Assembly: GCA_038380435.1 (NCBI GenBank)
Contig: JAWZYU010000019.1
Coordinates: 15,773,801-15,837,800, forward strand
Length of the DNA stretch: 64,000 bases
Source of the DNA: Ryuthela nishihirai
Taxonomy: Eukaryota > Arthropoda > Arachnida > Araneae > Heptathelidae
Direction: 5' to 3'
The number at the start of each line of letters is the position of its first letter. Position 1 is the first letter of the stretch. Below the pieces are notes generated by a model. That model did not search any database. It was not told where the DNA came from and was given only the letters and a program-made list of their open reading frames with translations. The position numbers and the translations under genes were made by a program. Below, piece after piece: positions 1 to 64,000 of this stretch.

Positions 1-1920
1 CAGTGTTATTATAGAGAGCTTTCATTATGTTAACTAACTTGTCAGGTATACCATATGATTTCACAATCAACTACAAATTATGACGATCAACAGAGTCGAA
101 AGCCTATTTGAAATCAACAAAGCTAGCAAACAAAGGTTTCTGAAACTCTAAACATTTCTCAAAAATCTGCCTAAGTGAAAATATCTGATCCACACATCCC
201 CTACCACTTCTGAATCCACATTGCTCATCACGCAATTGACTGTCAACCAGATTCTTAAATCTATTAAGTACAATCATGGAAAAAACTTTACCTGGAACAG
301 AGAGTAGGCTGATACCGCTATAGTTATCACAAGAACTGCGATCACCTTTTTTGAAAATAGGGATAACAATAGCTCTGGTAAAATCCTTAGGAACCATGCC
401 TTTATCATAAAAGATATTCAGAATTTCAGTCATCCAAGTGGTAACCGAAACATTCCCAGCTCTAAGCATTTCGGTGGTAATTTCATCTACCCCTGGGGAT
501 TTATGTAGTTTAAGTTTGGAAACAGCCAAAATAACTTCAGATTGTGTTATAGGGCCAACATTAAAGCCACCAATGCATAAATCATCATTGCAAACAATGG
601 GAGTAGAACTAACTACATTGTTTAGAACATCACTGAAATGCTCAGCCCACCTAGCCATGACAGAATCCTCCCCTTCTATAACCTTACCTTGTTTATCCTT
701 CAATCCTTGTATACCTATCTGTTTTCTACCACAAAAAACATTAACTATCTGGTACAGCTTTCTGCTGTTGTGCTGTCTGCTTCCTCGGCTTTGTCAGCCA
801 AACCATCAAGCCGAAGATTTTTATCAGCAGCTAACTGATCTTTTACACGTTTATTAAGTTCTCTGTAATGCTTTCCATTAGGACTGGTAGGGTATTGATT
901 AAGAACATTCCTGCAGTTCTTTCTTTCCGAAATAAGCTCAAGTTCCTTATCACTCAGATAATTCTGTCTCTTCTGCTCCTTTTTTTTAAAAAAGAGTACT
1001 GTTAGTGTCCAAAAAAGCCTGTTTAAAATGATCCCATTCTTCCTCAACTTCAGTAGTAAGCAAACCATGACTGTCATAATGACTATGTAACCTATCATGG
1101 TAAGCTTTGGCTATAACTGGATCTTTCAGAGCTTCAGTATTAAAACTAAACTTTTTAATCCTAGCACAACACTTTTTAAGTTTAAGTTGCAACACACTTT
1201 TAACAAGGTAATGGTCAGATCCAATTTCAGCTCCCCTATATGCCCTGGTATTCCTAACAGAACTAACCCATTTGCTGTTAATTAATATGTAATCAATCAT
1301 ATTCTTATGCAGCCCATAAGGTGAAACCCATGTGTACTTATGTATGTCGCGGTGTTTGTAATAAGTGTTAGTTATTCTGAATCCATTGAGTTTACTTACC
1401 TGTAGGAGACGTTGCCCATTGCCATTGCAGCTACCAATACCAAAAGGGCCTATTACTCCTGCCCAAAGGTCAGAGTCAGTACCAACTTTGGCATTGAAGT
1501 CACCAAGAACAAGGGTAATATCTCCTTTCTTGACAGAATTCAAAATATCCTGAAGTTGTTCATAAAACCTGTCCTTCTCATCCTCATTGGCATCCTCAGT
1601 GGGGGCATAACAGCAGATAACATTCAAGTCTTTAACGCTTGTCTTAAATTTTGCTGTAAGAAACCTTTCATTAATGCACTCATATTCTACAAGTGCATCA
1701 CTAACGTGTCTGCTGAGAAGCAGACCCACGCCTTGGTGATACTTATTGTCGTCCCTCCCTGAAAAGAGAAATTTAAGATTATTTTTAAGAATCTGACCTT
1801 TATCTGTCCATCTGGTTTCTTGTAAGCCGAGAATATCTAAATTATAATGGTGGAATTCTTGTGTGAGGACATCAAGAGAAAAAGCTCTGTGCAGAGTCCT
1901 CACATTCCAACTACCTATGG
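1..1920 (-). pseudogene. RTE-like LINE copy 1: endonuclease + reverse transcriptase, decayed
   Basis: This is a non-LTR retrotransposon ORF2 running leftward and off the window edge. The first part (about 1,903 down to 986) is an APE-type endonuclease with the motifs LQETRW, LVLGDFNAKVG, YTWVSP, IDYILIN and GSDHYLVK. The reverse-transcriptase part (703 down to 104) has the SPGVDEITTEML, IPIFKKGD, SLLSVPGKV and DEQCGFR blocks. Endonucleases of this type are often annotated as craniofacial development protein 2-like and belong to the RTE/BovB group. The frame is broken near 990 in an A/T run, and a stop replaces a Lys codon after FVDFK near 104. There is no in-frame ATG before the endonuclease. 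A close relative lies inverted at 61,861-64,000. The element is inactive as read. Clade assignment by eye is moderately sure. Confidence 0.88.
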
Positions 1921-2239
1921 AGAGAAAATGGTTAGTGTGATGTTAAAGAAACAATGTTTATTGAGAGAGGGAATGCCGACAATATCAAACAGCCCCCTAA
2001 TCGCAGACATGGGGCAAAGACCCGTTCCCTCACTACTAAAGGCTGAAGCCATCTACACTGGAAGACTTCCTCCAATGTAGAATTTGACGATGCCAATAGA
2101 AGCAAAGAGTTCAGGTGCCTGCGATGACTTCTGCTCAGGATTATCCACCAGCTGATAAACATATCCTGTGAATCTATTCACTTGGGGCTGGGGGGGAAAT
2201 CTATCACTTGGGATCCATAATCAAGCTCAGAGCCATATA

Positions 2240-2530
2240 TCTGTCCAGTCCAGTGGGTTTATATGGTCAGCACCAGGACCCTGTGTGGTTGACCACTCCT
2301 CAGCAGGGTAGAAAAAAAAAGAAAAGTAGCCATAGTTGTCCAGATCAGTAGGCCACACTAATCTGGCAGCCCTCCCCTTCACTTCCACAAGAGAGTATCT
2401 CTTTTGAAAGGTACTAACGGTCTGCACCACGAGAAGGCGGGGTCGGACATTAGGTGCTAGGCCTGGCCGGTTCTATGGATCATCACAGGGGATTGGTGCA
2501 TAGCTCTCCTTCCAGTGACTACCTAGCTAC
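2240..2530 (-). repeat. Dispersed repeat upstream of the LINE, possible 5' UTR
   Basis: This 290-bp block recurs at 49,910-50,215 with clear similarity, for example the shared string GGTGCTAGGCCTGGCCGG. It lies just upstream of the LINE coding region on the same strand, so it may be the LINE 5' UTR or promoter. It carries no supportable coding sequence. An alternative is a separate short repeat that the LINE landed beside. Confidence 0.5.
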
Positions 2531-2985
2531 CATTTACAGACCTGTTCATTTACAAAATCTAAAATAAAATAGAATTTTAAATTAGAAATAAAAAATTAGG
2601 AAGTTATTAGAAACTAAAATTTATAAGAAAATTACATAATTTAAAAAAATTATATATACGCAGATATAAAAATAATAACATGAAAAATGGCGTTACTTTT
2701 GGATCATCTTGTATATAACTCACAATCTCGCTTTTATCCCTTACAACGAAAAAATTAGAATAACAAATCATCTCTGGGGAATGTGGATAGCTCTTTTTTA
2801 AAAGGAAAGGATTTTTTTTTTTACTTCTGCCACTTGTAACAGTGAAAATTCGAAATAATGAATGATTCGGAAAATGCAAATAGTAATATTTTATTTGCAG
2901 CCATTGTCGTGTCCCTCTAATTTATAATATAATATATATAACGGATAAGATGTAAAGCCATGCTACCATGTACCAGAGAGCCATA
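2531..2985. other. AT-rich stretch, no gene seen
   Basis: Very AT-rich sequence with short homopolymers. I see no exon signals, conserved protein or RNA gene. A short string near 2,904 (TGTCGTGTCCCTCTAATTTA) resembles the start of the LTR-like block at 3,097. Confidence 0.5.
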
Positions 2986-3096
2986 TTCTGGGTTGTTGGA
3001 TTGTTTACCTCTGAGAAGTGCTTTTTTGCACACAATGGGCAAAAGGCCAGATCACAAGGACCCCGAAGGCTCAGAGAAGGTTAGGGGGAAGGGAAT
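2986..3096 (-). mobile_element. SINE-A 3' fragment
   Basis: This is the 3' end of the SINE-A family defined here: an AACAACCCAACC-type tail, then GTGCCGCTCAGAGG-like and CCTTCGGGGTCC-like blocks, read on the minus strand. The copy is diverged, and the homology stops exactly where the LTR-like block at 3,097 begins. Confidence 0.7.
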
Positions 3097-3726
3097 TGTC
3101 ATGTCCCTCTAATTTATTTTGTTATTGTATATGTCTATGTATAGTGTATTTTCTGAAGTGTCCGAAATGGGGCTGTGGCTCATGAGATGTCATTAGGTTA
3201 GGCTGTTTCCCACATTCTCGAGAACATCAGCAAAAGCGCTTTTATGACTCTGACGTCACTAGCCGGAGGTTCTCGTGCGGGTGACGAAGAGGAGTGAGAA
3301 AACAATAAACGTCAGACTGAGCGTGGCTGACAAACAGGAAAGTCATTGGAAGCGCGTCAAAATAGCACGACTCTTTCTCAAAAAGAACCTTAAAGGACCA
3401 GGTTTAGGTTTTGTGTAAACCTGGTGGTTTAGGCAACGATAAAATATCCTCTCGCCGAGTCTTGAGGTCGGTAAAGAGATTTCTGTAAAGCACAGATTTC
3501 CACCTCGTCTCATGAGTGCTTGCAGTAGCAAAGCAGCATTCGGATTAAAGAAAGTTGAGTGGAGGAAGTCTACCAGAACATCTGTAGAGCCATTTCATTC
3601 TTAACTTGAGCGCAGTGAAGTCCCACGGAATCGAGCACATTTCTATATGTCAATATATGTATGAATGTAATTAAACTGTGTCGTTCATCACTACTCTTGT
3701 GCATTAGTTTGTTTCATATTTCTACA
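3097..3726. repeat. Possible solo LTR
   Basis: The block begins TGTCATGTCC and ends TTTCTACA, so it has TG...CA ends. It has an internal AATAAA near 3,303 and interrupts a SINE-A at its left edge. The adjoining 5-mers do not match, so there is no target duplication to prove it. A short ORF inside shows no recognisable domain. The call is tentative. Confidence 0.3.
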
Positions 3727-4196
3727 CGATGTTTAGCACAGCACGTCACACCACACTACACACGTCACACTAAACACGGGCATAAAAACCGGCGAACCTA
3801 TGATTTCACTTAGGATAACGGTGAATTTTAATAAGTGGAGTAATTAATCGTCCCTTACGAAGTGAGTCGGAAGAGTTTTACATCTTTGCATCTCCCACCC
3901 CCCACAACCACCACCACGATCACTGCAGCATACGACAGCCATACAACACAGAAAGAATTTCTCACTTAAAACGAAAAGATTGCATCTTCCCAATTTCCTG
4001 TAGTTAAGGGGTGATATCAGTGACAGATAATCTCTGCACCATTACAGTCTACCACCAAAATTCAAACTTCGAGCATGATAGATCGTTTGTAATATTTGTT
4101 TCAAGTTTCGCATTTCTTTTTTAAGTGCCCTCTAACGATGCAAATGAAAACATTCTGAAAGATCTGTGAAATGTGAATAATAATATTTCGTTAATA
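3727..4196. other. Intergenic, no gene seen
   Basis: No exon or transposon protein is recognisable. Part of this segment (about 3,960-4,130) shows weak stepwise similarity to about 4,680-4,850, around strings such as AGATCGTT and TTCAAA, which suggests an old duplicated repeat. Confidence 0.4.
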
Positions 4197-4228
4197 CAGT
4201 CGCTCAAAAACGTATCCGAACACTAGGG

Positions 4229-4395
4229 TTGATTAAATAAATAAAATAAATACCCCCTCAAGCAGCTGCTTGCCACAGTTTATATACATGGATGTATACG
4301 ACACATACATCCATGCCTTACCCGGGGCTCGAACCCAGTCCCTTAGATCAGTAGCCAAGTGCGCTAACCACTCGGCTAAGGGACATTGTTTCTAA
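4229..4395 (-). mobile_element. SINE-B copy, fused to a 5S relic
   Basis: SINE-B is a tRNA(Ser/Leu-like)-derived family. On the minus strand this copy has a head with GCCGAGTGGTTAGCGC (A box) and GGGTTCGAGCCCC (B box). It ends in the diagnostic tail TGTGGCAAGCAGCTGCTTG followed by an A/T-rich TATTTATTTTATTTA track. Upstream on the same strand is a 5S rRNA-like sequence, so the whole insert could be a 5S-tRNA dimer. The middle of the body is shortened relative to the copy at 5,702. Confidence 0.85.
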
Positions 4396-4410
4396 AATTG
4401 TCAACTGCAC

Positions 4411-4485
4411 GTGGTGTTCACCCTCCCAAGTACTGAACGCGCCCAAAGCTGCTTAACTTCGGGGATCAGACGAGAACCGGTGCTT
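4411..4485 (-). pseudogene. 5S rRNA-derived fragment
   Basis: On the minus strand the sequence reads CACCGGTTCTCGTCTGATC, then CCGAAGTTAAGCAGC, GGGCGCG and TCAGTACTTGGG. This is the central and 3' part of an arthropod-like 5S rRNA, including the A box (AGTTAAGCA) and C-box region of the internal pol III promoter. The first ~25 nt and the last part of the gene are absent. It lies immediately 5' of the SINE-B head in the same orientation, inside a MITE. It is therefore not a functional 5S gene. Confidence 0.85.
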
Positions 4486-4659
4486 TCTGCTTACAGAATA
4501 AAAAAATATCTGGCAACGACTTTTTTAGAAATTAGTGATCTGGCAACCTTGTTGCCAGATCACTAATTTCTAAAAAAGTCGTTGCCAGATATTTTTTTAA
4601 TTCTGTAATCAACCCTAGTGTTCGGATATTTTTTGAGCGACTGTACCTATCCGACTCAA

Positions 4660-5140
4660 AAAAAAATTTTCATTTATCTCTTAAAACAAAAATAAAATTG
4701 CATTTTCTCGTCACCTTGTGTGCAAGGGGGGGCAAAATCGTCATTGTCAATTTAAATCTCTCCTTCTTTACATTCCATCACCAAAATTTCAAATTTTTAG
4801 CACAAACAGATCGTTGGCAATATTCGTTAAAAATTTATCAGTGTTCTAATTTTTACCGTTGGAGGCCGTTGCTAAAATTTTTGGGGAATCAGAAAGTGAG
4901 AATTGTATTATTTCGAGAGCAAAAAATATTTTTTGGTTTATCCCTAAATACAAAAGAAGTTAAGTGGATTCAGTCAGACAGTCGACAAAGTGAAAGCAAA
5001 AGTTTGTTTTTTAAACGAAACGAAAAACAAAAAAATTGGGGTTGCGCAAATAAAAAGAAAATTTCTGCGTACATAGGCTGGCAACCTCAAGAAACAAATA
5101 TCCCAAAATACATTGTTTTATTTGTGATTAATAAATAGTT
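4660..5140 (+). other. Open frame of 146 codons, no recognised protein
   Basis: An open frame at 4,698-5,138 encodes an unrecognised, Lys/Phe/Asn-rich peptide typical of AT-rich noncoding DNA. Its first part overlaps a stretch weakly repeated at about 3,960-4,130, and no splice sites or domain are visible. I would not annotate it as a gene. Confidence 0.4.
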
Positions 5141-5149
5141 AGGTTTTAT

Positions 5150-5490
5150 ATCCTCCACTTTGGAGGAGGAGGCAAATCACTTACTCTTCTACTTTAGAGG
5201 TGGATGCAAATCAGTTACTACTCAACTTTGGAGGAGGTAAATCACAGACTCTTTCTTTGGAGAAGGAGGCAAATCTCTGACTTCTCAACTTTGGAGGAGG
5301 AGGTATAAATCACTTAATCTTCAACTTTGGAGAATGAGTCAAATCTCTGACTTCTCAACTTTGGAGGAGGAGGTATAAATCACTTAATCTTCAACTTTGG
5401 AGAAGGAGGCAAATCTCTGACTTCTCAACTTTGGAGGAGGAGGTATAAATCACTTAATCTTCAACTTTGGAGGAGTCAAATCTCTGACTG
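5150..5490. repeat. Minisatellite (AACTTTGGAGGAGGAGG units)
   Basis: About ten imperfect units contain CAACTTTGGAGGAGGAGG followed by CAAATCACTTA or CAAATCTCTGACTT. Units alternate, giving a ~33-bp basic and ~67-bp higher-order period, and the middle copies are the most alike. The array stops near half of a Tc1-type MITE. Confidence 0.9.
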
Positions 5491-5510
5491 AAGAATTATC
5501 TGAAATCCTG

Positions 5511-5626
5511 TGTCACGTGACACGAAGGTTGCCAGATCACTAATTTCTAAAAAAAAAATCGTTGCCAGATATTTTTTCTGAATTCTGTAATCAACCATAG
5601 TGTTTGGATACTTTTTTGAGCGACTG
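5511..5626. mobile_element. Tc1-type MITE #2, right half only
   Basis: It runs from the palindrome centre GTGTCACGTGACAC to the terminal TTTTTTGAGCGACTG followed by TA. The left half is missing, replaced by unrelated sequence next to the minisatellite. Confidence 0.85.
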
Positions 5627-5629
5627 TAG

Positions 5630-6030
5630 TGGGTATGGCTCTCCTGCATACGGGGCCACGGCTTAAAGAGTTAGGAGACAGCTGAAAAACTGTCTCCTAG
5701 CCGTCCCATGGCCGAGTGGTTAGCGCGCTTGACTACTGATCTAAGGGACCTGGGTTCGAGCCCCGGGTAAGGCATGGCTGTTTGTGTCGTTTTTCTGCTG
5801 AGGTCCTGCCATCCTCTCAGACCTTCTACTGTGGCATATAAACTGACAGGCTCCTGTCAGACCTCTGTGGCAAGCAGCTGCTTGAGGGGGTATTTATTTT
5901 ATTTATTTTAACCGATGCACATTGGGTCCCCTCTCCCAACCTTCTCTGAGCCCTCGTGGTCCTTGTGGCCAATCTCTTAGACATTGTGTGCTAACAAAAT
6001 GGCGCTCTGAGGAAAAATAGCCCAAATCTT
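5630..6030 (+). mobile_element. SINE-B inside SINE-A debris
   Basis: A full SINE-B copy lies at about 5,702-5,919 (plus), with head GGCCGAGTGGTTAGCGCG, B box GGGTTCGAGCCCC and a GCAAGCAGCTGCTTGAGGG tail. It is bordered by SINE-A pieces: 5,630-5,665 (minus, GGGGCCACGGCTTAA) and 5,920-6,030 (plus, CCTTCTCTGAGCC). A 16-18-bp imperfect hairpin (GGAGACAGCTGAAAAACTGTCTCC) sits between the first SINE-A piece and SINE-B. Confidence 0.85.
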
Positions 6031-6495
6031 AGTAACTAGTGAGATCAAATAAATAAGAGTTTGATAAGCCTGACCAGTGTTTAATGTGATTCCAAGTATA
6101 TTAACTTTACTTCTAAATTAACACGATATTGTTTATAAATTTTAATAAGTTTTATTACATATATTTTTATAGTAATTTAGATTATTGGCTTTCAAATATA
6201 ATTGCATTACTTCGTATAAATCATTTAGTTTATTTCATAAATTAAAAAATCGGAAACTTTCAGAGCGTGCGAACCGAGGATGATCCCGTACAAAACGTTC
6301 TCTTTCTCATGAAATTTGCTCTGGCGATGGTGGAAACTCTGCATGAGCTGAACAGGAACTGTTTGGCAAGATTTCCGACTCAGGATTGGTAAGTGGAATT
6401 TTCTATCTGTGATTGAGAACTCTGAAAAAGTAAGAAAGTTCTTTTTTTCATGATTCAACATCAAGGCAGGTCTAAGACTAGGTTTTGAAAAATTA
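6031..6495. other. AT-rich spacer, no gene seen
   Basis: A short open frame on the minus strand (6,225-6,464) has no recognisable domain. No exon or repeat family is identified. Confidence 0.45.
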
Positions 6496-6872
6496 GGTTG
6501 GATTGGGTTGTTTTATCTCTGAGCGGCACTTTTTTGCACACCATGGGCTAAATGGCCAGGTCACAAGGACCCCGAAGGCTCAGAGAAGGTTGGGGGAGGG
6601 ACCCACTGGAACTGCTGTTGAGAGACAGATGGTAGCATCCCGTCAAGGCCATCCAGCGTGTTCTTTAACGTACACAGGATATGGTTCTCCCGCACACGGG
6701 GCCACGGCTTAACGTTCCATCCGACGGACGGCGGCCTTTCCAAGCCCATCGGTGTCCCCTACTGACCATGGGCAGGGCGGGGAATTTTGCGGAGATAAAT
6801 CTCAACACTGACACAGCTGGGACTCAAACCTGTGAACTACAGATTACAAGCCTGCCTCGCTACCGCTAATAA
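6496..6872 (-). mobile_element. SINE-A, near full length
   Basis: The copy runs from the AACAACCCAATCC tail (left) toward the tRNA-like head, ending near the anticodon region. Flanking copies of AAAAATTAG on both sides look like a target duplication. The body contains the family blocks CCTTCGGGGTCC, AACGTACACAGG (here mutated) and GGCGGCCTTTCCAAGC. Confidence 0.85.
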
Positions 6873-6964
6873 AAAAAAAATTAGAACATTCCCTACTGTT
6901 TTTTTTTTTCCAAAATTGTCATTTAAAGATTCAAAGAACGCTTTATGTTATAAATAAAGAAAAA

Positions 6965-7213
6965 AAATAAATCCCCCTTCAAGCAGCTGCTTGCCACAGA
7001 GGTCTGACAGGAGCCTGTCAGTTTATATGCCATAGTAGAAGGTCTAAGAGGATGGCAGGACCTCAGCAGAAAAACGACACACACATCCATGCCTTACCCG
7101 GGACTCGAACCCAGGTCCCTTAGATCAGTAGCCAAGCGTGCTAACCCCGGGACTCGAACCCAGGTCCCTTAGATCAGTAGCCAAGAGTGATAACCACTCG
7201 GCCACGAGACGGC
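6965..7213 (-). mobile_element. SINE-B with duplicated tRNA-like segment
   Basis: The copy is complete through the tail, but the stretch from the B box to the middle of the tRNA-like head is present twice in tandem. The repeat unit is about 50 bp, starts at CCCGGGACTCGAACCCAGG, and repeats at about 7,146. The second copy has small changes. It carries two B boxes. Confidence 0.85.
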
Positions 7214-7585
7214 TGCTTTATGTTATGCAAAGCATAAAATCATATTGAAGGGTTTTTGAACTTTTGTGTGTTGTGTTAACACTAACTGAGGCAGTGGTCA
7301 GCAGTGACTTCGGTGTCAGTAGGGCATGTCATTGTATCAGAAGGCAAGTAAAATCTAAGAGTAGCCCCTAGGATTTTGCTCCGTCCTATATCTCTAAATG
7401 GAAATAAAATAGAGAACATTTTAATTGTGCTGACTGAATGACAATCTACGTATAGGCAAATTTACGCCTGATAAAGATTATAATTTCTTACGTGTAGAGA
7501 AGAAACCCTTGTAAACATAGTTAGCCATCTTCATTACTCATTTTTTAAGCAAAATTAGTTCTTGAATTCTATGCCAACAGGTATT
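7214..7585. other. Intergenic, no gene seen
   Basis: The sequence around CTAACTGAGGCAGTGGTCAGCAGTGA (7,277-7,303) recurs at about 8,144-8,170 with its flank, so this is part of an unnamed dispersed repeat. No coding signal is visible. Confidence 0.45.
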
Positions 7586-8041
7586 CTAAATCTTTATTAT
7601 GACACGGACACCAATGGACTTAGAAAGGCTGTGTCCATTGGATGGTATTTTAAGCCATGGCCCCGTATGCAGGAGAGCCATACCCACTACAGTCGCTCAA
7701 AAAAGTATCCGAACACTATGATTGATTACGGAATTCAGAAAAAATATCTGGCAACGATTTTTTTAGAAATTAATGATCTGGCAACCTTCGTGTCACGTGA
7801 CTAATTTCTAAAAAAATCGTTGCCAAATATTTTTTCTGAATTTCGTATTCAACCATAGTGTTCGGATATTTTTTTGAGCGACTGTACACGTTAATAAAAA
7901 TTGCCTTTCCATACACCTGTCTAACAGCTGTCCAGTGGGTCGCCTTTCCGCAACCTTCTCTGATCCCTCGGGGCTCTTGATGGCCATTTAGTCCATTGTG
8001 TGCAAAACAAAGTGACGCTCTGAGGTCAAATAACCTCCCAA
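7586..8041 (+). mobile_element. SINE-A split by a MITE
   Basis: The first part (about 7,595-7,688) has the GGACACCAATGGACTT and CATGGCCCCGTATGC blocks. The second part (about 7,887-8,041) has CAGCTGTCCAGTGGGT and CTCTGATCCCTCGGGG. Together they form one diverged SINE-A interrupted at a TA by a Tc1-type MITE. The tRNA head is missing. Confidence 0.8.
7690..7884. mobile_element. Tc1-type MITE #3
   Basis: Both termini (CAGTCGCTCAAAAAAG and TTTTTTTGAGCGACTG) are flanked by TA, and the mirrored core is intact apart from a shortened centre. It lies inside a SINE-A, so it is younger than that SINE copy. Confidence 0.9.
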
Positions 8042-8284
8042 TCATAATTTCAGCACTTTCAAAACAATGTTTCACATTTCTTTAAACAAAATTAATGTAT
8101 TTAAACGGTTAAAAGAGGTAATCTATTTTTAAACTTTTCAGCTCTAACTGAGGCAGTGGTCAGCAGTGACTTCCGTCTTAGTAAGGCATTTTAAAAGTTA
8201 AGAGTAGATTCTAGGATTCTTCTCTGTCCTATGTGTTGCAAATGAAATGGGAAAAGTGAAGTTAAATTTAAATGATCAATTGTT

Positions 8285-8960
8285 CAATCCAGAGTAAATA
8301 CACAGATTACCTGTAGATAAAGAATTCAATAAATACTTATGCGGAAAAATTATTGCTGTCGGTGCGGTATCTGAACCCACGACCTCTAGATCAATGTTTC
8401 CCAAAGTGGGCGATACCGCCCCAAGGGGGGAGCTGGAACGATTCAGGGGGTCAGTAGTAGCCTCGGGTGCAATTGGCGGGCGATGGAAGCATAAAGAAAG
8501 AAAGGAAGATAAGAAAATTTTGAAAAACCGTTCGTGCATGTTTCATCTGTTGTGTAACATAGAGTTAAAGTGGTAGTGATTACTTTATTTTCCAAATAAA
8601 CAAATAAAATTATCCTTCGTTATCTCAATTTTCTGTGTGTAATGCGAATATTATTATGGTTGATTTCAATAAATAATTTTATAATTTCAAACTTCAAGGT
8701 GTCTTATTTCCAACATCTTTCTGTATTATGTTGTAGAACGTAGGTAGAAATATAGATACATAAAAGAACGCAAATTTGTCACTGCATCTTTCTGTTTGTT
8801 CGCTTAAAGAAGGTAGATTTCCAGAGGGGCGCCGAGTAATTTTTTTTCCTGAAATGTGGGCGGTAGGACAAATAAGTTTGGGAACCTCTGCTCTAACTAC
8901 ATGCCAGAGTACTCCACTGTTAAACCAACCATCAGAATGACAATTTGTTTCCACAATGTG
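8285..8960 (-). mobile_element. SINE-C copy split by a hAT MITE
   Basis: SINE-C is a third tRNA-like repeat with head GGTTTAGCGGTAGAACGC and a B-box-like GGTTCTAATCCC. This minus-strand copy has its head at about 8,891-8,960 and its B box and tail at about 8,285-8,391, separated by a hAT-type MITE. The tail contains AAATAAGTATTTATT-like sequence. It is diverged. Confidence 0.6.
8392..8890. mobile_element. hAT-type non-autonomous element
   Basis: The left end is CAATGTTTCCCAAAG and the right end CTTTGGGAACCTCTG equivalent (GTTTGGGAACCTCTG), an inverted pair typical of hAT. The 8-bp flanks CTCTAGAT and CTCTAACT match at 6 of 8 positions, consistent with an aged hAT target duplication. There is no transposase; short open frames inside look meaningless. 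Confidence 0.7.
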
Positions 8961-9350
8961 ATCTTTAAATCTTTTATTGAATATGGTGGATATTGCGCCA
9001 TCTATAATCAGGAAAAACAACTAATTTTCCCAATTGTTGCTAATGATTCAGATGTTAATGAAAGTCATTCAAGCTTAAGTATTAATAACGAAAAGAAAAA
9101 AAGCATAGTAAATGCACAGATTACCTATAGATTTCAATAAATACTTATGTGGAAAAAATTTATTATGTCTTTATTCAGCAAAAGATAATAAAAGTTACAT
9201 TGTGGAAACAAATTATCGGCTGATGGTTGGTTTAGCAGTAGAACGCTCTGGCATATATCCAGAGAGTCGTAGCTTCTAATCCCGCACTGTTGGCAATAAG
9301 TTGTTCCATAGGAGTATGTTTTGCTCAGTTGTTCATTCCAAGAGCTTCAT
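8961..9350 (+). mobile_element. SINE-C tail and second SINE-C copy
   Basis: About 9,098-9,172 repeats the SINE-C tail in minus orientation. About 9,190-9,350 is a plus-strand copy with GGTTGGTTTAGCAGTAG, GTCGTAGCTTCTAATCCCGC and the downstream CAGTTGTTCATTC. Sequence upstream of the head (ACATTGTGGAAACAAATT) is shared with the copy at 8,950, so the repeat unit is longer than the tRNA-like part. Its role is unknown. Confidence 0.5.
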
Positions 9351-9588
9351 CGTTGTTTTTAGTACAATCCAGAGACTGAAAAAACGAAACATAAATACAG
9401 TAGATCTTACAATCTTCGGTACCTATGGGCTTGTGTAGAGTGGGGTGGGGGGTGGGGCGGTCTAAGGAGGGACATTTTGCCCTTCCCCTCCCTGAAGTCG
9501 AAAAATTAATTTTCATTAGATAATATCAGGTGTACGAAATAATAGCGATTTTTTTTTCTCTCGACACAATGCAATCTCAATATTTTTG
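9351..9588. other. Unassigned spacer
   Basis: A G-rich tract (about 9,440-9,475) lies within otherwise ordinary sequence. No gene is seen. Confidence 0.4.
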
Positions 9589-9714
9589 CTTTTCTGTTTT
9601 TCTGCTGAAGTCTAGCCTCCCTCGCAGATCTTTTGTGTGGTGTATTAAACTGACAGCCTCCTGTCAACCTCTGTGATAAGCAGCTGGTCGAGGGGGGATT
9701 TATATTTTGTCTAT
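9589..9714 (+). mobile_element. SINE-B 3' fragment
   Basis: Diverged body and tail only: TTTTTCTGCTGAAG, AAACTGACAGCCTCCTGTCA and AAGCAGCTGGTCGAGGGGG. The tRNA head is absent. Confidence 0.75.
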
Positions 9715-9954
9715 TTACTAATACAAAAAACTATTTTTAAATACACTTTTAATAAAACGTTTCTCCATTCTTGGTTTGTTTTCGTACATTCTTAGTTATA
9801 ATATCTCATGATTGCTGTATTTGGCAATTGCGTTCGTTGATGCGAGGTGCGATCTAAACATTAATTCACTTTTCGCTCCCCTTGCGCATGGAAAAATGTC
9901 TGCCAACGTCTAAGCCTCGAGTTTTATCTTTTTTCATTCCCTCTCCAACCAGGT

Positions 9955-10410
9955 AGAGGTTGATGTTTAGTTTAGCGGTAGAACGCTCTGGTACAGTCGC
10001 TCAAATAAATATCCGAACACTACGGTTGATTACAGAATTCAGAAAAAATATCTGGCAACGATTTTTTTAGAAATTAGTAATCTGGCAACCTTCGTGTCAC
10101 GTGACACGAATGTCTGAATTCTGGAATCAACCATAGTGTTCGGAAAAAACATCTGGCAACGATTTTTATTTTAGAAATTAGTGATCTGGCATCCTTCGTG
10201 TCACGTGATACGAAGGTTGCCAGATTACTAATTTCTAAAAAAATCATTGCCAGATATTTTTTCTGAATTCTGTAATCAACCATAGTGTTCGGATACCTTT
10301 TTGAGCGACTGTACATATCTAGAGTCGTAGGTTCTATACCGCACTGTTGACAATAAGATTTTGCCACATAAGTATTTATTCATCAATTGTTCATTCAAAC
10401 TCCTAGGTCA
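9955..10410 (+). mobile_element. SINE-C split by a rearranged MITE
   Basis: Head GTTTAGCGGTAGAACGCTCTGG (9,969-9,991) continues, after the MITE, as AGAGTCGTAGGTTCTATACCGC (10,319-10,341) and the tail with AAGTATTTATTCATCAATTG. The insertion is at a TA. Confidence 0.65.
9994..10311. mobile_element. Tc1-type MITE #4, internally rearranged
   Basis: It has TA-flanked family termini but is about 100 bp longer than the standard ~210 bp. The inside contains extra partial copies: two CACGTGACACGAA centres and two CAACCATAGTGTTCGG end blocks. This looks like recombination between copies or repair during excision. Confidence 0.85.
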
Positions 10411-10685
10411 GCCAAACTTTTAGTTGACCTGGAAAGGTGGCGCAAAGGTGCTCAAAACGATAAGGCCAATCAGTGATAAGGCCATCTAGATTGGTAATCA
10501 TTCTAATTTTGCTGAGATAAAATTAGTTTCGCCGAGAGTGGTACTCGGAACCACCTCTCCCAAATACGAGCTCAAGGCACGTAACCTTTTTTTTAAGCAA
10601 AATTATTTCTTGAATTCTATGCTAACACGCAATCTAAAACTAAAATCTAAAACGCGCAAACTAAATCCAAGTCTTGACTATGACA

Positions 10686-11165
10686 TGGACACCGATAGAC
10701 TTCAAAAGGCTGACTCCCGTCCGATCGGACGTTAAGCCTGGGCTCTGTGTGTGCCAGAGATCCATCTCCAGATCACATTAAAGAATTCACTTGATGGGAG
10801 GCTACCATCTGTCTCCTAACACCTCTCCAGTTGGCTCCCTCCCCCCAACTTTCTCTGAGCCTTTGGGATCCTTGTGGAATGGTCATTTAACCCGAGGACT
10901 GGAACCGGGGTGGATGGCCTTGACGGGATTCTACCATCTGTCTCCCAACAGCTGTTCCAGTGGGTCCCCACCTCCAACCTTCTCTGAGCCTTCGGGGTCC
11001 TTGGGACCTGGCCATTTAGCCCATGGTGTGCAAAAAAGTGCCGCTCAGAGGCAAAACAACCCAACTGGAACCTGGGAACTTCAGATTATGGCCCTGGAGG
11101 CTACCGACTGAGTCTCCCCCCCCTTATTAATTACTGCGTGTAAAAAAGTTCGGCTCAGAGGTCTC
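10686..11165 (+). mobile_element. SINE-A fragments (two plus, one minus)
   Basis: The first partial copy (about 10,686-10,905) lacks its head and tail. The second (about 10,910-11,066) has the 3' half with TGCCGCTCAGAGG and AAACAACCCAAC. About 11,067-11,110 is a head fragment in minus orientation (GAACCTGGGAACT). The cluster arose by serial insertion or recombination. Confidence 0.8.
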
Positions 11166-11237
11166 TTCTCTACTATATCTATTTTCGTAATCCTATTTTT
11201 ATTATTATGAATTTCATATTTGTTGTTCTCCAATTAG

Positions 11238-11361
11238 GCATAGCAGTGGGTCCAGTGATAGATGGTTGGTTGGGGCCACCAAGCCTCAGTACGACATATG
11301 GGGAGACACAGTCAACTTGGCAAGCAGAATGGATAGCACGGGCATCACGGGAGCCGTACAG
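11238..11361 (+). CDS. Adenylyl cyclase C2 catalytic domain, penultimate exon (1-nt frameshift)
   Basis: The 3' splice site is TTCTCCAATTAG at 11,237 and the 5' splice site is CAG|GTAAGT at 11,361. The exon reads GPVIDGWLG and then, one base out of frame, [20 protein letters not shown] and STGITGAVQ. This is the class III cyclase block with the adenine-recognising Asp of YDIWG and the Asn/Arg transition-state residues of NLASR. Membrane adenylyl cyclases make cAMP from ATP at the cytoplasmic face. The exon is 124 nt; 125 nt would keep both the motif frame and the phase-0 junction to the next exon. One G therefore seems missing from the GGGG run near 11,271. This is either an assembly or homopolymer error or a real lesion. 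Earlier exons are not visible in the 11 kb to the left. Confidence 0.85.
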
Positions 11362-11673
11362 GTAAGTGGTATTTTTTTTTATATTATACGTACATGAAAT
11401 ATGTCGGCACTGCTTGATTTCTAGACTCTCACTTGAAATCCTATTTGATCTTGAACGCGATAGCGGATCTGAAATTTCTTCCCGTTCTGTTACACACACG
11501 TTCTAGTGTGTTTAACAGTGATGACTGCCGCCATTTAGTGATACTATTTGGAACTAATGTGCCGTGTATGCCACGGCCCCATATATTTGTTAGTTAGGCG
11601 GGAGAACAGACTAGGAACGTTACTGACTAGTCTTCAAATATCCCTGAGTAAACACTTCCTCCATCTTTTTTGG

Positions 11674-12057
11674 GGCGGGGGTGGCTCAGTCGGTAGCGCG
11701 CCAGGCTCGTAATCTGACGTTCCCAGGTTCGAGTCCCAGCCAACGTTGAGATTTATCTAAAAAAAAACTCCCCACCCTGCCCACGGTCAGTAGGGAACAT
11801 CGGACGATGGACTTGGAAAGGCCGCCGTTCGTCAAGTGGGAGATTAAGCCGTGGTTCCGGATGCGGGAGAGCCATACCCTGTGCACGTTAAAGAACATGC
11901 TGGATGACCTTGACGTGAGACTACCATCTGTCTCCCAACAGCTGTTCCATTAGGTCCCCTCCCCCAACCTTATCTGAAACTTCGGGGTCCTTGTGGCCTG
12001 GCCATTTGGCCCATTGTGTGCAAAAAAATGTGCCGCTCAGAAGTAAAACAACCTAAC
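11674..12057 (+). mobile_element. SINE-A, full length
   Basis: The order is tRNA-like head with both pol III promoter boxes, a poly-A interruption after GAGATTTATCT, a body with GCCGTGGTTCCG and CAGCTGTTCCATTAGG, and a tail AAACAACCTAACC. It lies in the adenylyl cyclase intron in the sense orientation. Confidence 0.9.
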
Positions 12058-12319
12058 CCTCCATCTTCTAGAACGGTTTTGGAGATCTAATTACACTGTG
12101 AAATTTAAACAGTGAAAAAATAAATTTCAAACAGTCGCATCTTGAGGAACAGCCGATACATTTGGCTACTTCAGGGGAATTCTAACAAGTCCTTGTTTGG
12201 AACCGAAAGATTGGTTCAGTTGGTCACATGACAGGTTTGCAATCTGATGTATAGATATTAGAGTTGTTCAATGTGTCAGCATGAGATTTTTTCACCCAAC
12301 CACCACTCAAGTCATTGAT

Positions 12320-12805
12320 GAGGAAGAGGACACTGATGGACTTGGAAAGAGTGCTGTCCATTTGAAATGTGACCATAAACTGTGGCTTCATGTCTAGGAG
12401 AGAGAGATGTCTTGCATTGGTTAAAACACACAGGCCGTCCTCGATGGTAGGCTTCCTTCTGTCTCCTAACTACTTTTAATATCTTTCTCTTATCCATATC
12501 TGAGCCCTTGAGGGGTTCCTGTGACCTGGGGCGGAGGTGGCTCAGTCAGTAGTACACCCGGCTCGTCTTTAAGGGAGATGATGGTCTAGAAAAGGATGTC
12601 GGAAAGCCATGGCCTCATCTGCAAGAGAGCCATGCCCTGGGCACATTAAAGAACATGCCAGATACCATCTGTCTCCCAATAGCTGTCCAGTTTTCTGTCC
12701 CTTTCTCCGAACCTTCTCTGTACCCTCTGGATCCTTGTGATCTGGCAATTTAATCCATTGTGTGCAGAAAAGTGCCGCACAGAGGTAAAACAACTCAACT
12801 GATTT
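12320..12805 (+). mobile_element. Two diverged SINE-A copies in tandem
   Basis: The first copy starts at the GACACTGATGGACTTGG block (no head) and stops at CCTGTGACCTGG. The second starts immediately with GGCGGAGGTGGCTCAGTCAG. The second lacks the segment between head and GGACGTTAAG-like block and ends AAAACAACTCAACT. Their divergence suggests older insertions than the copy at 11,674. Confidence 0.75.
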
Positions 12806-12973
12806 TTTTGTACTATATCTATTTGTCAAATGTATTGAAATTTATTCATATTCCTTGCTGTTATTAACACATGCGTATTAAATCTACAAGAGTTCTAAAA
12901 GTTCCTTAAAAATCACAACCTTTCTTTTCTTTAATGCATTTATATTTAGTTGTATTAACCCTTACATGATGTA

Positions 12974-13290
12974 CAGTCGCTCAAAAAAGTATCCGAACAC
13001 TATGCCAGATATTTTTTCTGAATTCTGTCATCAACCAATGATTTTTTTAGAAATTAGTAATCTGGCAACCTTCGTATCAAGTGACACGAAGGATGCCAGA
13101 TCACTAATTTCTAAAATAAAAATCGTTGCCAGATATTTTTTCCGAACACTATGGTTGATTCCAGAATTCAGACCTTCGTGTCACGTGACATGAAGGTTGC
13201 CAGATCACTAATTTCTAAAAAAATCGTTGCCAGATATTTTTCCCGAGTTCTGTAATCAACCATGGTGTTCGGATTTTTTTTGAGCGACTG
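12974..13290. mobile_element. Tc1-type MITE #5, rearranged
   Basis: Terminal CAGTCGCTCAAAAAAG and TTTTTTTGAGCGACTG are both next to TA. The inside is shuffled: mirrored core blocks appear in altered order, with a second CGAACACTATGG inside, much as in MITE #4. Its right end lies 58 bp before the last exon of the adenylyl cyclase. Confidence 0.88.
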
Positions 13291-13348
13291 TACATCTTTC
13301 AAGTACATCGCCACCTACTATTTATTACTTCTGATGCCATCTTTGCAG

Positions 13349-13483
13349 GTAACAGAAGCAGTGGCAGCCCTTCTAGAGGAAAACAGCAAATACGAGTTGC
13401 AATGTCGATGCGATGTCTTCATCAAAGGCAAAGGATGGATGACCACATACATTCTGTACCCACCAGAAATCACCAGGTTATAA
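13349..13483 (+). CDS. Adenylyl cyclase, last coding exon
   Basis: The acceptor is CATCTTTGCAG at 13,348. The 44-codon exon begins VTEAVAALLEENSKYE, continues with FIKGKGWMTTYIL and ends PPEITRL before TAA at 13,481-13,483. The Lys of KGKG is the family's ATP-phosphate-binding lysine near the C-terminus of the C2 domain, and MTTY-L closes the domain as in membrane adenylyl cyclases. It joins the preceding exon in phase 0 (VQ|VTE). The C-terminal extension after the domain is only a few residues. Subtype cannot be assigned from this fragment. The reading frame here is intact. Confidence 0.88.
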   Translation, partial: VTEAVAALLEENSKYELQCRCDVFIKGKGWMTTYILYPPEITRL

Positions 13484-14533
13484 GAATGGCCTTCAACAGT
13501 TACCAGCCTTTAGTCTTAGATGCCTGCGAGCGCTTCAAACATTAAAGATTATAGCAAGGGTTCAAACTGGCTTTAAGTGCTCTTTCCTCTTAGAATCCCT
13601 GCTCTTCATGTGCTCCGAAGGATTTAACTCTCATATGTTGACATTCACGTGGTCGAAAAGAGACCATGTGAGCTTTGACACTTTCATATGTTGACATTCA
13701 CATGGTTGGCTGTGTGAGCCACGTGAGCTTTGACACTTTCGAAACGTGGACGATTGAATCAGCTTCGAGTCACTCATCGTCATCATTTATTATACATCTT
13801 TTCAAGGCCAAGTAGTCACGTTATGTAAATGCAGGCGTGTGTTATGAAAATCCTCAATAGATATAGTGAATTTTCAAGTTTACTTGTCTCAACTACTTGA
13901 GTGTAAATAACATGGAATTAACGTTTTAGGAATGCAAATATTTTTCATGAGATTGGTAAAATCCAGACTACATTCAACTACGGACATCTCCGATGATTCT
14001 GAGTCATCGATCAAGCTACGTCGCTTTTAGAATTTTTTAAAGTATTTAGAAACTGGAGAATTGTTGACACGGATTTTTAGCTTCAACTTCAGAATGATCG
14101 TCGACTTTTTCCCCAATCGCATCTTTTTTTCACCAAGATGATCTCTCTCTGTGCTTCGGAGTTCGGCTCCATACATTTTCTAGTCTTAGAGTGATCATAA
14201 TACATTTTCTAGTCTTAGAATGATCTTTGATTGTTCGTTCATTGCACGGTTTTCGACGTTAGAAGAATTCCTCATTCTCTTTGGCAAAGCTTGTAATACC
14301 TAGCTAATGCCATCTCGAACTGCTCTTGGGTGCAATCATTTAAGTCATAAACTTTACATTGCCTGAAGCACAGCGTGATGACTCGTGCTAATCCTCCAGA
14401 TGAACACGTGATCATACAGTCTTCACTGAATTATGACCACTCCGTGTTATGCCAACGGGAAGCTAATTCCGATGCTCCATAACTTTTAAAATAACCTTTT
14501 ATGGTAAAATACGACTGATCCGTGCCTGATCTA
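13484..14533 (+). other. Adenylyl cyclase 3' UTR and downstream flank
   Basis: ATTAAA occurs about 55 nt after the stop codon and could serve as a polyadenylation signal. Two tandem ~57-bp units at about 13,634-13,743 each carry CATATGTTGACATTCAC and end GTGAGCTTTGACACTTTC, with CACGTGG/CCACGTG-like inverted pieces. The rest shows no gene. Confidence 0.5.
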
Positions 14534-14742
14534 CAGTCGCTCAAAAAAATAGCCGAACACTACGGTTGATTACAGAATTCAGAAAATATTTCTGGCAACG
14601 ATTTTTTTAGAAATTAGTGATCTGGTATTCTTCGTGTCACGAAGGTTGCCATATCACTAATTTCTAAAAAACATCGTTGCCAGATGTTTTTTCTGAACTC
14701 TGTAATCAACCGTAGTGTTCGGATTTTTTTTTTGAGCGACTG
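14534..14742. mobile_element. Tc1-type MITE #6
   Basis: A standard-length copy (209 bp) flanked by TA, with termini CAGTCGCTCAAAAAAA and TTTTTTTTGAGCGACTG. The core mirrors around a shortened CGTGTCACGAAGG centre. Confidence 0.92.
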
Positions 14743-15076
14743 TACCACCACTTTTCAGTCTTTGTGGAAGCAATTCGTTCTGAATTCGTCGAAGTGTTTA
14801 CAGATTACTACTCTCATCTGATTTTTCAAGTTTTCTTGATGCTTCTTGAAGAGTGTGTTTTCCCCAATAACAGAATGCTTACTTTTGTACTTAATATATG
14901 TAATATTTGTAGCATTCTGGAATAGCTTAATGTCTTGACTTTTGTACATGTTACAGTTAGGGTATATGCACATTTTATTATGTACAGTTTAAGGTTAACA
15001 AACCCGAGAACGACTCGATCTGAATCAAATTTAGTGGATCAATCTCGCCATTTTTGGTGCGAGCTGTTCTGTAGGC

Positions 15077-15499
15077 CAGGGGTGCAAAAACCTTTCAACA
15101 ATTTTATCCCGCCCGCGTAAAAATTGGATAATATTTTTTTATTTAAATCTGGTTCTAGCAAAGTGAATGGTGTTTTAATAACACGAAAGACGAAAATTTC
15201 AATGACATCATGCAATAGCTACAACATCACGGAAGCGGAATGTTCAGTTGCTCTTTCTAAGCTCCAGTCCTCATCCTTCACATACTGCTTCAAACAAGCC
15301 AACTCCAGTTTTAACGTTAAAATAAACTTTATAACAATATTTAATTTTTTTCTTATTATTTGGTATTTATACACAGAACAAGTAAAATATAATAAACAAT
15401 TTTTTGGGGTTCTTTTTAGTGCACACCCCCTTCCAACTAATGGCCCACAGCAAATATATTTCTATTCTGCCCGATGCCAAAAAAGTTTCTGCATCCCTG
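15077..15499. mobile_element. hAT-type non-autonomous element
   Basis: Left end CAGGGGTGCAAAAACCTTT is answered at the right by the inverse of CAGGGATGCAGAAACTTTTT. The flanking 8-mers CTGTAGGC and ATGTAGAC agree at 6 of 8. The 135-codon open frame inside (15,124-15,531) runs past the element end and has no recognisable domain, so I do not treat it as a gene. A 17-bp near-direct repeat (AACAAACCCGAGAACG / AACAAACTCGAGAACG) lies at about 14,998 and 15,823. Confidence 0.65.
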
Positions 15500-15837
15500 A
15501 TGTAGACGAAGATATTCATATTTTCGTGTAATTTTATTTTTCACTCTTTCTGAATCGACGGCAAACGATAATAATCTATTCAGTCTTCCTTGACTAAATG
15601 AGCCGAAACTAATTTTAATATATTCGAAAATATCACTTGTTGCCTCTGTAAATTATTTAAAAATCATTATTATCACTGTAAACGTTGTTTAGATGACAAT
15701 ATTGATATTTTTAATGTGCTGAGCTTTGCAAAGCATTTTAATATATATTTGAATCGTGATTAAAATTTTGCTTGCTTTAGATAAGAGAAAAATGACACTA
15801 CGATTAGTAACTGCCATTATTAACAAACTCGAGAACG

Positions 15838-15885
15838 CCATCATTACTATATTAATAGCTAACTTTTAATATAGTAATGATTCAT
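15838..15885. repeat. Hairpin downstream of the Jockey-like ORF1
   Basis: Inverted arms ATCATTACTATATTA and TAATATAGTAATGAT surround a short loop. It lies about 60 nt past the stop codon of the minus-strand ORF1, so it is a candidate 3' end structure of that element. Confidence 0.6.
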
Positions 15886-15940
15886 TTTCTCTAACTATAT
15901 ATGCCTATAATCAGAATAATAAAATACTCAGAAAAATATA

Positions 15941-17122
15941 CTAAAGAATATAAGGACTATCAAGAAAATCCATAGCGGAAAAGTTATTGATGGGATCATC
16001 GGGGTCCTGTGGAACATTGATGTCCGTAGTAGAAGTAGAAGGTTGTGCAAAATGTAATTGTGCAGGTCGAAGTAAAGGAATAGTCATATTCACTGTCGCA
16101 CTCTGTTCCGGAATACTCAAACTTGACGACGTTTTCAGAGAAGCATCCTTATCCATGGCAATTTGTGCAGAAGATATGTCTTGAGGATTGAGTGGTTTAG
16201 AAATAGGTGCAATCTCAATTTTGCTTTGGGTAGTTGAGTCAGTCTGTCTTGTTAATTCCGGCATGAAAGAGAACATGACTGATAAACGCTTCTCGAATTC
16301 AGACAGAGCCTTTTCTATTAACGATGTGATAAGATGTGAATTGTACATTTCTTGAGTTGTAGTAACATCCGGTAGAGGCATTAGATTTTTCCGGGTTGTA
16401 GATGCATATGTCTGTCTTGAGGGTAATATGGCCGCTCGAGCTGCAATATATGTAGTACGTCTGGTACATTTATTGTTGAGAATAGTGGTTTCGAGTTGGC
16501 GCTTCGGACATTGAAGGGAGGTGGCTTCATGCGTATCGCCACCTAGACAACAATGTATTGCAGAAGATGTACAAGAGGTAGCATAATGTTTCTCATCACA
16601 TCGAGGTTTGCTTCGACAGGTTCTCTTTCCGTGTCCAAATCTGGAACAGTTATCACACTGTCGTGGTCTATCTATGAAAAGGGTGGGATGTTGTATTTCC
16701 CAACGTAGAATTATTTCATGGGGCATTTGTAGATCAACAATTGTTATTAACACAGTTGGTAAGGGAGACATTGTGTTGCCATCACGTTTGAAAAATCGAC
16801 GAATCGAATAAATATGACGACCTTGAATTGATACTTCCGTAAATAAGCCGTCGATAGAGATTTCGGTATCAATGTTGCGAAGGAGAAATTTAGTTGTTAA
16901 TGATTCTGTCAGGATTTCATGCTCAACTGGAGTATTTAATATCTGTGTGATATTTAGTAACTCAAGGGTGCATTCAATGGAAGTTGTTGCGATTATCAAA
17001 TCGTTCGTCTTATTGCGTTTGACGATTAAAATATCTTCTGGGTTTGAAAGTTGAGCTGTCAGCTGCTGCTTCAAGGCATTAGGTTTAGAATAACTTTCAT
17101 GTGCATCCATTTGATTTAGCAT
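15941..17122 (-). CDS. Jockey/CR1-like LINE ORF1 (gag-like), no ORF2
   Basis: An intact 393-residue frame. After a middle domain with a conserved-looking LLRNIDTEISIDGLF block, residues about 155-185 include LFIDRPRQCDNCSRFGHG. This is followed by a CCHC knuckle of spacing C-X2-C-X4-H-X4-C and two degenerate knuckles ending in CPKR. This layout is that of nucleic-acid-chaperone ORF1 proteins of Jockey/I/CR1-type LINEs, which coat the element RNA. The C-terminal half is Ser/Thr/Pro-rich. No endonuclease or reverse transcriptase follows in the 900 nt downstream, where there is only AT-rich sequence with a hairpin. It is either a truncated copy or an ORF1-only element. The intact frame is unusual among the decayed elements here. 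Confidence 0.75.
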   Translation of the reverse strand: MLNQMDAHESYSKPNALKQQLTAQLSNPEDILIVKRNKTNDLIIATTSIECTLELLNITQILNTPVEHEILTESLTTKFLLRNIDTEISIDGLFTEVSIQGRHIYSIRRFFKRDGNTMSPLPTVLITIVDLQMPHEIILRWEIQHPTLFIDRPRQCDNCSRFGHGKRTCRSKPRCDEKHYATSCTSSAIHCCLGGDTHEATSLQCPKRQLETTILNNKCTRRTTYIAARAAILPSRQTYASTTRKNLMPLPDVTTTQEMYNSHLITSLIEKALSEFEKRLSVMFSFMPELTRQTDSTTQSKIEIAPISKPLNPQDISSAQIAMDKDASLKTSSSLSIPEQSATVNMTIPLLRPAQLHFAQPSTSTTDINVPQDPDDPINNFSAMDFLDSPYIL

Positions 17123-17817
17123 ATGATAACAGATCAGAGTTATTCATAAACGTTTTGGAATATAGTGGCTGAAACTGTTGCTGCATAGCAGATTTGTCAC
17201 TATGTAAACGTTTTGACCCCCCAGAGGGATCATCCATTTTGGAAAGACAAAATTAAAGTACACGCAGAAAATGCTGCGCGAAGTGCAGAAATTCCACACC
17301 AAAGCCTGTCGAAAAGTCTTTAGACACAGAAGAAAAAAAAAAAAATAATAAAAAAAAAAAAAAAATCACACAGACCTGAAAGGCTCCGAAAAATACCCAC
17401 ACCTAGGGAGAAGAAAAGAAAGGACGCCTCACATAGTACACTCACTACCGAAGAGTAGAAAAAAATAATATCAGCACCAGCGTAGGTTATCAACGACACC
17501 AGAACTTCAAGAAGCTATTCTCTGCTCCAAGCACCAACCTCCATTCAACCGAAGAACAGCTTCGAATCTCCCGCTTTTTAAATGCTTGATGCATTTGCAT
17601 ATACCGCAGCCAACGCCATTCATTTGCATACTATACCACAATCCTATGTCGCATTTTACACAACTGTGCATGAATTTCGTGCATTTTCATCGTAGGAGTT
17701 TTAGATAATAACGCGTTTTCTTCATTTGGTCCTTAATTTATGGAAACCTGTGTGTATTGGGATGGACTTGGTTGAATATATTATTACAGAATGACAGTGG
17801 TGTTGTATTAGTAGTCA
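17123..17817 (-). other. Likely 5' leader of the ORF1 element
   Basis: No gene is seen. An A-rich tract at 17,332-17,365 and two GCATTTGCAT-like strings near 17,590 and 17,620 are present. As the region upstream of ORF1 on the minus strand it may hold the element's promoter, but its limits are not defined. Confidence 0.35.
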
Positions 17818-18105
17818 CTGGGTTGGGTTGTTTACCTCTGAGCGGCATTCTTTTTTGCACACACTGGGCTAAAGGGCCAGATCACAAGGATCCTGAATGC
17901 TCAGAGAAAGTTGGGGGAGGGGACTCACCAGACAGCTGTTAGGAGGCAGATGGTAGTCTCCCGTAAAGACCAGCGTGTTCTTTAAGGTGCACAGGTATGG
18001 CTCTCCCGTACACGAAACCATTGCTTAATGTTCCATCCAAAGGACGGCGGCCTTTTCAATCCTATCGGGGTCCCCTACTGGCCATGGGCAGGGTGGTCAT
18101 ATGGG
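17818..18105 (-). mobile_element. SINE-A, head truncated
   Basis: It runs from GGGTTGGGTTGTTTACC (tail) through TCAGAGAAAGTTGGGGGAGG to CCCCTACTGGCCATGGGCAGGG, then leaves the family before the tRNA-like head. Confidence 0.85.
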
Positions 18106-18254
18106 GAGACTATGTACTTCTTGTCAGTCAACTGATGATGGGTCAGAACTTAATAATCATCAGCTACACAATTCCTAGGTGACACTAACGCATGTTCCTG
18201 CCAATTTCGGTATTTCACTAGATGTGACCACACTTCGTAGTGAACCACTTGGAC

Positions 18255-19319
18255 CAAGGGTTTTCAAACTTTTCCCCGTCGCACCCCCCCTCCCACTTTA
18301 GCACCGATGAAATTTTTCGCGGCCCCCTTTTGCTACTGATGAAATTCCCCACCCCCTTACTACTGACGGAATATATCACCCCCCACCTTACCGGAGTTGC
18401 CCTCCATTGCATCACATTATTGATTAAAGTCTGTTAGTAACAGGGAATTCGTCTCATTAATTCCTTTACCATTGACGAAATTAACTTGAATTGAGGTTAG
18501 AAATTCTCACAACAGAATGCCCAGAGAACAGTATAGAGTACTGGTAAACTAAAGAGCATGGAGCTACCGATTGAAGAACCAAGGAAGAGAGAAGTATATT
18601 AGAGTTAGCTCGGAACACTGTAGGACGAAGAGAGTAGAGGAAGGCTGGAGGTTAGTATTTTCGTGTCGTTATAATACAGGTGATGCTACTATCGCTCTTT
18701 CTCATCTGAGAACAGTAACAATGCAGGAGATAAAGAGGAAAGGAGTGTTGTAATTTACCGAAGCGACTGTTTATAACCTAGTGGAATTTATCCCTCATTT
18801 TTACAATCAGCGAAGCAGATTTTTGTGCGTACACATTCAACCGAATTCAGCTGTATCCGTTCAGTCATATCCAGATGGCCTTGACAGGCATTAACTTGCA
18901 ATCCCGTGTAGGGTTGCGTTGTTTTACCTTTGAGCGGCATTTTTTGTACATATTGGGCTAAATGACCAGGTCACAAGGACCCCGAAGGCTCAGAGAAGGT
19001 TGGGGAGAGAACTCACTAGAACAGCTGTTGGGAGACAGATGGTAGCCTCCCGTCAAGGATATTCCTGCAAAAGGAGCCACGGATTAACGTCCCATCCGAA
19101 CGACGGCGGCCTTTCCAAGCCCATTGGTAATGGCCGCCCATTGGTATTGGTCTCCTACTGACCAAAGGCAGGGCGAGGAATTTTGCGGAGATAAATCTCA
19201 AAGTTGACCCAGCTGGGACTCGAACCTGGGAACTACAGATTTCGAGCCTGGTGCGCTACTGACTGAGCCACCCCCGCCCCTCCCGTGTAGGGTCGTGACC
19301 CACAGTTCGAGAAACGCTG
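18255..19319. mobile_element. hAT-type non-autonomous element with nested SINE-A
   Basis: The left end is CAAGGGTTTTCAAACTTTT and the right end is the inverse of CAGCGTTTCTCGAACTGTGG. Both match the common hAT terminus form CAGxGGTTCTCAAAC. Flanks ACTTGGAC and ACTTTGGC are close but not identical 8-mers. There is no transposase. A SINE-A inserted at 18,914-19,280 close to the right end. Confidence 0.65.
18914..19280 (-). mobile_element. SINE-A with exact target duplication
   Basis: TCCCGTGTAGGG occurs directly on both sides (18,902-18,913 and 19,281-19,292), a 12-bp target-site duplication of the kind LINE machinery makes. The copy is complete up to the head (GGTGGCTCAG equivalent), with a small internal tandem change around CCCATTGGT. 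Confidence 0.92.
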
Positions 19320-19567
19320 ACTTTGGCATCTCAGTTGACTTTCATTTTCAACCATTTATATGTAATATTTTTTATATTATATAATTTTTTGAAATTAAAA
19401 GTGCTATTCCACTTTTTCAACTGTTACTTTTATGCAGTATTTATGCGCACCGATCTTTTGATTCTCATGTGGCAGATCCAAAGGATTTTTAGGTTGTTTT
19501 TTAATTTATGGAAACCATCGTATATTCTTCAAGAAGGGGAATATAATACTACGAGATGTAGATTCGG

Positions 19568-19712
19568 GATGGTAATACCCTCTGAGCGGCACTTTTTTTT
19601 GCAGATAATGGACTAAACGGCCAGGTCACAAGAACCCCAAGGACTTGGGGAAGGTTGGATAGGTAACCTTCTAGGCATTTGGCAGGAGACAGGTAGAAGC
19701 CTCCCTTCAACT
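19568..19712 (-). mobile_element. SINE-A 3' fragment
   Basis: Diverged tail part only: CTCTGAGCGGCACTTTT, GGCCAGGTCACAAGAACCCC and GGAGACAGGTAGAAGCCTCCC. Confidence 0.75.
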
Positions 19713-19931
19713 GAGATGTGGAATATACGAATCAGAGCCGGATCTAGGAAGGCGGGAAGGGGCCATGTCCCACACTCACTTTGAGAATGATGGTAAAGGA
19801 AATAAAGGCAAAAATTGTTAAACTTATTTAATTTTTCATTACTTTTTGAAGAATTCTTTTCTAAAATGGAAGAACTTTATACTAAAATGGAAATCCTTTG
19901 TTTCTTCCCCCCGCCTCTACCTTTTTCCGTC

Positions 19932-20314
19932 GGGCGGGGGTGGCTCAGTCGGTAGCGTGCCAGGCTCGTAATCTGTAGTTCCCAGGTTCGAGTCCCAGCT
20001 GGGTCAGCGTTGAGATTTATCTCCGCAAAATTCCCCGCCCTGCCCACGGTCAGTAGGGGACACCGATGGGCTTGGAAAGGCCGCCGTCCGTCGGATGGGA
20101 CGTTAAGCCGTGGCCCCGTGTGCGGGAGAGCCATACCCTGTGCACGTTAAAGAACACGCTGGATGGCCTTGACGGGAGGCTACCATCTGTCTCCCAACAG
20201 CTGTTCCAGTGGGTCCCCTCCCCCAACCTTCCCTGAGCCTTCGGGGTCCATGTGACCTGGCCATTTAGCCCATGGTGTGCAAAAAAGTGCCGCTCAGAGG
20301 TAAAACAACCCAAC
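19932..20314 (+). mobile_element. SINE-A, full length, exact target duplication
   Basis: CCTTTTTCCGTC is repeated directly on both sides (19,920-19,931 and 20,315-20,326). The head has TGGCTCAGTCGG and GGTTCGAGTCC. The body is close to the family consensus, and the tail is AAAACAACCCAAC. This is one of the best reference copies in the window. Confidence 0.95.
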
Positions 20315-20326
20315 CCTTTTTCCGTC

Positions 20327-20600
20327 TCGATAGTGTTTCTTCTATCTCCTCCGTCTAGATTGCGTTTTTGCCTCCCTTAATTTTCACTATCGATTGTGCT
20401 TCTTGCCCTCCTCTTAATTTTCTCTGTCTCGACTGTGTATCTTTCCCCCTTTATTTTGTCCAGCTCAATTTTGTTTTTTACCCACACACTCTTTATTTTT
20501 TCTTTATTTTGTTCCTGCTCCCTTTTATTTTTTCCTGCTCGAACTTGTTTCTAGCCTTCTCCCCCGCCCCCCCTTCCATATACACACATACAGTTTTTTC
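20327..20600. repeat. CT-rich degenerate tandem repeat
   Basis: Loose repeats about 45-60 bp long share TCGA.TGTG.TTCTTGCC.TCC.TTAATTTT-like content. The pyrimidine bias produces a spurious open frame. Confidence 0.5.
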
Positions 20601-20619
20601 CTGCGTTCGGTCTTGCTAG

Positions 20620-21727
20620 GAATCATGGCTTGCAATAATGCCTTGCATGATTCGTAGCCATTGAATGAAAGACAATGCAGTTAGCCTTTTGCTCAATTTC
20701 CTGAGAATTCCATTTCTTCCTTCTCAACTGATCGCATCTGGAGCTAATTAAAAGATGCATTGCACAGAGAGAGAGAAAACAAATCCTATTTTCGCACTTT
20801 CTGTGATAAAGAAGGATTGAAGCTCGCGTTTGCTTTCTAAGCCTTCTTAAAAAAAAATAAGATGTCTTGTGACTCTTGTGGAGGGGGCCTGTTGAGAGAC
20901 TGAGGACTGGTAATGGGACGGGCTAGTCCAGTTGGCTCATTGACTTGTCCCCTGAGAAGCAAGGGGTCGCAGTCCCGGTTGAGGGGCCGTATTTGGGGAG
21001 TACTGCGGACTGAGCTGCATACTCTATTCGTGAACTCGTCCTGTGGGCTCGTCGATGCGGTCTCAGTGATATCGTGGGTCGGAGGGCGGGGGGCTCCGGC
21101 CCGCTCACAATGGAGAGGACGAAGTTGGAGACTCGCGATTGGGGGCACACACCCCGGTTGATGGACTTATCGATGGAAAAGACAAACTAAGAGTCCCCAG
21201 TAACTCTTTTGGCTGCCAAGATTAGGTTACTTAGGATCTAAAGGTGCCTCTGTGAAACTGAATGACGGCTCGTCGGTGTTTCTGGCGTACCTTGCGGCCT
21301 CGATGGAGGGGCTGGCTGGGGTCTGCCGACTAGAACTGAAGTCCCGAGTCGAGTGGACTAATCGGCCGGCCCCTGTGAAGTCCTAGGTCGTCTTGGTGCC
21401 CCGATGGAGAGGCTTTTCTGAGGGCCCACCGACTGGAAGGATCCCCAGTCGAATGGGCTCCTTAATCGCCCCAGCGAAGTCTGGGGTGTCATGGAGTTGG
21501 GATGGAGTGGCCTTGTGGGGGCCTTAGACTTTCATATTCTTTCACTTAGATTTTCATACAAGAGGGCCTGTTTCAGTGCAAACTCAATGTGTACGAAGTG
21601 CTGCTCATAGGTAAGAGCCGAAACTGCTGTCCTTTTGGTCGAATTTATTCTGGTTCCGGTCGTATCTAAGTTGATCTGGTAAATCACAAACCAGATAAAC
21701 AGAATGTCAATTCTTATCATCTGAGGT
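20620..21727. other. GC-rich unexplained segment
   Basis: About 20,870-21,530 is much richer in G and C than its surroundings, with recurring phrases such as GACTGG, GTCGAGTGG/GTCGAATGG and CCCCAGT/CCCGAGT, as if made of degenerate ~60-70-bp units. Overlapping open frames on both strands are a by-product of composition. No protein, RNA gene or element end is recognised. Confidence 0.4.
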
Positions 21728-22347
21728 TACTGGATTTGGGTTGTTTTAGTTTAAAGGAGACATTTTTGGTACGATGTTGTTTCACAAAGATATATCTCGA
21801 CACTGACATATTTCAGTCTCTAATCCGGGATTTGCAAATTACGAGCATGCCCCAGTACTACTGTGTTCCCCGAACTTCAGATTCCAACTACACCACACTC
21901 TGTATTCCTCAAATACACAAGAACTTTTTTGTTGTGAGGTGATTGGATGAGGCACCTCTACGAACTTGCAGATATACAACCCTACCAATTTCCAGTATTG
22001 AGAAGAAACATTTTGGGCAGGTAACAAGGATCCCGAAAGCTCAGAGACGTTTTGGGGGAGGGGACTCACTGGAACAGCTGTTTAGAGACAAATGGTAGCC
22101 TCCCGTCGAGGTCATCCAGAATTCTTTTACGTGCTCAGGGTATGGCTCTTCCGCACACGGGACTACGACGTAACGACCCATACAACGTACGGCAGCCTTT
22201 CCAAGCCCATCGATGTCCGCTACTGACCATGAGCAGAGCGGGGAGTTTTGCGGAGATAATATTTCAATGCTGACCCAGCTGCGACTCGAACCTGGGAACT
22301 GCAGATTACGAGCCTGGCGCGCTACTGACGAAGTCACCCCTGCCCGC
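21728..22347 (-). mobile_element. Two SINE-A remnants
   Basis: About 21,738-21,860 is a heavily decayed copy with most of the body deleted. About 22,008-22,347 runs from AAGGATCCCGAAAGCTCAG to the head remnant GCGCGCTACTGACG, with the tail missing. Both are in minus orientation. Confidence 0.75.
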
Positions 22348-22629
22348 AAAGGCCAAGGGAAGAACTCAGAGTAAACTATTGCACAATTCCTCAAAATTGG
22401 GTTTTTGACTATTCCTCAGTGACCCTTCCACCCTCGAAAAAAATAAAAGTAAAAATGTGTTTCCTAGAATCATCATTGATGAATTTAAATTTACTCTTTC
22501 TGTTAATGAGCTGTCTGGGCCCAGTCCTATTCTTTCATCTGTGGCGAATTAATTACAATAGGAATTAACGACGAAATATTTATGAAATACTTTTGTCCTA
22601 TTTGTTCTTTAAGAGGTTAAAATAAATTA
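22348..22629. other. Spacer left of the Polinton remnant
   Basis: No clear gene. A very short frame with a CPIC motif precedes the small membrane-protein ORF. The left end of the host Polinton should lie in or beyond this stretch but was not recognised. Confidence 0.35.
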
Positions 22630-22830
22630 ATGAAGATTTCGAAAGATTATGTCATTTATAGAGATGAAAATAATTTAAAGAAAAACAGTTACTATCCAAT
22701 TTGTAAACGTTTTAAAAATGTAAACGTTTCAAAGATGATAGGTTGCATTGCCGCCTTTCTTGCCGCCTTCTTTGCCGCCCTTTTAATTATGCATAATCGC
22801 CGGATTATTCACTTTTACCGTAACATATAA
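22630..22830 (+). CDS. Small single-span membrane protein, hypothetical
   Basis: A 66-residue frame. The N-terminal 35 residues are Lys/Asn/Tyr-rich, then MIGCIAAFLAAFFAALLIM forms a clear ~19-residue membrane helix followed by basic HNRR, suggesting a cytoplasmic tail. The frame runs into the 6-bp target site of the palindromic element, and the last base of its TAA is the element's first base. Before the insertion it would have ended a few codons later. Small membrane proteins are common in large DNA-virus-like elements, and its position opposite the minus-strand Polinton genes fits the host Polinton. No homologue is recognised. Confidence 0.4.
   Translation: MKISKDYVIYRDENNLKKNSYYPICKRFKNVNVSKMIGCIAAFLAAFFAALLIMHNRRIIHFYRNI
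22824..22829 (+). other. Target-site duplication CATATA (left)
   Basis: This 6-mer directly precedes the AGTAGTATCG terminus of the palindrome. The identical 6-mer follows the other end at 37,082. Six-base duplications are characteristic of Maverick/Polinton integrases. Confidence 0.85.
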
Positions 22831-22871
22831 GTAGTATCGTCACACCCCACCGATCCCCCACTAGTGCTTTC

Positions 22872-22960
22872 CCCTATGACGTCACCGACCACGGCCCTTA
22901 TGACGTCACCGACCACGCCCTATGACGTCACCGACCACGCCCCTCCCCTATGACGCAACA
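22872..22960 (+). promoter_or_regulatory. CRE-like TGACGTCA repeats at the element tip
   Basis: Three close copies of TATGACGTCACCGACCACG lie within ~75 bp of the tip, followed by CATTACGTAACATGCC. The mirror set is at about 36,950-37,040. TGACGTCA is the palindromic site of CREB/ATF-type factors. Repeated sites in terminal repeats could serve transcription or terminal-protein/replication binding. Function is inferred only. Confidence 0.5.
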
Positions 22961-23534
22961 TGCCGTAATCATTACGTAACATGCCACGCCCCTTTATTAA
23001 TAATTCCTCCCCCTTTATTAAACCCCCTTTCCCCTCAGTGGCGCCACCTGTTGACAGTGAGAAGTACTATTTTCCCAAAAAAACCCTATTTTTATTCTAA
23101 TTCTTCGATTTTTGATTTCCCCCTTTATAAAAAAAATTCCTCCCCCTTATGAAAAAACCCCTGGCGTCATCTGGTGCCTGTGAGGAACACTAATTCTCCA
23201 AAAACCCTTATTTTAATTCTTTGATTTCCCCCTCCTATTAAAAATTACTCCCCCCTATTAAAAATTTCTTCCCCCTTATGAAAAAACCCTGATGCCTTCT
23301 GTTGACAATGAAGAGTACTATTTTCGGAAAAACCTCCTTATTTTAACTCTAATTCCCGATTTTTCTTTATTTTGTCCCAATGGTTGACCTATATTTTAAG
23401 CCCTCCCCCTTATGAAAAACCCTCTGGTTGACCATTTTAAGGCCCCACTCCTTCACTCGGCTGATGCAAGTCTCAGAATAATTGCATGGAACGATTGACT
23501 GGTCTTAGAATAATTGTACAGAAAAGGATGATAC

Positions 23535-24600
23535 AAAATTCCTTAGTAATTAAACACTCATCAAAATTCCCTTACCTCTATTAAAAATCATCCTACAGTT
23601 GAAACTCATTTTACTCTTACTGTTTCCATAGAAAATACCATAGGGTGAAATTAATAATGGTTTAAATTATTCGTAGGGGTGACATGTTAAATCTGCTTTT
23701 AGAACACACGTCTGCAGTGGAAAAATTTTCAAACTCCGTTAATCAACTCCCTAGTAATTAAACACTCGTCAAAATATTCCTCACCTTTATTAAAATCACT
23801 CCACGGTCGAAAAAAAATTCAGTTTTTCTGTAGATGTGTTTCACCGGAAAAAAAAAAAAAATCGTCCCTCGCTCTGTGGATTCCGTCCGACTGTCTTGGG
23901 TTCCCGGACTATACCGTGTACTTGCTGTGGCTTAGATGCGGGTCAGATTTTTCAGATATTATAGCATTCTTTATAACTAGCTTTTTCTATGTATTTCTTA
24001 CATCAAAACCAGCACTACCACTGAACTCTTTTGAATGCGGATCTCAAATTGTAAATCAAACTCGCAAAGCTGTATTTATCCCACCAAGACGGCTAAACGA
24101 TTTTCTTATAATTAAAATTCCCTAGTAATTAAACACGTCAAAATATTCCTCACCTTTATTAAAATCACTCCACGGTCGAAATAAAAATCAGTTTTTCTGT
24201 AGATGTGTTTCACCGGAAAAAAAAAAAATCGTCCCTCGCTCTGTGGATTCCAGGACGCACGGGAATACGCCTTGTACTTGCTGTGGCTTAGATGCGGGTC
24301 AGCCATTTCAGATATTAACCTAGCTTTTTCTTACATCAAAGCCAACACTAGCACTGAACTCTTTTGAATGCAGATCTCAAATTGTAAATCAACTCACAGA
24401 GTTGTATTTATTCCTTAGTAATTAAAATCCTTTGCTATTCATTTAGCCAGGACGACTAAACGATTCCTTTATAATTAAAATTCCCTGCTATTAAACTCCC
24501 TAGTAATTAAACACTCATCAAAATTCCCTTACCTTTATTAAAAAACCATCGTACGGTTGAAATAGTCTGTAGATGCGTTTTATCGAAAAAAAAAAACTTC
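23535..24600 (+). repeat. Degenerate ~370-bp repeat array in the arm
   Basis: Recurring order: CCCTAGTAATTAAACAC, then ATTCCTCACCTTTATTAAA, CTGTAGATGTGTTTCACCGG, AAAAAAAATCGTCCCTCGC, GCTGTGGCTTAGATGCGGG, GCACTGAACTCTTTTGAATG. The phrase begins near 23,539, 23,748, 24,116 and 24,497, and the copies at 23,748 and 24,116 are the most complete. It is mirrored at about 35,310-36,375. Confidence 0.75.
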
Positions 24601-25080
24601 TTCTCGGCAACGAGAGTCGAACGCACTACCCACAGCTTCATTCTGTCAACTCCTAACAAGAACCAACCTGCAATGGAAAAGGCATTCCTGAAGTCGTACG
24701 TGGAGTCATGCCCACACGTGTCCGTTTACCGGTCAGGTAGCAACGAAACATCTCGTGACACAATCGCCCTGGGAGGTTGAGTGTCCAGCGCTCAGCAGTG
24801 TGATGACTCATACGATGTTGTTCTCTGAGGGTAGGTGACGTCACAACAAGGGGAAAGTAACGTGGAGTGACCAGCGAGTGACACGTATCAGAAGACTGAG
24901 CACTAGGGATGTTTAATCTTCAGTATAATTTTACACAGTGTGTTAGGATTAACAACTCTTATAGCATAGTTATTGCGGGTAGGCTCCCTCTCCACTTTTA
25001 AAATTTAGATCTTACATCGACAGTCTTTTCATATACGTATTTTTATAACCATTTTAAAACCAACACTTATTTCTTTTATC

Positions 25081-26548
25081 CCTAGCGATTACTGGTTGTT
25101 GCATTTTTTACTAGAAGAAACCCTACCCCTGCAGTAGCAGCCCCCGCAGAAAATAAAAAATGCTATCGGGCGAAAAATTAATAAAAATCTGATTTTATTT
25201 GTCGTGATGAAAAATATTGATGGGGTAATAGGTTCGACTTAAAAGACTTCGTGTTCGGATCCTCACCACGGACAACCTCTCGCTGACGGACGGTTAAACC
25301 CTACGAAATTATTCCAAACGGGGAATCACAAGGTTTTTATTGACGAATGAATCTTGGACCTGTACTGCTTCCGTACATCGTGAAAACCCACTCACAGCCT
25401 TGAACCGTGTTCCCAATTTCCTTTACTAAGTCACTTCAAAAAACATTGTGATTGCAAAAGTATGACTAACTGTTTTATTACGCCGCGTTTTAAAAATACT
25501 TATTACTGCTGTATCCGCGGTACGGGAGAGTAACACTGTTCGAAGAAAAATCAGGTAAAACAGTTTTTAAAAAAAAAATCGTTTCCTCCGTCGTTTGCCT
25601 ATGTCTCATCACGCGGGTGAAAAAATATTTTTTTGTACGAGGTAGAATGTTAAAAGTACGTCGCGTGAAAAAACTTTAGTCCCATCACGAATGCACATTA
25701 ATGGATAAGGGAGGTCGTAGTTTAATACTTCAGCTATAAAAAATAATACAATGTCTCACGCACCCCTCTCAACTTGTCTACGCTAATCCGCTGAAATTTT
25801 ATTTGCAACGGGTCCCTAGCGATTACTGGTTGCTGCATTTTTTACTAGAAGAAACCCTACCCCTGCAGTAACAGCCCCCGCAGAAAATAAAAAATGCTAT
25901 CGGGCGAAAAATTAATAAAATCTGATTTTATTCGTCGTGATGAAAAATATTGATGGGGTAATAGGTTCGACTTAAAAGACTTCGTGTTCGGATCCTCACC
26001 ACGGACAACCTCTCGCTGACGGACGGTTAAACCCTACGAAATTATTCCAAACGGGGAATCACAAGGTTTTTATTGACGAATGAATCTTGGACCTGTACTG
26101 CTTCCGTACATCGTGAAAACCCACTCACAGCCTTGATCCGTGTTCCCAATTTCCTTTACTAAGTCACTTCAAAAAACATTGTGATTGCAAAAGTATGACT
26201 AACAGTTTTATTACGCCACGTTTTAAAAATACTTATTACTGCTGTATCCGCGGTACGGGAGAGTAACACTGTTCGAAGAAAAATCAGGTAAAACAGTTTT
26301 AAAAAAAAATCGTTTCCTCCGTCGTTTGCGTATGTCTCATCACGCTGGTGAAACCGGGTGAAAAAATATTTTTTTTGTACGAGGTAGAATGTTAAAAGTA
26401 CGTCGCGTGCAAAAACTTTAGTTCCATCACGAATGCACATTAATGGAGTAGAGAGGTCGTAGTTTAATACTTCAACTATAAAAAAATAATACAATGTCTC
26501 ACACACACCTCTCAACTTGTCTACACTAATCCGCTGAAATTTCATTTG
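25081..26548 (+). repeat. 734-bp tandem duplication in the arm
   Basis: CCTAGCGATTACTGGTTG begins at 25,081 and again at 25,815, and the two units are nearly identical. A third, clearly diverged version of the same sequence follows at about 26,700-26,960. The mirror copies lie at about 33,363-34,830. A 130-codon frame in one unit is broken in the other, so I read the unit as noncoding. Confidence 0.85.
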
Positions 26549-28886
26549 CAACGGAGGCTGATACTTCGAATCCGCTATATGTTCCGGAAGCTGCAGTGGA
26601 ATGCATGGCCCCTGCTGAATGCTACGCTATCAGAAGTCCATGTGGCTGTCACGTTCTCCAAGCGCTCAGAATATTACTATACTTATAACTGATCTAAAGT
26701 CCGTTTTAATCAATACTTATTTCTTTCAACTCTGCGACTATTGGGCTGGCACATTTTCACTAGAAGGACCGCCTCACAGTGGCAATCCCGCAGAAAAAAT
26801 TAATAAAAGGAAAAAGTCTGATTTTATTCCTCCTGATGAAAAATATTGAAGGTAATAGGGTCGACCTAAAAGGCCCGTGTTCGGATCCTTGCCCCGAATG
26901 GTTTTTAACAAAAGTCCTACGAAATTAAAAACTATCCCGTTACACGACGGCGTTGTTTAAAAATACTTATTACAGCTGTATCCTCAGCAAACTCTTTCCT
27001 AGGAAGTAACGCTACTCGATGCAGTCCCAGTTACATGCTTTTACCGGGTAAAGACTGTGCGCCAGAATGTTAAAAGTAGAATTCATACGTTTCCGTAAAA
27101 AAAAAAAAAAAAAAAAAACTTTAGTTCCTGCTTAAAGGAGTATGGTTCGATTCAGGAAGAATAGGATTTGACCTCGTGCATTAGAAAAGGGAACAAATCC
27201 GTCCCCGGTGTCCTTTGTTAGGTTGTAGTATTAGTATCCTTATACAAGCTCACTTCAAATTTTCATATGATATTCTGGGGTTGAGTTTCAACCTTTTTAT
27301 TTTTTCCAACCGCGATAATGCGCAGTTTTCTGCGGAACGCGAGCGACTTCGACGCCAAGGACGACCCGCACTAAACGGTACGACCGTGCACTAGAAAACC
27401 GTGAACGGACTTGTGTGAAACGTAATGTACAGAGCTTGACAACAGTAATGTAGACTGGGATCCTCGCTCACTATACTATCATAACCATCGAGAAATTATC
27501 AAATATGAATAGACCTCTGTAAAGTTCCTACCCCACAATCTTCTGAGTTCATTCCCCGGTCGATGCTGTCAGGATCACAAGGGATGTTTTACACATTCAA
27601 CGACTTTTTCTGACATTCGCTAATCAAAGTGTCTATCTACACATCAGACTTGTCATTACATCGACAAACTACGTGTCCATAGGCTGAGTAAGCATTTAGA
27701 ATGAAAAATTGAGTCTGCTTCACGACACATATTCGTAAAACGCTCATTAATTATTTTGTGAGAGAAAGCATGCATAAAGTTCAAACACTAATACATCTCC
27801 CCTTTCTAAAAAATCTGAAAAACTCACAGGAAAACAACAATATTTCCGTGAAAAATTAGGTCCCTGAATCGAGCCCTAGTTCGGCGTTCACTGACTTCAA
27901 CCACCGATGAAACTTAACGTAAGCTCTCTCGCGGTTAGTTCAAGGTGCTTTCACACGCTCTTTTCAGAGTTCCTGGCCAACCTACTACGTTTCAATAAGC
28001 GCATAAGTGTGTGTGTGATGGTGGCTAGCTACAAACACAAGTTTCGCTACAATATAACACTGAGATGTCTGTTTAGTTATTTTTCTCTATTTCTATACTA
28101 GTGGTACAGTGCGAAAGTGGTTAGCACACGTTTTTTATATGTATCCTGTTTGGAAATAACACTGTCTATGGACCATTACTCCTGTACATACCATAAGCAT
28201 AATACCTCGCGATTCTAAGAGTCCCCCGAACCTTTATCTAATATTATGATATTATATTATGGTATATTAGGTATTAATCTTATTTTTGTAGTTCAACGGA
28301 GTGCTTTGAGCTTGCTCGACCGCTGTCATGGGTTGGACCGCTAGCGGCCCACATATTTAATCCAGAATTAGTACATGCAAACGTTTTCTTTTGTAATCGT
28401 ATCAGGTGTAGAGCAGAACAGGATGCTTCAATCATCAGGACAAACAATATTGCAGAAGTGAGAAAGAGAAGCTACAGGAAAGCACACTACCTGCAATCAT
28501 CACCTCAAAACAACTAAGACAGAGGGCGCCACGTGCAGGGTTGAAAAGCAGTTCATAACAATGGTTTAACCATTCATTTTTTTTTAAGTATTAGGATATT
28601 CATGTTACAATTTCTTACAACAGCGTTCATAGCTAGTGAAGACACAAGTCAGCAACATTCACACCTCTGTGTAAGCACACGAATATTACATTTCAACAAC
28701 GTACACTTTTCGTGTGAGTATGTGAATATTACATTTTAGCTGTATGTGCACTAGACGTTCAGTTGCGAAGAATATTTAAAAACATCAGTGCAAACTCACT
28801 GAAGCGTGTCTCTTTCTTGTGTCTCTCCATATCTATATACTATTCTTATGAGCACAAAAGATAGAACTTTCGAAGTAAGATGAAGC

Positions 28887-29504
28887 ATGTATCGGTTTAA
28901 AAAAAAGATTTTGAGCTTTTCACCAACGCCATCTAGGGACAACAATGTTGACTGTCTGATTCAAGCAATCTATGAATATGTAGGAGAATGTTTCTCTGAT
29001 CTTATGCAAAGTATATTCTTGTGTGGTGTATGGTATTATTCAACGGATGTCTTTCTAAGTGTATGCACATATCCGTGCGATGGATTAAGTTTTTTCTCAC
29101 ATACTTGTTTCGCCTCTGTAATTGTATGCTTTCACGTTTCTGAGTGTGTGCGTATGTTTCTGTGTGCGGGCGAGTGTGTGTGTGTGTGTATGTTTCTGTG
29201 TGCGGGCGACTGTGTGCGTGAGTATGTTTTCATGTTTGTTTCGCTGAATCTGATATGTGTATACGTCTTCATGTCTCTCTCGGTGTGTCTGTATGTGTAT
29301 ATGTTACCGTATGCAAGAATAAACATATTGTCTTACGGACACTTGCTCGCTACAGAAGAAGCTAACAATTTACAAACCTCGTCAGATCGGTATTATAGCT
29401 CTATTAGGAAATCTCATCGAAAAGTCACTAAACAGATAAGTTTACTAAAGATGCACGCTTGTATACAATTTTTCAGATTCTTTTACCTTTCTCGATTCTG
29501 TTAA
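28887..29504 (+). CDS. 205-codon ORF, Cys-rich, unknown (left arm)
   Basis: The frame starts MYRFKKKILSFSPTPSRD. It has an N-terminal part of ordinary composition, and its middle is encoded by a TG-rich repeat giving ECVCVCMFLCAGDC-like residues. It ends 56 nt from the stop codon of the convergent axis ORF. A TATATAC-containing stretch lies ~70 nt upstream. It could be a compact viral gene that absorbed a microsatellite or a chance frame. No domain is recognised, and the mirror copy is at 30,405-31,022. Confidence 0.3.
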   Translation: MYRFKKKILSFSPTPSRDNNVDCLIQAIYEYVGECFSDLMQSIFLCGVWYYSTDVFLSVCTYPCDGLSFFSHTCFASVIVCFHVSECVRMFLCAGECVCVCMFLCAGDCVREYVFMFVSLNLICVYVFMSLSVCLYVYMLPYARINILSYGHLLATEEANNLQTSSDRYYSSIRKSHRKVTKQISLLKMHACIQFFRFFYLSRFC

Positions 29505-29559
29505 GTAGAACAATGAAATAGCATTGCAGGAAAAAATCTTTTATTCATACACTAAGAAA

Positions 29560-30000
29560 TTACAAGGACGACCCATCAGATATAGAACAGAAATTAGTAA
29601 CACTATTACATTTATTTAGTATATGTTCAGAGGCGCGCACCAGTTCGTCATACACTTTGTTTAGTAATATAGGAAAGTGTAGCATGTAGGAATCTTCAAC
29701 TCCTGCCTCTTCCACAAAAAGTTTAGCGATATCGCTTAAATGAATGTTTCTCACTGCTTCGGCGAAACGGGATATGGCCACACACGAATGGTGAAGCTGA
29801 CTTGAATGATCTACTTCACCCCCAATACAGTTCGTACGTAGAATCCGAAAAATTTCTTTTCTGACCAGTGTATTTAATGTTTTTCTGAAACTTAGCTTTG
29901 CTCTCTGATCGTGCAGTTCAGCATTAGACAGTCTTCGAGTAAGAGATGTAGATAATTCGACATCTCTTACTCGAAGACTGTCTAATGCTGAACTGCACGA
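29560..30000 (-). CDS. Polinton-type unknown ORF, truncated at the axis (left copy)
   Basis: An open frame without an ATG. Reading inward from the axis it encodes LTRRLSNAELHDQRAK..., then AVRNIHLSDIAKLFVEEAG and VYDELVRASEHILN, and stops. An AATAAA polyadenylation signal sits about 15 nt past the stop codon. The C-terminal ~75 residues align by eye with the ORF at 48,949-49,323, sharing AVR-(I/L)-(L/I)-DIA--FV--A and D-L-RA--. The N-terminal part is missing because the palindrome axis lies inside the gene, and the first ~15 codons come from the opposite arm. The expressed form, if any, is unknown. Confidence 0.55.
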   Translation of the reverse strand, partial: SCSSALDSLRVRDVELSTSLTRRLSNAELHDQRAKLSFRKTLNTLVRKEIFRILRTNCIGGEVDHSSQLHHSCVAISRFAEAVRNIHLSDIAKLFVEEAGVEDSYMLHFPILLNKVYDELVRASEHILNKCNSVTNFCSISDGSSL

Positions 30001-30349
30001 TCAGAGAGCAAAGCTAAGTTTCAGAAAAACATTAAATACACTGGTCAGAAAAGAAATTTTTCGGATTCTACGTACGAACTGTATTGGGGGTGAAGTAGAT
30101 CATTCAAGTCAGCTTCACCATTCGTGTGTGGCCATATCCCGTTTCGCCGAAGCAGTGAGAAACATTCATTTAAGCGATATCGCTAAACTTTTTGTGGAAG
30201 AGGCAGGAGTTGAAGATTCCTACATGCTACACTTTCCTATATTACTAAACAAAGTGTATGACGAACTGGTGCGCGCCTCTGAACATATACTAAATAAATG
30301 TAATAGTGTTACTAATTTCTGTTCTATATCTGATGGGTCGTCCTTGTAA
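29909..30349 (+). CDS. Polinton-type unknown ORF, truncated at the axis (right copy)
   Basis: Exact mirror of the frame on the other strand, overlapping it in antisense across the axis (29,909-30,000). The stop is at 30,347-30,349 with AATAAA at 30,364-30,369. Transcription of both copies from a shared centre would give divergent transcripts, whereas each copy runs convergently into the 205-codon ORF of its own arm. Confidence 0.55.
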   Translation, partial: SCSSALDSLRVRDVDNSTSLTRRLSNAELHDQRAKLSFRKTLNTLVRKEIFRILRTNCIGGEVDHSSQLHHSCVAISRFAEAVRNIHLSDIAKLFVEEAGVEDSYMLHFPILLNKVYDELVRASEHILNKCNSVTNFCSISDGSSL

Positions 30350-33300
30350 TTTCTTAGTGTATGAATAAAAGATTTTTTCCTGCAATGCTATTTCATTGTT
30401 CTACTTAACAGAATCGAGAAAGGTAAAAGAATCTGAAAAATTGTATACAAGCGTGCATCTTTAGTAAACTTATCTGTTTAGTGACTTTTCGATGAGATTT
30501 CCTAATAGAGCTATAATACCGATCTGACGAGGTTTGTAAATTGTTAGCTTCTTCTGTAGCGAGCAAGTGTCCGTAAGACAATATGTTTATTCTTGCATAC
30601 GGTAACATATACACATACAGACACACCGAGAGAGACATGAAGACGTATACACATATCAGATTCAGCGAAACAAACATGAAAACATACTCACGCACACAGT
30701 CGCCCGCACACAGAAACATACACACACACACACACTCGCCCGCACACAGAAACATACGCACACACTCAGAAACGTGAAAGCATACAATTACAGAGGCGAA
30801 ACAAGTATGTGAGAAAAAACTTAATCCATCGCACGGATATGTGCATACACTTAGAAAGACATCCGTTGAATAATACCATACACCACACAAGAATATACTT
30901 TGCATAAGATCAGAGAAACATTCTCCTACATATTCATAGATTGCTTGAATCAGACAGTCAACATTGTTGTCCCTAGATGGCGTTGGTGAAAAGCTCAAAA
31001 TCTTTTTTTTAAACCGATACATGCTTCATCTTACTTCGAAAGTTCTATCTTTTGTGCTCATAAGAATAGTATATAGATATGGAGAGACACAAGAAAGAGA
31101 CACGCTTCAGTGAGTTTGCACTGATGTTTTTAAATATTCTTCGCAACTGAACGTCTAGTGCACATACAGCTAAAATGTAATATTCACATACTCACACGAA
31201 AAGTGTACGTTGTTGAAATGTAATATTCGTGTGCTTACACAGAGGTGTGAATGTTGCTGACTTGTGTCTTCACTAGCTATGAACGCTGTTGTAAGAAATT
31301 GTAACATGAATATCCTAATACTTAAAAAAAAATGAATGGTTAAACCATTGTTATGAACTGCTTTTCAACCCTGCACGTGGCGCCCTCTGTCTTAGTTGTT
31401 TTGAGGTGATGATTGCAGGTAGTGTGCTTTCCTGTAGCTTCTCTTTCTCACTTCTGCAATATTGTTTGTCCTGATGATTGAAGCATCCTGTTCTGCTCTA
31501 CACCTGATACGATTACAAAAGAAAATGTTTGCATGTACTAATTCTGGATTAAATATGTGGGCCGCTAGCGGTCCAACCCATGACAGCGGTCGAGCAAGCT
31601 CAAAGCACTCCGTTGAACTACAAAAATAAGATTAATACCTAATATACCATAATATAATATCATAATATTAGATAAAGGTTCGGGGGACTCTTAGAATCGC
31701 GAGGTATTATGCTTATGGTATGTACAGGAGTAATGGTCCATAGACAGTGTTATTTCCAAACAGGATACATATAAAAAACGTGTGCTAACCACTTTCGCAC
31801 TGTACCACTAGTATAGAAATAGAGAAAAATAACTAAACAGACATCTCAGTGTTATATTGTAGCGAAACTTGTGTTTGTAGCTAGCCACCATCACACACAC
31901 ACTTATGCGCTTATTGAAACGTAGTAGGTTGGCCAGGAACTCTGAAAAGAGCGTGTGAAAGCACCTTGAACTAACCGCGAGAGAGCTTACGTTAAGTTTC
32001 ATCGGTGGTTGAAGTCAGTGAACGCCGAACTAGGGCTCGATTCAGGGACCTAATTTTTCACGGAAATATTGTTGTTTTCCTGTGAGTTTTTCAGATTTTT
32101 TAGAAAGGGGAGATGTATTAGTGTTTGAACTTTATGCATGCTTTCTCTCACAAAATAATTAATGAGCGTTTTACGAATATGTGTCGTGAAGCAGACTCAA
32201 TTTTTCATTCTAAATGCTTACTCAGCCTATGGACACGTAGTTTGTCGATGTAATGACAAGTCTGATGTGTAGATAGACACTTTGATTAGCGAATGTCAGA
32301 AAAAGTCGTTGAATGTGTAAAACATCCCTTGTGATCCTGACAGCATCGACCGGGGAATGAACTCAGAAGATTGTGGGGTAGGAACTTTACAGAGGTCTAT
32401 TCATATTTGATAATTTCTCGATGGTTATGATAGTATAGTGAGCGAGGATCCCAGTCTACATTACTGTTGTCAAGCTCTGTACATTACGTTTCACACAAGT
32501 CCGTTCACGGTTTTCTAGTGCACGGTCGTACCGTTTAGTGCGGGTCGTCCTTGGCGTCGAAGTCGCTCGCGTTCCGCAGAAAACTGCGCATTATCGCGGT
32601 TGGAAAAAATAAAAAGGTTGAAACTCAACCCCAGAATATCATATGAAAATTTGAAGTGAGCTTGTATAAGGATACTAATACTACAACCTAACAAAGGACA
32701 CCGGGGACGGATTTGTTCCCTTTTCTAATGCACGAGGTCAAATCCTATTCTTCCTGAATCGAACCATACTCCTTTAAGCAGGAACTAAAGTTTTTTTTTT
32801 TTTTTTTTTTTTACGGAAACGTATGAATTCTACTTTTAACATTCTGGCGCACAGTCTTTACCCGGTAAAAAGCATGTAACTGGGACTGCATCGAGTAGCG
32901 TTACTTCCTAGGAAAGAGTTTGCTGAGGATACAGCTGTAATAAGTATTTTTAAACAACGCCGTCGTGTAACGGGATAGTTTTTAATTTCGTAGGACTTTT
33001 GTTAAAAACCATTCGGGGCAAGGATCCGAACACGGGCCTTTTAGGTCGACCCTATTACCTTCAATATTTTTCATCAGGAGGAATAAAATCAGACTTTTTC
33101 CTTTTATTAATTTTTTCTGCGGGATTGCCACTGTGAGGCGGTCCTTCTAGTGAAAATGTGCCAGCCCAATAGTCGCAGAGTTGAAAGAAATAAGTATTGA
33201 TTAAAACGGACTTTAGATCAGTTATAAGTATAGTAATATTCTGAGCGCTTGGAGAACGTGACAGCCACATGGACTTCTGATAGCGTAGCATTCAGCAGGG

Positions 33301-36300
33301 GCCATGCATTCCACTGCAGCTTCCGGAACATATAGCGGATTCGAAGTATCAGCCTCCGTTGCAAATGAAATTTCAGCGGATTAGTGTAGACAAGTTGAGA
33401 GGTGTGTGTGAGACATTGTATTATTTTTTTATAGTTGAAGTATTAAACTACGACCTCTCTACTCCATTAATGTGCATTCGTGATGGAACTAAAGTTTTTG
33501 CACGCGACGTACTTTTAACATTCTACCTCGTACAAAAAAAATATTTTTTCACCCGGTTTTACCAGCGTGATGAGACATACGCAAATGACGGAGGAAACGA
33601 TTTTTTTTTAAAACTGTTTTACCTGATTTTTCTTCGAACAGTGTTACTCTCCCGTACCGCGGATACAGCAGTAATAAGTATTTTTAAAACGTGGCGTAAT
33701 AAAACTGTTAGTCATACTTTTGCAATCACAATGTTTTTTGAAGTGACTTAGTAAAGGAAATTGGGAACACGGATCAAGGCTGTGAGTGGGTTTTCACGAT
33801 GTACGGAAGCAGTACAGGTCCAAGATTCATTCGTCAATAAAAACCTTGTGATTCCCCGTTTGGAATAATTTCGTAGGGTTTAACCGTCCGTCAGCGAGAG
33901 GTTGTCCGTGGTGAGGATCCGAACACGAAGTCTTTTAAGTCGAACCTCTTACCCCATCAATATTTTTCATCACGACGAATAAAATCAGATTTTATTAATT
34001 TTTCGCCCGATAGCATTTTTTATTTTCTGCGGGGGCTGTTACTGCAGGGGTAGGGTTTCTTCTAGTAAAAAATGCAGCAACCAGTAATCGCTAGGGACCC
34101 GTTGCAAATAAAATTTCAGCGGATTAGCGTAGACAAGTTGAGAGGGGTGCGTGAGACATTGTATTATTTTTTTATAGCTGAAGTATTAAACTACGACCTC
34201 CCTAATCCATTAATGTGCATTTGTGATGGGACTAAAGTTTTTTCACGCGACGTACTTTTAACATTCTACCTCGTACAAAAAAATATTTTTTCACCCGCGT
34301 GATGAGACATAGGCAAACGACGGAGGAAACGATTTTTTTTTTAAAAACTGTTTTATCTGATTTTTCTTCGAACAGTGTTACTCTCCCGTACCGCGGATTA
34401 CAACAGTAATAAGTATTTTTAAAACGCGGCGTAATAAAACAGTTAGTCATACTTTTGCAATCACAATGTTTTTTGAAGTGACTTAGTAAAGGAAATTGGG
34501 AACACGGTTCAAGGCTGTGAGTGGGTTTTCACGATGTACGGAAGCAGTACAGGTCCAAGATTCATTCGTCAATAAAAACCTTGTGATTCCCCGTTTGGAA
34601 TAATTTCGTAGGGTTTAACCGTCCGTCAGCGAGAGGTTGTCCGTGGTGAGGATCCGAACACGAAGTCTTTTAAGTCGAACCTATTACCCCATCAATATTT
34701 TTCATCACGACAAATAAAATCAGATTTTTATTAATTTTTCGCCCGATAGCATTTTTTATTTTCTGCGGGGGCTGCTACTGCAGGGGTAGGGTTTCTTCTA
34801 GTAAAAAATGCAACAACCAGTAATCGCTAGGGATAAAAGAAATAAGTGTTGGTTTTAAAATGGTTATAAAAATACGTATATGAAAAGACTGTCGATGTAA
34901 GATCTAAATTTTAAAAGTGGAGAGGGAGCCTACCCGCAATAACTATGCTATAAGAGTTGTTAATCCTAACACACTGTGTAAAATTATACTGAAGGTTAAA
35001 CATCCCTAGTGCTCAGTCTTCTGATACGTGTCACTCGCTGGTCACTCCACGTTACTTTCCCCTTGTTGTGACGTCACCTACCCTCAGAGAACAACATCGT
35101 ATGAGTCATCACACTGCTGAGCGCTGGACACTCAACCTCCCAGGGCGATTGTGTCACGAGATGTTTCGTTGCTACCTGACCGGTAAACGGACACGTGTGG
35201 GCATGACTCCACGTACGACTTCAGGAATGCCTTTTCCATTGCAGGTTGGTTCTTGTTAGGAGTTGACAGAATGAAGCTGTGGGTAGTGCGTTCGACACTC
35301 GTTGCCGAGAAGAAGGTTTTTTTTTTCGATAAAACGCATCTACAGACTATTTCAACCGTACGGTGGTTTTTTAATAAAGGTAAGGGAATTTTGATGAGTG
35401 TTTAATTACTAGGGAGTTTAATAGCAGGGAATTTTAATTATAAAGGAATCGTTTAGTCGTCCTGGCTAAATGAATAGCAAAGGATTTTAATTACTAAGGA
35501 ATAAATACAACTCTGTGAGTTGATTTACAATTTGAGATCTGCATTCAAAAGAGTTCAGTGCTAGTGTTGGCTTTGATGTAAGAAAAAGCTAGGTTAATAT
35601 CTGAAATGGCTGACCCGCATCTAAGCCACAGCAAGTACAAGGCGTATTCCCGTGCGTCCTGGAATCCACAGAGCGAGGGACGATTTTTTTTTTTTCCGGT
35701 GAAACACATCTACAGAAAAACTGATTTTTATTTCGACCGTGGAGTGATTTTAATAAAGGTGAGGAATATTTTGACGTGTTTAATTACTAGGGAATTTTAA
35801 TTATAAGAAAATCGTTTAGCCGTCTTGGTGGGATAAATACAGCTTTGCGAGTTTGATTTACAATTTGAGATCCGCATTCAAAAGAGTTCAGTGGTAGTGC
35901 TGGTTTTGATGTAAGAAATACATAGAAAAAGCTAGTTATAAAGAATGCTATAATATCTGAAAAATCTGACCCGCATCTAAGCCACAGCAAGTACACGGTA
36001 TAGTCCGGGAACCCAAGACAGTCGGACGGAATCCACAGAGCGAGGGACGATTTTTTTTTTTTCCGGTGAAACACATCTACAGAAAAACTGAATTTTTTTT
36101 CGACCGTGGAGTGATTTTAATAAAGGTGAGGAATATTTTGACGAGTGTTTAATTACTAAGGAGTTGATTAACGGAGTTTGAAAATTTTTCCACTGCAGAC
36201 GTGTGTTCTAAAAGCAGATTTAACATGTCACCCCTACGAATAATTTAAACCATTATTAATTTCACCCTATGGTATTTTCTATGGAAACAGTAAGAGTAAA

Positions 36301-37081
36301 ATGAGTTTCAACTGTAGGATGATTTTTAATAGAGGTAAGGGAATTTTGATGAGTGTTTAATTACTAAGGAATTTTGTATCATCCTTTTCTGTACAATTAT
36401 TCTAAGACCAGTCAATCGTTCCATGCAATTATTCTGAGACTTGCATCAGCCGAGTGAAGGAGTGGGGCCTTAAAATGGTCAACCAGAGGGTTTTTCATAA
36501 GGGGGAGGGCTTAAAATATAGGTCAACCATTGGGACAAAATAAAGAAAAATCGGGAATTAGAGTTAAAATAAGGAGGTTTTTCCGAAAATAGTACTCTTC
36601 ATTGTCAACAGAAGGCATCAGGGTTTTTTCATAAGGGGGAAGAAATTTTTAATAGGGGGGAGTAATTTTTAATAGGAGGGGGAAATCAAAGAATTAAAAT
36701 AAGGGTTTTTGGAGAATTAGTGTTCCTCTCAGGCACCAGATGACGCCAGGGGTTTTTTCATAAGGGGGAGGAATTTTTTTTATAAAGGGGGAAATCAAAA
36801 ATCGAAGAATTAGAATAAAAATAGGGGTTTTTTGGGAAAATAGTACTTCTCACTGTCAACAGGTGGCGCCACTGAGGGGAAAGGGGGGTTTAATAAAGGG
36901 GGAGGAATTATTAATAAAGGGGCGTGGCATGTTACGTAATGATTACGGCATGTTGCGTCATAGGGGTGTGTGTGGTTGGTGACGTCATAGGGCATGGTCG
37001 GTGACGTCATAAGGGGCGTGGTCGGTGACGTCATAGGGGGAAAGCACTAGTGGGGGTTCGGTGGGGTGTGACGATACTACT
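29960..37081 (-). repeat. Palindrome right arm
   Basis: Mirror image of the left arm. The 22-nt homopolymer is the same length in both arms. Observed differences are mainly in the outer ~130 bp (for example CCGATCCCC against CCGAACCCC) plus a few scattered single changes, such as one that makes His versus Tyr in the frame at 33,359-33,751. Confidence 0.92.
30405..31022 (-). CDS. 205-codon ORF, Cys-rich, unknown (right arm)
   Basis: Mirror copy of the frame at 28,887-29,504 and apparently identical in protein. Identity tells nothing about selection here, because the noncoding parts of the arms are equally alike. Confidence 0.3.
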   Translation of the reverse strand: MYRFKKKILSFSPTPSRDNNVDCLIQAIYEYVGECFSDLMQSIFLCGVWYYSTDVFLSVCTYPCDGLSFFSHTCFASVIVCFHVSECVRMFLCAGECVCVCMFLCAGDCVREYVFMFVSLNLICVYVFMSLSVCLYVYMLPYARINILSYGHLLATEEANNLQTSSDRYYSSIRKSHRKVTKQISLLKMHACIQFFRFFYLSRFC

Positions 37082-37087
37082 CATATA
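37082..37087 (+). other. Target-site duplication CATATA (right)
   Basis: Identical to 22,824-22,829 and directly after the CGATACTACT terminus. Removing the element and one copy of the 6-mer restores an ordinary AT-rich site between the membrane-protein ORF and the minus-strand Polinton genes. Confidence 0.85.
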
Positions 37088-37172
37088 TAATATATGATAT
37101 CAAAAGATTTTCGATACGGACCTTTTAATGTCTAAATCAATTAGTGACCCACAGAGAAAAATGTTTCCCTAT

Positions 37173-37427
37173 CTATAGCATAGGATCAGTGGTTCTCAAA
37201 CTTTTATGCTTAACGTTAGGAGGGTAACCATCTGAAACGTGTAGAGAAGGAGCTATCGAATCGTCGATATTATACCAACTGGTAGGAATGTGAATCTCGG
37301 ATAGCGCTACCTCCCATTCACCATTCAGCACGATTGGCTGGGCCAGTCTCGTAATATAATCGCTCTGAGTGTTAGAAGGGTAAACGTTAATGCTGGCGGA
37401 GGAAGGGAGAGTTAAGTAGAAAGCCAT
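37173..37427 (-). pseudogene. Polinton structural protein (F54H12.2-like), N-terminal fragment
   Basis: The frame starts with ATG and MAFYLTLPSSASINVYPSNT, then ITRLAQPIVLNGEWEVALSE and HIPTSWYNI. This opening is typical of the Maverick-encoded proteins named after C. elegans F54H12.2, thought to be virion components. Family members run to several hundred residues, so 84 is only the N-terminus. The last codons come from AAAGTTTGAGAACCACTG, which is a hAT terminus, so the gene was cut by an unrelated rearrangement. It starts 44 nt after the integrase stop codon, fitting a compact viral gene order. Confidence 0.75.
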
Positions 37428-37470
37428 TTTCTAGGTATCCAGCTGGGAGTAGGATAATCTCTCCAGTTCA

Positions 37471-37901
37471 CTAAGACGCCTTTTTTGATGTCCCGTCGAA
37501 GATTTTTTCCACTGCGTAGAGTTCAGGAAGATTTATTTTCTGCAGTTCTCGGCTAGAGAAAGTTCCTCGTATCATGTTACCATCACTATCTACCACTTCG
37601 TAAACGGGAGGTGTTCTAGGTACGATTCTTTTCACTCCAAATATCTCTCGAGTCCACTGTTGCGACGCACCTTTCTTGAATGGTAGCTTCAAACTGCTGA
37701 GCCTCACGTGATCTCCCTCTTTAAAACGGACAGGGTCTGCCTGCTTTGGCGCTCCGTATAATCTCTCCCAGACGACACTCTCATTAAAGAGATCCACGTC
37801 CTTGGGAGCAAGGTCATGAGCTCGATATTTGGAAGCATTATAACCCTTCACTATGGAATCCAGAACGTGCAAGAATCTAAAATATTTATGTTTAGTGAAA
37901 T
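37471..37901 (-). pseudogene. Maverick/Polinton integrase, C-terminal part
   Basis: This continues the integrase interrupted by the Gypsy element. The frame is open from the Gypsy edge (about 37,901), with LHVLDSIVKGYNASKYRAH matching the region just after the catalytic core. It then has an SH3/chromo-like tail: FKEGDHVRLSSLK, QQWTREIFGVKRI, PPVYEVVDSDG and GTFSSRELQKI. In the family this tail binds DNA or chromatin. The N-terminal part is at 47,524-48,070. Both halves look intact, so the Gypsy insertion is the main visible lesion. Confidence 0.88.
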
Positions 37902-38895
37902 TGCCGTGAACCCCCCTTTTGTATTAGGGCGGTCCGACATTAATGTTTGATTCCTTCCTAATATTTTGGCCGTGCTTCAATTTCGCTGATTACCGAAAGG
38001 GCACTCTTTCTATAGTAACCCAGAAACTTTACTTACAATAATGAAAAATGGAGAGGAGTCATGTTTTACCAGTTACACGCAATTTATTAACAAACAGTAT
38101 TATTTAACATTCTCTTTCACAACTTACGCCCTTCGTCGGGGTACAGCTTCTTTTACACACGCGTTTAGGCTATGTCAGCCTTTACAATGGGGAGCCAAGA
38201 AATTTCTCTGGCAAAGTCCATCTGTTAAGTCCGAGCTACTAGCTCCAAAGTCATGTTCCGTAGTCAGTTTTCTGGAACACGGTGGTGGTGGCAGGCAGAC
38301 AACAGTATTTGAGGGGAAAACACAGATTTACGAATGATGGTGACCCATACCTGTTTCAAGTAGCCACTACAGAAGCCTTGGATGGGGAGTCTGGCACCGT
38401 CGACTGGGAGTTCATCTGCCTAATCTCGGCCAGACAAAGGCGGTTTGCGCTCTTTCCTCGCAAGCGCTAGCATTGTTCGTCGGGCGAAGGGAAAGAGACT
38501 TCTCGACGGAACTGCGAGACGAGAGGAGACAACTCACCAAGACGAGAGACACAAGACAAAAGACACACTTTCCTCTCACTCTTCAACCTTGCCGCATTTT
38601 CCCGTCGCGACCTCTAGTGGTGGTCAGCGAAGAAGGCTGATGCGGGCACTGGCTATTGGTTGTGGATGCTTGAGCCAAAAATCGCTCCGTCTTCTCGGGG
38701 CCTTTGATGTCGAGTGCGATTCCAGTCCAGAGGTTTCTACACCCGGGGGCGAAGTCGCCACCGGTGTCAACTGGCGTCAGGGACAAATTCGTGGAAGCTT
38801 GGTGACCAAAATAAGTCTTTGTTCTCACATTAGAAAAGCATATCCTAGGACCTTTTTGGCCCAAGTCGTGTCCGCAGGATCAATTTCTGTGGGCA
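37902..38895 (-). repeat. Gypsy 3' LTR
   Basis: 994-bp copy of the LTR also present at 46,532-47,523. On the minus strand it starts TGCCCACAG and ends CACGGCA. It differs from its partner by scattered substitutions and small indels, a few percent by eye, so the insertion is not recent. Open frames inside are shadows. Confidence 0.93.
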
Positions 38896-41308
38896 CGACA
38901 CACCTATCACCCTTTAGGGAGAGGGGGAATAGGCGGGGCAGGGAAAAGGTCTCTGACTGACTGCAGATAAGGGTGTATCCATCGGATATGGGAGAAGGCG
39001 ATCTCCTGGGTCACACATCAATAGTGCTGGAATTTTTCCTTTTTCCTCAATGAGTCCAGGTGTCACGAGGTGTAGTATGAGGTGCACTAAAACTCCAAAG
39101 GGTCACAGTTCGGGTCCGCCTGGACCACTCTAGTGGGCGTCGGTCTGCAGGAGGCTCCACGGCACATGAAACGGAAAAAGAAAAGGGAAAAAGGGTCACA
39201 AATCTGGTTTTCCACATGTACTTAATTCACAAGCACACAGTCTGTCTCTGTACCTACCGTCACGTGACTCACTGATACATAGAAACTTCAAAATCTCTGG
39301 GGCCATTTGGACCCAGCACAGGTTACATTCACAATTGGTACATACATTGCATTTATTCATTCTTACTTCCTATGTTTTACATGGTAATAATTTCAAAGTT
39401 AAGTTTTTTTTTTCAATTAATTCAGTCCTGGCTATTTGCCAAATACTCCGAACAACATATTCCGCAATTAATTTCTTTCTACAAGTTCCACTAATTCATA
39501 AGACACTAGTTTGAACTAATTCTTTTCTCACAATTAATCCAATTTATACTCTTTGTCAATAACTCGGACAGGTAATCCTTCATTTTAACCCATCTAGATA
39601 AACTGAAAATTCACAAGATAACCTTGTGTCACAATGCTTTAAATAATCTTCTGCCGTTAATTCATCTCTCTTTGATAATTCTAAAAATTACTTCTCAATG
39701 GATTCACTCCACTATGGCAACATCATTTTACTAAGTCGTTCTACAATAATACTCTAACATTCACTTCTCGGTCAACTCGTCCAATAATGACAGAATCATT
39801 TTACTAGGTCATTCCATAATGACAGTCAAAACACTTCTCAAAAACTCACTCTATAATAACAAAATTATTTTACCAAGTTACTCTTACAATGGTCGCCTAT
39901 AAACTCACTTCTCGATAAATTCATTTAATAATGACAGAATCACTTTACTAGGTCATTCCATAATGACAATCAAAACACTTTTCGAAAACTCATTCTATAA
40001 TAACAAAATCATTTTACTAAGTCACTCTTACAATGATCATCTAAAATTACTTCTCGATAAATTCTTTAATAATGACAGAATCACTTTACTAGGTCATTCC
40101 ATAATGACAATCAAAACACTTCTCGAAAACTCATTCTACAATAACAAAATTATTTTACCAAGTTACTCTTACAATGGTCGCCTATAAACTCACTTCTCGA
40201 TAAATTCATTCAATAACGACAGAATCATTTTACCAGGTCATTCCATAATGACAATCAAGACACTTCTCGAAAACTCATTCTATAATAACAAAATCCTTTT
40301 ACTAAGTCACTCTTTCAATGATCATCTAAAATTACTTCTCAAATCTCAAATCACTACTACTCAAGTTGAGGGCTTTGCATTAGGTCTACAATATTTCCAA
40401 TAGCAGCTTTGTTTCTTCCAGCCAATTGATTGATGGTAGCGCGCGTGTGTGTGTGTGTGTGTGTGGGGGGGGGTGTTGTGAAATGCCGTTGTGTCCATGT
40501 CGTTGCTCTTGCAGCTCATACCCCGGGACCGGGGATATAGGACGAGCGCCACGACATGATGTCATCTCTCCGGCGTGCTTCCTTCTCCGACTCATGGGGG
40601 GGGGGGGGGGGTTGCGTGCAGAACTGCAGCCTCTTCAGAGTCTCCCCAAATTGTCACCATTCCCGCGGGCGACCGGCTCGGCCACCGCACATGGAGAAAT
40701 TCTCGCGATTTCTCGCGTGAGCTTTCTATTGCTCAGACTCCACTGCTCCGCTGCGCTTGATAGCCGGAGGGGGGGGGGTGAGTGTGCTAGTGTGTGCATA
40801 CGTGTAAAGTCGGAGATCGTTGGGTACTGACGGACCAGGGGAGGGGGATTTCTTTGCTGCCCTGGGGCAATGCCTCGCGAAGGCGTCCCTTCGCAACGAC
40901 ATTAGCCCATGAGGTGAGGTTCTTTTCTTCGGGTTCGTCATATATCCCAGCATTCCGTGGTTTCAAGCGTCGTCTGCTTCAGGGCGGCCGCTGAGGCAAT
41001 GGAGGAGGGGGTGCTGATCCACCGGATTTTCTGACGTCATAGCAAGCCACGGTTTGTGAGGGTGTGTCAGCAGCAGTGGCTGGAGATGGCGCAACTCTTC
41101 TGTCTTGTGCACGTGGTCGAAGGTCGTACCGGTGTGGCTGACTGGTGGCTGCAGCGTGTGGTGGTGGCTGCAGCGTGTGGTGGCAGCTGTGAGCTTGCTG
41201 TGGCAGGGCGCGCCCGCGCAGCTGGCGCCGGACGGCCTGCGACATGATCCCGTGTGACTCGGGGTTCGATTCCCAGTCATCGTCTTCAGATTCTGGCTCA
41301 ATGATGGG
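38896..41308 (-). other. Gypsy 3' untranslated region
   Basis: 2.4 kb between the integrase and the 3' LTR without a supportable gene or envelope. It contains a minisatellite (39,680-40,345), a (GT)n tract (about 40,444-40,463) and several poly-G runs. Confidence 0.7.
39680..40345. repeat. ~142-bp minisatellite inside the Gypsy element
   Basis: Four to five units carry AATGACAGAATCACTTTACT, GGTCATTCCATAATGACA, AAACTCATTCTATAATAAC and AAATTACTTCTCGATAAATT. They alternate between two subtypes (CAATGGTCGCC and CAATGATCATC), so the higher-order period is about 285 bp. There is an internal ~70-bp sub-repeat. Confidence 0.9.
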
Positions 41309-42523
41309 TCATGATAGGGGCGTCGGGGGTTTAGGTGTGGGGTCTTCTGGGACGGAGGGCTCACCTATCAGATACAGGCAGTGTTTCAGCAGTTTGGTGA
41401 GGCGATCGACATGCACTGTCTCCACTTTGTGAGGGTTGGTGACTAAGGCGATTTTATAGTTTACTTCGGTGAGGCGTTGCAGCACTCGCCATGGCCCAGT
41501 GGACATTTTCGATAACTTCCTGGTATTCCGGCGAGGGACCCGTGGGCTATACAAAAACACTAGGTCGCCTGGCCGAATACCTTTATCCACGGCCACTTTC
41601 CTTCTCTGCTCCTCCTGACTCGTAGCTGCTGCTTCAAGATTCGCCTTCACCAGCTCATATGCTTCATTCAACTTGTTGGCTAACTGTTTGCCATAGCTCT
41701 CAGTGTTGGCGTAGGTTGGGGGCTCCTTCGTCTGCCACAACTGGTAAGGCAGGGCCACGTCTCGGCCATACAGTAAAAAATAGGGGGTCTCATGGGTGGA
41801 ACTGTGGGTGGCACTCCGATAAGCCATCAAAACAAATGGCAGATGCTCGTCCCACACATCATTTTTGTCGGCCACCAGATGAGATAAAATGGATGCTATG
41901 GACTGGTTGAATTTCTCCACGAGGCCGTTGGAGCTCGGGTGATAGAAACTAGTGTTTTGTTTAGTAATGCCTAATCGGTTAAATACCTCGGTCATCACAT
42001 GGCCGGTAAAGTTGCGCCCATTATCACTGATGACAGTAGCGGGAATTCCATGTTTAGGAATAAAATCTTCTACAAACGCTCTAGCAATCGACTCTGCTGA
42101 TTGATCGGCCAGCGCGTAGACCTCTGGTAAAACAGTCCAAAATGACTAAGAGTACTTGTTTCCTCGCTGAGTGAGGGGGAGAGGGCCTAAAATATCCATG
42201 CCTATACGCTGAAAGGGGCGGCTTGTGAGTGGGGCTCGAACCAGGTTTCCCTTCTTTTTCTCTTGGTAGCCTCTCCGTTGCAGACAAGATGTGAAGGTCT
42301 GGACGTAATTGCGAATATCGGCATACATGCCAGGCCAGTAATACTCAGACCTTAAGCTTTGCAAGGTTTTGTACTCTACCAGGTGACCTGAGCAGGGGTT
42401 GTTGTGGCATAATTCTAATATCTGTCCTCGAAGACTGACGGGGATCGCTAGTTGCTCTGTTGCTTCCAGGCGGGGGCTATGGCTAGCCAGGGGGGCCAGA
42501 TGGTATAGGATACCTTCTTTCAA
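41309..42523 (-). pseudogene. Gypsy integrase, frameshifted
   Basis: The N-terminal zinc-binding region has CHNNPCSGHL but the first Cys of the later pair is replaced (TFTSCLQRRG). The core has the first Asp in MDILGPLPL, the second in VISDNG and the Glu in SSNGLVEKFNQ. The C-terminal part contains LVFLYSPRV and a GPWRVLQRL motif (GPY/F-like). A frame break near 42,147 separates the first Asp from the rest. It normally inserts the cDNA into the genome; this copy is defective. Confidence 0.9.
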
Positions 42524-44456
42524 GTAAAATGGTTCGGCGGCACTGGCGGGTGAATCGTGGGTCCTACTCTCTAAAATTTCGATGGTGTTCCTAAAGGTGG
42601 GGTCCTCCAGCTGTAGGTCTCTCAGATGGGCTAAATCGCCAAAGGGGCTTCGGGAAGGGGGATTTCTCTCGACTGCCTGTATGTGACGGGACAGAGTATC
42701 GGCGGGGACATTGTGTTCCCCAGGCCGATAAATGATGTCAAAATCGTAGTCCTGCAGCGTCAGATTCCACTTGGCCAGTCTACTGGTCCTTGAGCTTCAG
42801 CAAATATGTGAGGGGGGCATGGTCGGATACAACCGTAAATCGTCGCCCATACAGGTATTGCTTGAAATGGGTAATGGCGAAATGGATTGCAAGGGCCTCC
42901 TTCTCAATCGTTGAGTAGCGTGTTTCCGGGGGCTTCAGTTTCCGACTGGCGTAGGCTACCGGATGACGGAACCCGTCGTCCGTCTCCTGCTCGAGTACGC
43001 TGGCTACCGCAATATCCGACGCATCGGTCGACAGGAAAAATTTCCGTCCAAAGTCGGGGTAGAGGAGAAGGGGCTCAGTCATTAATTTCCTCTTCAGTAC
43101 TTCGAACGCTTCCTCCGCTTCTGGAGACCATCTAAAAGGGGTGTCCTTCTTCACTAAATGGACCAAGGGGGCTGTAAGATCGGCGTAGCGATCGATAAAA
43201 TGCTGGTAGTAGCCAGTTAGGCCTAGGAAGGCTCGAACATTCTGGACACTACAGGGGCGAGGAAATTCTTCAATGGCCTGGACATTCCGCGGGTCCGGCT
43301 GGACCCCTTCTGCGGAAATCAAATGTCCCAAGTAAGTGAGGGATTCCTTCATGAATTGGCACTTCGCTGGTTTTAGCTTTAAATTGTAGGCCCTTAGGCG
43401 GCCAAATACCTTTCGTAAGCGTTCGACGTGTTGCTCGAAAGTCTGGGAGGCCACCATTATGTTGTCGAGGTATACGAGAACTTGCTCTTGTCGCATTCCC
43501 ATCAGCACATGGTCCAGTAAATGCTGGAAAGTAGCGGGACTGTTCTTCAGTCCAAATGGTAAGTAATTAAACTCAAATAACCCTTTCCTGCTGATGAACG
43601 CAGTTTTCTCCACGTCACGTGGGTGAACTGGAACCTGCCAATAACCGGGTACCATAGCTAGCGAGCTGAAATATTTGGCATGAGCCAGTTGATCAATGAT
43701 TTCGTTGATGAGGGGGAGAGGCTACGAATCTGGGACTGTTTTCGCATTTAGTGCCCTGTAGTCGACGCAGAATCTGTATGTGGAGTCTTTTTTCTTCACT
43801 AAAACGATGGATGTCGCAAAAAGAGAGGAGCTTTCTCTTATTATCCCTTGCTTTAATAGCTCATCTACTTGTCGGTCCAATTTGCTCTGCAGCGCGAACG
43901 GCACCCTGTATGCCCGCTGCCTCATGGGGCGGTCGTCTGTGAGGTGGATTTCGTGGTACACGGCGTCTGTGCCGGTCAATTCGCTGACATCTCTCGCAAA
44001 AACATCTCTATTTCTCATCAATAATTTCCCCAGTTTACTCTTCTCTCGGGGCCCAAGATGGTCCAACGGGAAATCCTCCAGGGACAGGGGCAGTTTGCTT
44101 CTATTCCGGGGGACGCTAGGGGGTTCTATTTGTTCGGCGTCGAGGGCTTCCAACGTGGTGATGCGCATGCTTTTATTCAGCCAGATGGGGGCCGAGGAGG
44201 TATTGGCGACCCGAATGTTGAGTCGGCCGCTACTGTCCACGCAGTTCACCGAGCGAGCCACGCACAGGGAATCGGTTTTTAGCCGCTCATGTGGCTGAGC
44301 CAAGATCATGCAGCCTCGGAGCTGGGGGGCAGAACAATCGACAAGGGCTATGCGCCCGGCTCGGGGAGGGACGCAGAGCTTCTGCACGATGCGCCCAATG
44401 TACGTGGGTGTAGGGGAGGTGGGTGAAGGTTGTTCCCAGGCAGGAGAGACGGGCAA
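42524..44456 (-). pseudogene. Gypsy reverse transcriptase / RNase H, inactive
   Basis: The RT N-terminal part includes DVSELTGTDAVYHEI, VKKKDSTYRFCVDYRALN and a premature TAG at 43,722-43,724. Downstream, FSSLAMVPGYWQ carries Ala where the first catalytic Asp belongs (43,656-43,658), and the active-site box is YLDN instead of YxDD (43,461-43,463). RNase H (FLSTDASDIAVASVL, TIEKEALAI, VVSDHAPL) looks normal. A frame break near 42,780 precedes NVPADTLSR. Three independent lesions confirm inactivity. Confidence 0.93.
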
Positions 44457-44534
44457 TGTGAGGGGGGTGCTCCTATGTTTCGATTCCTTGTCCTCTTTTC
44501 TTCGCAGTGTGCCCGAATGACAATCTACAACGAA

Positions 44535-44828
44535 TCAGTGCTTTTTGAGGATATCGTGTCCCATTATCATGTCGTACCGTGGGGTGTCTATGTCTAGGGC
44601 TACTATGGGGTGCTCAAAACTAATCTCATCGAATGTGAGGGTCACCATGTATCTGCCTATCACTGGAAGGGGGTGGCCATCTACCGTTTTCAAATTATGT
44701 TGGAGGGGGACCATTTTGTGCAGGATTCGGCTTCTCAAGCGCTGAAAACACCGGCTATTCATGACGGACACAGTGGCACCGGTATCGACGAGGGCCGACA
44801 CCTCTGTGTCCTCCATGCGGCCAGACAC
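44535..44828 (-). pseudogene. Gypsy aspartic protease region
   Basis: ALVDTGATVSVMNS contains the catalytic DTG. PRYDMIMGHDILKK is the C-terminal flap/IMGxD block typical of retroviral-type proteases. The frame stops before the RT frame, so the polyprotein is broken here. Role: processing of Gag-Pol. Confidence 0.9.
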
Positions 44829-44849
44829 AATGGGTGAATTTTCATCACT

Positions 44850-45988
44850 GCATAGTATGGCACACGGGGCAATACGGATGGCTGACGCTTCGAGGGGACT
44901 CTGGGAAGTGCATCCGGGGCTTCCCTCCCGTTCTAGTTTAAAGGAGCCGTATGGTGGTTGGCTCGCCGTAACTCTTCTCTACACTGATCTTGAGCTTGCT
45001 GAGGGGGGGTGAAAGGGAATCCATTATCTCTCTTCCAGCGGGTCCTCCGTGGAGTTGCTCGGTCTCGATTTTGCTGCCGGTTTCGCCCCGTTTGGTATCG
45101 CTGGTCACGTGGGCGTAGGGTCGGAGGCGACGCACACTGACGGGTGTAATGGCCCACTCCACCGCAGGCAAAGCACGTGACACCCCGGACGCCGTTGCTG
45201 GGGCTGACTGGTATGGATTCTCTCCTGCTGTCCCTCAATATGGTGGAGGCGCTCCCCCAAACGTACTAGATCTGCCTGGATCTGGCACAGTGGAAAGGCT
45301 GCCAACAGATCCTGCAGCTGGGGCAGAGGGTTCGAATCTGTGTTTCTAGCAGGGGCTTCCTCGTCAAGTGTTCATATGGCTGGCGTTCGTCTGGAGGCAC
45401 GCTAGTTGCTCTCCTCCAGTGTAGCTTTCGCTAAAGCCTCCTCAAAAGTGCGGGGATTATGGGACAGTACGAACCGCTTGAGCAGCGGGACCAGGCCTGC
45501 CAAGAACTAGGCAAGGTGCATCCGATCGCCGATTCCCTAATCCTCGCTGTCCGTGTTTATTCCTGCTGTTCCCAAAAACTGATAGGCCCGGGTCCGAAAT
45601 GCGGGCAGCATACTCCCGGACACTCTAGTTCGCCGCTTGCTGACAGCTTGTGAATTCGTTCAGGCAGGTGGCTAATGGCGCCTCACTGTCGAACCTTTCC
45701 AACACTGCTCTTTTGAAAATGCCAAAATCCTCTTCGTTCCTCAATTCCGGGATTGGTTAACAAATTCCGCGGCGGCTCCTCGCAACTTTGAGCGGGAATG
45801 ATTGCCATCTCGCTCGGCTGCCATCGTGCGATCCTCCCTACTCCCTCTACTTGCTCGAAAAACGCTGCTGCAGTGCGGCTACTATCTCCTTCATATGGGT
45901 TTACTAAATTCACGAACCCCGCCAGGAGAGGTCCCGTCGTTGGGGACAGCTCCTGGGTGGGTTGTGCACTCGCATCCTGACTCTCCAT
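44850..45988 (-). pseudogene. Gypsy Gag, degenerate
   Basis: The likely start is the ATG at 45,986-45,988 (MESQDASAQPTQ). It is followed by FVNLVNPYEGDSSRTAAAFF, a match to the capsid N-terminal region of Gypsy Gag. Near the end is one zinc knuckle, CFACGGVGHYTRQC. The frame is interrupted several times in between. Confidence 0.8.
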
Positions 45989-46531
45989 TACTCCGGGGTC
46001 TTCCTCACTATGCAAATAGTGTACTGAGTGTTGTGCTGTATGTTGGGTTTTTTGTACCTCCTAAGTGCAATGGAGGCGCACACAGAAATGCAACTTAACG
46101 GTAAGACAAAAAATCACTCCTATCTAGAATATAATAATGTAGCAGTCCCTAGTCGAATCTCTAGTACTCCCTTCATACATTCTACTCCTGGGCCTAGCTA
46201 TAATCTTATACTTATCTTAGAACTAAAACATTTAATCCAATATTACTTCACTATATTCCAAAATAAAACTTGTTTCAACAGATGATCCTGAAATTCCTAA
46301 CTCAAACATGATATACAATCCTCACTAAATATACTATCTTACTTTCTAATATACACTTCATAACATTCCACATATCACAATAGTTCACTCTTATTTTTAA
46401 CATTCTTAACCTTCTTAACATTCTGCCACTGCCACATTTTAACACAATAATTATGTAATCTAGATATATGCTTTTCGATTTCTAGCCGCAATAACCCTCA
46501 GGTTCGAATATCCTGGTCACAGGAACCAATT
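45989..46531 (-). other. Gypsy 5' leader with primer-binding site
   Basis: Noncoding. The primer-binding site lies against the 5' LTR (46,515-46,530) and on the plus strand reads as a tRNA 3' end, CACAGGAACCA. The rest is AT-rich. Confidence 0.7.
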
Positions 46532-47523
46532 TGCCGTGAACCTCCCTTTTGTATTAGGGCGGTGCGACATTAATGTTTGACTCCTTCCTAATATTTTGGC
46601 CGTGCTTCAATTTTGCTGATTACCGAAAGGGCACTCTTTCCATAGTAACCCAGAAACTTTACTTACAATAATGAAAAATGGAGAGGAGTCATGTTTTACC
46701 AGTTACACGCAATTTATTAACAAAGAGTATTATTTAACATTCTCTTTCACAACTTACGCCCTTCGTCGGGGTACAGCTTCTTTTTCACCGTGTTTAGGCT
46801 ATGTCAGCCTTTACAATGGGGAGCCAAGAAATTTCTCTGGCAAAGTCCATCTGTTAAGTCCAAGTTATTAGCTCCAAAGTCATGTTCCGTAGTCAGTTTT
46901 CTGGAACACGGTGGCAGTGGCAGGCAGACAACAGTATTTGAGGGGAAAACACAGATTTACGAATGATGGTGACCCATACCTGTTTCAAGTAGCCGCTGCA
47001 GAAGCCTTGGATGGGGAGTCCGGCACCGTCGACTGGGAGTTCATCTGCCTAATCTCGGCCAGACAAAGGCAGTTCGCGCTCTTTCCTCGCAGGCGCTAGC
47101 ATTGTTCGTCGGGCGGAGGGAGAGAGACTGCTCGACCGGACTGCGAGACGAGAGGAGACAATTCACCAAGACAAAAGACACAAGACAAAAGACACACTTT
47201 CCTCTCACTGTTCAACCTTGCCGCATTTTCCCGCTGCGACCTCTAGCTGTGGTCAGCGTGGAAGGCTGATGCGGGCAGTGGCTATTGGTCGTGGACGCTT
47301 GAGGAAAAAATCGCTCCGCCTTCTCGGGGCCTTTGATATCGAGCGCAATTCCAGTCCAGAAGTTTCTACACCCGGGGGCGGAGTCACCACCGGTGTCAAC
47401 CGGCGTCAGGGACAAATTCGTGGAAGCTTGGTGACCAAAACAAGTCTTTGTTCTCACATTAGAAAAGCATATCCTAGGACCTTTTGGCCCAAGTCGTGTC
47501 CGCAGGATCAATTTCTGTGGGCA
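46532..47523 (-). repeat. Gypsy 5' LTR
   Basis: 992-bp partner of the LTR at 37,902. It would drive transcription toward lower coordinates. Its outer edge touches the integrase codon run KLWRYF of the host Polinton. Confidence 0.93.
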
Positions 47524-48070
47524 CGATAAAATAACGCCATAATTTTTCTCTCAGGGTTCGATTCAGTCTTTCTACCAGAGCAGCTTTCTTATCACTATAA
47601 GACACGAAGAAGTGAAGGATTTTTTCTTTTAGGAATATTTGAAAAACACGGTTTGTGAATTCTGTCCCCTGATCGATGTTTAGAGTCATGGGTTCACGAC
47701 CCTGTGCTAGAATCTGTTCAAATGCTTCTTTCACAGCAGTTCCTGCTTTCTTTTTCACAGGAACCGCCCACGCATAGTGAGATAAAATATCGATGACGAC
47801 TAATATGTATCCATAACCTTTATTAAATCGTGCAATATTTTTCACGAATATTAAATCCACCTGCCATTGTTCATCCAGACCTGCCACGTACGTTTGGTTC
47901 CTTCTGAATTTGGTCGTTGCCGGTCTGTGGAGAATGTACGTCTCTTGACCTGCTAACCATTCTCTGACTGACTTTGGATCCTGTCCATTACTCTGGGATA
48001 ATCGAGTCACCCCTCCATAGCTGCCAGGGTTCTTGGGATCGTAATAAGGTTTTTCTAACGCGTCGTTCAT
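47524..48070 (-). pseudogene. Maverick/Polinton integrase, N-terminal part with DDE core
   Basis: The start is the ATG at 48,068-48,070. YYDPKNPGSYGGV, REWLAGQETYILHRP and VAGLDEQWQVDL are hallmark blocks of Maverick integrases (F54H12.3-like). The catalytic triad is visible: Asp in QWQVDL, Asp in LNIDQGTEF and Glu in AALVERLNRTL. The Gypsy element cuts the gene right after KLWRYF, and the rest is at 37,471-37,901. The enzyme inserts Maverick DNA with a 6-bp duplication, the very length flanking the nearby palindrome. It starts ~120 nt after the PC4-like gene. Confidence 0.93.
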
Positions 48071-48192
48071 CGACCAGCATTAGCTTTACTTCTTTAATCC
48101 AGACCTCGATAGGAAGGGAGTCAGGCACATCTATAGATGTACGGTCTGCAGCCTCTTCACACAACTCTCTCGATGTGTAAAGGACCGGATGG

Positions 48193-48900
48193 TCATACTA
48201 CATCGCTTTTGTTCCCACCTCCACCAGACAGAATCGGTAAATCGGAGCCCACAACATTTTTCTCGACCCACTCGTCCAGGTTGGGTTGGGTTGTTTTTCC
48301 TCTGAGCGGCACTTTTTTGCACACCATGGGCTAAATGGCCAGGTCACATGGACCCCGAAGGCTCAGAGAAGGTTGGGGGAGGGGACCCACTGGAACAGCT
48401 GTTGGGAGACAGATGGTAGCCTCCCGTCAAGGCCATCCAGCGTGTTCTTTAATGTGCACAGGGTATGGCTCTCCCGCACACGTTGCCATGGCTTAACGTC
48501 CCATCCGACGGACGGCGGCCTTTTTAGGCCCATCGGTGTCCCCTACTGACCGTGGGCAGGGCGGGGAATTTTGAGGAGATAAATCTCAACGCTGACCCAG
48601 CTGGGACTCGAACCTGGGAACTACAGATTACGAGCCTGGCGCGCTACCGACTGAGTTACCCCCGCCCCTCCACTCGTCCAGAGTAACGAGTTTCTTCCAT
48701 TGAGAAAAAGATAAGTTAATTCCTTTCACCGTCGGTTGTTTACGCAAAAATAATCTGATATCCACTGTTTTATTACACACGCTCCACCAAACGTTTCCTC
48801 CCAAATCCCTAGAATCTCCGCAACGTGTGGCTAAATAATCTGGAGATAACGTGACCACACAAATCACAGCTGTTGCTGATGCTGTCTTCACACGATTCAT
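48193..48900 (-). pseudogene. PC4 (p15)-like DNA-binding protein, split by a SINE
   Basis: From the ATG at 48,898-48,900 the protein reads toward TVDIRLFLRKQPTVKGINLS and FSQWKKLVTLDEW, resembling the PC4/p15 fold (VDIR-F...KGI-L...QW--L). PC4 binds single-stranded or melted DNA and acts in transcription and replication. A SINE-A at 48,280-48,669 interrupts it near its end; the frame resumes beyond it and stops at 48,193. The uninterrupted length would be about 100 residues, normal for PC4. Its place between an unknown ORF and the integrase, with short spacers, fits a viral gene cluster. Fold assignment is by pattern only. Confidence 0.6.
48280..48669 (-). mobile_element. SINE-A, full length, in the PC4-like gene
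   Basis: CCACTCGTCCAG is repeated exactly on both sides (48,268-48,279 and 48,670-48,681). The copy is complete from tail to head and close to consensus, so it is a comparatively young insertion. The duplicated bases are PC4-like codons. Confidence 0.95.
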
Positions 48901-48948
48901 AACGTAAATGAGTACACAACACAATAATTGTTAGGTAATATCGGACTT

Positions 48949-49323
48949 TTATTTACAAAACCAATTGTCGCTAGTATACAGGTTGTCTTTCGCTCTCTTT
49001 AACACATCACCAAAGGACAGAGGGAAAAGAAAAGCGTCATCTACATAACAGAGGAGGCCTCGAGACCACGCCGTGTCAACAAATGCATTAGCAATATCGT
49101 CAATGTCCAATGAGCGCACTGCATCGTTCAAATAAGTATTCAAACAATGTTCTTTATCCGCGGGCTCTATAAGCCTAGTCCCGGGTATCAAGGCTTGAAT
49201 TAGATCGTGCACTACAATGTCCGTCAATAGCTGCATCAAATGTCCTTGATCCTCTGCCGGGGGAGTCAAAAGAAACACTAGTAGAAGGTCTCTCTGTTCA
49301 GCGATGGTCAAAATAGTCGCCAA
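48949..49323 (-). CDS. Polinton-type unknown ORF, homologous to the palindrome's axis ORF
   Basis: About 125 residues are open, with no ATG at the beginning and a TAG a few codons upstream. The true start may therefore be lost or lie in an earlier exon. TIAEQRDLLLVFLLTPPAED, TDIVVHDLIQALIPGTRL, AVRSLDIDDIANAFVDTAW and SFGDVLKRAKDNL suggest a helical protein. The stop codon overlaps an AATAAA signal. The C-terminal half parallels the palindrome ORF. It is the first gene of the row ORF - PC4-like - integrase - structural protein. Function unknown. Confidence 0.6.
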   Translation of the reverse strand: MATILTIAEQRDLLLVFLLTPPAEDQGHLMQLLTDIVVHDLIQALIPGTRLIEPADKEHCLNTYLNDAVRSLDIDDIANAFVDTAWSRGLLCYVDDAFLFPLSFGDVLKRAKDNLYTSDNWFCK

Positions 49324-49523
49324 AATAGTCAGGTTCGTCGAACAAGTCCCATAAAGGAAAAGCCTCTAATTGTCCGTGCGGTTGACCAATTAACGAGGGG
49401 ATTATATTACTTATATTTCAATGCTGTTATCAGCAGAAAGCAAAAAACAAAGACAGTTGGCCAGGTGTGCTGGCTATTTCTTCTACTGCTGACATACTTA
49501 ATTCTTTGTTATTTTCTGTAAAG

Positions 49524-49909
49524 TTGGGTTGGGTTGTTTTACCTCTGAGCGGAACTTTTTTGCACACCATGGGCTAAATGGTCAGGTCACATGGACCCTG
49601 AAGGCTCAGAAGGTTGGGGGAGGGGACCAACTGGAAGAGCTGTTGGGAGACAGATGGTAGCCTCCCGTCAAGGACATCCAGCGTGTTCTTTAACGTGCAC
49701 AGGGTATGGCTCTCCCGCACACGGGGCCACGGCTTAACGTCCCATCCGATGGACGGTGGCCTTTCCAAGCCCATCGGTGTCCCCTACTGACCGTGGGCAG
49801 GGCGGGGAATTTTTGCAGAGATAAATCTCAACGCTGACCCAGCTGGGACTCGAACCTGGGAACTACAGATTACGAGCTTGACGCGCTACCGCCTGAGGGC
49901 CCCCCCCCC
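49524..49909 (-). mobile_element. SINE-A, full length
   Basis: Complete from GTTGGGTTGGGTTGTTTTACC to the head. The A-box end reads CCTGAGGGCCCCCCCCCC with a C run replacing the usual CCCCGCCCC. It directly abuts the LINE-associated repeat at 49,910. Confidence 0.92.
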
Positions 49910-50215
49910 GTCTAGTAGATATAAATGGTGAGCACCAGGACCTGTGAAGTTGACCACTCCTCAGCAGGGTTGGGAAAAAAAAGAAAAAAGTGGCCATAGG
50001 TGGGCAGATCAGTAGACCATACTGAACTGGCGCCCTCCCCTTCCGTTCCCTTCCAAAAGAGAATATCTCTTTTGAAAGGTACTAACGTCCTGTACCATGA
50101 GAAGGTGGGGTCGGACATTAGGTGCTAGGCCTGGCCGGTTCTATGCATCATCCATCACAGGGGATTGGTGCATAAGCTCTCCTTCCAGTGACTACCTAGC
50201 TACCATTTACAGGCC
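49910..50215 (-). repeat. Second copy of the LINE-upstream repeat
   Basis: Matches 2,240-2,530 closely, including GTTGACCACTCCTCAGCAGG and GGGGATTGGTGCATA. No LINE coding sequence follows. That is odd for a LINE 5' UTR, because LINE copies normally lose the 5' end rather than the 3' end. Confidence 0.6.
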
Positions 50216-51136
50216 TACTAATATATAAACATATTAATTGACATTTATTACTTAATACATTTAATAAACTTCAGATTGTGTTATAGAAACACATCGTTAT
50301 ATATTTAATATACTTTATACCGTGTTATAGACACACATCGTCTTCAGACTGTGTTATATCACATCAATATAACATAATATCCTGCTTCAGTTATTTATTA
50401 AATAAAACAGAAAATCTTCAGCATCAAAGAATTGATTTAGAAATTAATTTGACATATTTTACATATTTATCCTAAAATCTGTCCTCATGGAGTCTGTATT
50501 GCAATAAATAAACTTAGACAAACTAAATCCTTTATACATCTAGCTACACTTCAGACACATCTAACTGAGAATTTATCGAAAATAAAACGAACATACATCA
50601 CACCACTATTGATCTCACGAGATATAAACATTTTTTCGTGATAATCATAACTACCTGTTTAAATATAAAAATAATATTTAAAAGAATTAACGATCCGATT
50701 TAATTACAGACCCAAAAATGTTGAACATTAAAAACCTCCGGATACAATTTCTACGCATGTAGAAATTGAATTAATTTTACCAAATAAAAAGATCGAACTT
50801 TCAAAGATTATTTTTTCACTTGGACACTTGTGTATCAGAGTTTCTTAAAATCATTTTAAAATGTGTTTAATATCGAATGAAAATTCATCATTTAAATTGG
50901 AACTGTGAAACGAATGAGACATGCTTTGAGCACTATTATAATTATATATTCAGATAAACTGTACAAAACGATTAAAGCTTATTATCAGATACAAGATACA
51001 ATATAAGAGTAAAAGATTTAGCAATCTACTGAAACTAACATGAATTAATCCCAGTTGATGAGTTATACATGCAGGATGTTTCAAAACTCTCTACAAATTT
51101 CAATGAGAGATAGGGAACACCAAAATAAACCTTTTT
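50216..51136. other. AT-rich, no gene seen
   Basis: Several loose repeats of CACATCGT/TATAGACACACATCG around 50,280-50,360. No protein-coding or RNA gene signal is visible. Confidence 0.5.
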
Positions 51137-52546
51137 CTTCACTGAATTGATGTCCGCTGACCTGACCCTAAGGTGCTAGAGGGCGCTCTTTGGCGGCACT
51201 GCAATTTGCTAGAGGGGCGAAATGGGACGGAAAACGGACTTGTGTTTGCCGTCAGCATCCGTAAATCATGCACATTATGTGTTACATGGAATGTTTCACG
51301 TCTGCTGAGATGGCTGACATGCATCTGGCGTATGGGGGCTGCCAATGGAAACAGAAGAACTGCTGCGAGGTTGTACCAACAGTGCTTCCCAAACAGACAT
51401 GTGCCAAACACCAAACATTTGTGCGTTTGCACCGGAAATGTTTTCACTGCAAGAAACTGGAACATTCCATCCAAACATGCAAGACGCTGGTCAGGAGAGA
51501 ACCATGCACACTCCTGACATAAGAAGAAGATATACTACGACGGATTGATGATAATCCAGGCATTAGCACATGAACTGTTGCATGTAGCGTCGGTCTGAAC
51601 CACCCCCTTGTGTGGAGAGTGTGGCACGAGCAGCAGTTACATCCGTTTTATCGTCAGAGATTCCAGGCATTGCAGCCTCAGGATTACCCTCTTTGTGTAG
51701 AATTTGAACGCTGGTTTTTGCAGCAGACTGCGGTGCAGCCTGATTTCCCGGCTCACGTGCTCTTATCAGATGAGGATACGTTCACATGTGAGGGTGTGTT
51801 TAGTGTGCACAATTCTCACGTTTGGGTACACCAAAATCCGCATGCCACAAAGGCGCATGATCATCAACAACGGTTTGCCATCAATGTTTGGGGGGGGGGG
51901 GGGGGTATCATCCATGAAATTTTGATTGGGCCATACCTGCTGCCTCCCTTGAAGAAACATTTCCAGGACTGCTGGAAGATGTTCCTGTGGATATTCGCAG
52001 ATGAATGTGGTTTCAAAACGACGGGGGTGCCAGAACACTTCAGCAATTATGTGCGGGATTATCTGAACGCCACTTTTTGGGGGCGATGGATAGGCCAGGG
52101 TGGATCCGTCGCCACCAAGGTCTCACAATTTAACATGTATTGTTTTCTTCCTCTGGGGACTCACGAAAAACCTCGTGTACAGTCCCTCAAAAAATATCCG
52201 AACACTATGGTTGATTACAGAATTCAGAAAAACTAGCTGGCAACGATTTTTTAGAAACCATCGTGTCACGTGACACGAAGGTTGCCAGATCACTAATTTC
52301 TAAAAAAAATCGTTGCCAGATATTTTTTTCTGAATTCTGTAATTAACCATAGTATTCGGATATTTTTTGAGCAAATGTACGACACTCTCATTGACTAAGG
52401 TGAAAACCTCATCGCAAGAATCGCTGTCGCCGATGCAACTGTTCGCGAAATTCCGGAAATCTTTCAACATGTACGACAAATCAATGATTCCACGTTGTCA
52501 TGCATGCAATGCTGTTGCGGTCGCAACTTTGAGCACCTTCTTTAAA
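51137..52546 (+). pseudogene. DUF4817-type HTH + DDE transposase, decayed
   Basis: Frames shift between segments. The N-terminal part shows the helix-turn-helix pattern AEMADMHLAYG...RLYQQCFPNRHVP. The middle has the LLSDEDTF block with the first catalytic Asp, followed by HNSHVWVHQNPHATK, FAINVWG and ILIGPYLLPP. After a MITE insertion the C-terminal block resumes (LIARIAVADATVREIPEIFQ, MIPRCHACNAV). This is the IS630/Tc1/mariner-like transposase often found with DUF4817 in arthropods. A poly-G run and a degraded second Asp region make it inactive. Element ends were not found. Confidence 0.8.
52180..52377. mobile_element. Tc1-type MITE #7 inside the transposase pseudogene
   Basis: TA on both sides. 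The left end CAGTCCCTCAAAAAATATCC and right end (ATATTTTTTGAGCAAATG) are slightly mutated. The core is the usual mirrored pair. It is younger than the transposase relic that it splits. Confidence 0.88.
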
Positions 52547-52779
52547 TAAACATGCTTTTCACACTTGCTTCTATTCATTTATGTAGAAGCTCCACCAATA
52601 CAGGTAACCCCCCGTTCATCGCGAAGGATACGTTCTGGACATGGTCGCGATAAGCGAAATTTCGCAATCAACGGGGGATTTAAAAAAAAATCATTTTAAA
52701 AGTCGAAAAAACACTTTATTAATAACATAAATATTATTAATAACAAAAAAAGACATACATAACATAATTCATAATTCAT

Positions 52780-53117
52780 TCATTTTGTTCCGCGTTGCAA
52801 AAAGGAATCTTGATTCCCTTGTTTGGCCTCTCTACGTTTATTATGCAAAATTTGCCGATAACTGTCAAATAATCCGTTACAACCACTCTTTACAGCATTC
52901 ATTCGCTCGTAATCTTCGTCGTTTTCTTCTAACAACTCCATGCATTGATTGCGAAGAGAAAGGACCTTTTCAATGATTTTCACACCTAACTTTCGCACGT
53001 GAACAGGTTCCGAGACGTCATTTTCTTGGGACATAGTATGGCAGTCCATTTCCTGCAGCTGTTCATTAGTTAAGGTTTCGCCGTGCGATTTCAACAAAGT
53101 CTGAATATCATCTACAT
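52780..53117 (-). pseudogene. Tigger transposase, C-terminal part
   Basis: Continues the Tigger frame after the hAT insertion: DIQTLLKSHGETLTNEQLQE and an acidic/helical tail ending in QDSFLQRGTK. The codon run GVDVD just beyond the hAT element joins naturally with DIQTLL here, as expected from the 8-bp duplication. Confidence 0.85.
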
Positions 53118-53406
53118 CAGACGTCGGCAACCTTTTTTGGCTGCGGGTCAAAATCAACCAAAATGTGACTATTAAGAAGACAGTTCGGGTCAATGGGTAT
53201 TTTCATTTTAAAACAGTCCGTTAGTGAATAATAAGATAAATTTTATTGAGAAAACTATTACTATATGCGTTTAAACTCAAAACATAAAAAAAAGATTATA
53301 ATTCTAATTATTATAAAAACAAATATAATTGTCAAGTTTTAGTTCATTAATAATTTATGAACTTTATTTATAAGCGTTCTCTTCGTTATCAATGGCTCCC
53401 CTGATG

Positions 53407-55237
53407 CTAAATTTGTGACGTCAATTTAGTCAAGTCTGGTTCATACTTAGTCACCTTAAGACGAATACAAGCGTCTGAATTTTCGGTACTTAATCTGCTT
53501 AAAATAAATTTATTGTGTGAAAATATTTGTTCACATTTATAAGTAGAACCGAACGCGGGCAAAATGTCAAAGCCAATTTTTTTCAAAAATGAAAACTTCG
53601 TAGGAAGTGATGCCCAACCCGATGATATCATGAAAAGATGATTATCATCCGTGTTTTCTAAATCTTTCCGCAATGTCTTGAATTTGTCCGTTCACAACGT
53701 TGAACTTATAAAATCAATCATTTCTAAACTTAAATTGTCAATTTTAAGATATTCAAAATACTGCAAATCTAAAACATTTTCCTCTATTTCGTCGAGCTTT
53801 ATTATAAATGGAAACATTTTGCCGTGCTTCTTAAAACTTTGAAATCTACTTTCAAATTGAGTTTTAATCTTCAAAATACAACTTTCGAACATATTTAGAT
53901 TGCTTTCATTGATATTTTCTTTCTCATGTTGGCTTTTTAGTAAGGGAAAGAAAAGAAATATTTTAGTTTTATGTCAGTTTCAAATAATATTAATCTCGAA
54001 CAAAAACTCTTCCATTCCTCGTACATTTTCAAAATTGTGTGGTTATTTCCTTGGAGTCGTACGTTGAAATCATTATAATGGTTCATTATGTCTGTTAAGA
54101 ACAAAAGTCTTAAAAATCATTGTTTATCATTGAGCTGGAGATCATTTTCATCGATTTCGTAAAGAAATATTTGTATATCATCAAAGCACTCTACAAATCT
54201 ATTAAGAACTTTGCCTCGACTTTAACCATCGTACTTCAGCATGTAACAGTAAACCTCCATATTTCGATTCAATTTCCTCCAAAACAGCTTTGAAGCGCCT
54301 GTGTGTTAATGCAGATCGTGCTACTATTATGTTTACGATCTGAACAACCTTTTCCATTACATCCTTAAGTTGTTGCGTAGATGCCTTTGCAAATAAATTT
54401 TCTTCATGTATGATACAATGGAACGATAAAATTGGGCGGCCAAGTTCATTTTCCATTAGTTTCACAAATCCAACATTTTTTTCCCTCTCATAGCTGGAGC
54501 ACCATCAGTTTGGAAAACAATTTACTTGTTAAATCCAATATTTTCCCATTTTTGATATTTGTAAACTCTTGTACTTGACGGAAAATATCAATGCCTTTGG
54601 TCGTGTCATTCATTGAAGCAAGAACGCATAGTTCTTCATTGACGTTCGAACTATTTATTGATGCAAATCTAATAATAATTGCCAGCCTAGCCATACTATT
54701 TACATCGGTACTTTCATCGAGTGCAATGCTAATTACGTCACTAGATAACAAATCATTTTTGACCTGTGCGTCAATATTTTTTGCCACATCTTCAGTGCGA
54801 CGCTGAACTGTTCTGGCCGACAATGGCATTTCTTTAATTCTCTCAATTATTTGTTTTTTAATTGCGAAGTCATTGAATAAGTGTTCGGAACAATTTATGA
54901 ATGCGTTTTTCAAAAATTCCCCGTCTGTAAACGGTTTTCCGTTGGTACCAATACTAAGAGCTGCAACAAAGCTGGCAGATGTAGCGTAATAGTGGCTGGT
55001 AACAAATCTCTTCAAAAATTTATTTTGTTTACCGTAATTTAATACACGTTTAGCAAGGTATTCATATTTTTCATCATTTGGCATTTCACTCACATCTTTA
55101 TGTTTCGAAGAAAAGGTCCTGGCGGTAATTATATCTGTACATAAAGTACATATCAATTTGTCACCATTTTCTATACATCCATACTTTTCAGTCCACACAT
55201 CTTGAAATAATCTCTTTTTTGCTTTTTGTTTGTCCAT
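53407..55237 (-). pseudogene. hAT transposase (BED zinc finger type), frameshifted
   Basis: The start is the ATG at 55,235-55,237. The N-terminal part WTEKYGCIENGDKLICTLC and the following His pattern resemble a BED-type zinc finger. The core has VISIALDESTDVNSMARLA (first catalytic Asp), then after breaks LSFHCIIHEENLFAKA and LLHAEVRWLKSR. The C-terminal dimerisation block is LPAFGSTYKCEQIFS. The overall type is that of GTF2IRD2/ZBED5-like hAT transposases. Breaks occur near 54,488, 54,200-53,893 and 53,690, so it is dead. Read-through to 55,333 uses an ATG supplied by the SINE-B. Confidence 0.9.
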
Positions 55238-55266
55238 GGTAATAAAAATAATTATTATTTCGCTTA

Positions 55267-55470
55267 GGTACGAGTGGTTAGCGCGCTTGGCTACTGATCT
55301 AAGGGACCTGGGTTCGAGACCCGGATAAGGCATGGTTGTATGTGTTGTTTTTCTGCTGAGGTCCTGCCATCCCCTCAGATCTTCTACTTTGGCATATAAA
55401 CTGACAGGCTCCTGTCAGACCTCTGTGGCAAGCAGCTGCTTGAGGGGGTATTTATTTTTTATTATTTATA
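55267..55470 (+). mobile_element. SINE-B inside the hAT element
   Basis: Head GTACGAGTGGTTAGCGCGC, B box GGTTCGAGACCC, and tail GCAAGCAGCTGCTTGAGGG with a T/A-rich end. It sits just upstream of the transposase start and opposite to it. Confidence 0.92.
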
Positions 55471-55502
55471 ACTGTTCCCGCGCTTCTGAACTATTGTTTG
55501 TT

Positions 55503-55680
55503 CACGTTAAAGACGAAGTAAACGTAGACAAAAGTAGATGTATGATCAGCTGGTGGGCAGGGCTCCTATTGGTCGGCTGCAGGTGGCACGCAGTCAGAGA
55601 CCCCAGCCGACCAATAGGAGCCATGATCACGTGCTGATCACACATCTACTCTTGTTTACATCTACTTCGTCTTTAACGTG
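55503..55680. repeat. 178-bp inverted repeat within the hAT element
   Basis: The outer arms CACGTTAAAGACGAAGTAAA and, inverted, CACGTTAAAGACGAAGTAGA continue inward to CTCCTATTGGTCGGCTG and CAGCCGACCAATAGGAG around a ~30-nt loop. It could be an inserted MITE or a subterminal structure of the hAT. It includes GATCACGTGCTGATC. Confidence 0.8.
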
Positions 55681-56055
55681 ATTAAACGAACGACACGCTC
55701 GTCGAGTAATGATGACATTCGTTCGGACAATGTCGCTGTATTCCGCCTATGTTCATTTCTTCAACTTTGTAATCAAACCAAAATGTTAATCTTATTATTT
55801 ATACTTTCTCAAAGTGTTTGTTTCATGTTTATGTTTTATAATTAATTTTTATATGTTATACTTTATTTGCGGAACTCAAGTGAGTCACTTGAAATTATCA
55901 AATGGGTCACTTAGTGACCCGCGGGTCATAGGTTGCCGACGCCTGATCTACATCAACACCTTCGATGCCTCCGGAAGTGGCTATAAGACTAATCTCTTCG
56001 ATGATATTTTAAATATCATTTTCATAATTGATGTGATCTTTATTCATATATTCAT

Positions 56056-57245
56056 TCATTCATTTCTCTGAGCAACCTTTTCCAAACACGACTGGGTGAC
56101 TTCATTCCACGCTTCGTCGATGTTTCTGATAGCTTTCATAATATTAAATTGTTTCCACCAAACCCGCATAGCATCTCTACCATCTCCATCAGTTTCTTCA
56201 ATGAGTTGGCGCATTGTTTTTCTTAAATAATAGGCTTTGAATTCTGGTATTGCGCCTTGATCCATAGGCTGTAAGATAGAATTGGTATTCGGAGATAAGA
56301 ATACCACTTCAACGGGAAAATCAGTGCACAGAGTCTGAAGTTCCACAGGATGTCCCGGCGCATTGTCCAACACCAAAAGAGCTCGAGGTTCAACTCCAAT
56401 ATCCTCGCAATATTTTTTTATTGCTAGGCAGAAACAAGTTTTAAACCAGTCCATAAATAAATTTTGTGTCATCCATGCCTCGGAGTTACTTCGCCAAAAA
56501 GCTGGTAAATTGTTTTTAGAATAACCTTTCATGGCACGAGGAGTTTCTGATTGATAAATCAACAATGGTTTCAATTTTAATTCTCCGGATGCATTTCCGC
56601 CGAGAAGAGTTAAACGATCCTTGGCTGCTTTAAATCCAGAAGCAGTCTTCTCCTCTATGGAAATAAACGTACGTGTAGTCCCCTCTCATCTACATTAAAA
56701 ATTAAATTTGGTGGATAATTTCCCCTTTCCACAATTTCATGGAACTCCACTGGATATTTTTCAGCTGATTCTACGTCTGCACTAGCCGATTCGCCAATCA
56801 TTTTAAGGCTATGCAAGTTTGATCGTTTTCTAAACCGATAAAACCAACCTTTGCTTGCTTTAAAACCTTCTCCTCCATGTTAAGATTTCAAATGATCCCA
56901 AAGACTAAGTGATTTATTCGTTATGATTTGGGTACTCACAGGTATGTGGTGTTGATTTAGGTCCTCTATTCAATTGCTTAATAAATTTTCCATTTCTGTC
57001 ATCAAAAAACTTGTGGTTCGTGAAACTTTCGTCGCTCTAATTGGAGTAACACTTTCCCCAGCCTTTTTAATTTTGTCTTTTTGTTGCACAATTGATCGCA
57101 CTGTAGACTCGGGGAATTTGAAATCTCTTCCTACAACTGTAAATTTACCACCACTTTCTATCCTTTCTATACTTTTTAGTTTCCTTTCTAAAGTCACTAC
57201 ATTGCGAATTTTCTTAACCGATTTTTCACATTGTCTTTTTGACAT
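56056..57245 (-). pseudogene. Tigger transposase, N-terminal and catalytic part
   Basis: The start is ATG at 57,243-57,245 (MSKRQCEKSVKKIRN). The HTH region includes LERKLKSIERIESGG and FPESTVRSIVQQKDKIKK. After a decayed stretch, the DDE_1 core shows LLVLDNAPGHP and SPNTNSILQPMDQGAI, the second and third acidic positions of pogo/Tigger transposases. A remnant of the first acidic motif lies near 56,690. Several stops lie between 56,575 and 56,970. The protein continues after the hAT insertion at 52,780-53,117. Confidence 0.9.
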
Positions 57246-57422
57246 TTTAAAAATTACGAAGGGATAAAAAAAATATATAATCAATTTAATTAGCGTGCGT
57301 TTGACACTACAGCTAAGATTCCACTGAAGGATAGACCCAAATGAGGCATTGGCTCAACCGTACCAGGCACCGGCGCACGGCGTTCTTTTGTCTTGCCCAC
57401 GCTCGTCACTTTACGTTATGTA

Positions 57423-58186
57423 CAGTCGCTCAAAAAAGTATCCGAACACTATCGTTGATTACAGAATTCATAAAAAATATCTGGCAACAATTTTTTTATA
57501 AATTAGTGATCTGGCAACCTTCGTGTCACGTGATTACAGAATTCAGGAAAAATATCTGGAGCGTGTACAGCAACTGTACACGCTCCAGTAACCGTTCACA
57601 GCAAACTGGAGCGTGTGCAGTTACTGCACACGCTCCAGTTTGCTGTGAACGGTAACTGCACACGCTCAATATTTCCGTGAGTGAGCCCACACGATCTAGT
57701 ATCAAAATAATATTACCACTACAGTCGCTCAAAAAAGTATCCGAACACTATGGTTGATTACAGAATTCAGAAAAAATATCTGGCAACGATTCTTTTTAGA
57801 TATTAGTGATCTGGCAACCTTCGTGTCACGTGATTACAGAATTCAGGAAAAATATCTGGAGCGTGTACAGTAACTGCACACGCTCAATATTTCCGTGAGT
57901 GAGCCCACACGATCCAGGTCTTTGTGAGCTCACACGATCCAATGTGCTGTGAACATTAACCGCAACCGCTCCAGTTTCCTGTGAACGGTAACTGCACACG
58001 CTTCATATTCATTTGCATTATATATTCATAAGCATTATTTTTTTTAGAAATTAATGATCTGGCAACCTTCGTGTCACGTGACACAAAGGTTGCCAGATCA
58101 CTAATTTCTAAAAAAAAATCGTTGCCAGATATTTTTTCTGAATTCTGTAATCAACCATAGTGTTCGGATACTTTTTTGAGCGACTG
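57423..58186. mobile_element. Complex of Tc1-type MITE pieces with extra palindromes
   Basis: Two left halves begin at 57,423 and 57,723 (both TA-CAGTCGCTCAAAAAAG) and each breaks off after CACGTGATTACAGAATTCAG into a shared new sequence, AATATCTGGAGCGTGTACAG. One right half (58,030-58,186) closes the complex. The inner new sequence contains CCGTGAGTGAGCCCACACGATC twice. It lies in the 5' part of the Tigger element. Confidence 0.8.
57556..57653. repeat. Two adjacent perfect palindromes (33 nt and 63 nt)
   Basis: 57,556-57,588: CTGGAGCGTGTACAG, three bases, then its inverse. 57,591-57,653: a 31-nt arm beginning ACCGTTCACAGCAAACTGG, one base, then the exact inverse. They share CTGGAGCGTGT and could form cruciform or hairpin structures. 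Confidence 0.92.
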
Positions 58187-58482
58187 TACATGTGTATGAT
58201 GTGATTGAGCGAGAAAGAAAGTTAGCACTCATGTGCAACCATTCATTTTGACTTTCCCTCGCATGTTTCAAAGCCACACAAGTGCCGAGACAAAAAAAAA
58301 AGATCGCGATATAACGAATCCTCACTCGCCGGGGTCGCGATGAACGGGGGTTATCTGTAATGTTTCAAGATAGAAATATTTATATCAAGCTGTAAATGAA
58401 TGGGTGCAGTTACAAACAAGGAATCATATATACGTTCTTTAAAGCAAAAACATTGTTTTTGGTACACATGACTCTATTAATA

Positions 58483-58681
58483 AAATAAATACCCCCTCAA
58501 GCAGCTGCTTGCCACAGAGGTCTGACAGGAGCCTGTCAGTTTATATGCCATAGTAGAAGGTCTGTGAGGATGGCAGGACCTCAGCAGAAAAACAACACAC
58601 ACAACCATGCCTTACCCGGGGCTCGAACCCAAGTCCCTTAGATCAGTAGCCAAGCGTGCTAACCACTCGGCCGTGGTACGG
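58483..58681 (-). mobile_element. SINE-B, full length
   Basis: Runs from the A/T tail through GCAAGCAGCTGC (inverse) to the head GGCCGAGTGGTTAGCACG on the minus strand. It lies just outside the Tigger element and 195 bp upstream of the transporter exon. Confidence 0.92.
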
Positions 58682-58876
58682 CGGTTGACTTTATTAAACA
58701 TAATTTACTTTTAGTTCAATATTTTTTAACAGAGATGCAACTGTCTCCGCCTCTGACGCCCTTGAGCACGGTTATGACAACAGGGCGGCGAACTTTTTTC
58801 TATCTGATCATTATTTAGAAATATATCTGCGTTCAAAACTATTGGATAAACCGTAACGAATCATCTTTCCTTTCAG

Positions 58877-59033
58877 ATTCCTCATGCAGCCGACCTCAAC
58901 ATTCCCATCTCGCAACGAACGATCCTGCCGATGTGTATAGCCGGCTGCACCACTACGGGGCGCCTTCTTTTCGGCAGGGTGGCCGATTGTCCTTGCATTC
59001 ACAGGCCACTGCTCTTCCGGGCGGCCATTGCTG
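58877..59033 (+). CDS. Monocarboxylate-transporter-like (SLC16/MFS) exon
   Basis: The acceptor is TCTTTCCTTTCAG at 58,876 and the donor G|GTAAGTG after 59,033. The exon is open in phase 0 over 52 codons and ends in phase 1. It encodes IPHAADLNIPISQRTILP, then MCIAGCTTTGRLLFGRVAD and a short tail. The motif G-T-GR--FGR-AD is the cytoplasmic-loop signature between two membrane helices in monocarboxylate transporters, which move lactate, pyruvate or related acids with protons. The flanking exons are not visible, and the introns are filled with repeats. Substrate cannot be predicted. Confidence 0.7.
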
Positions 59034-59330
59034 GTAAGTGTCTCGCAAACTCACTGATATCTGCATTCTTCAATCTAGCTTTAAGCAAGAAGTCTCGTGT
59101 ACAATTCGAGTCAAATATCTGTGATATTTTGTAATTTATATTCGGAAAAATCACGTGAAACGTTTTATATTGGCGTCCATTTTAAGTCTAAAAAAAGCAA
59201 ACGAGAAGATTTCAAAGACTTAGCCTCGAACACATAAAACAATACAAGTATATGATTTCGAGATTACTCAGAAAGAGGAAGGCAAGCTATCATAGACAAT
59301 CTGTGTCTCTTATTAGAGTCACTCTTCCAA
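59034..59330 (+). other. Intron sequence, nothing recognised
   Basis: Downstream of the transporter exon donor site. No second exon or repeat family is seen before the SINE-A cluster. Confidence 0.45.
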
Positions 59331-60116
59331 AATGGGGTTGGGTGGCTCAGTCGGTAGCGTGCCAGACTCGTAATCTGCAGTTCTCAGGTTCGAGTCCCAG
59401 CCTAGGTCAGCGTTAAGATTTATCTCTGTAAAATTCCCCAGCCCTGCCAACGGTCAGTGGGGGCGGGGGTGGCTCAGTCGGTAGCGCGTCAGGCTCGTAA
59501 TCTGTAGTTCCCAGGTTTGAGTCCCAGCTGGGTCAGCGTTGAGATTTATCTACGCAAAATTCCCCGCCCTGCCCACGGTCAGTAGGGGACACCGATGGGC
59601 TTGGAAACGCCGCCGTCCGTCGGATGGGACGTTAAGCCGTAACCCCGTGTACGGGAGAGCCATACCCTGTGCACGTTAAAGAACACGCTGGATGGCTTTG
59701 ACGGGAGGCTGCCATCTGTCTCCAAACAGCTGTTCCAGTGGGTCCCCTCCCCCAACCTTCTCTGAGCCTTCGGGGTCCATGTGACCTGGCCATTTAGCCC
59801 ATGGTGTGCAAAAAGTGCCGTTAAGAGGTAAAACAACCCAACCCAACGGTCAGTAGATGACACCGATGGGCTTGGAATGGCCACCGTCCATCGGATGGGA
59901 TGTTAAGCCGCGGCCCCGTGTGCGGGAGAGCCATACCCTGTGCACGTTAAACCTGGATGGCCTTGACGGGAGGCTACACGGACGGGAGGCTACATCTGTC
60001 TCCCAACAGCTGTTACAGTGGGTCCCCTCCCCCAACCTTCTCTGAGCCTTCGGAGTCCAGGTGATTTGGCCATTTAGCCCATGGTTTGCAAAAAAGTGCC
60101 GCTCAGAGGTAAAACA
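59331..60116 (+). mobile_element. Three SINE-A units in tandem
   Basis: Unit 1 (59,331-59,459) is only head and first body part. Unit 2 (59,460-59,844) is full length. Unit 3 (59,845-60,116) starts inside the body at ACGGTCAGTAG and runs to the tail (AAACAACCAACC). The order is what unequal exchange between copies would leave. Unit 3 has a small duplication of GACGGGAGGCTAC. Confidence 0.9.
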
Positions 60117-60391
60117 ACCAACCAACCAACTAACCCTCTTCCAAATAAAAATTAAAAACTTAGATCTAATACCCGCAACCTTGAAATGTGGAGGGAATAG
60201 TATAGTAGCAACGATCTAGAATACATAGACTGTTCATACAGCGGCCATTTCGAGACAATATGAAAGGCTCGGCAGCATCCCAGCATCAGTTTTCCATTTT
60301 CTGAAATGTTTGAAACCAGCTACCTCAAGGGAAATGAGCCATGAAGCAAAAGAAGTGGTAGTTGGGAGGATCTAGTTCTGGACTATAAGCT

Positions 60392-60655
60392 GGGAGCTCA
60401 AATGCCAGGAAAGGCTTCCGTCCGTCGGATGGGACGTTAAGCCGTGGCGCTGTGTGCGGGAGAGATTTTCCTTGTGCACGTTAGAGAGCACTCTGGATGA
60501 TCTTGACGGTAGGCTACCATATGTCTCCCAACAGCTGTTGCAGTGTGCCCCTCCTCCAACCTTCTCTGAGCCTTCGGGGTCCATGTGACCTGGTCATTTA
60601 GCCCATGGTGTGCAAAAAAGTGCCACTCAGAGGTAAAACAACCCAACCCAACAAC
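60392..60655 (+). mobile_element. SINE-A, 5'-truncated
   Basis: Starts at the AGGCTTCCGTCCGTCGG block and ends with AAACAACCCAACCC. The tRNA-like head is missing. Confidence 0.85.
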
Positions 60656-61429
60656 TGGAATGCTTGTGAAGAAAATCAGGTAATAGACACCACGATTTTT
60701 TTTTCAAAAACGATTGAGAAAAAAAAAACAAGTCATTTATCATTCCCCTTTATTTAGAATCTACCGCTGAAAAAATTCCTAAATTTTAATTTTTATTAAT
60801 GGGGAATCACATTAAACTATGCGAGGGATTATATGTTATTGAACTGACGTAAACGAATCAAAATAACTATTTTCATTTTAATGTTTTTTTTTTCATTTTA
60901 TACCGAATTTCTGAAAATTTTTCAAATTATTCAGTTTTTAATTTTTAATTCCTTGATCAAACATTCAAAAGATCCCCCAATGTCGTATGCTTATGGACTC
61001 ATTGATCATATTCAAGCATTCTGGTTTGAAATGCACAGAGCAAATTTTACGAATTATCGGAGAATAATTTTTTGGGGCCTAATTTTTTGTTATTGTACTT
61101 ATCCATTTTCCGCATAACTCTTCATCTCGTAACAGGAATCTAAAAAAAAAACTAAATCGATGAGCACAAATTATGTTTTAAAATAGCAAACTATTGATTT
61201 TCGCATGTGTTGCTCTGGAAGCAAACTTTAATTGCTTTTTACATACTCATAACACGTAATTCCATTTTTCTTTTCCACATCTGATGGAAGATTAAATTGC
61301 AACCCCACAATTAAACCTTTCAGAATTTAAAGTGTTTTAAAAACGAAACAGAATGAGACATTGAAGTGAAAGCAACACGAAGTTGCAGCTCATCGCGCGA
61401 TTGTCAAAGAGTTGGCCTAAAGTTGATGC
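60656..61429. other. AT-rich, no gene seen
   Basis: Homopolymer-rich sequence. The open frame at 60,881-61,117 has no recognisable domain. Confidence 0.5.
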
Positions 61430-61860
61430 CAAGTTGGGTTGTTTTACCTCTGAGAGGCACTTTTTTGCACACCATGGGCTAAATGGCCAGGTCACATGGA
61501 CCCCGAATGCCCAGAGAGGGTTGGGGGTTGTTGTTGTTGTTGTTGTTTTACCTCTGAGCGGCACTTTTTTGCACACCATGGGCTAAATGGCCAGGTCACA
61601 TGGACCCCGAAGGCTCAGAGAAGATTGGGGGAGGGGACCCACTGGAACAGCTGTTGGGAGACAGATGGTAGCCTCCCGTCAAGGCCATCCAGTGTGTTCT
61701 TTAACGTGCACAGGGTATGGCTCTCCCGCACACGGGGCCACGGCTTAACGTCCCATCCGACGGACGGCGGTCATTTCCAAGCCTATCGGTGTCCCCTGCT
61801 GACCGTGGGCAGGGCGGGTAGTTTTGCGGAGATAAATCTCAACGCTGACCCAGCTGGGAC
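61430..61860 (-). mobile_element. SINE-A tail fragment and a SINE-A fused to a LINE
   Basis: 61,430-61,520 is a 3' fragment ending at GAGGGTTGGGGG, followed by a (GTT)7 run (about 61,529-61,549). From 61,550 a second copy runs from tail to the B box region and stops at CAGCTGGGACT, where LINE sequence begins with no gap. The tRNA head is therefore cut at the junction. Confidence 0.9.
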
Positions 61861-64000
61861 TATCTGCTGTTATGCCCCCACTGAGGATGCTGATGAGGAT
61901 GAGAAGGATAGGTTTTACGGACAACTTCAGGACATTTTGAATTCTGTCAAGAAAGGAGATATTACCCTTGTTCTTGGTGACTTCAATGCCAAAGTTGGTA
62001 CCGACTCTGACCTTTGGGGAGGAGTATTAGGTCCTTTTGGTATTGGTAGCTGCAATGGCAATGGGCAACGTCTCCTACAGGTAAGTAAACTGAATGGTTT
62101 CAGAATAACTAACACATATTACAAACACCGCGACATACATAAATACACATGGGTTTCACCTGATGCGCTGCATAGGAATATGATTGATTATATATTAATT
62201 AACAGCAAATGGGCTAGTTCTGTTAGAAATACCTGGGCATACAGGGGAGCTGAAATTGGATCTGACCATTACCTTGTTAAAAGTGTCTTGCAACTTAAAC
62301 TTAAAAAGTGTTGTGCTAGAGTTAAAAAATTTACCTTTAATACTGAAGCTCTGAATGACCCAGTTATAGCTAAAGCTTACCATGATAGGTTACTTAGTCA
62401 TTATGACGGTCATGGTTTGCTTAATACTGAAGTTGAGGAAGAATGGGGCCATTTTAAACAGGCTTTTTTGGAAACTAACAGTACTCTTTTAGGAAAAAAG
62501 GAGCAGAGGAGGCAGAATTATTTAAGTGACAAGGCAATTGAGCTTATTTCAGATAGAAGGATTTGCATGAATGTCCTTAATCAGCACCCTACTAGTCCTA
62601 ATAGAAAAGATTACAGAGAGCTTAATAAACGTGTAAAGGATCAGTTAGCTACTGATAAAAATCTTTGGCTTGATAGCTTGGCTGAGAAAGCTGAGGAAGC
62701 AGTTAGGCAGCACAACAGCAGAGAGCTGTACCAGATAGTTAATCTTTTATGTGGTAGAAAACGGACAGGCATACAGGGATTGAAGGATAAACAAGGTAAG
62801 GTTATAGAAGGTGAGGATTCTCTCATGGCTAGGTGGGCTGAGCATTTCAGTGATGTTCTAAACAATGTGTTAGTTCTACTCCCATTGTTTGTAATGATGA
62901 TAGATGCATTGGCAGCTTTAATGTTGGCCCTATAACACAATCTGAAGTTAGTTTGGCTATCTCTAAACTGAAACTTCATAAATCCCCAGGGGTAGATGAA
63001 ATTACTACAGAAATGCTCAGAGCTGGGAATGTTTTGGTTAAAACTTGGATGACTGAAATTTTGAATAACTTTTATGATAAAGGCATGGTTCCTAAAGATT
63101 TTACCAGAGCTATTATTATCCCTATTTTCAAAAAAGGTGATCGCAGTTCTTGTGATAACTATAGGGGTATCAGCCTACTCTCTGTTCCAGGTAAAGTTCT
63201 TTCTATGATTGTGCTTAATAGAATTAAGAATCTGGTTGACAGGCAATTGCGTGATGAGCAATGTGGATTCAGAAATTTTAGGGGATGTGTAGATCAGATA
63301 TTTTCACTTAGGCAGATTCTTGAGAAATGTTTAGAGTTTCAGAAACCTTTGGTTGCTAGCTTTGTTGATTTCAAAAAGGCTTCCGAATCTGTTGATCGTC
63401 ATAATTTGTGGTTGATTGTGAGATTATATGGTATACCAGACAAGTTAGTTAACATAATGAAAGCTCTCTATAATAACACTGAGTCGTGTGTGAGAGTTGG
63501 TAAGTCTTGTAGCAATTGGTTTAGAATTGCTTCTGGTGTTCGACAAGTGTGCATTTTGTCTCCTTTTCTCTTTAGTTTGGTTGTTGATTATGTTATGCGA
63601 AATTCTCTTCGAGGGAAAGATTTTGGCCTTAAATGGGCTGGAGATACGAAAATTTCTGATTTAGCCCTTTTGGCAAATGATGTTGATGAGATGAACTCTT
63701 TCATTCGAGCTGTTGATGAGACTGGTAGTAGAGTAGGTTTGGTTATAAACAGAGAGAAAACTAAAGTGATGAAAATTGGTCAGGCAGGTTGTGATTCAGT
63801 TAATCTGAATGGTTGCAGTCTTGAGCAGGTGTCACAGTTTAATTATCTTGGGAGCTATGTAACTGATACTGGTGATGTGCGGTAAGAGATTAACAGACGA
63901 ATAGGTATTGCTGCCGGGACTTTTAAGAATCTATGGAGATTGTGGAGAAATAGGCGTATACACCTAAAGACTAAAATTAGACTGTATAATAGTTTGGTTC
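61861..64000 (+). pseudogene. RTE-like LINE copy 2, 5'-truncated
   Basis: The endonuclease begins within ICCYAPTEDADEDEKDRFYG, so the first ~120 residues seen in copy 1 are absent. LVLGDFNAKVG, YTWVSPDALH, IDYILIN and GSDHYLVK follow. After a frame break near 62,933 the reverse transcriptase runs 62,953-63,885 (SPGVDEITTEML, IPIFKKGD, GISLLSVPGKV, DEQCGFR, FVDFKKASESVDR). The catalytic box is deleted: ISD is followed directly by LALLANDVDEM, where FADD should lie between. A TAA replaces a Gln codon at 63,883-63,885, and the frame continues to the window end. The copy is dead, and is a close relative of the inverted copy at 1-1,920. Confidence 0.92.

What the first reader, a model, noticed from the sequence alone, without database searches (positions are those of the whole stretch)
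22824..37087. A 14.25-kb near-perfect palindrome that integrated as one unit with Polinton hallmarks
Seen: the arms 22,830-29,949 and 29,960-37,081 are reverse complements with landmark sums constant at 59,909-59,912, so only a few indels occur in 7.1 kb. The ends are AGTAGTATCG/CGATACTACT and there is an exact 6-bp flanking direct repeat CATATA. Known: Maverick/Polinton elements end in AG...CT, make 6-bp duplications and are thought to replicate by protein priming as linear DNA. Inference: this is a foldback ('snapback') Polinton genome, like the symmetric defective genomes known for protein-primed linear viruses, captured by an integrase in trans. I am not aware of a described class of fully palindromic Polintons.
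Basis: partly seen in the sequence, partly recalled or inferred. Interest (0 to 1): 0.96.

Follow-up and report, generated by a model that had tools for sequence, protein, structure and literature searches.

The report
Palindromic Polinton satellite transposon family
A 14-kb stretch of this eukaryotic genome reads the same on both strands because it is one of dozens of copies of a mobile DNA family, built on the ends of virus-like Polinton transposons, that inserts as a whole palindrome and likely copies itself through a hairpin form with borrowed Polinton enzymes.

Summary
The palindrome is real: arms 22,830-29,949 and 29,960-37,081, 22 mismatches, 7 indels, 10-bp loop, exact 6-bp duplication CATATA. 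It is not a one-off. In the window's own 3.11-Gb assembly, a search with our axis-side 2.1 kb gave 34 inverted pairs; 23 are full length with gaps of exactly 10 or 35 bp, and only 40 candidates were scored. A sister class with its axis in a truncated terminal repeat gives 32 more pairs. Three own-axis copies have different exact duplications (CATATA, CCCCTC, TACTTA); one sits in a SINE whose empty site is known. Ends match the Maverick motif (AGT)2//(ACT)2. Non-palindromic 17-kb relatives share these ends; one was shown to carry PolB and integrase. The axis ORF is the 5'-truncated end of a Polinton PC4-type gene. In 5 of 5 elements tested the two arms are each other's closest relatives. So the palindrome is inherited and mobile, and its arms are homogenised. 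I infer hairpin replication in trans, begun by an old fold-back; arm differences avoid the axis, so chromosomal repair may help. No reads were available.

The parts
22824..22829 (.). target site duplication CATATA, left copy
37082..37087 (.). target site duplication CATATA, right copy
22830..29949 (+). left arm of the palindrome, begins with the Maverick end motif AGTAGT
   Evidence: motif in PMC8097293 (passage)
29950..29959 (.). axis loop AGATAATTCG (10 bp); same axis, in either orientation, at other loci
29960..37081 (-). right arm of the palindrome, ends with ACTACT
22871..22944 (+). 22-bp tandem repeat near the left end, units with TGACGTCA
36972..37040 (-). mirror tandem repeat (period 24) near the right end, with TGACGTCA
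25079..26554 (+). 745-bp tandem duplication (units 25,079-25,811 and 25,813-26,554, 95.7% alike); used as outgroup
33356..34833 (-). mirror of the 745-bp tandem duplication
29563..30000 (-). axis ORF, 5'-truncated C-terminal part of a PC4-type Polinton protein (first Met at residue 106 of 146), stop followed closely by AATAAA
   Evidence: (read by eye)
29909..30346 (+). mirror axis ORF
37474..37923 (-). flank, not part of the palindrome: C-terminal piece of a decayed Polinton-type integrase
47477..48079 (-). flank: rve core piece of a decayed Polinton-type integrase
   Evidence: Pfam rve 3e-12; 59% over 172 aa to the integrase ORF of L015
48952..49365 (-). flank: decayed piece of a PC4-type gene of the older Polinton
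   Evidence: 33% over 111 aa, E 2e-14, to L015:6978-7808, which has a PC4 match

Best explanation
The window holds one copy of a multi-copy family of fully palindromic mobile elements with Polinton ends, which moves as a palindrome and likely replicates with the enzymes of autonomous Polintons through a self-annealed hairpin. Shown: the shared axis at dozens of loci, individual 6-bp duplications on the palindromic copies whose ends were read, relatives with the same ends, PolB and integrase in the same genome, and arms that are sisters within each element tested. Inferred: (1) at some time a nascent strand of a linear Polinton-type genome folded back inside a PC4-type gene and copied itself, giving a molecule with two identical ends; (2) protein-primed initiation at those ends, with PolB supplied in trans, propagates it; (3) each displaced strand is self-complementary, folds into an arm-length hairpin, and mismatches between the arms are erased there; (4) the integrase of an autonomous Polinton inserts it with a 6-bp stagger. 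A second class with its axis in a truncated terminal repeat points to at least one further fold-back.
For: Same axis: 34 inverted pairs among 77 matches, 23 full length with gaps of exactly 10 bp (13) or 35 bp (10). The three own-axis copies whose ends were read have exact, different duplications: CATATA, CCCCTC, TACTTA; the CCCCTC copy interrupts a SINE, and its two flanks rejoined align across the joint in 15 matches to SINEs of the window. Ends fit the Maverick motif. Of 12 facing end pairs in the genome, ours included, 10 have an exact 6-bp duplication, 1 has one mismatch, 1 has none. Autonomous relative: one 1261-aa ORF with DNA_pol_B_2 2e-40, a 444-aa ORF with rve 8.4e-15. Axis ORF 40% over 132 aa to a 320-aa PC4 protein of the family, E 1e-23, and without an early Met, so the axis cuts a gene. 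Arms are sisters in 5 of 5 elements, 0.05-0.60% within against 0.75-2.20% between. In 22 own-axis pairs (ours left out) bit scores of the two arms against our arm differ by 4.4 on average against 122 between elements; with C49 left out as well (21 pairs, mean 4.6), 0 of 20,000 permutations within axis class did as well. Lengths of the two matched arm pieces differ by at most 2 bp in 23 of 23 pairs, while plus-strand pieces range from 2,015 to 2,158 bp. Element C17 carries the same broken PC4 frame in both arms. Axis type follows sequence: gap-35 copies score 3,591-3,615, gap-10 copies 3,687 or more except C49 at 3,122.
Against: No reads, so no molecule spanning an axis was seen; no extrachromosomal form was seen. 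Differences between arms avoid the axis: over four full palindromes (ours, C17, C29, C30) the thirds from end to axis hold 26, 24 and 3 of 53 mismatches outside the loops (P 1.5e-6; without ours 2 of 31, P 5e-4). Homogenisation at replication followed by even mutation does not predict this; chromosomal conversion, cruciform repair or assembly polishing would. Ends and duplications were read for only 3 of the 23 full own-axis pairs. The palindrome holds no recognised PolB or integrase, so dependence on autonomous copies is inference. The own-axis copy C2 has arms of unequal total length, 7,166 and 6,973 bp. Seven of the 9 unpaired match pieces of the own-axis search were not read and could include a non-palindromic relative.
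Confidence: 0.57

Rival explanations
1. The palindrome moves as a palindrome, but its arms stay alike because of arm-to-arm gene conversion or cruciform repair in the chromosome after insertion, not because of a hairpin step in replication.
For: Arm differences avoid the axis in pooled data: 3 of 53 in the inner third over four palindromes; 1 of 22 in the inner half of the window copy. C30 has a cluster of differences at 3.06-3.56 kb, as conversion tracts could leave.
Against: Element C17 has one mismatch outside its loop in 6.7 kb and a shared frame break in both arms; C49, the most diverged full own-axis pair (92% to ours), has equal arm scores and lengths. None of this excludes fast conversion; both processes may act.
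Confidence: 0.26
2. Each insertion is an independent fold-back of a non-palindromic parent at a fixed hot spot; palindromes do not breed palindromes.
For: Arms are sisters within each element, as this would predict; a 7.1-kb non-palindromic unit exists for the terminal-repeat axis class (C20).
Against: No non-palindromic copy through our axis was identified, though 7 of 9 unpaired match pieces were not read. The two read (C9, C10) carry the axis loop and the start of the second arm, then a loss: C10 resumes further out in the second arm, C9 runs into other sequence. Axis variant (gap 10 or 35) goes with sequence lineage.
Confidence: 0.1
3. An ordinary Polinton derivative became palindromic after insertion by template switching or conversion from one end.
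For: The outer 360 bp of the window copy are more diverged than the rest, as old terminal repeats would be (9 of 22 mismatches, binomial P 6e-7; 7 of 20 events after collapsing a cluster, P 4e-5). Pooled over four palindromes 16 of 53 lie there.
Against: The same axis recurs at dozens of loci, and the three copies with ends read have different target duplications. The outer excess lies partly in a tandem repeat.
Confidence: 0.03
4. The palindrome is an assembly or sequencing artefact.
For: Fold-back reads and polishing across identical arms can make or sharpen palindromes (recalled); no reads were available; axis-proximal identity would fit polishing.
Against: Different flanks with exact duplications, an asymmetric loop present in both orientations, the same axis at many loci, private differences between arms.
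Confidence: 0.03

Closest known systems
Polinton/Maverick transposons
   Same: End motif (AGT)2//(ACT)2 and 6-bp duplications (passage of PMC8097293); the first 1.2 kb of our arm is 93-96% identical to one end of the four long non-palindromic copies (C5a, C7, C10, C19c), of which C10 was shown to carry PolB and integrase; a PC4-type gene shared with them.
   Different: No PolB, integrase or unique interior of its own was recognised; its genome is an inverted repeat from end to end. Polintons are described as typically 15-25 kb with PolB and integrase (passages of PMC6431247).
Snapback (self-complementary) defective genomes of AAV and, from memory, symmetric defective genomes of adenovirus
   Same: Fold-back duplication of one end, symmetric and asymmetric forms (passages of PMC8235507); C19a looks like an asymmetric form.
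   Different: Those were described as subgenomic particles in virus populations; here the palindrome is a heritable, multi-copy chromosomal lineage with its own insertions. AAV does not use a protein primer (recalled).
Foldback-like elements such as Galileo
   Same: Long terminal inverted repeats and high structural variety (passages of PMC4168063).
   Different: [quoted passage not shown] ends, duplication length and relatives differ here.
Ginger2 transposons
   Same: Integrase related to that of Polintons; AT-rich 6-bp targets (passages of PMC2836005).
   Different: Ginger2 ends are TGTNR and its targets RTATAY (same passages); ours are AGTAGT and CATATA, CCCCTC, TACTTA.

Membership tests
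Polinton/Maverick (autonomous) | (AG)3 or (AGT)2 end motif | tested here: met
   AGTAGT...ACTACT at 22,830 and 37,081; motif in a passage of PMC8097293
Polinton/Maverick (autonomous) | 6-bp target site duplication | tested here: met
   CATATA; also CCCCTC and TACTTA at two other own-axis copies
[quoted passage not shown]
   Pfam scan of 25 of the 35 arm ORFs of 50 aa or more: none reaches a family cut-off; the gene is present in the relative L014
Polinton/Maverick (autonomous) | rve-type integrase gene | tested here: not met
   None in the same 25 of 35 arm ORFs; present in the relative L015 and, decayed, in the flank
Polinton/Maverick (autonomous) | capsid genes and packaging ATPase | tested here: inconclusive
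   No such Pfam match in the 25 of 35 arm ORFs scanned, but Pfam named no capsid ORF in the relative L015 either and its ATPase only under the cut-off
Non-autonomous Polinton derivative | ends and internal gene remnants shared with an autonomous element in the same genome | tested here: met
   Arm 66-1,250 is 95% to L014; axis ORF is a piece of a PC4-type gene, a gene type also in L015
Snapback genome | one terminal region duplicated around an axis, no unique interior | tested here: met
Snapback genome | arises during extrachromosomal replication | not testable with these tools
   no reads or extrachromosomal DNA data
Galileo/Foldback (P superfamily) | 7-bp duplication | tested here: not met
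   6-bp duplications; 7 bp in a passage of PMC4168063
Ginger2 | TGTNR ends | tested here: not met
   AGTAGT ends; TGTNR in a passage of PMC2836005

The most novel reading that the evidence does not exclude
A lineage of Polinton satellites has an obligately palindromic genome: a protein-capped hairpin of one arm length is its replicating form, every displaced strand is its own template, and self-complementarity is the trait that lets it outcopy its autonomous helper. It arose at least twice in one host genome (axis in a PC4-type gene; axis in a truncated terminal repeat) and has spread to dozens of loci in each class.
Probability: 0.4. Interest if true: 0.93.

Novelty: new variant of a known kind. 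Interest (0 to 1): 0.86.

Why it matters
Polintons are thought to replicate as linear protein-primed DNA, but this is largely inferred from their genes (recalled; PolB noted in passages of PMC6431247). A family of palindromes that share an axis, carry their own 6-bp duplications and keep their arms alike is the footprint such replication could leave, and it makes the hairpin step testable by looking for snapback DNA. It also shows that very large palindromes with a 10-bp spacer can be heritable and abundant in a large genome, although such palindromes are usually held to be unstable (recalled). I saw no description of a fully palindromic Polinton lineage in the listings of my searches (Polinton with palindrome, foldback, hairpin, inverted duplication or head-to-head; Polinton structure; foldback and palindromic elements; 10-20 papers listed each), nor the word stem 'palindrom' in the main texts of three Polinton papers.

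Tried and rejected
Weak likeness of the axis ORF to the flank ORF 48,952-49,365 (BLASTP E 1e-4) was first not separable from chance: an antisense Gypsy ORF scored higher. It was settled only through relatives: the axis ORF matches the 320-aa PC4 protein and the flank ORF the 277-aa PC4 protein of the autonomous copy; the crossed comparisons are weak (flank ORF to the 320-aa protein 3e-4; axis ORF to the 277-aa protein 0.004).

Led nowhere: protein homologue searches with the axis ORF and the flank ORF, four viral-contig scans, an AlphaFold model of the truncated axis ORF (mean pLDDT 59) with a viral fold search without a match at E 0.001, period-3 signal of the axis ORF (stronger than 97% of arm windows but only 85% of flank windows), Pfam scan of 25 of 35 arm ORFs. 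The 206-, 155- and 140-aa arm ORFs have no Pfam match and the 206-aa one no codon signal.

Considered and dropped: Ginger2, Galileo/Foldback, post-insertion palindromisation, assembly artefact (see rivals). Reading the ends of ten more own-axis copies was not possible.
Full report
OBSERVATION. The window contains a near-perfect inverted repeat from 22,830 to 37,081. Self-BLAST gives 99.53% over 22,825-37,086. Alignment of the arms gives 22 mismatches, 7 indel events and a 10-bp loop, 29,950-29,959. The flanking 6-mers CATATA are identical. Inside the arms lies a 745-bp tandem duplication whose units differ at 32 of 746 columns, so the arms are far more alike than the repeats within an arm. In the 49.7 kb of flank, 32.6% of bases have another copy elsewhere in the flanks; no base of the palindrome matches the flanks. 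CpG observed/expected is 1.05 in the arm; 7.1-kb flank windows range from 0.57 to 1.09.

UNEVEN DIVERGENCE. Nine of 22 mismatches fall in the outer 360 bp (binomial P 6e-7, or 4e-5 for 7 of 20 after collapsing one cluster) and one in the inner half. Part of the outer excess lies in a 22-bp tandem repeat. With the 745-bp duplication as outgroup, changes there are private: six on the right arm, two on the left, one unresolved. The same lean is seen when four full palindromes (ours, C17, C29, C30) are pooled: thirds from end to axis hold 26, 24 and 3 of 53 mismatches outside the loops (P 1.5e-6; without ours 2 of 31 in the inner third, P 5e-4), and 16 of 53 lie in the outer 360 bp. This speaks against 'made alike once, then drifted evenly' and for an extra homogenising process near the axis, or for polishing.

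FLANKS. Right of the palindrome lies an old, broken Polinton: integrase pieces at 37,474-37,923 and 47,477-48,079, split by an LTR element, Gypsy-like by my reading of its ORFs and not Pfam-tested, with 95% alike long repeats at 37,898-38,898 and 46,528-47,526, and a PC4-type gene piece at 48,952-49,365. The palindrome's own duplication marks it as a separate insertion.

THE GENOME. After nine 'busy' answers the window's assembly (3.11 Gb, 1,680 contigs) was searched. The exact 19-bp terminus occurs 36 times: 12 facing pairs and 12 singles. Of the 12 pairs, ours included, 10 have an exact 6-bp duplication, C20 has one mismatch and C5b none. Four pairs (C17, C29, C30, ours) are full palindromes with arms 99.5-99.9% alike; C19a and C26 are partly palindromic; C5a, C10 and C19c are about 17 kb and C7 is 32 kb (only its ends were read), with terminal repeats aligned over 354-411 columns; C20 is 7.1 kb; C5b is 331 bp. 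In the 10 kb read from each of the 12 singles no further palindrome of this kind was apparent; one, L029, is a 1.49-kb element with duplication AACCCT.

AUTONOMOUS RELATIVES. The C10 copy carries a 1261-aa ORF with DNA_pol_B_2 (2e-40), a 444-aa ORF with rve (8.4e-15), an ATPase-like ORF (Pox_A32 0.0013, under its cut-off) and a 277-aa ORF with PC4 (1.3e-5). Ten ORFs were scanned in that call, nine of C10 and one of L025; five had a match, the fifth being the L025 ORF with PC4. Its left end matches our arm 66-1,250 at 95%. The ends fit the (AGT)2//(ACT)2 motif and 6-bp duplications reported for vertebrate Mavericks (passage of PMC8097293).

OUR AXIS IS SHARED. A search with 2,120 bp next to our axis returned 77 matches from 40 scored candidates (4,230 in the first look). 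They form 34 plus/minus pairs within 250 bp; 23 are full length on both sides, with a gap of exactly 10 bp in 13 and 35 bp in 10; the other 11 are partial, with gaps of 9 to 50 bp; 9 match pieces are unpaired. Two unpaired ones were read: both carry the axis loop and the start of the second arm; C10 then jumps to a point further out in the second arm, C9 runs into sequence without a match in the window. Seven were not read. Five other axes were read: the 10-bp loop lies one way in ours and C49, the other way in C2 and C16, and in C1 and C10 the 35-bp axis contains the same sequence extended around a 9-bp loop. Two further own-axis copies were read at both ends: C2, 14,149 bp, duplication CCCCTC inside a SINE, where the rejoined flanks align across the joint in 15 matches to SINEs of the window; and C6, 12,128 bp, duplication TACTTA, midpoint of the ends 1 bp from the axis.

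A SECOND AXIS CLASS. C17, C29 and C30 have their axis in an internal copy of the terminal repeat that lacks its outermost part, so they are inverted dimers of a C20-like 7.1-kb unit (the terminal-repeat match read by eye). A search with 592 bp next to that axis gave 72 matches from 40 scored candidates (1,342 in the first look): 32 pairs, 28 full length, 23 of these with a gap of exactly 16 bp; 8 unpaired. C19a joins the left arm at position 4,477 to the axis at a TTCA overlap, as an asymmetric fold-back or a later one-sided loss would.

ARMS EVOLVE TOGETHER. In a 2.0-kb region common to five palindromic elements and the C20 unit, the two arms are each other's nearest relatives in 5 of 5 (support 87-100); distances are 0.05-0.60% within and 0.75-2.20% between palindromic elements. 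For the 22 full own-axis pairs other than ours, arm scores against our arm differ by 4.4 bits within and 122 between; a permutation within axis class on 21 of them (C49 left out) reached the observed closeness in 0 of 20,000. Arm-piece lengths differ by 0-2 bp within 23 of 23 pairs, while plus-strand pieces range from 2,015 to 2,158 bp. C17 has the same PC4 frame break in both arms, and C29 and C30 keep a 320-aa frame in both.

THE AXIS GENE. The 146-aa ORF through our axis has its first Met at residue 106. It aligns to residues 186-317 of the 320-aa relative at 40% (E 1e-23); the PC4 domain of that relative is at residues 48-98, upstream of the aligned part, so the axis cut the gene. PC4 is known as a single-stranded-DNA-binding coactivator (recalled).

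MECHANISM. Direct: heritable palindromic state, movement as a unit where ends were read, homogenised arms, helper genes present. Inferred: a fold-back created the palindrome; protein-primed replication in trans spreads it; displaced strands self-anneal to hairpins, which both provide a duplex origin and erase arm differences; the helper integrase inserts it. Snapback genomes of AAV, symmetric and asymmetric, are the nearest described molecules I read of (passages of PMC8235507); those of adenovirus are recalled. The main open point is how much of the homogenisation happens in replication and how much in the chromosome; the pooled fall in differences towards the axis made me move some weight to the latter.

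LITERATURE. Listings of searches for Polinton with palindrome, hairpin, foldback, inverted duplication or head-to-head, for Polinton structure and for foldback or palindromic elements showed no paper on a palindromic Polinton lineage among the titles and abstract starts I saw; the word stem 'palindrom' does not occur in the main texts of PMC10120064, PMC12220804 and PMC12721341. Most subscription papers are not held, so this is not proof of absence.

Noticed in passing
window 37,898-47,526: Gypsy-like LTR element (by my reading of ORFs at 41.3-45.0 kb; long repeats 94.9% alike) inserted in the integrase gene of the older Polinton.
   Followed up: partly
L011; L034 and L036 near their starts: Short pairs of Polinton ends (331 bp in L011; a right end about 450-460 bp from the left end in L034 and L036) flanked by inverted, not direct, host sequence (TTTTGT or TTTTGC on the left, ACAAAA on the right); perhaps a different composite element.
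   Followed up: no
L025:5625-6584, L022:5829-6788, L015:6978-7808: A PC4-type gene is kept by non-autonomous and autonomous copies alike. Its role in this family is unknown.
   Followed up: partly
window 22,871-22,944 and mirror: Terminal tandem repeats carry TGACGTCA, an ATF/CREB-type site (name recalled), reminiscent of regulatory sites in adenovirus terminal repeats (recalled).
   Followed up: no
L014, around 2,834: Small hairpin with a 4-bp loop inside the autonomous Polinton copy C10.
   Followed up: no
G000 contig C210, 18,906-19,313 (+) and 98,433-98,840 (-): Two Polinton ends with equal scores about 80 kb apart in inverted orientation; perhaps a large inverted duplication or an assembly issue.
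   Followed up: no
L027/L028 (element C30), arm positions 3,064-3,557: A cluster of arm-to-arm differences in an otherwise near-identical palindrome, as a conversion tract from another copy might leave.
   Followed up: no
window 56,059-56,685: Decayed DNA transposon piece with a DDE_1 domain (5e-40).
   Followed up: no
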